Source: an uncultured Clostridia bacterium
Lineage (GTDB): Bacteria > Bacillota > Clostridia > Oscillospirales > Acutalibacteraceae
Length of the DNA stretch: 37,530 nt
Direction of reading: 5' to 3'
NCBI GenBank assembly: GCA_945980035.1
Contig: CAMFQG010000004.1
Span: forward strand, 1-37,530
How positions within the stretch are numbered: position 1 is the stretch's first letter; each line of letters opens with the position of its first letter. The translations under genes and the position numbers were made by a program. The notes under the pieces were generated by a model. It had not been told where the DNA came from. It saw only the letters and a list, made by a program, of their open reading frames with translations, and did not search any database. Shown here one piece after another: positions 1-37,530 of the stretch.

Positions 1-44
1 ATTCCTCTACGTCTCGTGGGCTCGGAGATGTGTATAAGAGACAG
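1..44 (+). other. Nextera/Tn5 i7-side adapter left in the assembly (synthetic)
   Basis: Positions 11-44 read GTCTCGTGGGCTCGGAGATGTGTATAAGAGACAG, the Nextera read-2 adapter plus 19-bp mosaic end. Positions 3-10 (TCCTCTAC) occupy the i7 index slot. Confidence 0.98.
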
Positions 45-710
45 ATACATAAGGGAAAATTTAAAAACAGACCTAACCGATTTATTGCAGAAGTTGAAAT
101 CGACGGCGTTGTAAACACTGTACACGTTAAAAATACGGGAAGGTGCAAGGAGCTTTTAACGGAAAATGCAACTGTATTTTTAGAGAAAAGCGACAATCCT
201 CTCCGTAAAACTCAATATGACTTGGTAGCGGTTTACAAAGGTGACAGACTGATAAATATGGACAGTCAGGCGCCGAATATAGTATTCGGTGAATACCTGA
301 AAAAGAATGAGCTTATTAAAAATGTCACAAAAATTAAGCCTGAACACAAATTTAACAACAGTAGGTTTGACTTTTATGTAGAGGCAGAAAACAGAAAAAT
401 ATTTGCAGAGGTTAAGGGAGTAACCCTTGAGGAGGATAATATTGTAATGTTTCCCGACGCACCTACAGAAAGAGGCCTTAGGCATATTCAGGAGCTTATC
501 GAAGCCTGCAAGCAGGGCTATGAAGCCTACTGCGTTTTTATCGTTCAAATGAATAACGTCAAATACTTCACACCAAATGTTAAAACTCAGCCTGAATTTG
601 CACAGGCATTAATAACTGCTCAAAATCAAGGTGTTAACATAATCGCATATGATTGTATTGTTACCGAAAACAGCCTTGAAGTAAATAATCAGGTAAAAAT
701 AATTCTATAA
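45..710 (+). CDS. sfsA: Sugar fermentation stimulation protein SfsA, 5'-truncated by contig end
   Basis: IHKGKFKNRPNRFIAEVEIDGVVNTVHVKNTGRCKELL and later FAEVKGVTLE / PDAPTERGLRHIQEL match SfsA. The MYKRQ start is adapter-encoded. Confidence 0.93.
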   Translation: MHKGKFKNRPNRFIAEVEIDGVVNTVHVKNTGRCKELLTENATVFLEKSDNPLRKTQYDLVAVYKGDRLINMDSQAPNIVFGEYLKKNELIKNVTKIKPEHKFNNSRFDFYVEAENRKIFAEVKGVTLEEDNIVMFPDAPTERGLRHIQELIEACKQGYEAYCVFIVQMNNVKYFTPNVKTQPEFAQALITAQNQGVNIIAYDCIVTENSLEVNNQVKIIL

Positions 711-722
711 AGGAATGATAAT

Positions 723-1547
723 ATGTTAAATATAGGATGCCATCTCTCCGTTTCAAAAGGCTTTGAATCAATGGGAAAACAAGCAATAGAATTAGGTGGA
801 AATACTTTTCAGTTCTTTACACGTAATCCTCGTGGAGGCAAAGCAAAGGATATTGATGCAGAGGATACTCAGGCACTTTTGAGCCTTATGAAAGAAAACA
901 ACTTTGCAAAAATCCTCGCTCACGCTCCATATACCTTAAACCCTTGCTCAAAGGATGAACGCACCCGTGAATTTGCGTTTGAAACAATGAGCGACGACTT
1001 AAAGAGAATGGAATATCTGCCTTATAACCTTTATAACTTTCATCCCGGCTCTCACGTTGGACAGGGTGTAGATGCAGGAATAGAAATGATTTCAAGCCTG
1101 CTGAACACTGTATTATGGGAGGATATGACCACTACAGTTTTGCTTGAAACAATGTCAGGCAAGGGCAGTGAGGTTGGCAGTAAATTCACTGAGCTTAGAG
1201 AAATTATTGATAATGTTCAGCTAAAGGAAAAAATGGGAGTTTGTCTTGACACCTGTCACGTATATGACGGCGGTTATGATATAAAGGATAACCTTGAAGC
1301 TGTATTAGAAGAATTTGACAAGGTAATCGGAATCGACAGGCTAAAGGCTATTCACATTAACGACAGCAAAAATCCCTTTGAAAGTCATAAGGACCGTCAC
1401 GAAAAAATCGGCGAGGGATATATAGGAATTGAGGCTTTTGAGAGAATAGTAACTCATCCTGTTTTGAAAAATCTACCCTTTTATCTTGAAACTCCTAACG
1501 AGCTTGATGGATATGCAAAGGAAATATCCTTGCTGAAATCTTTTTAA
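723..1547 (+). CDS. nfo: Deoxyribonuclease IV (endonuclease IV, AP endonuclease)
   Basis: Full-length 274 aa; [70 protein letters not shown]. Confidence 0.95.
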
Positions 1548-1610
1548 AATTTGTAACACATATTTCTTTTCTCAATATTATGTAGTGTAGGAGAAAGGAG
1601 GAAAGAACTT

Positions 1611-1739
1611 ATGTGGAACAATGGTTGTTTTGGCGGCAATAGCTGCATCTGGATTATCTTAATTATCCTTATCTTCTGTTGCTGCGGTGGCAACAACGGC
1701 GGCGATAACTGTGGCTGCGGTAATAACTGCGGTTGCTAA
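1611..1739 (+). CDS. 42-aa Cys/Gly/Asn-rich micro-protein with hydrophobic segment (MWNNGCFGGNSCIWIILIILIFCCCGGNNGGDNCGCGNNCGC)
   Basis: ATG preceded by AGGAGGAAAGAACTT, stop TAA at 1737-1739, terminator immediately after. Below the size cutoff of the supplied ORF track. Confidence 0.75.
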   Translation: MWNNGCFGGNSCIWIILIILIFCCCGGNNGGDNCGCGNNCGC

Positions 1740-1746
1740 AAGAAAC

Positions 1747-1776
1747 GGGCTACCTCAAAAGAGGTAGCCCAAATTT
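1747..1776 (+). terminator. Rho-independent terminator
   Basis: GGGCTACCTC-AAAA-GAGGTAGCCC followed by AAATTTTT. Confidence 0.88.
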
Positions 1777-1783
1777 TTCACCT

Positions 1784-1871
1784 TATAGGAAATTGCTCAA
1801 AAACGGTCGGGAAAAAAGATTTGAAAATATCAACCTTTCTTCTCGAAATGGGTGTCGAGACACTCGACTTT
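1784..1871 (+). repeat. Dispersed ~88-bp repeat, copy 1, with terminal hairpin
   Basis: About 90% identical by eye to the reverse complement of 8171-8260. Ends in GTCGAG-ACA-CTCGAC-TTT. Confidence 0.85.
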
Positions 1872-1872
1872 A

Positions 1873-4674
1873 CTATCCTACAGGATTATAGCCCTTAGAC
1901 CATGTATATTTTGTACTTGACATTGAAAGACTGATTGCATTTTCTTCATCATTACGAGCCCTTGTAGGCTTAAAGGAGTTAAGAGTATTTAAGGAGTCAT
2001 TAATATCAAGTTCGGTTGTTGTCCAAGTTGTTCTGTAGAAGGACAAGTTTTTCCAATCCTGCGGAATATTTGCGTAGGCATATACAACCTGGTCGTCAGT
2101 TTCAGCCTCTTGCTTAATTGTTTCTACTGCCTCACCGGTGTCGTTGTTGTAAATCCACATTTTGCAGCCGTTTGAGAATATTGATGTTGCACCGGGACTT
2201 TTTGCAACTACATAGAATACCATTTCTCCCTCAGGAGCAGTAGGAGTAGTAGCAGGAGGTTCGGTTGGGTCAGGGTCTTGAGAAACATCACCGTAGTGGC
2301 TTACACCGATTTCATAAGCAACGCTAAATCCTGCGCAGTATTTCTGAATTAGTGTAACGTCGTCAATATTAATCTGTTTGTCACCGTTTACGTCGGCATT
2401 TTTAGAAGCAACAGACACAAGTTGCTTTTTACCTACAAGTGCCTTTTGGATATATGTTGCGTCCTTAATATTTACAATGCTGTCGCTGTCACATTCACCC
2501 AACATTCCGTAAACAGAGCCAAGTGTAAATGATGTTTCACCCCACTTGCTTTCAGCAGTGAGAACATGATTCTTGCCGTTAATTGCAAGGAGCTTTTTAC
2601 TTGCCTGTGCCGGATACTGATGACCCTTGCCGTCGGTAAAGATTGCGCCTGCTGTATCACCCTTTGTCAGGCATAACTCAACGTCCTTTGTTCCCTCTCC
2701 ATCAGGTACGGTAACAGTTCCGCTTACGTCGGGAATTTCATAGTAGTACAGACCGGTTGCAGAATCGTATTCCATCTTTTCGCCCGGCCAGCTACGGTTG
2801 TTTATTGAATAATTATCGTCATTATTATATCTGTCAAAAGCATAGCAATAAACCTCGTCATACTGTGCTTTTGAGTTATCAAAATAAACATACAGACCTG
2901 TGTCTGCAGGCTTTAGCTTTTCGTAATAATAGGTTACAGTGCTTACCAATTCTCCCTTTTCAGCAGTCAGCTTAACAGGGATTTTTGCGCCGTATTCATA
3001 TCCTGCGCCTACTGTAATTTCTGTTGTTCCTGTAAATGCAACAGGCTCGCTGTCGCCAATCTGATATGTTGCGGACTCTGCATTTTCAGCAGTAGCGGTA
3101 AATGTAAAGCTCTCACCCTTAAAGGTTGTGTTACCCTTGCTTACAGCAATCTTTGGAGAAACTGCACCGTCATATACAACAGCAATACCTGTTGCACCCA
3201 TTTTACCTGTAACAGTACCGTCTTTTACAGTAAATTCGTTGCCTGTAATTGTATCAATATAACTGCCGTCTGCCATTGTAATACCGCTGATATTTACGTC
3301 AGTATCGTTGCCGTTACAGTTTACAATAACAATACCTGTAGTACCACGCTGGTTATAAGCTAAATCACCGCTATAGCCTGCAGACTCGCTTTCTCCTACA
3401 AATTTATTGTGGAATTTGTTAACCTCTGAAACAGCAGTTGACTTCCAGCTTAAATCGCCAACCTCTGACATTAATACGCCCGGTCTTGCAAAATACAATG
3501 ATGTTGCATCTTTACGGGAAGCATTTAATGCCCATGACTTCATAATAACTTCGTTAGATACATTCTTGGTTGAAGACAAACCGCCTGCACCGGAAGTACC
3601 TAAATATGTATCGTGAGATTCTGCCCAAAGGACAGTTTTATCAGCGGCAGCACCGATAAAGGTACCTGTGCCGTTGTTTTTCATTACGTTAGAAGCACTC
3701 TGTGCGTTATTCTTATATACATAACCTGTTACAGAATCACCCTCGCGGTTATCTGTAACACTCATATACTTTGTGTAGGATTCAATATTTCTGCCTGAAC
3801 CTACAGAGTTTAGAATTTCACCATAGTAGAATAGCTCTTTTCCGTCCTGTGTTTCTCTTGCATAATCAGAAGCCGCGCCTAAAACATTCGGCCAATAATC
3901 AGAAGCAAACTCTCCGTCGTCAGGAGTTTCAATATGCTTTGCAGCGTCAAAACGGAAGCCGTCAACACCGCAGTCAACACACTCCTTTAACAGTCCTGTT
4001 GCCAATTCCTGAATATAATCTGAGCCTGTGTTAAGTGAGATTAGATTATTAACATAGCCCTGTGTGATAGACTGTAAGTTCGAGTCAAGTGCATTCTTTG
4101 TGCAGAAGTGCAAATACTTCAGCTTATCAGCATTAGCGGTATTATAGTTTTCTTTATAATCATTGTAAATTTCCGGTAAGGTATCAGCCAAACCGTCATA
4201 CAGTGTACCTGTAGTACCGTTTGTATCGTTACCTAAGTGGTTCATTACAACGTCACAGATAATCTTAATGCCGTACTTGTGAGCCTCAGTACAAAGCTCA
4301 GTTAAGTCCTCTTTAGTACCAAGCCAAGACTCGGTGGCAACAGAATATGTAAGGGGCTGATACAGCTTCCAATACTGACCTGTTACGTCATACCAATGTC
4401 CGTAGTTCTTTGGTTGTTGAACAGGGGAAGTCTGTATTGTACTGTAACCTGCTTCTGCAATAGCAGACAGGTTGTCCTTAATTGTGTCATATGACCAACA
4501 AAACGCATGCAGAATAACACCGTCTTGAGTGTTTTCCTGTAGGTTAAGAGTTGATACTTCTGATCCACCGGTGCTTTCTTTATCAACTGTTACAGCATTA
4601 ACCATAGCAGTACATCCAACAAGCAAGCAAAGTGTTACAAGAAGGCTTAAAACCTTTAGTAATCTTTTTTTCAT
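1873..4674 (-). CDS. Secreted/lipoprotein GH13 alpha-amylase with CBM26-like module, internal dockerin and extra C-terminal domain
   Basis: Lipobox-like LLVGC; GH13 regions DVVMNH, GFRFDAAKHIE, GEIL, AESHDTY; CBM26-like VYFDNSKAQYDEVYCYAFDR...WPGEKM; dockerin repeats DSDSIVNIKDATYIQKAL / DVNGDKQINIDDVTLIQKY. Confidence 0.92.
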   Translation of the reverse strand: MKKRLLKVLSLLVTLCLLVGCTAMVNAVTVDKESTGGSEVSTLNLQENTQDGVILHAFCWSYDTIKDNLSAIAEAGYSTIQTSPVQQPKNYGHWYDVTGQYWKLYQPLTYSVATESWLGTKEDLTELCTEAHKYGIKIICDVVMNHLGNDTNGTTGTLYDGLADTLPEIYNDYKENYNTANADKLKYLHFCTKNALDSNLQSITQGYVNNLISLNTGSDYIQELATGLLKECVDCGVDGFRFDAAKHIETPDDGEFASDYWPNVLGAASDYARETQDGKELFYYGEILNSVGSGRNIESYTKYMSVTDNREGDSVTGYVYKNNAQSASNVMKNNGTGTFIGAAADKTVLWAESHDTYLGTSGAGGLSSTKNVSNEVIMKSWALNASRKDATSLYFARPGVLMSEVGDLSWKSTAVSEVNKFHNKFVGESESAGYSGDLAYNQRGTTGIVIVNCNGNDTDVNISGITMADGSYIDTITGNEFTVKDGTVTGKMGATGIAVVYDGAVSPKIAVSKGNTTFKGESFTFTATAENAESATYQIGDSEPVAFTGTTEITVGAGYEYGAKIPVKLTAEKGELVSTVTYYYEKLKPADTGLYVYFDNSKAQYDEVYCYAFDRYNNDDNYSINNRSWPGEKMEYDSATGLYYYEIPDVSGTVTVPDGEGTKDVELCLTKGDTAGAIFTDGKGHQYPAQASKKLLAINGKNHVLTAESKWGETSFTLGSVYGMLGECDSDSIVNIKDATYIQKALVGKKQLVSVASKNADVNGDKQINIDDVTLIQKYCAGFSVAYEIGVSHYGDVSQDPDPTEPPATTPTAPEGEMVFYVVAKSPGATSIFSNGCKMWIYNNDTGEAVETIKQEAETDDQVVYAYANIPQDWKNLSFYRTTWTTTELDINDSLNTLNSFKPTRARNDEENAISLSMSSTKYTWSKGYNPVG

Positions 4675-4884
4675 AAAAAGCTTCCTTTCATTATATATTT
4701 ATTATTATTATATACAAAATCTCCCACATAATCAAGTTGCTAAATCCACAATAATAGTAATAAAAATTTGTCTATACTAACAATTTTTCGTTACTAAGGT
4801 TAGCTGCAATAAAGATACATTTGCTTTTAGAATTTTCTTGAGCATTTTGTTGTCCTCTTTTCTGTAAATTTTTGTATATATAAA

Positions 4885-4918
4885 AAAGACTTGCACAGAA
4901 TACACTTTGCAAGTCTTT
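4885..4918 (-). terminator. Rho-independent terminator (minus strand)
   Basis: AAAGACTTGC...GCAAGTCTTT stem; T-run on the minus strand. Confidence 0.7.
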
Positions 4919-4952
4919 GAATTGTATTAATATTTAGTTGTAAATTTTGTGT

Positions 4953-6056
4953 TTAGAAGATTGAACAGAGAATTCTTTGAAGATAAGTAACATCATCAAT
5001 ATTAATTTCATTATCTCCGTTTATATCAGATATATTATCAACCGTTTTTAATTTTCCAAGATGCTTTTGAAAAACAGATACATCTAAAATACTTACTTCA
5101 CCGTCATTGTTTACGTCAAAGATATTTGGATAATTTACCTTTGTTAATCTATCAGTCCCCTCTAACGCACTGAGTATCGGTGAATCATACGGAGCTTCAA
5201 AGGTGGTGTTTGTACCAAAAGTATCATTGATTATTTCTACATTTATTTCTTCATCAAAGTCAACTTCTTTGAAAGTCGAGGGCAGTTTTATCTTATTCAA
5301 TGCAGTGCAACCTCTAAAGGTACTCATTCTTATACCTATTGTTGTATCCGGCAATTCAATGCTTTCAAGAGAAGTACAATTTTCAAATGCACTTTCACCT
5401 ATATATTTTACACCTTTAGGCAATTTAATTGTCTTTAGGTTTTTACAACCTTTAAAGCATTTCATATCTATTTCTTCAACAGTTAAATTGTCAGGGAATG
5501 TTACTTTGGTTAGTTTTGAACACTTTTCAAAAGTCGCTCCCGGAAGGTAGTAATCTTTGTTGTTTGTCCATTGTGTATTTGCTAACACATTCGGCATTAC
5601 CACTTCTTTTAGGCTTTTGCAGTTATAAAAAGCACTTTCAAATGAGTTGAACGGTTCTGTATATTGGTCTGAAAAAACTACTTTTTCCAATCCTACACAT
5701 TCGGTAAATGCTTGAGTTGCTATATAATCATACGTTACAGGTACTGTTATTTCTTTTATGTTTCCAATTAATGACATTACACCGTTTATTTTATGACCGT
5801 CTAACTCTGTAGGCAAGGTGATTTTCTTTTCTGTACCAAAATATTCACGTAGCAGGTAATTATCATAATATCCGTCTGCTACCATTCCGCCTGTAATCGG
5901 ATCACGATGTACTTTTAGATTTCCTTTGTCAACAAAGTATGACCAAAGTCCGTCTTTAGATTTTACAACCTCAGACGCATTAAAACTAACTACCGATACA
6001 GAACATATAGAAACTACTATGCAGAGAGTTAATAATATGGATATAAGTTTTTTCAT
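4953..6056 (-). CDS. Secreted BspA-like leucine-rich-repeat protein with C-terminal type I dockerin
   Basis: Signal peptide; LRR_5 repeats (AFENCTSLESIELPDTTIGIRMSTFRGCTALNKIKLP); dockerin DVNNDGEVSILDVSVFQKHL / DINGDNEINIDDVTYLQRIL. Confidence 0.88.
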   Translation of the reverse strand: MKKLISILLTLCIVVSICSVSVVSFNASEVVKSKDGLWSYFVDKGNLKVHRDPITGGMVADGYYDNYLLREYFGTEKKITLPTELDGHKINGVMSLIGNIKEITVPVTYDYIATQAFTECVGLEKVVFSDQYTEPFNSFESAFYNCKSLKEVVMPNVLANTQWTNNKDYYLPGATFEKCSKLTKVTFPDNLTVEEIDMKCFKGCKNLKTIKLPKGVKYIGESAFENCTSLESIELPDTTIGIRMSTFRGCTALNKIKLPSTFKEVDFDEEINVEIINDTFGTNTTFEAPYDSPILSALEGTDRLTKVNYPNIFDVNNDGEVSILDVSVFQKHLGKLKTVDNISDINGDNEINIDDVTYLQRILCSIF

Positions 6057-6215
6057 ACGAATGCCTCATTTCTTTGTATTTTGAACTTTGTTTGTTCTGT
6101 TTTTATTATATTATCAATCATAAGATTTTTCAAACTTTTCGTACTTGTAAATATCCACAAAAATTTTTCCTGCGTTTTGTATATATTTACTTTTGCTAAA
6201 AACAAGCAAGAAAAA

Positions 6216-6233
6216 GGGCGGTTGTCACCGCCC
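6216..6233 (-). terminator. Rho-independent terminator (minus strand)
   Basis: GGGCGG-TTGTCA-CCGCCC, followed by CTTTTTCTTG on the minus strand. Confidence 0.75.
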
Positions 6234-6244
6234 CAAAGTTAACA

Positions 6245-6418
6245 TTAATCTTCTGGTCTTTCCCTGTGATGTGGAGGTTTGTAACAAACACACCTGATAC
6301 AGGTTACACATTCTTTTTCGCATTCACATTCACATTTATCTTTACAACAAGCTTTCGGACAATATTCACATTTCTCTTCTTCCCAATAATCGCACCTTGA
6401 GCAATCATATACTTTCAT
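6245..6418 (-). CDS. 57-aa cysteine-rich small protein (13 Cys), putative metal-binding
   Basis: MKVYDCSRCDYWEEEKCEYCPKACCKDKCECECEKECVTCIRCVCYKPPHHRERPED; preceded by AAGGGG, followed by a terminator; absent from the ORF track. Confidence 0.75.
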   Translation of the reverse strand: MKVYDCSRCDYWEEEKCEYCPKACCKDKCECECEKECVTCIRCVCYKPPHHRERPED

Positions 6419-6443
6419 AAGACAAGCCCCTTTTAGTTTCCTA

Positions 6444-6461
6444 ATCTGTATATCTACAGAT
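6444..6461 (-). promoter_or_regulatory. Operator-like perfect dyad next to a -10-like box
   Basis: ATCTGTA-TATC-TACAGAT perfect inverted repeat. Minus-strand TATAAT lies at 6467-6472. Confidence 0.4.
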
Positions 6462-6494
6462 ACTACATTATATGAAACCTAAGGCCTTTTGACA

Positions 6495-7445
6495 CTATCT
6501 GATACAAATATACGCAGAAAAGCCTATATATATCAAAAGCATAATAACACCCTCTGCCCTCTTGATTTTTTTACCCGTCCAAGAGAACAGATAGATTAAC
6601 AGGCTGACAGCTATAAGCACGATAATATCTATTAAATTTTCAGTTACAAATGGCATAGGACTGATTGCAGCAGCAGTGCCTAATACAAACAGAATATTAA
6701 AAATATTAGATCCGATAACATTTCCTAAAGCCATATCCACTTCTTTTTTGCGTGCAGCTACTATTGAGGTTACAAGCTCAGGCAAGCTTGTGCCGATAGC
6801 TACTATAGTAAGCCCGATAAGGTTCTGACTGAGGCCAAAGCTCTGTGCAATAAACGAAGCACCGTTAACTACAAAATCACCGCCGAATTTTATAGCTACT
6901 CCACCGCTGATTATGAAAAGTACACATTTCCATACAGGAAGTATTTTATAATTTTCCACTTCAAGCTGTTGCATATTTTTTCTTGCATTTAAAGCGGACA
7001 ATACCATCCAGACAATGTATCCTGCAAAAAGCAGTAAGAATATAACTCCGTCAACTGTGCCAAGCTGATTGCCGAAAAATCCCAAGGCAAGCAATAAAAC
7101 GGCACATAAAATTGACAGAGGAAATTCCTTTAGTAACGTGCTTTTCTTAATTGTAAGAGGAGCAAACAACGCGCATGCTCCACACACAACAAGCAGATTG
7201 AATATATTGGAGCCCACTGCGTTACTGATAGCCAACTCATTATTATTTGACAGAGAAGCAGTTACACTTACCGCACATTCCGGAAGGCTGGTGCCCATTG
7301 CAACAATGGTCAGACCGATAATAATTGACGGTACTTTCAACCTTTTTGCCACCGATGAACTACCGTCAACAAAAAAGTCGGCACCCTTAATAAGTAATAC
7401 AAAGCCTATCAGTAAGAAGAATATAGACTGAATTATTTCAAACAT
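6495..7445 (-). CDS. CaCA-family cation antiporter (YrbG-like calcium/sodium exchanger)
   Basis: Duplicated alpha-repeats with GTSLPECAVSV and GTSLPELVTSIVAARKKEVDMALGNVIGSNIFNILF. Confidence 0.9.
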   Translation of the reverse strand: MFEIIQSIFFLLIGFVLLIKGADFFVDGSSSVAKRLKVPSIIIGLTIVAMGTSLPECAVSVTASLSNNNELAISNAVGSNIFNLLVVCGACALFAPLTIKKSTLLKEFPLSILCAVLLLALGFFGNQLGTVDGVIFLLLFAGYIVWMVLSALNARKNMQQLEVENYKILPVWKCVLFIISGGVAIKFGGDFVVNGASFIAQSFGLSQNLIGLTIVAIGTSLPELVTSIVAARKKEVDMALGNVIGSNIFNILFVLGTAAAISPMPFVTENLIDIIVLIAVSLLIYLFSWTGKKIKRAEGVIMLLIYIGFSAYICIR

Positions 7446-7457
7446 AACAACACCTAC

Positions 7458-8054
7458 CTAAAAGTTAATAACTCCTAAACCCTCAAGCAAAATTTTTGTT
7501 CCGATTAGTACAAGTATAAGTCCGCCTGCAAATTCCGCTTTGTTCTTATATTTGGCACCGAAAAAGTTGCCTATATACACGCCTGCAAGAGAGATTATAA
7601 AGGTTACTATTCCTATGATAGAAACAGAACATCCTGCCTGTAAAATATTATAGCCCAAAAACGCAAATGTAACACCTACGGCTAATGCGTCTATGCTTGT
7701 GGCAAATGCCATTAAAATTAGCTCGCTGATTTTAAGTGGCTTATCAATAACAGAGTCATCATCACTTTCCGATTTAAAGGATTCATAAATCATTTTACCG
7801 CCGATAAATGCCAGCAAAGCAAAGGCAATCCAATGGTCAACACTTTCAATATACTGTTGGAAGCCTACGCCAAGCAAAAAGCCTGCAAAAGGCATTAATG
7901 CCTGAAATCCGCCGAAAAACAATGCGATTAACAATGCACTTTTCTTTTTCACCTTAGTCATAGAAAGGCCTTTTGACACAGACACGGCAAAAGCATCCAT
8001 TGCAAGGCCCACACCTAAAAGTATCCATTCAAACAGTAAAACAACGTCGCCCAT
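7458..8054 (-). CDS. mntP: Manganese efflux pump MntP
   Basis: LGVGLAMDAFAVSVSKGLSM, FGGFQALMPFAGFLLG, DHWIAFALLAFIGGKMIYES, MAFATSIDALAVGVTFAFL. Confidence 0.94.
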   Translation of the reverse strand: MGDVVLLFEWILLGVGLAMDAFAVSVSKGLSMTKVKKKSALLIALFFGGFQALMPFAGFLLGVGFQQYIESVDHWIAFALLAFIGGKMIYESFKSESDDDSVIDKPLKISELILMAFATSIDALAVGVTFAFLGYNILQAGCSVSIIGIVTFIISLAGVYIGNFFGAKYKNKAEFAGGLILVLIGTKILLEGLGVINF

Positions 8055-8170
8055 ACTCTCACTACTTTCAAGTTTATTATATTCAACAATTAGTTAAAAG
8101 ATAACAGCAAAGGGATAGTCTTACCCCATGCAGGTAACCGGGCATATCGTGTGCAAACGATAAACAAATA

Positions 8171-8260
8171 AAAAGTCGAGAGCCTCGACACCCATTTCGA
8201 GAAGAAAAGTTGATATTTTAAAATCTTTTTTGCCCGACCGTTATCGAGCAATTTCCTATC
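8171..8260 (-). repeat. Dispersed ~88-bp repeat, copy 2 (minus orientation)
   Basis: Reverse complement is GATAGGAAATTGCTCGATAACGGTCGGGC...CTTCTCGAAATGGGTGTCGAGGCTCTCGACTTTT, near-identical to 1784-1871. Confidence 0.85.
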
Positions 8261-8261
8261 A

Positions 8262-8385
8262 AATAAAAAAGCCCATGTGTGCACAAAAGCACACATGAGT
8301 CTCGTTCTTTAAGATTTGCCAGATGCAAAGCATCAGGATGTTGACAAAACACACTATACTGTGCGAACTACTCCCCCATGGGATT
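8262..8385 (-). ncRNA. yybP-ykoY-type manganese riboswitch with terminator expression platform
   Basis: Minus strand: CCAUGGGGGAGUAG...GUCAACAUCCUGAUGCUUUGCAUCUGGCAAAUCUUAAAGAACGAGACUCAUG, then terminator CAUGUGUGC-UUUUGU-GCACACAUGGGCUUUUUU. P1 3' strand (CUCAUG) overlaps the terminator 5' arm. Confidence 0.9.
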
Positions 8386-8399
8386 TTTAATTCTTCATC

Positions 8400-8428
8400 A
8401 TTATAACAACATTGATATAATATGTCAA
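8400..8428 (-). promoter_or_regulatory. Consensus sigma-A promoter upstream of the Mn riboswitch
   Basis: Minus strand TTGACA - 17 nt - TATAAT. Confidence 0.85.
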
Positions 8429-8643
8429 GTATAAAAATCTCTATAATTAATGGTGGATTATTTTTGAATTTAAAAACGTAAACATTCCCTACCTTGTGTA
8501 AAAGAAGGCATTGAGGCGGTGCTGTTCTTTGGCTCCCTTTGACGAGGGAGGCATTGGTGCAGTGCTTTACTTAGGTTTCCTCAGTACTTCGTGACACCAA
8601 TGAAACCTACACTTTACCCCAACAATTAGAAAGAGCACACAAT

Positions 8644-8666
8644 AAAAAGGCTCCCATAAGGGAGCC
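8644..8666 (-). terminator. Rho-independent terminator (minus strand)
   Basis: GGCTCCC-TTAT-GGGAGCC-TTTTT on the minus strand. Confidence 0.85.
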
Positions 8667-8688
8667 TAAATATAAATTATGAAAGGAA

Positions 8689-11115
8689 TTATTTCAAGTA
8701 ATCAGATGAGCCGCCAATAGCTCCGTTGATACCTGTGAATCCTGTAGCGCAGCATACATATACTCTCATATTAGCCTTGCCTGTAGCAGGTGCTGTTAAT
8801 GTACCATTAGTAACGTTCTGAACATCACCTGTTACAGCATCAATATATGCACCGTTAGGGATACCCTTGAAAGTACCGCTACCGCTGATTGAAACAAGAG
8901 CAAGAGAATCAACGCCCTCTTTAGCGTCAGTATATCTTCTGATGAAGTTCATACCTGTACCGCTTACGTGTGTAGCGGAAGCAGTGTACTGACCTTTCTG
9001 AAGTGCAGGGATTGCACGACGGATAGCATTAACCTTTGACAAGTGCTTTGAAAGTGGTGAGTTAAGTGTATCTGCTACTGTACCGGAAGCAGTATATTCA
9101 CTGAAGTCTGTAGCAGTAACATCACCCTCAAGATAGTCACCATAATATGCACGGCCTGACTCCTCAAGAGAAATCAGAGTACCCTTATCAATTAACGAAC
9201 CCTTCTTAAACTCAACCTCAGAGCCGTAATATACACAAGGAATACCACGGAATGTAAACATTAAGTCCATATTCTCAGCCCATGTCTGTGTACCGCCTGT
9301 GAAACGTGTTGTTTCCTGTGGCTGCTCAGGAGCATAGTCGTGAGAATCAACATACATTACGCTGTATGTAGCGTCGTTGTAGTACTTATCGTTGCCCTTA
9401 GCAAAGTTGAATGCGTTGTTAGCATTACCGAACATTCTGTGCATCTGGAAGTCGATAGCGTCCATACCGGAAGCCATTGAACGGTCAGAGCCGTGATATG
9501 TAATACCGTTTAGGAAAGCATTATCAGATTTTGGCTGAGAAGCGTCAAGGTTACCATTGTAATCATCTTCTTCCAAATAGTGCTGTAGAACAAGGTTCAT
9601 ATTTTCGTTAACAGAATTTGCATCTGTTCCCCAGTTCCACATATCAGCCCATTTGCTGTTTGGTTCTTTCCATGTATAGTATGGAGTAGATTCCTCTGCG
9701 TGGCCTCTATACCATACGCTTGTGTAACGAGTACAGATTTCACCGAACATATAGAAGTTTGGATTACCGGAATCAGCGGCATTGTCCATTAACTGCTGGT
9801 TGAACATAATGTTCAGAGATACTCTTGGGATATGACGAACTGTATCTACACGGAATGCGTCAACACCCATATCGATATAATTACTGTAACAGTTAACCAC
9901 ATATTCAGCAACTGCAGGGTTTTCTGTATTTAAGTCAACACAGTCGCCGGCAATCTGTGAGAATTTTGTTGTCCAGTCATCATAGTTTGGACTCTGGAAG
10001 TAACCGGTGTGATAGTAGTTATGTGGGTTATACTTATCACTTGTTGATACCTTATTCATACCGAAGTCCTTATCAGCAGGCTGAGATCCTGTTGAGTTAC
10101 CGTCTTTACCATCGTATTCAACGTTCTTCATTAGGTTTAATCTCTGCTGATACTGTTTGCCAGGTATCTGTGACCAATATTCTTCAGGAGAGCTTAAACC
10201 CCAACTCTCAAGAAGATAATTTGTAGGTATAACTTCATTACTGATTACGCCTGTTTTTGTGATGTCGCTGTTAAACATAGCAGACTCGTTTTTTTCAAAT
10301 AATGGGCAGAAGAATGCTTCACCAAAGTTACCTGTGTGCTGTAGAACAACGTCCTGAACAATTTTCATACCCTTTGAGTGAGCAGCGTCAATAAGATCCT
10401 GGAAAGTAAAGTCATCACTTTCATAACGTCTGTCAACCTTTGAAAGGTTCATAGCGTGATAACCGTGATAGTCATAACCGGAAGCGTTCTCTACAACAGG
10501 AGTTACCCAGATTGCAGAGAAGCCCAAAGCCTTGATGTAGTCAAGTTTTTCTGCAAGACCCTTGAAGTCACCGCGCCAAGCAGGGTCGGAGTCAGGGTTG
10601 TTTGCACTACCGTCATCCCAACAGTGGACGTTGTTGCCTGTGTCACCATCGTAGAAACGGGTTGTCATTACAAAGTAGATTGTTTCCTCACGGAAGTCAA
10701 TGCTGCTTACAGGGTCAGCCTTATCCGGGTTTGTTGAACGCCAGGATCTGCCCTTGTACCACCATTCACCAGTTTTACGGGTAAGCTCCTTAGAAATCTG
10801 ATTGCCGTCTTTATCGGTGAATATCATATTGATCTTTGTTACATCATCAAATGTATATGTGTACCAATTTTCGCCCTGTGTTGCGTCCTTTTTCATAGCA
10901 ACACCCGGGTATTTTACTTCTTTGTTTTTTGGAAGTGAGTTCCAATAATAAATATAAGGAGCTGTTGTTTCACTCTTGAAATGGACAGTAATTCCTGTTT
11001 TATCAGCAGCAACCTCAGCACTGTCAGCGGTTGCAGCCTGAACAGAAACTATGCCAACAGAAATCACTAAAGTCATTACAATCAGTAAAGCAACTATCTT
11101 TTTAAGGTTTTTCAT
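8689..11115 (-). CDS. Secreted GH13 alpha-amylase with N-terminal starch-binding-like module, no dockerin
   Basis: Signal peptide; N-terminal APYIYYWNSLPKNKEVKYPGVAM; GH13 motifs VQDVVLQHTGN, DAFRVDTVRHIPR, MFGEICTRY, YVDSHD. Ends in INGAIGGSSDYLK. Confidence 0.92.
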   Translation of the reverse strand: MKNLKKIVALLIVMTLVISVGIVSVQAATADSAEVAADKTGITVHFKSETTAPYIYYWNSLPKNKEVKYPGVAMKKDATQGENWYTYTFDDVTKINMIFTDKDGNQISKELTRKTGEWWYKGRSWRSTNPDKADPVSSIDFREETIYFVMTTRFYDGDTGNNVHCWDDGSANNPDSDPAWRGDFKGLAEKLDYIKALGFSAIWVTPVVENASGYDYHGYHAMNLSKVDRRYESDDFTFQDLIDAAHSKGMKIVQDVVLQHTGNFGEAFFCPLFEKNESAMFNSDITKTGVISNEVIPTNYLLESWGLSSPEEYWSQIPGKQYQQRLNLMKNVEYDGKDGNSTGSQPADKDFGMNKVSTSDKYNPHNYYHTGYFQSPNYDDWTTKFSQIAGDCVDLNTENPAVAEYVVNCYSNYIDMGVDAFRVDTVRHIPRVSLNIMFNQQLMDNAADSGNPNFYMFGEICTRYTSVWYRGHAEESTPYYTWKEPNSKWADMWNWGTDANSVNENMNLVLQHYLEEDDYNGNLDASQPKSDNAFLNGITYHGSDRSMASGMDAIDFQMHRMFGNANNAFNFAKGNDKYYNDATYSVMYVDSHDYAPEQPQETTRFTGGTQTWAENMDLMFTFRGIPCVYYGSEVEFKKGSLIDKGTLISLEESGRAYYGDYLEGDVTATDFSEYTASGTVADTLNSPLSKHLSKVNAIRRAIPALQKGQYTASATHVSGTGMNFIRRYTDAKEGVDSLALVSISGSGTFKGIPNGAYIDAVTGDVQNVTNGTLTAPATGKANMRVYVCCATGFTGINGAIGGSSDYLK

Positions 11116-11127
11116 TTATATTCCTCC

Positions 11128-12780
11128 TTAAAATGTTGTAACTAAACCACAAATATATTTTTGAATCATTGTAGCGTCTTTAATTGTAATATTGCCGTCT
11201 TTATCTGTATCTGCATAAGTTGTATCGATAGTTGTAAGCTGAGCAATATGCTTCTGGATTAATGTAGCATCCATAATGTTGATATTGCCGTCTCCGTTAA
11301 CGTCACCAAGCTTAGACTGTTCAACAGTTGTTGGCTGAGTAGTTGGCTGAGGTGAGGTTGTAGGAGCAGTAGTAGCAGTTGTAGGTGCTGTTGTTGGCTT
11401 TGTTGGAGAAGTAGTATAAGTCGGTGTTGTAACCGGTGGTAGAGTTGTATCAGGAGTTTCATCAATAACATCAACACAGTTATACTGATATGTTTTGTAA
11501 GTTGTATCATTCATACTGTTCTGAACATAAGCTTTGATTGTATAAACACCAAGCTTTGAAGGTGTGAACGTATATTTGTTATCCAATGTGTAATATGGAA
11601 TGTTATTAGCACCGTCAGGATCAGTAATAACGAACTTGTAGAATAGTAAGTTTGTACCTACAGCACCGCCGATAGCATCGTTAGTAAATGTAATTGAAGA
11701 ATTTTTCTTGATCTGTACATTTGTTCCAAGGCTGTTTGAGAAAGCTCTGATAAATGCTGACTCAAGTGTTGAAGCGTCCTTGATAACAAAGTTCATAGAA
11801 CGGCTGTTTTCGTTGCCTGCTGTATCCTTTACGTCAACTGTGATTGTGTAGTCGCCTGCAGAAGTAGGAACCCAAACAACAGATGAAGCCGCACCGTCGG
11901 ATAGAACAGTACCGTTTACGCTGAATTTGTAAGTTAAAGCACCCTCTGAAGATTTAGCAGTTGCTGTAATCTTAATACCGCAAGTTGTGTAAGAAGGTGA
12001 TTTAGTATCGGTTGTTAGACCTGTAATCTTAACAGGGCTTGAGCTGTATGGTTCCCAAGTGTCTGTCTTGTTGTTGTAGATTTGACCTGCACCCGGGAAA
12101 ACCTTATCGAGTGTTTTGACAGAACCGCCATTATTGAAAATAATGTTCTTGAATGACTTTGGTACAACATACTCAAAAACGCCATCGCCTAAATCTGTCA
12201 TTTTAACGCCCGGCCAAGAAGCATTCTTATCTTGCTCACTGTTCCACATATAACAAGTAGGATTACTCCAACCTGCGTCATTCTGTAGGTAAACAGAACC
12301 TACTCCACCTACAGGTGTAGTTGGCTTTGGTGTAGTAGCCTGTGTTGGCTGTGATGCAGATGTAGGAAGTGTAACATCGCTTGAATAATCTGACCAAGTT
12401 ACCTGGAATTTTGTGTTGTTGTTTACAGGTTTTGCAACCTTTCCGTTGCCCTCATAAGTTAAGTCGTCAGACTGCGCTTTGCCACCGGATGTACCGTCAC
12501 CAAAGATAATTTTATCATAGTTTCCGTTTACATTGTATGCCCAAATATCACCGCTGATATTTGTCATAGCCTGACCCGGCCAGTCACCGTTAGCGGGGGA
12601 ACCATCCGACCACATATAGCAGTAAACTGCCGACCAATTTGTGACAGAGTTATCAAAATAAATAACGTCACCTGCTGCGCTTGCCGCATTAACTGCAATT
12701 CCGGCAACTGCAATTGAAGATACTACTAAAATTGCAACCAGAAGCAAGCTGAGAAACTTAAAACTTTTGCCTTTCATCAT
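11128..12780 (-). CDS. Non-catalytic starch-binding dockerin protein: two CBM26-like modules, Ig-like domains, Thr/Pro linker, type I dockerin (amylosome component)
   Basis: VIYFDNSVTNWSAVYCYMWSDG..WPGQAM and VYLQNDAGWSNPTCYMWNSEQDKNASWPGVKM; TTAPTTATTAPTT linker; dockerin DVNGDGNINIMDATLIQKHI / DTDKDGNITIKDATMIQKYI. Confidence 0.88.
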   Translation of the reverse strand: MMKGKSFKFLSLLLVAILVVSSIAVAGIAVNAASAAGDVIYFDNSVTNWSAVYCYMWSDGSPANGDWPGQAMTNISGDIWAYNVNGNYDKIIFGDGTSGGKAQSDDLTYEGNGKVAKPVNNNTKFQVTWSDYSSDVTLPTSASQPTQATTPKPTTPVGGVGSVYLQNDAGWSNPTCYMWNSEQDKNASWPGVKMTDLGDGVFEYVVPKSFKNIIFNNGGSVKTLDKVFPGAGQIYNNKTDTWEPYSSSPVKITGLTTDTKSPSYTTCGIKITATAKSSEGALTYKFSVNGTVLSDGAASSVVWVPTSAGDYTITVDVKDTAGNENSRSMNFVIKDASTLESAFIRAFSNSLGTNVQIKKNSSITFTNDAIGGAVGTNLLFYKFVITDPDGANNIPYYTLDNKYTFTPSKLGVYTIKAYVQNSMNDTTYKTYQYNCVDVIDETPDTTLPPVTTPTYTTSPTKPTTAPTTATTAPTTSPQPTTQPTTVEQSKLGDVNGDGNINIMDATLIQKHIAQLTTIDTTYADTDKDGNITIKDATMIQKYICGLVTTF

Positions 12781-12967
12781 TAATTTCCTCCTTAAGTTTC
12801 AGAGATTCAAAACTTCAAAATTATAAAAAATTATGAATTCTCAGTTAGTATTATTATATCAAAGGGTGTCAAGATTTATTTTCCTATTTAGAAATATAAA
12901 AACGTACCTATGACAAATTTTAGCAACATTTTTTATACATTTTGACTAACTGGTGAATAATTTTTGA

Positions 12968-12998
12968 CAAAAAAAACTACCGATATGGAAATCGGTAG
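12968..12998 (-). terminator. Rho-independent terminator downstream of rarA
   Basis: CTACCGAT-ATGGAA-ATCGGTAG with a T-run on the minus strand. Confidence 0.85.
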
Positions 12999-13049
12999 CA
13001 TAAATTGTTGATATTTAATATTAAATTAGCAATTTTTGTTCACTGAATA

Positions 13050-14321
13050 TCAGTCAGTTTCGCCCTTAATTTTATCCCAATACTGACGGAAAGCCTGTTC
13101 GCTTTTATTGTCGCCAAATTCATAGTATTTTCTGTCCTTTAGAGAGTCAGGCAAATACTGTTGAGCAACATAATGATTAGGGTAATCGTGGGGATATTTA
13201 TAGAACTGTCCCTTGTTTTGATTATCCTCGCCGTCGTAGTGCATATTTTGCAGTTGTCTTGGAATAGGCCCTGCCTTTCCCGACTTAACGTCAGCCGTTG
13301 CCTTATTGATAGCATTGTAGGCAGAGTTTGACTTCGGTGCATTACAGACCATTACAACCGCATCTGCCAAAGGTATTCTCGCCTCAGGCAGTCCAACCTG
13401 CAAAGCAATATCCACACAGCTTTTGACTATGGGAATAAGCTGTGGATATGCAAGCCCTACATCCTCACAGGCACATACCATAAGTCTTCTACAGGCCGAG
13501 GGCAAATCCCCTGCCTCCAAAAGTCTTGCAAGGTAATGGAGTGCAGCATTTGGATCGGAGCCACGCATACTTTTCTGATATGCAGAAAGTATATCGTAAT
13601 GCTGGTCACCGTCCCTATCGTAACGCACAGCGGACTTTTGAGTCAGCTCTGTAACTGTTTCAATAGATACAGTCTTTTTGTTGTCCACCAAGTTTGTAGC
13701 TAAAGCAGACAGCTCCACAGCATTCATAGCCTTTCTCACATCTCCGCCACAGGCTGTAGCAATATGTGAAACAACTTCGTCACTTACATCAATTTCAACA
13801 GACTGCTCCTCTGCAAGAAACTCAAAGCCACGTCTTACTGCTCTCTCTATTTCTTCCGGCTCAACTGTTTTAAATTCAAATACTGTGCTACGTGACAAAA
13901 TAGCATTATAAACATAGAAATAGGGATTCTCGGTAGTTGAAGCTATTAAAGTAATCTTTCCGTTTTCAATATACTCAAGCAGAGTTTGCTGTTGCTTTTT
14001 GTTAAAATACTGAATTTCATCAAGATACAACAGCACGCCGTTAAGTCCTGCAAATGTATCAAGACTTGCAAAAATCTCCTTTATATCAGCAGTAGAGGCA
14101 GTAGTACCGTTAAGCTTTTTAAATGTACGGTTTGTCTTTTTTGCAATATATGTTGCAAGAGTTGTTTTGCCTACACCTGATGGACCGTAAAATATTAAGT
14201 TTGGAATTTCGCCGCTTTCGATAATCTTTCTCAGTGGCTTATCTTTATCGAGCAAATGCCTTTGTCCTACAATATCATCAAGGCACTGTGGACGCAGGCG
14301 GTCAGCTAAAGGTGCAGACAT
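13050..14321 (-). CDS. rarA: Replication-associated recombination protein A (AAA+ ATPase)
   Basis: PLADRLRPQCLDDIVGQRHLL, Walker A GPSGVGKTT, ASTTENPYFYV, PRQLQNMHYDGEDN. Confidence 0.94.
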   Translation of the reverse strand: MSAPLADRLRPQCLDDIVGQRHLLDKDKPLRKIIESGEIPNLIFYGPSGVGKTTLATYIAKKTNRTFKKLNGTTASTADIKEIFASLDTFAGLNGVLLYLDEIQYFNKKQQQTLLEYIENGKITLIASTTENPYFYVYNAILSRSTVFEFKTVEPEEIERAVRRGFEFLAEEQSVEIDVSDEVVSHIATACGGDVRKAMNAVELSALATNLVDNKKTVSIETVTELTQKSAVRYDRDGDQHYDILSAYQKSMRGSDPNAALHYLARLLEAGDLPSACRRLMVCACEDVGLAYPQLIPIVKSCVDIALQVGLPEARIPLADAVVMVCNAPKSNSAYNAINKATADVKSGKAGPIPRQLQNMHYDGEDNQNKGQFYKYPHDYPNHYVAQQYLPDSLKDRKYYEFGDNKSEQAFRQYWDKIKGETD

Positions 14322-14332
14322 ATTTACCTCTT

Positions 14333-15580
14333 TTATTCGTACAATGGGTATTTTTTGCAGATTTCTTCGACGCCTGCTCTTACCTTTTCAACGCTGTTTT
14401 CAAAATCATTAAGAACAAGGGTAATATACTCTGCAATCTTGTCCATATCTTCCTCCTTCAAGCCTCTTGTTGTTACTGCAGCAGTACCGATACGGATACC
14501 AGAAGTAACAAAAGGAGAAAGGGGTTCGTTAGGAATTGTATTTTTGTTAACTGTAATGTAACATTCGTCAAGTCGAGCCTCAAGCTCTTTGCCTGTAACG
14601 CCTGTGTCACGTAAATCCATTAACAGTACGTGATTATCGGTACCGCCTGAAACAAGCTTGTTACCGCGTTTTACAAGTCCCTCAGCCAAAGCCTTACAGT
14701 TCTTAACAATCTGCTGTGCATATTCCTTAAACTCCGGTTTCAGTGCTTCACCAAAGCATACAGCCTTAGCAGCGATAACGTGCATCAGAGGGCCGCCCTG
14801 TGTACCCGGGAAAACAGCCTTGTTAATATCCTTGGCATATTTTTCTTTCATAAGAATAAGTCCGCCGCGAGGACCTCTTAAAGTTTTGTGAGTTGTTGTT
14901 GTAACAAAATCACAATACGGAACAGGGTTTGGATGTGCTCCGCCTGCCACAAGACCTGCAATATGAGCCATATCAACCATTAAATATGCTCCTACTTCGT
15001 CAGCAATTTCTCTCAGCTTTGCAAAGTCAATTATTCTCGGATATGCACTTGCACCGGCAACAATCATCTTGGGCTTACATTCCTTTGCAATCTCCAAAAC
15101 CTTGTCATAATCTATATAGTGTGTTTCAGGGTCAACACCGTAAGGAACAAAGTTAAAATATTTACCCGAAATATTAACAGGTGAACCGTGAGTCAGGTGA
15201 CCGCCCTCGTTTAGGTTCATACCCATCACTGTATCGCCCGGCTCTAACATTGCAAAATAAACAGCTGTGTTAGCCTGTGCACCTGAGTGTGGCTGTACGT
15301 TACAAGCCTCTGCACCGAAAAGCTCCATAGCTCTGTTTCTGGCAATATCCTCAATAACGTCAACACATTGACAACCGCCGTAATAACGCTTTCCCGGAAG
15401 TCCCTCTGCGTACTTATTGGTCAGCATACTGCCCATAGCAGCCATTACAGCAGGGCTTACGATATTTTCGCTGGCAATAAGCTCAAGATTTCTGCGCTGA
15501 CGAGCAAGCTCGTCCTCCATAGCCTTGCCAACCTCAAGGTCAACCTTTTTCAGTAGTTCAACACTTTGAATTTCACTCAT
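14333..15580 (-). CDS. glyA: Serine hydroxymethyltransferase
   Basis: [40 protein letters not shown] and PLP-lysine motif [14 protein letters not shown]. Confidence 0.97.
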
Positions 15581-15606
15581 TTTAATTACTCCTTATTCCT
15601 TATTTT

Positions 15607-16569
15607 TTACTGTTTTTCAAGCACCTTTTCCACAAGACGGTGCATTTCTTCAAGGGATGTCACTCTGCCTGCATCATTTCTGAAAGCAGCCGCACCCTTG
15701 AACCCCTTTAAGTACCAGGACATATGCTTACGGGACTGTAAAATTCCCATATGCTCACCCTTGTATTTACATATTTGTTCAATATGCTTTATCATTATAT
15801 TCAGCTTGTCCTCTTTTGAGGGCTCCTGAATTATAATTCCATTTTGGAAATATTCATTAAGGATTTTAAATATCCACGGTGCGCCCAATGCAGCTCTTGC
15901 AACCATTATTCCGTCACAATTTGTATAGCTAAACATCTTTTCTGCACTTTTAATATCCTTTACGTCACCGTTGCCGATTACAGGAACGCTGACGCTATTC
16001 TTAACCTGTTTAATTATATCAAGGTCGCACTGTCCGGAATAATACTGCTGACGTGTTCTGCCGTGAACAATAATTGCGTCGGCACCGTTTTCGGCACAGA
16101 TTTTAGCAACCTCAACTGCATTTATATTTTCATCATCAAAGCCCTTGCGGATTTTCACCGTAACGGGAATATCAACGGCTCCCTTAACCGCTCTTACTAT
16201 TTCACCGCAGAGCTTAGGATTTTTCATTAACGCCGAACCGCAACCGTTATTGGCAACCTTTGGAGCAGGGCAACCCATATTAATATCAATTACGTCCGCA
16301 TTATACTTCTCTGCAAATTTTGCACCCTGTGCCATAATATCAGGCTCGTTGCCGAAAATCTGAATTCCGCAGGGGTGATTGTTATCGCTGATTTCCATTA
16401 ATTCAAAGCTTTTCTTATCACCAAATGTCAAAGCCTTAGCAGAAACCATTTCTGTTTCGCAATAGCCTGCCGAGTAGCTTTGGCATATTTCACGGAATGC
16501 CTTATCGGTTATTCCTGCAAGTGGTGCAAGAAAAATATTCGAGCTTAAACTTAAACTTCCTATTTTCAT
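15607..16569 (-). CDS. dusB: tRNA-dihydrouridine synthase
   Basis: APLAGITDKAFREIC, DINMGCPAPKVANNGCGSALMKNP, VHGRTRQQYYSG, GNGDVKD. Confidence 0.93.
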   Translation of the reverse strand: MKIGSLSLSSNIFLAPLAGITDKAFREICQSYSAGYCETEMVSAKALTFGDKKSFELMEISDNNHPCGIQIFGNEPDIMAQGAKFAEKYNADVIDINMGCPAPKVANNGCGSALMKNPKLCGEIVRAVKGAVDIPVTVKIRKGFDDENINAVEVAKICAENGADAIIVHGRTRQQYYSGQCDLDIIKQVKNSVSVPVIGNGDVKDIKSAEKMFSYTNCDGIMVARAALGAPWIFKILNEYFQNGIIIQEPSKEDKLNIMIKHIEQICKYKGEHMGILQSRKHMSWYLKGFKGAAAFRNDAGRVTSLEEMHRLVEKVLEKQ

Positions 16570-17172
16570 TTACTTACGGTTATCCTTATTATAATAGGAG
16601 CTTTGCTTTCTGCTGTTGTAATAGTCATCATTCAGCAAATGCTTTTGACCTGTAATCCTATCGCCCTCATCATAGCGTTGTTTGCCGTTGCCTCCGTAAT
16701 AGGTAGTCTTATTGCTTATCAAAACAACTACAACTACTAAAACACCTACAATTACGCATATCCAGCTGACAATTCCGTATAAAAAGCTTTCGGGCTTTTT
16801 TTCTTTTTCAACTCTCACTGCAGTTGGCTTTGTGTAAATCTCTTCAGCCTTTGTACCGCTTGTCACAGGCTGAGTAGTTGCGTATGTAGCGTAGGTTGTC
16901 TGCTGTTGAGTATCCACAGGCTGAGTATCAGGCTGTGTAGGCTGTTCAGTGGGAACATGCTCGGTAGTGGCAACCGTAGGAGCTGTAGTAGCAGGCTCAG
17001 TTACAGGCTCAGTAGCAGACGGCAGAGCTTCTGTTTCCTGTGAAATTACAGGAGTTGTATCTGTGGTAAAATCTTCCTCACCTACAGCAAAAGCCACAAC
17101 TGCTGTTGAAACAAACACTGCCGTAATTACTGCAAATACTATTAAATTTTTTGCAATATTTTTAAACTTCAT
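16570..17172 (-). CDS. Hypothetical secreted/membrane protein with Thr/Pro/Gln-rich ectodomain and one C-terminal TM
   Basis: Signal-like N-terminus; TEPATTAPTVATTEHVPTEQPTQPDTQPV; TM segment WICVIVGVLVVVVVLI. Stop abuts dusB start. Confidence 0.7.
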   Translation of the reverse strand: MKFKNIAKNLIVFAVITAVFVSTAVVAFAVGEEDFTTDTTPVISQETEALPSATEPVTEPATTAPTVATTEHVPTEQPTQPDTQPVDTQQQTTYATYATTQPVTSGTKAEEIYTKPTAVRVEKEKKPESFLYGIVSWICVIVGVLVVVVVLISNKTTYYGGNGKQRYDEGDRITGQKHLLNDDYYNSRKQSSYYNKDNRK

Positions 17173-17221
17173 ATATAAAACCTCAAACTACCCATTTTAC
17201 AGTTAACTTGATTATAACAAA

Positions 17222-18310
17222 TTAGGAATTTTTTTGCAATACTTCAACAAGAGCTTGCCCCAATAAATTTCCCGAATAGACAGCTTCCTCCAAAGTATTT
17301 GAATCTGTACCTATTTCTATAAGCAGAGAACCGGTGTTAATATTCATATTATATGCAAAGTTTCCGAAGTTTAAAGGTCTTGTAATTCCCTGAAATTTTG
17401 TTTCGCAGGTTTCTTGTAATTTCAAAGCAAAACGCAGATTATAATTCCAATTTGGAAAATTGTAATAGTCGTAAGCATTGTATCCCGACATTATCATAAT
17501 CTGTGCTCCCTTTTTTCCTTTATATGTAAAAGTAGGCTTTACTTTGTAGTTAGTATCGCCTATGGAATCTCTGTGAATATCAAGGGTTACCTTTATGTTA
17601 GGATATTTCTCAATATATTTTTCCACTGTTGCCCTGCTTCTTGAGTAGCTTCCGTTATAGGTGGAATCGTGGATAGTGGTATCGTGTATTACTCCTATCC
17701 CTGCATTTTTCAGCTGTTGTGCAATAGCCTCCCCTACTCTTACCACGTTATATCTTTTGTCCGAGGTACGCGGATAGTAGTCGGAATAATAATATCCTGC
17801 GTCGCAGTCAAGATAGCTTTCGCTTGTGTGGGTATGATAAATCAAAACCTGAATATCGTCATTATCTTCAATTTTAAAGCCTAAATTTTTCTTTAGAGTT
17901 TCCCCTATATTAAGGTTATAGGGGGTGCTGTTTTTAACATAAAAATTCTTATACTTTGTGCCACCGTCTGTAATATGCTTTGTATATACGGGATATTTCT
18001 TTTTATTCTTATGATTACCGTAGGTATTGTAGTAATCTGATGAAAATTTAATTATTTCTTCTGTAGAAGTAGTTTCCTCAGGTACGGTTTCTTTTTTGCG
18101 GTCGGTTACCTTTTCAGTAGTTTCGGCAGTGTCTGCTTCCGTGAAAAAACCGCCTTTAGACATAGTAAGTGCCGCTGCCATTAAAATTGCATTATCTCCG
18201 TTTACGTTAAAATCCGACAACCGAGTATATACGCAACAAACAGCAACGGACACAAGTATCAAGGACAAAAATCCACACAATACACCCTTTATTTTACTGC
18301 CCGGTTTCAA
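17222..18310 (-). CDS. spoIIP: Stage II sporulation protein P
   Basis: VLIYHTHTSESYLD, RVGEAIAQQLKNAGIGVIHDTTIHD, VTLDIHRDSIG. Confidence 0.9.
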   Translation of the reverse strand: MKPGSKIKGVLCGFLSLILVSVAVCCVYTRLSDFNVNGDNAILMAAALTMSKGGFFTEADTAETTEKVTDRKKETVPEETTSTEEIIKFSSDYYNTYGNHKNKKKYPVYTKHITDGGTKYKNFYVKNSTPYNLNIGETLKKNLGFKIEDNDDIQVLIYHTHTSESYLDCDAGYYYSDYYPRTSDKRYNVVRVGEAIAQQLKNAGIGVIHDTTIHDSTYNGSYSRSRATVEKYIEKYPNIKVTLDIHRDSIGDTNYKVKPTFTYKGKKGAQIMIMSGYNAYDYYNFPNWNYNLRFALKLQETCETKFQGITRPLNFGNFAYNMNINTGSLLIEIGTDSNTLEEAVYSGNLLGQALVEVLQKNS

Positions 18311-18374
18311 ACAATCACCTGCTTATATTTAGACTTCTATATTTCAAGGTATGCCGATAATTGTTTTATTATGA

Positions 18375-19268
18375 TTACAACAGACCTTCCAAAATGCTAA
18401 GGTCAATATCCTTGTGAAGAGATGCGTTGATTGCCATTGAAATAAGTCTGCTTGCCCTGTCAACAAGCAAATCTATTTCCTTAGGTGTTACCACCATCTG
18501 CCTGTTCTGAGGTCTTAAAATATTTTTAAGCTCCTGTGCTGTTTTTTCATCTTCAACAGAAAGCAGGTCTGCGACTAATGTAACCGCCTCTACAACAGTG
18601 GGAACGCCTATTGCAATAACAGGCACTCCTACGGTTTCCTTTGTGATTTTTTTGCGGTGATTTTGAATACCTGCTCCGGGACTTATTCCTGTATCGCTGA
18701 TTTGCAGTGTGCAGCCTAATCTGTTAAGTCTCCTTGAAGCCAGTGCGTCAACCACAATAACTACAGAAGGCTTGACCTTTTTTACTATACTTTCGATATA
18801 CTCAAAGGTTTCTATACCCGTCTGTCCTGTTACTCCCGGACTTAGCACCGCAACCGGTCGCAAATTGTCAAGTCCTGTACTTCTTGCAATCTCCCCTGTT
18901 ATATGCCTTGTTGCAAGGACTCTGCTTACCGCCTGGGGGCCAAGTGCGTCAGGAGTAATATTCACATTTCCAAGACCGCATACCAGCACCAATCCGTTAA
19001 CAGGTATCAGCCTGCGTATTTCCTTTCCTATAACCTGTATTCTTTCGTCGGTGCTTAAAAAGTTATCCGTAAGAGGAGGCAAATCTATGGTAATGTATGT
19101 GCCCTGTTCCTTCCTCAGCTTTAGGCTTGCCTGATGATTTTTTACCACAAGCCTTGAAATATCAAGTCCGCAAACTCTGTTCTGAGTAAACTCCACTCCT
19201 GAAATATCTACTCCTGCTAACTCACGAGCTTCTACCGCAAGGTCTGTTCTTTTTTCCATTGTAACCAC
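18375..19268 (-). CDS. gpr: GPR germination protease
   Basis: RTDLAVEARELAGVDISGVEF, LVCGLGNVNITPDALGPQAVSRVLATRHI, VVIVVDALASRRLNRLGCTLQISDTGISPGAGIQNHRK. Confidence 0.95.
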   Translation of the reverse strand: MVTMEKRTDLAVEARELAGVDISGVEFTQNRVCGLDISRLVVKNHQASLKLRKEQGTYITIDLPPLTDNFLSTDERIQVIGKEIRRLIPVNGLVLVCGLGNVNITPDALGPQAVSRVLATRHITGEIARSTGLDNLRPVAVLSPGVTGQTGIETFEYIESIVKKVKPSVVIVVDALASRRLNRLGCTLQISDTGISPGAGIQNHRKKITKETVGVPVIAIGVPTVVEAVTLVADLLSVEDEKTAQELKNILRPQNRQMVVTPKEIDLLVDRASRLISMAINASLHKDIDLSILEGLL

Positions 19269-19369
19269 CCCTATTAGTATGGCAATAGTTTCTACTGTAT
19301 ATTCTAAATTTATACTTTACAACAGAAATATTGATTGCTATAATGTTTTTAACTAAAAAGGAGTTTATT

Positions 19370-20956
19370 ATGAAAAAACTTTCTTCTATACTGATTACAA
19401 TTATATTACTTGCAGCGGTTATTTCGGTACCTGTTTCGGTAAATGCTGCAGATATATCCATAAGCCAGGTATCTGCCGATACTGATTATGTTATACCTGA
19501 GGAAAATACTCTTCCCGAAAGCTACAGTTCCCTTGAATTAGGCTATTGCACAGAAGTTAAAACACAGACAAAAAATGCCTGTTGGGCGTATTCAACTATG
19601 GCAAGTCTTGAAAGCTGTTTTTTAAGGAATAACATTTTTACGGAAATACTCGATTTCAGCGAAAGTCATCTTGATTACTGGGGCAGTGTAAGAGAGGACG
19701 GTCAGGGTTGGCAAAGAGATCCATATGATGCAGGATATACCGATATTCCCATCGGCTATCTTACAAGCTGGAACGGCCCTGTTAACGAGGATAATTCCCC
19801 CACTGATTTCAGAGTAACCTCACTTGTATATCTGACAAAAAACGATATGGATAAAACAAAAGAGCTTATTATGAAAAACGGTGCCGTAACTGCTAACTTC
19901 AACACCCACAGCTTTGCCTACAGCAAGGACGCTTGCTCATACTGTCTGACAGATCCTATATCAGAAATAAACGGCCATACAGTCAGCGTTGTAGGCTGGG
20001 ACGATAACTACAGCAAAGAAAATTTCAACGGAAATTATACTCCGCAAAATAACGGAGCTTGGCTGTGCAAAAACAGTTGGGGTAATAACAACAGCATAGG
20101 CGGTTATCTTTGGATTTCATATGAGGACTACTATCTATTTAATGACCATTTCTTCGGCAACAGCTTTGGAATTAACGATTACCAAATTATTAACGAAAAT
20201 GATTATTTATATCAAAACGAGGAATATGGCGCAACCTATAACTTTGGCTATATAAACTCAGATATTATCACATACTATAATGTATTTGACTTTAGCGAAA
20301 AAGGCAACCGCCTTGATAAAGTGATTTTTGAAACTACCTCAAAGGGCGCCTCATACAAGGTTTATTACACTCCGGTAGATGATTCAGGCAAGCCTGTTGA
20401 TGATATATCAAAGAGAATTTTCCTTTGCGAAGGCACTGCTGACTACAACGGATATATCTGCTGTGACTTTGATGACATTACTCTGGCACAGGATAAGGGA
20501 GCTATTGCCGTTGAGATTGATACAACTGCTGTAAATCAAAGCTTAGAAAGTGAAGATATGCGTACGCAGAATAATATCGGCGTCAGCGAATGGTTAAGAA
20601 ACAGGGACAGCGGTAAGCTTATATTTCAGCAACAGGGTGAGTACGGAAAATCCTATGTAAGCTACAACGGAGAAGTTGTAGATGTTATGGATTTTTACAA
20701 TGATTATCTAAATGACAGTATCGGTGGTACGCTTGTAATCAAAGCATTAACAAACGAAACAGTAAATACTAAAATCCTTGGTGATGTAAATTTAGACGAA
20801 ACAGTGGATATTAATGACGCAACACTTATTCAAAGATACATTAATAAAAATGTTGTTAATCTAATGAACGACCAGCTTATTAATGCAGATTTTAACAAAG
20901 ACGGTGTGGTAAATATTAACGATGTAACCGCTATACAAAAGTATATTCTAAAATAA
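19370..20956 (+). CDS. Secreted papain-like (C1 family) cysteine protease with C-terminal type I dockerin
   Basis: ATG at 19370 follows an AAAAAGGAG RBS and signal peptide. Catalytic motifs TKNACWAYS, NGHTVSVVGWDD, CKNSWG. Dockerin DVNLDETVDINDATLIQRYI / DFNKDGVVNINDVTAIQKYI. Promoter TTTACA-17-TATAAT makes the TTG at 19331 unlikely. Confidence 0.9.
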   Translation: MKKLSSILITIILLAAVISVPVSVNAADISISQVSADTDYVIPEENTLPESYSSLELGYCTEVKTQTKNACWAYSTMASLESCFLRNNIFTEILDFSESHLDYWGSVREDGQGWQRDPYDAGYTDIPIGYLTSWNGPVNEDNSPTDFRVTSLVYLTKNDMDKTKELIMKNGAVTANFNTHSFAYSKDACSYCLTDPISEINGHTVSVVGWDDNYSKENFNGNYTPQNNGAWLCKNSWGNNNSIGGYLWISYEDYYLFNDHFFGNSFGINDYQIINENDYLYQNEEYGATYNFGYINSDIITYYNVFDFSEKGNRLDKVIFETTSKGASYKVYYTPVDDSGKPVDDISKRIFLCEGTADYNGYICCDFDDITLAQDKGAIAVEIDTTAVNQSLESEDMRTQNNIGVSEWLRNRDSGKLIFQQQGEYGKSYVSYNGEVVDVMDFYNDYLNDSIGGTLVIKALTNETVNTKILGDVNLDETVDINDATLIQRYINKNVVNLMNDQLINADFNKDGVVNINDVTAIQKYILK

Positions 20957-20958
20957 GT

Positions 20959-20980
20959 AAACCTCGCCTAAGCGAGGTTT
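20959..20980. terminator. Bidirectional terminator-like hairpin between convergent genes
   Basis: AAACCTCGC-CTAA-GCGAGGTTT. Confidence 0.75.
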
Positions 20981-21740
20981 ATGTTTTTTCTGTATATTCT
21001 ATTGCACAGTATCCCTCTACTCCGTTATACTCGGTGTATCCCCAGCTATAGTCAGAGCCTTTTAATACTGTAGTAATGTAAAGCCTTGTATTATAAGGTA
21101 TAGTTGAGATTATCCTAGAGTTTGTAGTAGCTCCTGCTCTGAAATTCAGCCCTGTTTCAGCCTTTGTTATATAGGTTGAATTTACCCTTTCGGCTTGATT
21201 AGTGAAATCATCAATATAAATGTATCCTTGAAATTTCCATCCGTCCTGTCCCGGATTGCTGTCGTTTACATTCGCATACGACAGATAAAAGCTTTTGCCC
21301 TCATAAGCAGAATTTGAAAAAGTAACGGTATCCTGAGTAATCTGCTCAACTACCGCAACGTGACCGCCATATACATTATCAAAGCAAGCGATTGCTCCTA
21401 AACGTGGCTCGTTTCCGTATTTGTAGATTTTATTGCTTTTGTTATATTCAAACCACCTGCCTGCATTACCTGTGCATAAGTTAGGTTTCTCTCCCAATAG
21501 CTCGTATGCTCTCCCCCACGCATATGCAGTACAATTTGGGATTCCGTAACCGCAGTTGTAAAATATATTGTCACTGTAGTAGCATTTATTTTGGTAGAGC
21601 GGCGGAGTAAATCTCGGAGAAAAATCCGACTTTTTATTAACATTCAAAGTAGTTATGCACAGTGAGGACAGTATTCCTAAAACAATAAGAACCGATAAAA
21701 TCCTCTTAAAGGTAATTTTTCGTATAATAATATTTACCAC
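20979..21740 (-). CDS. CHAP-domain amidase/peptidase with C-terminal SH3 domain
   Basis: NCTAYAWGRAYELLG, GAIACFDNVYGGHVAVVEQI, GLNFRAGATTNSRIISTIPYNTRLYITT. Start codon uncertain. Confidence 0.85.
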   Translation of the reverse strand: MVNIIIRKITFKRILSVLIVLGILSSLCITTLNVNKKSDFSPRFTPPLYQNKCYYSDNIFYNCGYGIPNCTAYAWGRAYELLGEKPNLCTGNAGRWFEYNKSNKIYKYGNEPRLGAIACFDNVYGGHVAVVEQITQDTVTFSNSAYEGKSFYLSYANVNDSNPGQDGWKFQGYIYIDDFTNQAERVNSTYITKAETGLNFRAGATTNSRIISTIPYNTRLYITTVLKGSDYSWGYTEYNGVEGYCAIEYTEKT

Positions 21741-21819
21741 CTCTTACATTTACTGTAAATATTATGTGGTAAATATTTACTTTTTATACAGGTAAAAAAA
21801 TAAACTGCCCTAAAGCAGT

Positions 21820-22563
21820 TTACTTCTTATCATCAGGTCTTGACATATGAGGATATACAAAATCCAAATACTCGTCATCAAAGTGTTTGTCAAGGAATCT
21901 TTCTATAGAGTTACTGCTGGGTATTCCCTGACTTCTCTCGTTTTGACGCCATATTGCGGCAACGGAAAGTAACGAGTCTATAATCATAAAGGTGGCTAAA
22001 ATAACCGTTAGCCTATATCCAATCTTTTTGGGGATTTTTTCAATATTTCTGCTTAAACAAGGATACACAAACCGCACCCAACACAAGCCTAACAAGCCCC
22101 AGATAAAACCAAACATTAAGTTTGTTCTTCCGCCTACGTTCAAAAAACTACCGCTGTAATCCCAACTTACAGTACCTACTACCTTCTCTTGGAAAAGGGA
22201 GCATAAAAATTCAAAGGAACTGCCAAGCAAAACAGAAATAGCAAATATCAAAACATCGTTAAGCTTATATAGCTTATAAAAGAAAACCGTCAGCAGTACT
22301 GCTCCTCCACCATATACAGGAATAAAGGGACCTATCACAAGGCCTGTACGTATTTCAAACCTGCCCAATGTTATTAAAGCCCAAAAGGTTTCAAGCACAG
22401 TACCGGCAACACAGCCGATAAGGAACACCCAAAACAGCTTGCAAAAGCTTAGCCCGCCTGCAAATTTATCCTTATCCTTTTCCTGTTCATATTCATTTAT
22501 ATTTTTATTTCTAAATTCATTATATCTGTTTTTTATTGATATTAATTTATTCATAATAATCAC
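21820..22563 (-). CDS. CmpB-like putative ABC-transporter type IV membrane protein (PF06541-like)
   Basis: FLIGCVAGTVLETFWALITLGRFEIRTGLVIGPFIPVYGGGAVLL and TM pattern. Confidence 0.75.
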   Translation of the reverse strand: MIIMNKLISIKNRYNEFRNKNINEYEQEKDKDKFAGGLSFCKLFWVFLIGCVAGTVLETFWALITLGRFEIRTGLVIGPFIPVYGGGAVLLTVFFYKLYKLNDVLIFAISVLLGSSFEFLCSLFQEKVVGTVSWDYSGSFLNVGGRTNLMFGFIWGLLGLCWVRFVYPCLSRNIEKIPKKIGYRLTVILATFMIIDSLLSVAAIWRQNERSQGIPSSNSIERFLDKHFDDEYLDFVYPHMSRPDDKK

Positions 22564-22869
22564 CGTATTACAAAAACGATTTCATATTTCATCTATTTTC
22601 AATTACATAATTTCCATAAAAAACGACTTTATGTTATAAAAGACGTCATACGCTAATGAAATTGTTGGAAGCATTATATAATATGTAAAAACCTGCAACA
22701 AGCTATTAATCTTAAATAGTAATGATAATACTTTATAAATATTACGTCAATAGAAAAAATACACAAATTCACCGGAAAACATCAAATAATTTAGTCATGG
22801 TAAGATAATGAATAAAAACAAATAGAAAATACAAATCATAAAAAAATTAAAAAAATTTGCAAAAAAGTG

Positions 22870-22898
22870 TTGACATAACATTATGTTTATGATAATAT
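22870..22898 (+). promoter_or_regulatory. tRNA operon promoter
   Basis: TTGACA - 17 nt - TAATAT just upstream of tRNA-Thr. Confidence 0.75.
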
Positions 22899-22921
22899 AA
22901 TCAAGCGTCAAGAAAAGAAAC

Positions 22922-22997
22922 GCTGGTGTAGCTCAGTTGGTAGAGCAGCTGATTTGTAATCAGCAGGTCGGGGGTTCAAGTCCGTCCACCAGCTCCA
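22922..22997 (+). tRNA. tRNA-Thr(TGT)
   Basis: GCTGGTG...CACCAGC acceptor; anticodon loop TTTGTAA in CTGAT/TCAG stem; encoded CCA. Confidence 0.96.
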
Positions 22998-23049
22998 TTT
23001 TTATGTTAAGGCTTAATTTTATTAAGCCTTAACTATTAAAACTAAATAT

Positions 23050-23134
23050 GGGAGAGTTCCCGAGTGGCCAAAGGGGGCAGACTGTAAATCTGTTGCGATT
23101 CGCTTCGGTGGTTCGAATCCACCCTCTCCCACCA
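23050..23134 (+). tRNA. tRNA-Tyr(GTA)
   Basis: GGGAGAG...CTCTCCC acceptor, CAGACTGTAAATCTG anticodon arm, long variable arm, encoded CCA. Confidence 0.96.
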
Positions 23135-23183
23135 AGAAGATAAACACAGCATCCGCTGTGTTTATTTTCTTTTGTGAAAATAC

Positions 23184-23324
23184 GAGGGTGGATTCGAAAA
23201 GCCCGTATAGAAAACAGTCCTGTGGACTGTTTTTAGGGCGATGGGATTGCAGAAGCCTTTCCCTTTTACGTGAACACAGGCGGCGAGATTGAAGCTTGTG
23301 CATTGATGAACATAACCCTCTCCC
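23184..23324 (+). repeat. tRNA-Tyr-associated repeat, copy R1
   Basis: GAGGGTGGATTCGAAAAGCCCGTATAGAAAACAGTCCTGTGGACTGTTTTTAGGGCGATGGG...ATAACCCTCTCCC. Confidence 0.9.
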
Positions 23325-23381
23325 CACTAAAAACAAAACGTAATATAAAATCGCTGTGTTTATTTTCTTTTATGGGAATAA

Positions 23382-23656
23382 GAGGGTGGATTCGAAAAGC
23401 CCGTTTCGTCGTCCCAAAGTCCGCTTTGCTATAATTTTTTCAAAATTATTCTGCACGCTCCCTTGCTCCTCCTCTCCCCAAAGAGCAATTCTGCTCCTTG
23501 GGGTCCCCTCTTGGCAGTCCTGTGGACTGTTTTTAGGGCGATGGGATTGCAGAAGCCTTTCCCCTTTACGTGAACACAGGCGGCGAGATTAAAGCTTGTG
23601 CATTGATGAACATAACCCTCTCCCAAAACAGCAAAAAATGAAACGTAATACAGAGC
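23382..23656 (+). repeat. tRNA-Tyr-associated repeat, copy R2, carrying a ~110-nt hairpin-rich insert at 23405-23514
   Basis: Same core as R1 and R3. The short ATAGAAAA linker is replaced by three consecutive hairpins. Confidence 0.9.
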
Positions 23657-23670
23657 AAGGTGTAATATTT

Positions 23671-23967
23671 ATGTCGAATTGTACATCAAAAAAATATATT
23701 TTGGACTTTTCAGAATGTAAATATTTTGAGGAAATTCATCAAAAAATTCAAACGGTCTTAGAATTGCCGGATTGGTATGGACAAAATTTGGACGCTTTAT
23801 GGGATTCAATTACAGGTATTATGTATCTTCCTGCGGAAATCACTATTATTTTTCAACCGCAAACTATACAGGCATTACAGTTATCAGATGAGGTTGATAA
23901 AATAATTACTGTTTTTAAGAAAGCTGCTAATGAATTTGGTGAAATTGTTTTGAATATTGTAAAGTAA
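23671..23967 (+). CDS. Barstar-family (RNase inhibitor) protein, orphan immunity candidate
   Basis: YILDFSECKYFEEIHQKIQTVLELPDWYGQNLDALWDSITG fits the barstar pattern. ATG at 23671 preferred over the 23596 ORF start, which lies in the repeat. Confidence 0.85.
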   Translation: MSNCTSKKYILDFSECKYFEEIHQKIQTVLELPDWYGQNLDALWDSITGIMYLPAEITIIFQPQTIQALQLSDEVDKIITVFKKAANEFGEIVLNIVK

Positions 23968-24012
23968 CAAATTTGACAAATCAAATTAACTACACCCTAT
24001 GGAGGTAAAAAA

Positions 24013-24261
24013 ATGAAGATGATGGATTGTGTTGAGATAATCGTTGAAAAGGAAAAATATGCCAAAAACGGCGTTCATAAGGGTATGCAGGGGTGGATTT
24101 GCTTAGACGATTGTACTGATGGATATTGGTTGGTAAATTTTCCCCAATGCGGTGAAAAAGATGATATTGCAGAAATCAGTATAAATGAAAAAGATATGAT
24201 AACAATCTCTGCTATAGATGCTGAAATAAACGAAAAAATAAAAGAAATGTTTGGTGAGTAA
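24013..24261 (+). CDS. Small 82-aa putative immunity-type protein
   Basis: MKMMDCVEIIVEKEKYAKNGVHKGMQGWICLDDCTDGYWLVNFPQCGEKDDIAEISI; RBS TATGGAGG; directly downstream of barstar. Confidence 0.65.
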   Translation: MKMMDCVEIIVEKEKYAKNGVHKGMQGWICLDDCTDGYWLVNFPQCGEKDDIAEISINEKDMITISAIDAEINEKIKEMFGE

Positions 24262-24380
24262 CATTAAGCTAATATATTCAGTGACATATTAAGTGCTTTT
24301 AACAAATATTTATTTTTATTTTCTTTGGTTCGAAACTACCATAAAAATCAGAAATAACATCTTTTTTGCTCAACCCTTAC

Positions 24381-24420
24381 AACGAAACGAGTACATCACA
24401 CGATGTACTCGTTTCGTTTT
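24381..24420 (+). terminator. Strong Rho-independent terminator after the immunity pair
   Basis: 17-bp perfect stem AACGAAACGAGTACATC-ACAC-GATGTACTCGTTTCGTT-TT. Confidence 0.9.
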
Positions 24421-24430
24421 GTGGGAATAA

Positions 24431-24600
24431 GAGGGTGGATTCGAAAAGCCCGTATAGAAAACAGTCCTGTGGACTGTTTTTAGGGCGATGGGATTGCAGA
24501 AGCCTTTCCCCTTTACGTGAACACAGGCGGCGAGATTAAAGCTTGTGCATTGATGAGCATAACCCTCTCCCAAAACAGCAAAAAATGAAATGTAATACAG
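24431..24600 (+). repeat. tRNA-Tyr-associated repeat, copy R3
   Basis: Near-identical core to R1 and R2. Right flank AAAACAGCAAAAAATGAAATGTAATACAGAG shared with R2. Confidence 0.9.
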
Positions 24601-24724
24601 AGAGCGATATAGAGAAAAGGGCGGTAAAAGCACATTGCTTTTCAAATTAATTCACAAAAATTATCATAATTGCAATAGCAGAAAATAATACGCATTAACA
24701 TCAGAAATTATTATTTATTGAAAA

Positions 24725-24770
24725 GTTTGCACTAAAGTACATTGTGAAAGAGAAACAAAACTATTAAAAT
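24725..24770 (+). promoter_or_regulatory. Regulon box A + -10
   Basis: GTTTGCACTAAAGTAC - 24 nt - TAAAAT. Confidence 0.8.
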
Positions 24771-24837
24771 TATGTTGGGAATAATTAGGGCTTGTGTGAA
24801 ATAAAAATCGAGGAATTATCTGTTTAAGGAGGATTTT

Positions 24838-25845
24838 ATGGGATTATTTGATAAAAAGTATTGTGATGTATGCGGAGAAAAAATTGGTTTACTCGGAAAC
24901 AGAAAGCTTGAGGACGGAAATCTTTGCAAGAATTGTGCAAAGAAACTCTCTCCTTTTTTCAACGAGCGAAGATCATCAACGGTTGATGAAATAAAACAAC
25001 AGCTTGCATATCGTGAAGAAAATAAAAGACAGCTTGCTTGCTTCAACCCGACACGAACATTAGGCACTGACGAAAAGGTATATGTTGATGAAATTAACCG
25101 CAGGTTTATCGTCACCTCATCATCAAACTGGAGAGAGCAGAATCCTGATATTATCGAAATATCTCAGGTTACAAGCTGTAATGTAGATGTCAGAGAAGAC
25201 AGAGATGAAATTATGCATACAGACAATCAGGGTAATGAGGTCAGTTACAATCCCCCCAGATATAAGTATGAATACATATTTAATGTTGAGATAACCGTAA
25301 ATTCTCCTTGGTTTAGTGAAATTAGTTTTGAACTTACAGATTACGGAAACCGTCCTGACAGCAGATATACTGATATTTACCGTGAATATGAGCGTCAGGC
25401 TGATGAACTTAAGAGATTGTTAATGCCTGCTGTGTATGGGAATCAGCAGTTTAACGGTCAGAATTTTCAGCAGAATAATCAGTCTAACTGTCAGATGCCT
25501 TATTGCGAACAGCATAATGTTTATCAGGGACAGGTTTATCAACAACCTCAGCAAGGGTATCAACAGCAGATGGGTATAATCAATCCCGGTATATCAAAGC
25601 AGTATGAAAACAGAAGTATTGGTATGACATGGGTGTGTCCTTCCTGCACAACGCACAATACCGGAAAGTTTTGTTCAAACTGCGGTTATTCACAGACGAA
25701 TCAACAGCCTGTGTCAAACAACAGCAATACAGGTGTACATTCATACAGATGTGATAAATGCGGTTGGATACCCAACGACACACAGAACATTCCTAAATTC
25801 TGTCCGCAGTGCGGTGATGTTTTTGATTTTAATGATGTAAAATAA
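24838..25845 (+). CDS. DUF4428-like zinc-ribbon protein with Gln-rich linker and two C-terminal zinc ribbons
   Basis: CDVCGEKIGLLGNRKLEDGNLCKNCAKKLSPFF; CPSCTTHNTGKFCSNCG; CDKCGWIPNDTQNIPKFCPQCG. Confidence 0.8.
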   Translation: MGLFDKKYCDVCGEKIGLLGNRKLEDGNLCKNCAKKLSPFFNERRSSTVDEIKQQLAYREENKRQLACFNPTRTLGTDEKVYVDEINRRFIVTSSSNWREQNPDIIEISQVTSCNVDVREDRDEIMHTDNQGNEVSYNPPRYKYEYIFNVEITVNSPWFSEISFELTDYGNRPDSRYTDIYREYERQADELKRLLMPAVYGNQQFNGQNFQQNNQSNCQMPYCEQHNVYQGQVYQQPQQGYQQQMGIINPGISKQYENRSIGMTWVCPSCTTHNTGKFCSNCGYSQTNQQPVSNNSNTGVHSYRCDKCGWIPNDTQNIPKFCPQCGDVFDFNDVK

Positions 25846-25847
25846 TA

Positions 25848-26327
25848 ATGAGATTAGTTGTTAAGAATATAATTATTATGTGCTTATTTTCAGTTGTATT
25901 TTCATTGTTTGGTTGTTCGCCTCAGCCTGCAAAAACCGTTTCGGAAATTTCTTCAATCTCAATTACGCAAAACCATATGAACAGGGCATATTGCTATGCC
26001 TTCTCGGCATATGAAGATGATTATAAATATATTTTTAATGCATGGTGTTTTTTAAAAGACGGTGAAAATAGTTCAAAAGAGGTTGATATTCAAAATATCG
26101 AGATAACCAAAGCTGAGTTTTCTGAGTTTGCAAGGCTTAATGAAAAATACGGTTTTGCAGATTACACCAAATGGAATAATAACAAGAAATATAATATTTC
26201 TGACAAAACAACAAACAGCTTCAAGGTGTGCTTTGGCGGCGAAACATTAACGCTGAAAACAGACAATGAGTGCTATGATGCAGTTTATGATTATTTTATA
26301 ACCCTTACAACTAAATACCTTGTTTAG
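25848..26327 (+). CDS. Putative lipoprotein, unknown function
   Basis: Lipobox SLFGC after a hydrophobic signal; begins 2 nt after the upstream stop. Confidence 0.75.
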   Translation: MRLVVKNIIIMCLFSVVFSLFGCSPQPAKTVSEISSISITQNHMNRAYCYAFSAYEDDYKYIFNAWCFLKDGENSSKEVDIQNIEITKAEFSEFARLNEKYGFADYTKWNNNKKYNISDKTTNSFKVCFGGETLTLKTDNECYDAVYDYFITLTTKYLV

Positions 26328-26342
26328 AGATGAAATAATAGT

Positions 26343-26837
26343 ATGTTAAGTTTTTTTAAAAAAATGGATATGAATGAAGAGGACGGCGGAGTTGTACAAA
26401 GAGTCAATACTAATGCTCCGAAAATTATTAAGTCCAAGCAGATAATTATTTTTGAATGTAAATTTTCAACCCTGGCGTTTTTAGATTCGGATGAAGAAAT
26501 AGGAAATCGTGTTTACATATTGGAAGCAAGGCTTGAAAATGAATTTGTGAATGGCAGATATCGCCATCGTTCTCGTTTCGAAAATAATGTAGATGTTAAA
26601 TTTAAAGCAGAGAAATCTTTTATGGAGTGTTTGCAAAGAATAATTGAGGGGCATAATCTTGCAAAAAATAACGGTGTATGCGTTAATGTTAAGGGATTGC
26701 CTGATATGTATGGAGCAAAGTTAATGGTGGATTATGCTTCCGGTGAAAGAATCTATACATCGAATAATCAAGATAATTTCCTTTCCGTAAATGTTATGAA
26801 AGCGATGCTTAGGCTGTTTCGTACACAATTATCATAA
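26343..26837 (+). CDS. Hypothetical cytosolic protein
   Basis: Same operon and strand, short spacing, followed by a terminator. Confidence 0.65.
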   Translation: MLSFFKKMDMNEEDGGVVQRVNTNAPKIIKSKQIIIFECKFSTLAFLDSDEEIGNRVYILEARLENEFVNGRYRHRSRFENNVDVKFKAEKSFMECLQRIIEGHNLAKNNGVCVNVKGLPDMYGAKLMVDYASGERIYTSNNQDNFLSVNVMKAMLRLFRTQLS

Positions 26838-26843
26838 TGAAAG

Positions 26844-26871
26844 ATGTCGCTCTTTTGGGGCGACATTTTTT
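26844..26871 (+). terminator. Rho-independent terminator
   Basis: ATGTCGC...GCGACAT followed by a T-run. Confidence 0.8.
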
Positions 26872-26953
26872 ATAATTATTAATTCCTATGCAAATATAAG
26901 AGGATTGAAATTTGACTTTAATGTGATAAAAATATTTAAGAAGAAAGCGAGGT

Positions 26954-28621
26954 GTGGCTGTGACTAAGATTAACCGAAAAAATGTAATATATGCGATTGG
27001 TGTTGCTGCGTTGCTTGTAATTGCATATTATTCCCGTGCATTCCATACTCAGGTAGATGAACCTGTCCTTAAAATGCTTTTGGTAATGATTAGAAGCGTT
27101 ATTCAGATTTCCCTTGTTATCGGGTGGTGCTCGTCTGTCGGAACAAGAATTATCAATAAACAGGTTAGACATTACCTCATAGCGGTTGGCATATTGCTGG
27201 CGTTTTGGCTTATTTTGAGAACCTGCAAATGGGAGTTTATTGCCCAAAACGGCACACATTTAGGGCGTTACCTATGGTATGCCTATTATATCCCCATGGT
27301 GTTTGTCCCTCTTTTGGGTGTGTTCATTATCGACCATATCGGTAAGGCTGAAAACTATAAAACGCCACGCTATATGAAATATCTATATATACCTGCAGTA
27401 CTGCTTGTGCTTTCGGTATTTACAAATGACTTGCATCAGTGTGTTTTTTCCTTTCCAAACGGAATTGAATACGGCGAATCCGATTATAATTATCAGGCGT
27501 TGTATTTCATAGCGATGGCTTGGTTTATCCTTCTGGGTATTTACTTTGTGGTAATGCTGATAAAAAAGAGCCGAGTACCCGGAAGCAAGAGCTTTCAAAA
27601 GCTCCCTGCAGTAATTCTGGGGATTTCCATAATCTTTTGGGTGTTGTATTGTATGCAGATAGTGAGCGGTGATTTGGCGGCCATTGACTGCATAATGATT
27701 ATTTCCCTTTTGGAAAGTGCAATTCAAAGCGGTCTTATTCCCTCCAATACAAGTTATAACGAACTGTTCCGCAGTTCAACGGTATCCGCACAGATTGTTG
27801 ATACCAATTATCAGCCCTTTATGGTTTCAGGTACGGCAACAGCACTAACTGAGGATGTGATGAAAAGTGCCAAATCCGAACCTGTTGACTTGGGAGATAC
27901 AATACTGCACAGCAAAACAATTACAGGCGGTTATGTTCTTTGGCAGGACGATGTAAAACAAATTAAAGAGCTCATAGAGGAACTTCGTTACACCCGGGAA
28001 AGACTGGGAGAAAACAACGAATTGCTGAGAGCGGAGCTGGAATTGAAAGAAAACCGTGCCAGGACGGAAGAAAAAAGCCGTTTATATGACCGAATTGCCA
28101 AAGAAGTCGCACCTCAGCTTGCGAAAGCAGAAGAATTGTTGGATCTTGCAGAGTGTGAACCGGAGCAAGTGAAAAGCGTAATTTCAAAAATTTCCGTAAT
28201 TTGTGCGTACATAAAGCGTCGAGGTAATCTCCTTTTGCTTCAAGAGGAAAGCAATATAATCCCTGCAAGGGAACTTGAATACTGTATCAGGGAGTCCCTT
28301 GATAATTTACGGCTTGGGGACATTTTTACATCCTTTGACAGTAAATGTGACGGAGAACTTAAGTTGGAATACGCAGTGGTTGCTTTTGATTTTTATGAAA
28401 ATATCATCGAAAGACTGCTTGACGATGCAACCGCTATGCTGATACATCTTGACAGCAAGGGCGGGATTATAAAAATGCGGTTACAGATAGGATGCAACGA
28501 AGATATTGCCGAGCATACATTGTCAGAGCTGTCTGTACCCTGCGGAAATTTTGAGTGGGATATTCAAGACGAGGATGTCACCGTTACTTTGCTTATTTCA
28601 GAGGGAGGTGGCGACAAATGA
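26954..28621 (+). CDS. 7TM sensor protein with coiled-coil and apparently degenerate histidine-kinase-like C-terminus
   Basis: Seven hydrophobic segments, then ELKENRARTEEKSRLYDRIAKEVAPQLAKAEELL. No clear N/G-box ATPase motifs by eye. Confidence 0.75.
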   Translation: MAVTKINRKNVIYAIGVAALLVIAYYSRAFHTQVDEPVLKMLLVMIRSVIQISLVIGWCSSVGTRIINKQVRHYLIAVGILLAFWLILRTCKWEFIAQNGTHLGRYLWYAYYIPMVFVPLLGVFIIDHIGKAENYKTPRYMKYLYIPAVLLVLSVFTNDLHQCVFSFPNGIEYGESDYNYQALYFIAMAWFILLGIYFVVMLIKKSRVPGSKSFQKLPAVILGISIIFWVLYCMQIVSGDLAAIDCIMIISLLESAIQSGLIPSNTSYNELFRSSTVSAQIVDTNYQPFMVSGTATALTEDVMKSAKSEPVDLGDTILHSKTITGGYVLWQDDVKQIKELIEELRYTRERLGENNELLRAELELKENRARTEEKSRLYDRIAKEVAPQLAKAEELLDLAECEPEQVKSVISKISVICAYIKRRGNLLLLQEESNIIPARELEYCIRESLDNLRLGDIFTSFDSKCDGELKLEYAVVAFDFYENIIERLLDDATAMLIHLDSKGGIIKMRLQIGCNEDIAEHTLSELSVPCGNFEWDIQDEDVTVTLLISEGGGDK

Positions 28622-29901
28622 TAGGCTTTTGTGATTTGCATTATGCAGTAAAGTCAATCTTTCTTGTAGTAACATTTGTTGCGGTTTGTTCAAGCATCTG
28701 CCTGTTGCCTCGTGTTTTCAGCAGAAAAAAGCTGATGCCGAAGCTACTTGTTCCCCTTTGCTTTTTGCTCAGCGGAGCAATGCTGATTTTGTTTGCAGCT
28801 CAGGTAAAATCGGCTCATCCCTCTTGGCATATATCTCCGATTATAGAGAGTGTTACAGAATTGCCGGTAATACTTCCGATTTTACTACTGCTTGCTGTCA
28901 TTACTACGCTTTTGACGATTGTGATTAAGGAAATAAAATTTGAAAAGAACTCAATTACCCGTTCATCAGTTAAGGAAAGTCTTGATTCTCTTAACACCGG
29001 TCTTTGCTTTGCCTACAAAAACGGTATGGTAATGCTTATAAATCACCGAATGAACAATTTGAGCCACACAATATTCGGCAGAAATTTACAGAATGTCAAT
29101 GCTTTTTGGGAAAACTTGAGTAACGGTGAAATACAGTCAGGTGTAACAAGGCTGTCTATGGGGGCAAATCCGTCTTTGCGTTTGCCTGATGAAAGGGTGT
29201 GGACTTTCTCCCGTAAAGTGATTGACGGTATTACCCAGCTCACAGCGGCAGAAACAACAAAGCTTAATAAACTTACGGAAGAACTGAAAGAAAAGAACGC
29301 AGAGCTTACTGTTATGAATGAACGTCTGCGTAAGTACGGCGAGAATGTAGATAAGCTTACACGTGAAAAAGAGCGTTTGGAAACAAAAGTCCGTATTCAC
29401 CGAGAGCTTGGGCAGGCGTTGCTTTTGACGCGTCGATATTTACAGGTAGACAGTGATAATACTCAGGAACTGCTTAATATTTTGAAGCGTAACATAGCAA
29501 TGCTCCGTTTGGAATCGGAAAGCCTGAAAAATGACGAGCCACTAATAATGCTTATGAAAGCCGCACACTCCGCCGGAATTGAAGTGCTTATCACCGGACA
29601 GACGCCTAAGCAGGAAGATGCAAACCGACTGTTTTTTGAAGCTGCTACAGAAGCCCTTACCAATGCAGTGCGACACGCCGATGCAAAAAAGCTTTGTGTT
29701 GAGTTGACGGAAGATGACAAAGCATATTTCGTTTATTTTACTAATGACGGCAGTAAGCCACAGAATAAAATTGTAGAGGGTGGCGGTCTTGGCTCTCTCA
29801 GACTAAAAACAGAACAAATCGGCGGGACAATGGAAGTGCTGTATCAACCGGAATTTGTCCTGAAAATAACCGTTCCAAAGAAAAGAGGTGACGTCCTATG
29901 A
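28618..29901 (+). CDS. Membrane sensor histidine kinase (HisKA_3/HATPase, NarX/LiaS-like)
   Basis: ATG overlaps the upstream stop (ATGA) with GGAGGTGG RBS. H-box VRIHRELGQALLLTRR, N-box ATEALTNAVRHADA, G-box GGGLGSLRLKTEQIGG. Confidence 0.87.
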   Translation: MIGFCDLHYAVKSIFLVVTFVAVCSSICLLPRVFSRKKLMPKLLVPLCFLLSGAMLILFAAQVKSAHPSWHISPIIESVTELPVILPILLLLAVITTLLTIVIKEIKFEKNSITRSSVKESLDSLNTGLCFAYKNGMVMLINHRMNNLSHTIFGRNLQNVNAFWENLSNGEIQSGVTRLSMGANPSLRLPDERVWTFSRKVIDGITQLTAAETTKLNKLTEELKEKNAELTVMNERLRKYGENVDKLTREKERLETKVRIHRELGQALLLTRRYLQVDSDNTQELLNILKRNIAMLRLESESLKNDEPLIMLMKAAHSAGIEVLITGQTPKQEDANRLFFEAATEALTNAVRHADAKKLCVELTEDDKAYFVYFTNDGSKPQNKIVEGGGLGSLRLKTEQIGGTMEVLYQPEFVLKITVPKKRGDVL

Positions 29902-30521
29902 TAAATGTGCTTATTGTTGAAGATGATCCTATGGCAAGGCAGCTTCTTGAAATATACATAAACACAAGCGAAAAGTATAACCACATTCAGTCCGTAGAAA
30001 GTGCGGCGCTGGCGGAGTTTTGCTGTCGAACAAATAAAGTAGATGTTGTTTTGATGGATGTCTGTACGGCTATGAACGCAAGTGGTCTTGACGCTGCCGA
30101 AAAAATCAAAAAGAGCTTTCCTGACACAAAGGTCATTATTATAACCAGCCAGCCTGAGTGCAGTTTTATTGACAGAGCGCACAAAGTGGGCGTTGACAGC
30201 TTTTGGTACAAAAGCTCCGCAGCAGAAGAAATACTGTCTGTTTTGGATCGCACAATGGCGGGAGAACAGGTGTATCCGGAATCCGCCCCATCCCTTAAGC
30301 TGGGAAATACATTTAGTGAAAATCTTACCGACCGTGAGCTTGAGGTTCTGCGGGAATTAGTGGCAGGTGAGTCGGATGCCGCTATTGCAGAAAAACTGTT
30401 TATGTCTTTGCGGACAGTAAAAGGGCATATTCAGAGTATGAGGGAAAAAACAGGGTTCAGAAACCGCACAGAGCTTGCTGTCCGAGCAAGAGAAAGCGGC
30501 TTGATAATTAACAATAAATAA
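29898..30521 (+). CDS. LuxR/NarL-family response regulator
   Basis: Receiver VLIVEDDPMARQLL, VVLMDVCTAM, WYKSS; HTH LTDRELEVLRELVAGESDAAIAEKLFMSLRTVKGHIQSMREKTGFRNRTEL. Confidence 0.93.
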   Translation: MINVLIVEDDPMARQLLEIYINTSEKYNHIQSVESAALAEFCCRTNKVDVVLMDVCTAMNASGLDAAEKIKKSFPDTKVIIITSQPECSFIDRAHKVGVDSFWYKSSAAEEILSVLDRTMAGEQVYPESAPSLKLGNTFSENLTDRELEVLRELVAGESDAAIAEKLFMSLRTVKGHIQSMREKTGFRNRTELAVRARESGLIINNK

Positions 30522-30538
30522 TCAATATTCACACATAA

Positions 30539-30567
30539 AGTGTCGTCTGAAAAGACGGCACTATTTT
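30539..30567 (+). terminator. Rho-independent terminator of the sensor operon
   Basis: AGTGTCGTCT-GAAA-AGACGGCACT-ATTTTCTTT. Confidence 0.85.
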
Positions 30568-30580
30568 CTTTCAATGAAAA

Positions 30581-30626
30581 GTTTGCACTAAAGTACGATG
30601 TGCAAGTATAGAGGAAGTTATATAAT
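30581..30626 (+). promoter_or_regulatory. Regulon box B + -10
   Basis: GTTTGCACTAAAGTAC - 24 nt - TATAAT. Confidence 0.85.
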
Positions 30627-30699
30627 GATGTTGGGGCAAGGAGATATTTGCCCTTAACCGATACTACATATTGTATAAAAAAGTTGAAAGGAGTTACTT

Positions 30700-33282
30700 A
30701 TGAAAAAGGTTATTTCATTATTCCTGTCGTTAATGATGCTTTTTAGCGTTATGATAGGACACACAATTACTGCGCATGCAGAAGATCAAATCACTACAAT
30801 CGAAGTTAATAGCGTACAAGCACCATATATCGGTGCAACTATCAAAGATTTGTGTTTCTTCTCCGTTCCCGAATGGGCGGATTATAGCGGATACAGCAGC
30901 GATTTTACTAAGTGTATGCTTTGGTTCGATTTGGATTCCGCAAATCCTGATAAAGCACTTCCTGTAGATGCCGTTTGCGTAGAGGGACACCAATATAGTG
31001 TGTCTGTAAGATTAATTACTAATACAGGTTGTAGTTTTGCATCATCACCAAAGGCGTATCTTAACAGCAAAGCTGCTTCCACAAGTTCATATCTCGGTAG
31101 AAACCCAAGTGTTTGTCTTGCAGTGGATTATACCTTCCCTAAATTAACAAAGGAACGTATTGACAATGTAAATGCTTTCTTTGAGTTTGGGGAATTTACT
31201 AAGGGCGTTACTGTAAATGGCACTTCCACCCTTGTTAATGGTAATATGGTAAATACTGTTACAACCGGTTGGTTCCACAATGGTACGGCTGTGCAGGTGG
31301 ATACAACAGTTACATATGGTAACTGGGGATTTGTAATAGGTATGGTTGCGTCTGATTCTTACTATTTTGATGAATCCTCCACCATTACTATTGATGGCAA
31401 GAAGTTGAATCCGACAAATATTTTTTCAAACGGTAAGGCTGCGTTCTTCCGTTCGGCAGATGATTTCTTCACCGTTCCATGCACTCATAACTATTCATCA
31501 AGTTGGTCATATGACAGCACTACTCACTGGAAACAATGTTCCATTTGCAACGACAAGGGCGAATTAAATGCTCATACTTACGGTGCAGGTATAACAGAGG
31601 GTGATGTTACAACATATACATGCTCAGAATGTGGATACAAAAAAGTTGACAAATATATCGAAAACGGTTTCCGTTATGCTGATGTTGACGGCGGTGTTCA
31701 GGTGGTTACATATAAAGGAAACGATGTAAACGTAAATGTTCCTGATGTTTTAGGCGGTAAAAAGGTTGTCAGCATAGGCGACTATGCATTTGCCACGGCA
31801 AAAAACAAAGCCTCTATCAAGAGTATCACACTTCCATCTACCGTTACCTCTATCGGTAAAAATGCCTTTAATGGCTGTACTGCACTGACAAGCGTAAATA
31901 TTCCTTCAGGTGTAACAAGAATTGAAAATGAAACTTTCTTTGGTTGCGAAAGCTTGGGAAATATTGCTATTCCATACGGTGTTACTTTCATAGGAACCAG
32001 CGCTTTCCAAGGCTGCGGAATTTCTTCCGTTGTTATTCCTTGTAGCGTAAATACAATCAAATCACGGGCTTTCCGTGGATGTAACAATCTCGGCAGTGTT
32101 GTTGTTCCGGATTCTGTTACAACCCTTGAAACCGGTGCCTTTATCAGTTGTAAAGAACTGAAAACAGCAGTTATCGGAGACAGAGTTACAATAATTCCTG
32201 ATTCCGTTTTTGATGCCAGCAACGCATTGGAAAGCCTTACACTTCCTGCCGGTTTAACCTCTATCGGCAAATATAATCTTGATAATAAATCAAACTTTAC
32301 TAAGATTTATTTCAGAGGTACACAGGCACAGTGGAATGCAGTTAAAATTGGAACTTATAATACTAACTCTGCTACTGTCGAATATAATTACACAACAAAA
32401 ACAGATGTTGGACAGCATAAGTACAGTAAGTTAACTACAATTGCTCCCACCTGCATAGATGAAGGCTATACGCTAAATGTCTGCGAGGGTTGCTCAGACA
32501 GCTTCAAGACAGATATAACAGCAGCTACAGGTATTCATTCCTATAACAGCGGTGTGTTTACAAAAGAGGTAACCTGCACAGAAGACGGTGAAAAGGTACA
32601 TTCCTGTAATGTCTGCGGTGATAGTTACTCCGAAACAGTAGAGAAAACAGGTCACAAAACTGCTGCAACAACAACACCGGCAACTACTACTGAAGACGGA
32701 AAAATTGTTGAGGCTTGTACAATCTGTGATGAAATCATTTCCACCACAGATATTCCAAAGATTTCAAAAGTTTGGCTTTCTACAACATTCTACACATATA
32801 AAGGCAAGGTTAGAACTCCAAGCGTAACGGCTACAGACAGCGAGATGAAGTCACTTATAAAGAATACCGACTATACTGTTGAACGCGCAAGTGGCAGAAA
32901 GAATGTAGGCAAGTACGCAATAAAGGTTACATTTATGGGTAATTACAGCGGTACACAGACACTGTATTTCACAATCGCGCCTAAGACAAGTGCCATTTCA
33001 AAAGTGAAAGCAAAATCGAAAGGCTTCACATTTAAGTGGAAGAAGCAGAACACGCAAACAACAGGCTATGAAATTCAGTATAGTAAATCAAGTAAATTTA
33101 AAAAAGCTATAACAGAAACAATAAGCAAGAATGCTAAAAGATCCAAAACCGTTTCTAATCTTAAAGCACAGAAAAAGTATTATATTCATGTTCGCACCTA
33201 CAAGACGGTAAAGATTGACGGCGTAGCTACGAAAATTTACTCATCCTGGAGCAAGTCAAAAGAAGTAAAAACAAAGAAATAA
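30700..33282 (+). CDS. Secreted BspA-like LRR surface protein with CxxC repeats and C-terminal Fn3-like domain
   Basis: Signal peptide; LRR_5 repeats (AFNGCTALTSVNIPSGVTRIENETFFGCESL); repeated CSxCxxKGE / CNVCGDSYSETVEKTGH motifs; GYEIQYSKSSKFKKA. Confidence 0.85.
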   Translation: MKKVISLFLSLMMLFSVMIGHTITAHAEDQITTIEVNSVQAPYIGATIKDLCFFSVPEWADYSGYSSDFTKCMLWFDLDSANPDKALPVDAVCVEGHQYSVSVRLITNTGCSFASSPKAYLNSKAASTSSYLGRNPSVCLAVDYTFPKLTKERIDNVNAFFEFGEFTKGVTVNGTSTLVNGNMVNTVTTGWFHNGTAVQVDTTVTYGNWGFVIGMVASDSYYFDESSTITIDGKKLNPTNIFSNGKAAFFRSADDFFTVPCTHNYSSSWSYDSTTHWKQCSICNDKGELNAHTYGAGITEGDVTTYTCSECGYKKVDKYIENGFRYADVDGGVQVVTYKGNDVNVNVPDVLGGKKVVSIGDYAFATAKNKASIKSITLPSTVTSIGKNAFNGCTALTSVNIPSGVTRIENETFFGCESLGNIAIPYGVTFIGTSAFQGCGISSVVIPCSVNTIKSRAFRGCNNLGSVVVPDSVTTLETGAFISCKELKTAVIGDRVTIIPDSVFDASNALESLTLPAGLTSIGKYNLDNKSNFTKIYFRGTQAQWNAVKIGTYNTNSATVEYNYTTKTDVGQHKYSKLTTIAPTCIDEGYTLNVCEGCSDSFKTDITAATGIHSYNSGVFTKEVTCTEDGEKVHSCNVCGDSYSETVEKTGHKTAATTTPATTTEDGKIVEACTICDEIISTTDIPKISKVWLSTTFYTYKGKVRTPSVTATDSEMKSLIKNTDYTVERASGRKNVGKYAIKVTFMGNYSGTQTLYFTIAPKTSAISKVKAKSKGFTFKWKKQNTQTTGYEIQYSKSSKFKKAITETISKNAKRSKTVSNLKAQKKYYIHVRTYKTVKIDGVATKIYSSWSKSKEVKTKK

Positions 33283-33304
33283 CAGTACATTTTTTTACAA
33301 CAAG

Positions 33305-33335
33305 ACGGTAGTGGAATTTCCGCTACCGTTTTCTT
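33305..33335 (+). terminator. Rho-independent terminator
   Basis: ACGGTAG-TGGAATTTCCG-CTACCGT-TTTCTT. Confidence 0.8.
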
Positions 33336-33527
33336 ATTTGATAGTAAACTTCAAATAATTGACAAATTTGTCAGTAATCGGAAAATGATTTTATGTTACC
33401 GTTAATTCATCTTATCATCCTATCAAACAAAAAATAATTTATATTGCCCGCTCAGTTGCGCCCTGCGTGCGCACGAGCGATGGCTAAAGAAAGCGCACGC
33501 ATATGGTGCGCTTTCTTGTGTCGTAAT

Positions 33528-33573
33528 GTTTGCACTAAAGTACGATGTTTTGGACTATATAAATCTGTATAAT
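33528..33573 (+). promoter_or_regulatory. Regulon box C + -10
   Basis: GTTTGCACTAAAGTAC - 24 nt - TATAAT. Confidence 0.85.
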
Positions 33574-33608
33574 AAAATGTGTAAAGTTATCGAAAGGAGA
33601 TAAAATTT

Positions 33609-34496
33609 ATGGGATTAGGAGGTTTCTTTAAGAACACTTTTGGAAAAAAGACCTGTACTTTTTGTAACGGCGAGTGCGGAATGTTAAACCGAACAAAAAT
33701 CAAAGGCGATGAATACATATGCGGAAATTGTGACGATATGTGTTCATTCCATATTCAGAAATACAGATTTACAAAGGACGAGTTAAGAGGGCATATGGAG
33801 TATATGAAACGCTCCGATCGTATCTACAAAGAGGTTGCCTTAAACGGTGCAAGATCAGAGAGATACCCTTCGGCTACCGCAAGACAAGGCATAGAGTTCT
33901 TTGATGATATCGGAATGTTCCGCATCATAGACGGCTCAAAGGATAACAACGAAAAATACCCCAAGGAGCTTTTCCGTTATGACCAGGTGGCAAATTATGA
34001 GCCGTATATGGAAGAATCCGAAGAAACGGATTCAAACGGAAAAACTAAAAAAGTGTTTGGTGAGGGCGGTATAAAAATCACTTTGGTTGGTGGCAGAGAT
34101 GATACAACAACTATGAGAAAAGGACTGCGTGCACACCCTTATATAACCGAAGAAATTACTGTATGCTTTGCAACAAACGACAGAGAAAAAGAAAATTATC
34201 TCAGATATGTGGATAATGCAATACATCACTTCAACTATATTTTCGGAGTTAATGACGACACAAACGGATTATTCAGCTTTGGTATGAATAAAAAAGAAAA
34301 GCGTGATTTAATGGGTGCGATTGGTTTTGCAAAAACTGCAGTTGATGCTGTAAAGGTTGCAAAAGACGGCGGAGAATTAACTGACGAAAAGAAAGCAGAA
34401 ATTCAGGCAAATATGAACGCAATGGACGACGCTCAAACCGGCGGACTTGCAGAATACACAAGACGTGCTGACGCGGCGGAATCAAAAATTAACTAA
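33609..34496 (+). CDS. DUF4428-like zinc-ribbon protein
   Basis: CTFCNGECGMLNRTKIKGDEYICGNCDDMCSFH; AAAGGAGAT RBS. Confidence 0.75.
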   Translation: MGLGGFFKNTFGKKTCTFCNGECGMLNRTKIKGDEYICGNCDDMCSFHIQKYRFTKDELRGHMEYMKRSDRIYKEVALNGARSERYPSATARQGIEFFDDIGMFRIIDGSKDNNEKYPKELFRYDQVANYEPYMEESEETDSNGKTKKVFGEGGIKITLVGGRDDTTTMRKGLRAHPYITEEITVCFATNDREKENYLRYVDNAIHHFNYIFGVNDDTNGLFSFGMNKKEKRDLMGAIGFAKTAVDAVKVAKDGGELTDEKKAEIQANMNAMDDAQTGGLAEYTRRADAAESKIN

Positions 34497-34510
34497 GGAG
34501 GATTTATACC

Positions 34511-35038
34511 ATGAAAAAGTTTTTAACAGTTTTACTGGCAGGAATTATGCTCTTATCCCTTGTTGCTTGTGACGGTGGCGGTAAGGCAGTAACAATTACA
34601 CAAGTTTGCGATGATGACGATACTATGAGTGCAACAGTTACAGTTGGATATAAAGACGGAACCACTCCCTCTGAAACAAACTCAGATGAGGCTGAACTTA
34701 TAAACGAAGAAAAGGATTTTTCTGTAGAGTTTTATTTGTATTTTGATAACGGTCTTGATTACTTTGTAGATGATGCCAAAGAGAAAAAAACCTATAAAGA
34801 AGTAAAATATTCAGGATTTGACGGTTATATGTATCAGTATGATGATTACGAGTATGAAATTTGCCTATATCTTGACGAAAAAGATGATTACGATGTTTAT
34901 CTTTTCGCTTATGTGGCACCGAATAGCGAACTCATTGATACAGAAACAACCGATATGGAAGCACTGTTCAATCAGGAGGATGTACAGAACATTTTAAATT
35001 CTGTTAAATACGAAGGCATAGTAAATAGTTCTAAATAA
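34511..35038 (+). CDS. Putative lipoprotein, unknown function
   Basis: MKKFLTVLLAGIMLLSLVACDGGG lipobox; AAGGAGG RBS. Confidence 0.8.
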   Translation: MKKFLTVLLAGIMLLSLVACDGGGKAVTITQVCDDDDTMSATVTVGYKDGTTPSETNSDEAELINEEKDFSVEFYLYFDNGLDYFVDDAKEKKTYKEVKYSGFDGYMYQYDDYEYEICLYLDEKDDYDVYLFAYVAPNSELIDTETTDMEALFNQEDVQNILNSVKYEGIVNSSK

Positions 35039-35174
35039 ATCGGATATATAATGCTTACTGAATAAACTGCAATACGCTGTTGCCCTCTTGTAAAATCACC
35101 GAAAATTGAACATTTTTTATTAACTCATAAGTGTTTTGCAGTAATCGGTGAAATAGTTATTCGGGAGGCTTTGA

Positions 35175-35825
35175 ATGGAAATAATTGTCTTTTTGACGTC
35201 GGTCTTTTTGATGTTTGTATGTATTGCTGTTTTCTGTTATTTAGATTGCAAGTCAAAGGAAAATCCGAGATATACAGGTATGCCCGACCCGGAGTATATT
35301 CGCAAACAGAAGACTGTTAATCAGGTTAATATGGTGTATGGCACAGACAAATTTCCCATAACCCTTTATAAGCCGGATGATGCCTACTTTACTATTCCAC
35401 CCGGTATTGCCCTTAATGCAGGAGAAAGAGTATGGCTTCGGGCGAATGATTCGTCTTGGAGTGCAGAGGTTTTTGGTGTGGTATGTTTTGAGAATAGTTT
35501 AGAAAGCGAAGCTTTCGTGGAGTATTACTATAAGGGTGAGTTGAGCAATTCTGATGAAGAGCTTGAATATTTCCGTCAGGAAGTAACTGACCTTGGTATT
35601 ACATATACGAACAAACCCGTGAAGCACATTAAAAGCACATATAAAAAATCAAATAAAAAAAAGACATACCGGGCGTGTTTTGTCGGATTTGAATTTGACA
35701 ATACAAGCAACGGTGTCCCCTTTGGCAGAGGTCTTATGGGATTTAAAATATACAGTATCAAAAAAGAAATTTCAGCAGGTTACATCAAAGGTTTGTTTTG
35801 CGAGCTGTTCAATCCCGAAAGATAA
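35175..35825 (+). CDS. Hypothetical single-TM anchored protein
   Basis: N-terminal TM IIVFLTSVFLMFVCIAVFCYL; RBS GGGAGG. Confidence 0.65.
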   Translation: MEIIVFLTSVFLMFVCIAVFCYLDCKSKENPRYTGMPDPEYIRKQKTVNQVNMVYGTDKFPITLYKPDDAYFTIPPGIALNAGERVWLRANDSSWSAEVFGVVCFENSLESEAFVEYYYKGELSNSDEELEYFRQEVTDLGITYTNKPVKHIKSTYKKSNKKKTYRACFVGFEFDNTSNGVPFGRGLMGFKIYSIKKEISAGYIKGLFCELFNPER

Positions 35826-35869
35826 TTTGTAAGGAAGTTATTTATAAATAACACACAGGAGGTTTAGTT

Positions 35870-36307
35870 ATGAACTATATTGGAAAATGGGTTTTTGATT
35901 CTATAGGAACGCATGATGATGAAAAAGGTATGATTTACTTAAACGCTGATGAATATCTTGCATCACCTATGCCCTATATTGATGAAACTGATGAAGAAGC
36001 AGTTGCCGATGAAATGGACGAAAGAAAGAAAACTATCGGTATGCAGGTGAAAATTTGTGATGACGGCAAACTGTATTTTCTTATGCCTGTGCCTGACGGA
36101 GTATCAGAAGCAGAGCTTAAAGAGGTGATAAACACGGGAGAGCTTATGCTTATTGACGATATGCTCACCGATAAAGCAATAGCTTGGGAAGAAAGAGACG
36201 GCGAGCTTTGGTATGATACCGGTATAGGAGACGATTCGTGGACAAAGGCAATAGATGAAAACGGTTTTTTCACATTTATAACAATGAGATTTAAAAAGAT
36301 TGATTAA
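35870..36307 (+). CDS. Hypothetical acidic protein
   Basis: RBS AGGAGG; ORF MNYIGKWVFDSIGTHDDEKGMIYL... Confidence 0.65.
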   Translation: MNYIGKWVFDSIGTHDDEKGMIYLNADEYLASPMPYIDETDEEAVADEMDERKKTIGMQVKICDDGKLYFLMPVPDGVSEAELKEVINTGELMLIDDMLTDKAIAWEERDGELWYDTGIGDDSWTKAIDENGFFTFITMRFKKID

Positions 36308-36320
36308 CGGAGGTTTTGTT

Positions 36321-36920
36321 ATGGGAATTTTTGATTCGCTAATGAAAGCAGCAGAAAACACCATTAAAAAAGAGGCTACAAAAGCAGTAACCGGTGCGGC
36401 TCAATCCATAGGAAAGGGTAAAAATCGTTCTGAACGCTTTACCTTTTCTTCTCTGCCGACAAGCTTGAGTGAACTGCAGGCTCTGCCCGAAGCAACGCTT
36501 GACTCACCGTTCAAAACAGCGGCCTTAACTCTTGCTGTACTTTGCAGATATGAAGAGGATTGTAATGCAACATTTGAAATGCTTGATTTTCTCAAAGGGC
36601 CTGAAAATGTAAGTACATACGAAAAGCAGTTTATCAAAGAACGGCTTGAAGATAAATTCTATAAGCCTTTCTCGTTTTTTAACGGTGCAACTCCCGAAAA
36701 CGGATACAAGCCATCAACACCATATACCATAGCCATATACGAAAACCCATACTCGTTTGACAATGAAAATTGGGCAACTCTCTGGGTTAAAAGCGGTGGC
36801 GGTGATAATATGAGGTCTATAAAGCTTCGCAAAAAGCCCTCTACCGGTCAATGGTTTTTAAACGAAATTCAATGTCTTTCCGATATAAGAGTGCCTGCAA
36901 GCGAAGATCCCTGGGCGTAA
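36321..36920 (+). CDS. Hypothetical protein, DUF6935-like
   Basis: RBS CGGAGG, ATG at 36321. FTFSSLPTSLSELQALPEATLDSPFKTAALTLAVLCRYEED resembles DUF6935 from memory; family call unverified. Confidence 0.6.
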   Translation: MGIFDSLMKAAENTIKKEATKAVTGAAQSIGKGKNRSERFTFSSLPTSLSELQALPEATLDSPFKTAALTLAVLCRYEEDCNATFEMLDFLKGPENVSTYEKQFIKERLEDKFYKPFSFFNGATPENGYKPSTPYTIAIYENPYSFDNENWATLWVKSGGGDNMRSIKLRKKPSTGQWFLNEIQCLSDIRVPASEDPWA

Positions 36921-36974
36921 CTAAAAAGTATGCTGGCGAAAGTTTTTTGACGGTAGCATAAAGTTTACCTGAAA

Positions 36975-37019
36975 GTTTGCACTTAAATACGATGTGTGGA
37001 CTGTATAAATCTGTATAAA
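36975..37019 (+). promoter_or_regulatory. Regulon box D + -10
   Basis: GTTTGCACTTAAATAC - 23 nt - TATAAA. Confidence 0.75.
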
Positions 37020-37043
37020 GGTATTACAAGGAGATAAAAAGAT

Positions 37044-37430
37044 ATGAAAAACATCGTCGTCTGTATCGGAAACGGTCTGCTATCCGAAGCAATCATTAAT
37101 ATGCTGAAAAACAGTGGCGAATTTAACCCTTTTCGAGTTCTGATTCAGAAAAAGAACAATATCGCAAATGAATGTGAAGCCCTATCTGCCGACATCCTCT
37201 TGATGGATGTGTCTTATGCTTCCGGCACGACTATGGAGACACGATTAAACGAAGTAAAGCAAGTAAGAGAAAAAACTCCCACCTGTAAACTCGTAATGCT
37301 GTGCGATGAAAATTCAGCACCCGAAATTGCCCGTGAGGTAGCCAATGCGAAAAAGGACGGGCTTATCGACGCTTTCTTTTATTCATCTGTAACCGAAAAA
37401 TATTTGACGGCTGTTCTGTCCTCCATTTAG
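37044..37430 (+). CDS. Stand-alone degenerate response-regulator receiver domain, no output domain
   Basis: ADILLMDVSYASG and LIDAFFYSSVTEKYLTAVL align with VDVVLMDVCTAMN and VDSFWYKSSAAEEILSVL of the LuxR-family regulator. N-terminal acidic pair and conserved Lys absent. Confidence 0.7.
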   Translation: MKNIVVCIGNGLLSEAIINMLKNSGEFNPFRVLIQKKNNIANECEALSADILLMDVSYASGTTMETRLNEVKQVREKTPTCKLVMLCDENSAPEIAREVANAKKDGLIDAFFYSSVTEKYLTAVLSSI

Positions 37431-37515
37431 CGAGAATAACAAAGGGTAGGTTACAGTAAACAGTTGCTTACTCTTTCAACTTGTTTTTTGGATAGTAATG
37501 ACAGCAGAATTACTA

Positions 37516-37530
37516 CTGTCTCTTATACAC
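37516..37530 (+). other. Tn5 mosaic-end adapter remnant (synthetic)
   Basis: CTGTCTCTTATACAC is the reverse-complement mosaic end. Confidence 0.95.

Follow-up and report, generated by a model that had tools for sequence, protein, structure and literature searches.

The window, a stretch of 37,530 nucleotides from an uncultured Clostridia bacterium (Oscillospirales, Acutalibacteraceae), contains a tRNA-Tyr(GTA) gene followed by three repeats, R1 to R3. A barstar-family gene and a gene for an 82-aa protein are placed between R2 and R3 (Table 1). A preliminary description had reported that each repeat carries 15-16 nt antisense to the tRNA, and this was confirmed. The 15-mer GAGGGTGGATTCGAA, the exact reverse complement of tRNA-Tyr positions 23112-23126, was found at 23184, 23382 and 24431 and at no other site of the window outside tRNA-Tyr itself. 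It did not arise in any of 100 shuffles, and the chance value for a given 15-mer was about 7e-5. In R2 and R3 the match extends to 16 nt (AGAGGGTGGATTCGAA). The likeness of the repeat ends to the tRNA 3' end could be specified, as all three repeats end on the right in ACCCTCTCCC, a 10-nt sense copy of the acceptor 3' strand. R2 and R3 are identical at 139 of 141 nt (23515-23655 and 24462-24602), including 31 nt past the sense arm, which bears out the common flank described as bracketing the two genes. This flank reads AAAACAGCAAAAAATGAAAYGTAATACAGAG, and R1 is followed by a weak version of it.

Two features had been missed in that first reading, namely an insert of about 110 nt in R2, of a type common to other copies, and the continuation of the palindrome through the tRNA-Tyr terminator. 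The hairpin formed by the tRNA 3' end (X), the terminator and the antisense arm (X') was predicted to fold with -49.6 kcal/mol (z -12.4). Directly downstream of R3, at 24838-25845 of the window, lies a gene that matches DUF4428 and, weakly, a double zinc ribbon.

Table 1. Features of the tRNA-Tyr locus, in window coordinates
Feature	Position	Strand	Basis or remark
tRNA-Tyr(GTA), host gene, 3' end copied in arms	23050..23134	+	ARAGORN, Rfam
X: T-loop (T54) to CCA, template of both arms	23112..23134	+	
tRNA-Tyr terminator hairpin, centre of X-terminator-X' palindrome	23134..23171	+	inverted repeat, fold
R1 antisense arm X'	23172..23198	+	exact 15 nt 23184-23198; imperfect further towards CCA end
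R1 core incl. covarying hairpin 23211-23233	23199..23314	+	R1 model match, covariation
R1 sense arm, copies tRNA acceptor 3' strand	23315..23324	+	
Copy of tRNA-Tyr terminator 3' half, in front of R2	23352..23369	+	direct repeat and inverted pair
R2 antisense arm X'	23381..23396	+	
R2 insert, CGTTTCGTCGTC..GGGGTCCCC type, common to other copies	23405..23514	+	comparison with L011, L051
R2 core	23515..23614	+	model match
R2 sense arm and flank common to R3	23615..23655	+	
Barstar-family gene (cargo)	23671..23967	+	Pfam PF01337, E 4.5e-18; ATG start chosen by the authors
82-aa gene (cargo), probable immunity partner of DUF6883 protein	24013..24261	+	
Terminator hairpin before R3, unlike tRNA-Tyr terminator	24374..24425	+	inverted pair, fold
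R3 antisense arm X'	24430..24445	+	
R3 core incl. hairpin 24458-24480	24446..24561	+	model match, covariation
R3 sense arm and flank common to R2	24562..24602	+	

R1 to R3 are members of a repeat family that lies, in Oscillospirales, behind tRNA genes and behind a small number of other genes with high expression. In the genome of the window (G000), a draft that is 94.5% complete, 15 matches were obtained by sequence search, and a covariance model gave 20. Copies with an assembled neighbourhood lie behind tRNA-Ser, Leu, Arg, Met, Gly, Pro and Tyr; most placeable copies adjoin tRNA genes of differing isotype, and their arms match the adjoining tRNA, which is not always tRNA-Tyr. A search of the core across the genus, with attention to tRNA proximity, had been proposed as a check. 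The model matched all of the 12 other genomes of the genus examined and some further genomes of the order. Matches were detected in 40 of 147 genomes at order level, a count that overstates the real units because several of these matches are the central hairpin alone; such matches were not counted as units. Seven of the 17 order-level loci that were read, from other genera or families, are tRNA-adjacent units with both arms. A genome scan with the exact pattern gave matches in the sister species and one MAG only. All compared genomes except E. coli are assemblies, many of them fragmented, and contigs break at these repeats. Many tRNAs examined in G000, G008, G009 and G012 are without a unit; the loci were mostly picked by model score, so that they give no unbiased estimate of what fraction of tRNAs has a unit.

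The Rfam search of the window at gathering score returned tRNAs only, with no family matching the units, and a permissive search of 20 loci yielded tmRNA and no credible match to the units. A phage or plasmid element was discarded, as there was no match in either collection. The literature searched, with partial coverage, held nothing relevant on clostridial tRNA repeats, and a single paper describes repeats of this kind (PMC8144298).

The usual order of parts is a tRNA ending in X, the terminator, X', the core and the sense copy. X' usually ends at T54, and the sense copy, which is often accompanied by a copy of the terminator, usually begins 14 nt before the tRNA end. Among 138 tRNAs examined, most of those with a unit show 8-21 nt of exact antisense, usually 37-69 nt downstream, and also a direct copy, most often of 14 nt; for the remaining tRNAs the match is mostly 7 nt or shorter. 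Elsewhere in the order, several genomes have a sense copy of 18-22 nt. Together, X, terminator and X' make up a single long, imperfect palindrome, the breaks of which fall mostly in the acceptor/CCA part, and at a tRNA-Pro of G010 (L107) both arms are shifted upstream together. In two arrays (L101 and L111) the whole X-terminator-X' block recurs between cores; arrays grow in tandem.

Several variants were observed. A second long-insert type (GACGAGAACGACCGCCGCCGG...GCAATCGGT) occurs at five loci (L053, L054, L056, L080 and L104) and is common to different tRNAs and genomes, which suggests that modules are swapped between units. Behind tRNA-Leu(taa) of G000 (L005, contig C153), a short palindromic insertion of the CCCTCAGTCACTTCGTGACAGCTCCC type separates two units, and the antisense arm has a better fit to other tRNAs than to the local one. 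The tRNA-Gly, Arg and Val genes of L093, L161 and L109, respectively, are followed by a long antisense arm and by core-like sequence but lack a sense copy; these may be intermediates or decayed units.

The match between arms and host gene was evaluated for the 63 units that have a tRNA at most 450 nt upstream, each scored against 50 candidate 3' ends. The own tRNA was best or joint best for 45 of the 63 antisense arms and for 50 of the 63 sense arms. On the antisense side the own-tRNA mean score was 25.3, compared with a permuted mean of 13.7 and a maximum of 16.2 in 10,000 permutations; the corresponding values on the sense side were 22.9, 10.3 and 12.7 (10,000 permutations). Neither tandem units nor sister genomes count as independent, which lowers the effective number below 63, but the margin is still large. 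For about a quarter of the units the own tRNA did not rank first on the antisense side, and several units not ranking it first are long-insert variants or weaker model matches.

Hosts other than tRNA were also found. A tmRNA gene is the host in three genomes (L060, L088 and L110), with arms that fit each tmRNA end, and rpsI in two genomes (G005 and G004), again with matching arms. The G005 host protein ends in ...KYGLKSARRAPQFSKR before the stop; the G004 host, ending in FEKFSKR before the stop, was assigned to rpsI by that ending and the common 3' flank. These hosts argue against recognition of the tRNA T-loop. A device tied to tRNA-Tyr, as had been suggested, is not upheld, since the arms fit the gene that stands upstream, be it a tRNA, tmRNA or rpsI gene, and a Tyr-specific antisense RNA is likewise rejected.

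Mean core identity was 69% between different tRNAs of the same genome, 59.9% at the same tRNA in different genomes (sister pair left out) and 60.1% for unrelated pairs. Two cores of one genome are thus more similar than two cores at the same tRNA in different genomes, which indicates that the core spreads and that the arms are local. In the sister pair G000 and G008, core identity at the same tRNA was 80-95%, which shows that units are passed on in place as well. Covariation was seen in the core hairpin (CAGTCC/GGACTG versus TGCTCC/GGAGCA), with an outer pair of CC/GG, GG/CC or GC/GC, and 36 double-change cells were counted, compared with 13.3 in shuffles and 0-5 in slid controls. This suggests selection on structure, hence possibly function rather than neutrality; DNA hairpins would give the same signal, which therefore does not prove RNA.

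Cargo modules are located between units, and at least one has changed its tRNA locus. Most units are without cargo. As had been anticipated, the cargo varies between copies, with the barstar and 82-aa genes, a SHOCT-domain gene between two units behind tRNA-Leu in G010, and a 747-bp module at different loci. The latter, 99% identical in both places, lies behind tRNA-Leu(cag) in the sister G008 and behind tRNA-Pro(cgg) in G000, where its placement depends on joining contigs C73 and C120 over an overlap of about 50 nt. Its start lies exactly behind CCA, and at the far end CTCGGACCA corresponds to the 3' end of tRNA-Pro(ggg). The 181-aa protein of this module gave no Pfam, NCBIfam or PADLOC match at the thresholds used, and the cargo gave no match to the defence-gene library. 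A gene 95% identical to the 82-aa gene is present in G008 (SUG1473), directly 3' of a gene for a 213-aa DUF6883 protein (putative toxin-tip), and a fragment of the DUF6883 protein gene lies directly behind R1 at the tRNA-Tyr of G008. The DUF6883 and 82-aa proteins would constitute a toxin and immunity pair. The 3' ends of tRNA genes can in this way be identified as places where small immunity-type genes are shuffled with no visible integrase.

The family resembles the tRNA-linked repeats (TLRs) of E. coli (the tyrTV repeats or RttR RNA, and RrA, RrB and RrF behind 5S rRNA), which were first described in 1978 and also adjoin tRNA or rRNA genes. The E. coli TLRs comprise 22 genes at ten loci, their 3' end is identical to the upstream gene over 18-19 bp and, apart from the work on RrA, RrB and RrF, which are transcribed, processed and bind Hfq and CsrA, they have no known function (PMC8144298). 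Both groups share a 3' end identical to that of the gene before it, single or multiple copies at a locus and a core common to different tRNA loci, and the lysQ/lysV units also repeat the terminator. Besides the sense copy, exact antisense arms of 8-13 nt were detected in the E. coli K-12 units of tyrV (GGGGAAGGAT), argV (GGGAGGAT) and lysQ/V (GATTCGAACCTGC); by eye, argZ, argQ and lysT have imperfect antisense arms, and rrfB has the sense copy only. A cmsearch with the R1 model on the tyrTV, lysT-Q and valU-lysV loci returned no match with E up to 1, and homology to the TLR cores at these three tRNA loci was discarded. Being gene-adjacent, with a host-matched 3' end and with tandem and between-locus copies, the family is TLR-like, an Oscillospirales counterpart that has the layout in common with the E. 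coli TLRs and not the core.

What differs from E. coli is an antisense arm that is longer, usually reaching T54 in a palindrome that encloses the terminator, hosts that include tmRNA and rpsI, and cargo genes between units; the sense copy, usually 14 nt, is shorter than the 18-19 nt of the TLRs. That unrelated Oscillospirales have this layout too, their arms being fitted to tRNA, tmRNA and rpsI, indicates a general process. Integron cassettes with attC are similar in layout only, as structured variable direct repeats that bracket small accessory genes, whereas the arms described here copy the host gene and most units carry no cargo. MITEs and REP-type repeats are likewise short, non-coding, hairpin-bearing and interspersed with inverted ends, but the ends of the present units match the neighbouring gene instead of being element-specific.

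As a whole, these results are probably best explained by a counterpart of the TLRs with a largely neutral or selfish core, the arms of which are fitted by template switching together with recombination or slippage. The core would spread as such a repeat and would be tolerated behind highly transcribed genes because the gene 3' end stays intact. Replication template switching at the quasi-palindrome would fit the antisense arm to the local gene and keep it matched, and recombination or slippage between the direct copies would do so for the sense arm, the functional host gene being held fixed by selection as the arms adjust. The resulting direct repeats could become recombination sites for accessory genes, such as the barstar and 82-aa genes. 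Template switching at quasi-palindromes is an established mutation process in highly transcribed DNA (PMC3820800, PMC7202029), where it is raised (PMC3820800). Template switching is our preferred account of the antisense arm; it would account for how arms become perfect better than for how they first arise at a new gene, and would not by itself move the core. The units offer many natural replicates, with different hosts, empty and filled sites and moved cargo, and the origin of host-matched arms is therefore directly testable.

The movement of the core was considered separately. No RVT_1 protein was found in G000, G005, G006, G008, G009 and G010, and no Y1 transposase in G000, G005 and G008, all three unit-bearing, the assemblies being incomplete. 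Movement driven by a reverse transcriptase or a Y1 transposase was rejected, as the window's genome (94.5% complete draft) showed no such genes; an IS-type rve search gave one partial match. A wider proposal, which we regard as doubtful, is that of a mobile, non-autonomous element whose ends would be made from the 3' end of the highly transcribed gene behind which it lands, for instance through self-primed copying at the terminator hairpin, and which would carry accessory genes from one tRNA locus to another. One general process would then underlie both the E. coli TLRs and this family, as cases that are independent or very ancient.

Other explanations start from RNA, integration or cargo. If the terminator were read through, X' could mask the 3' half of the tRNA while the distal sense arm paired with the 5' acceptor strand, giving a regulatory or processed small RNA like RrA, RrB and RrF, which in E. 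coli are indeed processed transcripts that bind Hfq and CsrA (PMC8144298). The predicted fold of tRNA-Tyr with R1 shows both pairings (MFE and centroid, z -8.6) and the core hairpin covaries, but the X:X' fold follows automatically from the palindrome, a terminator normally precedes the unit and, within one genus, the cores at a given tRNA differ strongly from genome to genome. A functional RNA is for these reasons unlikely, and pairing with tRNA-Tyr may take place in read-through transcripts only. The possibility that the repeats serve primarily to capture and shuffle toxin-immunity modules is very improbable. It would account for the genes between R2 and R3, the DUF6883 gene fragment behind R1 in the sister species and the two further cargo loci, yet most units are without cargo, and the remaining cargo is a SHOCT-domain protein and the 181-aa protein without Pfam, NCBIfam or PADLOC match. 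From the recombination platform for immunity genes that had been proposed, the link to tRNA 3' ends and the movable cargo are retained, and immunity as its main role is not.

Small integrative elements, whose integrase recombines at tRNA 3' ends and leaves the sense arm as the displaced original end, seem quite unlikely as a general origin. A single core family is found at many target sequences that are unrelated to each other, rpsI among them, no integrase was found inside units, and the antisense arm would be left unexplained. The direct repeats are nevertheless of the expected kind, starting near tRNA position 63 and continuing through CCA and the terminator, and a putative native tRNA-Leu terminator stands after the distal arm in G008 and directly after the tRNA in G000. 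In G007 (L070, contig C13, 5' of position 735), a displaced tRNA-Arg 3' fragment precedes a unit and follows sequence that was read as the C-terminal end of a phage-type integrase; the tRNA-Arg end, together with its repeat, was apparently displaced there by an integrative element.

A unit of G010 (L105, contig C18) follows the 3' half of a tRNA-Leu, with no intact tRNA upstream. The same contig also has partial Y1 transposase matches.

Follow-up and report, generated by a model that had tools for sequence, protein, structure and literature searches.

The open reading frame at 37044..37430 of the forward strand, close to the right end of the 37,530-nt stretch analysed here (the window), raises the question of what a stand-alone receiver deprived of its output domain and of most of its catalytic residues can do downstream of a box that also precedes the genes of a complete signalling cassette. 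The earlier note on this DNA had taken the product for a degenerate receiver resembling that of the LuxR-type regulator encoded at 29898, and had proposed that it may act as a feedback protein or as a phosphate sink. The window is contig C4 of a 1.80-Mb assembly, the closest named relatives of which are MAGs assigned to Oscillospiraceae and Ruminococcus. The frame is complete, running from an ATG at 37044 to a TAG that ends at 37430, 100 nt short of the end of the window; it encodes 128 amino acids and has upstream the ribosome-binding-site-like AAGGAG. The contig ends (1-40 and 37510-37530) resemble transposase-adapter remnants (CTGTCTCTTATACAC on the right, SSTSRGLGDVYKRQ as read on the left), and the outermost bases are probably not genomic.

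The protein has neither a Pfam match nor an output domain, Pfam and NCBIfam hold no family for it, PF00072 (Response_reg) was matched by none of 18 searched members of the group at E<=1, and a sequence profile search of the PDB retrieved marginal receivers only. Structure prediction, the check that had been suggested for the proposed fold, returned a receiver: from a 12-sequence alignment AlphaFold2 built a clean (beta-alpha)5 model with a pLDDT of 90.5 and a pTM of 0.87, whose five alternating strands and helices follow the canonical order of the CheY-like fold, and among the top Foldseek matches listed against the PDB nearly all were receivers, including DivK, PhoB, NarL and the FrzS receiver. 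Atypical receivers such as that of FrzS and the CheY-like domains of TadZ/CpaE are among these closest folds at 11-14% identity, a likeness at the level of the fold, and they sit in larger proteins with other partners, unlike the bare receiver described here. The resemblance to the LuxR receiver was borne out as well, by BLASTP (27% over 82 aa, E = 9e-6) and by the profile of the receiver family, which picks up the 29898 receiver in the same genome with E = 1.2e-6. The NarL/LuxR-type receivers of the same cassette are thus the closest sequence kin found beyond the family, but they keep their catalytic positions and are joined to a DNA-binding domain.

Alignment with the 29898 receiver places G9-N10 at the acidic pair, C87 at the Thr/Ser position and S114 at the Lys position, with the phospho-acceptor D55 kept; the losses already read from the sequence are therefore correct and extend to the Thr/Ser residue. 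The set of features that marks a functional phospho-receiver (acidic pair, acceptor Asp, Thr/Ser, Lys and a PF00072 match) is not complete in this protein. Among 43 relatives, positions 9-10 are Q/G/K/R followed mostly by Asn, position 87 is Cys or Val and position 114 is Ser, Gly or Ala, so that throughout the main family four of the five catalytic positions are gone and position 55 is the sole acidic one, either D or E. Asp occupies it in 15 of these relatives, Glu in 27 and Gly in one; four Asp/Glu changes are needed on the tree, at least three of them forced by well supported branches. The best-conserved region of the family is the alpha4-beta5-alpha5 stretch (K103-L121), and Cys44 and Cys81 are near-invariant, C87 being present in about half of the members.

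These data bear directly on the idea of a phosphate sink or competing receiver, in which D55 would take phosphate from HK2, the histidine kinase of the cassette, and drain the signal. The persistence of D55 and of the LLMDVS strand here and in near relatives is what such a role would demand, but the main family lacks the Lys, the Thr/Ser residue and the Mg-binding acidic pair throughout. Osp of Rhodobacter sphaeroides, a receiver in which the Asp of beta3 is retained but neither acidic pair nor Lys is present, does not become phosphorylated, and its D51N variant still works (PMC9430884). Given that more members have Glu than Asp at the acceptor position, with no fewer than three switches, draining phosphate is unlikely to be a function that the family shares, and this part of the earlier proposal is rejected; for the present protein, too, we regard it as very improbable.

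A receiver without its chemistry might also be a relic, a duplicate decaying without function. The missing catalytic residues would agree with this, and one decayed copy is indeed known: in G343 (L115:6441-11223), where HK1 has been truncated, the receiver's first ~91 residues continue in frame into a large S-layer-type surface protein, a decayed or fused arrangement. On the other hand, the dN/dS of the receiver against its relatives is 0.05-0.12, close to the 0.05-0.08 of the LuxR regulator, its conservation and linkage span many genera and the box in front of it is conserved. We therefore find the relic explanation hardly credible: the codon-level comparison indicates that the gene is under strong purifying selection and that its product is a maintained protein whose phosphorylation chemistry has been lost, which is in turn what makes a sink unlikely as a shared role.

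The company in which the gene is kept is well defined. HK1 (26954..28621, forward strand, like the other genes and the boxes of this cluster) is a seven-transmembrane sensor of histidine-kinase ancestry, with a HisKA_7TM match just below the cutoff; an alignment of 16 homologues shows a common 7TM region and a C-terminal part in which neither an H-box His nor ATP-binding motifs are conserved. HK2 (28615..29901), a membrane histidine kinase of the UhpB/NarQ-like type, has His262 in 62 of 62 sequences, Asn350 in 61 of them and a conserved Gly390-Gly391. The LuxR-type response regulator (29898..30521) retains its catalytic residues, with D9, D54, T83 and K105 in 36/36 sequences, whereas the pocket of the stand-alone receiver is degenerate in all 43 relatives. 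Since HK1 is itself degenerate, the cassette comes down to a pseudokinase, a kinase, a regulator and, as its putative fourth component, the pseudo-receiver.

With a cutoff of E<=0.001 the receiver profile matched 27 of 396 genomes sampled from the order. The weak matches include LuxR regulators, and clear carriers (E<1e-9) number 21, about 5% of those sampled. HK1 was found in 19 of these 21 against 20 of the 375 others (Fisher p = 1e-19); the two carriers in which it was not seen, G421 and G469, are represented by assemblies that are 85% and 88% complete. The order HK1-HK2-LuxR-receiver recurs across carrier neighbourhoods, at least one cassette gene lying within ~1.5 kb of the receiver in 16 of the 21 carriers (among them G343, with its decayed HK1, and G318, with divergent transcription) and on the same contig within ~10 kb in two more, this window included. 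Two genomes, G305 (L117, L118) and G189 (L111-L113), have two or three receivers each, and at L118 the cassette was not seen in the stretch read. Roughly half of the HK1-bearing genomes show no detectable receiver, so the receiver is an optional addition that the system does not need. Our literature searches retrieved no described case from Ruminococcus or other clostridia, and the proteins probably form an undescribed receiver family of gut clostridia that has no Pfam entry.

The link between the receiver gene and the cassette extends to their promoters. Four copies of one 25-nt repeat (D3, starting at 24722, 30578, 33525 and 36972) lie in the cluster: box A (24722..24746) precedes the gene run at 24838-30521 with both kinases and the regulator, box B (30578..30602) the gene of a secreted BspA-type protein with LRR_5 and fn3 domains (30700..33282), box C (33525..33549) the run at 33609..36920, which encodes a DUF4428 protein, a lipoprotein-like protein, two unknowns and a DUF6935 protein, and box D (36972..36996) the receiver gene. 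The box D previously noted in front of this gene is thus a genuine fourth copy, though the weakest, with ACTTAAAT in place of ACTAAAGT; two close relatives carry a perfect box at the same place. The core GTTTGCACTWAARTAC occurs without mismatch at exactly four sites in the 1.80-Mb genome, all in this cluster, and matches with two mismatches stay at background (9 extra versus 11 for the reversed control). One-mismatch boxes common to G000:C81 and G008:C107 were set aside, as they lie inside surface-protein coding sequence. The regulon seems limited to its own 12-kb cluster (24722-36996), with the BspA-type LRR protein and the DUF4428/DUF6935 proteins among its putative targets. Further to the left, the window contains three copies of a ~200-nt repeat (23146-24595), with a Barstar gene between, near tRNA-Thr and tRNA-Tyr (22922-23134). 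As read from translations, it also encodes several secreted proteins with dockerin-like C-termini (1873-12780 and 19331-20956; amylases, starch-binding-like proteins and a cysteine protease), a set reminiscent of the Ruminococcus bromii amylosome.

The inner imperfect dyad of the box, GCACT-AA-AGTAC, is followed after 24 nt by TAAAAT (box A) or TATAAT (boxes B and C), and at box D the distance from GCACTTAAATAC to the -10-like TATAAA is 23 nt. With this spacing the centre of the box falls near -41.5, the usual position for a class II activator. Scanning for sigma-70 promoters turned up no classical one at the receiver gene, as is to be expected if the promoter is activator-dependent and has no -35 element. 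The arrangement recurs in other families: the only two perfect boxes of G122 stand before the HK1 operon and before the receiver, and the sole perfect box of G416, from a third family, precedes the receiver, in each case with 24-nt spacing. One box, at 23-24 nt from the -10-like hexamer, thus precedes both the operon of the cassette and the gene of the receiver, and three families have it in front of the latter. Outside this clade a relaxed search gave no significant box for most of the distant members, the exceptions being L009 and L041 with a variant (GTACTTAGG[T/G]AC), again at 24 nt. From the linkage and the type of site we infer that the LuxR regulator is the binder of the box, and the position of the site would make it an activator.

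Together, the predicted fold, the lost chemistry, purifying selection, linkage to the cassette and a box-promoter geometry that is conserved in two other families give good support to that part of the earlier interpretation in which a degenerate receiver under control of the regulon feeds back on it. The anatomy is that of two known proteins, to which we liken the family by their published descriptions, without claiming that they share an ancestor. In Sinorhizobium and Caulobacter FixT, a bare receiver, inhibits autophosphorylation of the kinase FixL and does not do so as a competing receiver (PMC7078487); it is induced by FixLJ and acts without being phosphorylated. The Caulobacter protein uses four Cys to bind Fe-S and is subject to clearance by Lon, whereas the family described here has no four-Cys motif, its near-invariant cysteines being C44 and C81. 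Osp, which is induced by CtrA, binds the transmitter of the hybrid kinase CckA and so inhibits its autophosphorylation (PMC9430884). Like the protein described here, Osp is a single receiver domain without acidic pair and Lys; its gene is induced, from a conserved promoter site, by the regulator of the very system that it inhibits, an arrangement that may hold here too. The two cases differ in that Osp is alphaproteobacterial and acts on a hybrid kinase with ChpT/CtrA, and in that osp has as neighbours a hypothetical gene and one of the TetR family, its kinase being encoded elsewhere; here the receiver stands beside a cassette from Bacillota whose regulator is of the LuxR type, known from sequence.

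Osp and FixT are dead receivers that are induced by their own systems and act on the kinase, and we therefore favour, with moderate confidence, a negative feedback exerted on the side of the kinase: HK2 would phosphorylate the regulator, which would bind box D, centred near -41.5, as an activator and would induce the pseudo-receiver; this in turn would dock through its receiver-like surface, most likely on the HK2 transmitter and possibly on an HK1-HK2 complex, and lower kinase output, as FixT does with FixL and Osp with CckA, in a manner independent of its own phosphorylation. The sign of the effect is taken from the precedents, which suggest inhibition. The kinase seems a likelier target than the regulator, both by these precedents and by a weak signal of co-divergence, in which the divergence of the receiver follows that of HK1 (r 0.75) and HK2 (r 0.66) better than that of the LuxR receiver (r 0.57), with small differences between the values and a control for length that is only partial.

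The main rival, which we hold to be possible with a distinctly lower probability, is a decoy, anti-activator or co-activator that would form a pair with the LuxR receiver and prevent or adjust the binding of the regulator dimer to DNA. That the nearest relatives outside the family are the LuxR receivers of the cassette suggests that it arose by duplication and has kept a surface for dimerisation, and the conservation maximum at K103-L121 would suit such pairing. Co-divergence with LuxR is nevertheless the weakest among the partners tested, and we know of no precedent for a bare pseudo-receiver acting in this way on a LuxR-type regulator. The top co-divergence value belongs to the C-terminal part of HK1, and this can also be read in favour of a positive connector or stabiliser, independent of phosphorylation, that would serve HK1-HK2 as a scaffold or pass a signal to some other output such as the DUF4428/DUF6935 proteins, DUF6935 genes being neighbours in several genomes. 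We found no precedent for it, and neighbours outside the cassette vary; we consider this connector unlikely.

As far as the databases and literature searched go, kinase-side feedback by the pseudo-receiver would be a device of known kind in an undescribed family, in another phylum and another cassette than the precedents. More tentatively, the family could represent a widespread, undescribed set of dead receivers in this clostridial order that serves as the feedback branch of a module of four parts with a cluster-confined regulon and acts on the pseudokinase-kinase complex, not on phosphotransfer. The cassette is small and self-contained, with two sensors, one regulator and few promoters, and it is therefore tractable for testing feedback. 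In the literature that we found, feedback inhibition of kinases by dead receivers has been shown in alphaproteobacteria only (FixT, Osp); another such case, in gut clostridia and linked to its cassette both genetically and through a conserved box, would, if true, suggest that receivers have been recruited repeatedly as kinase inhibitors.
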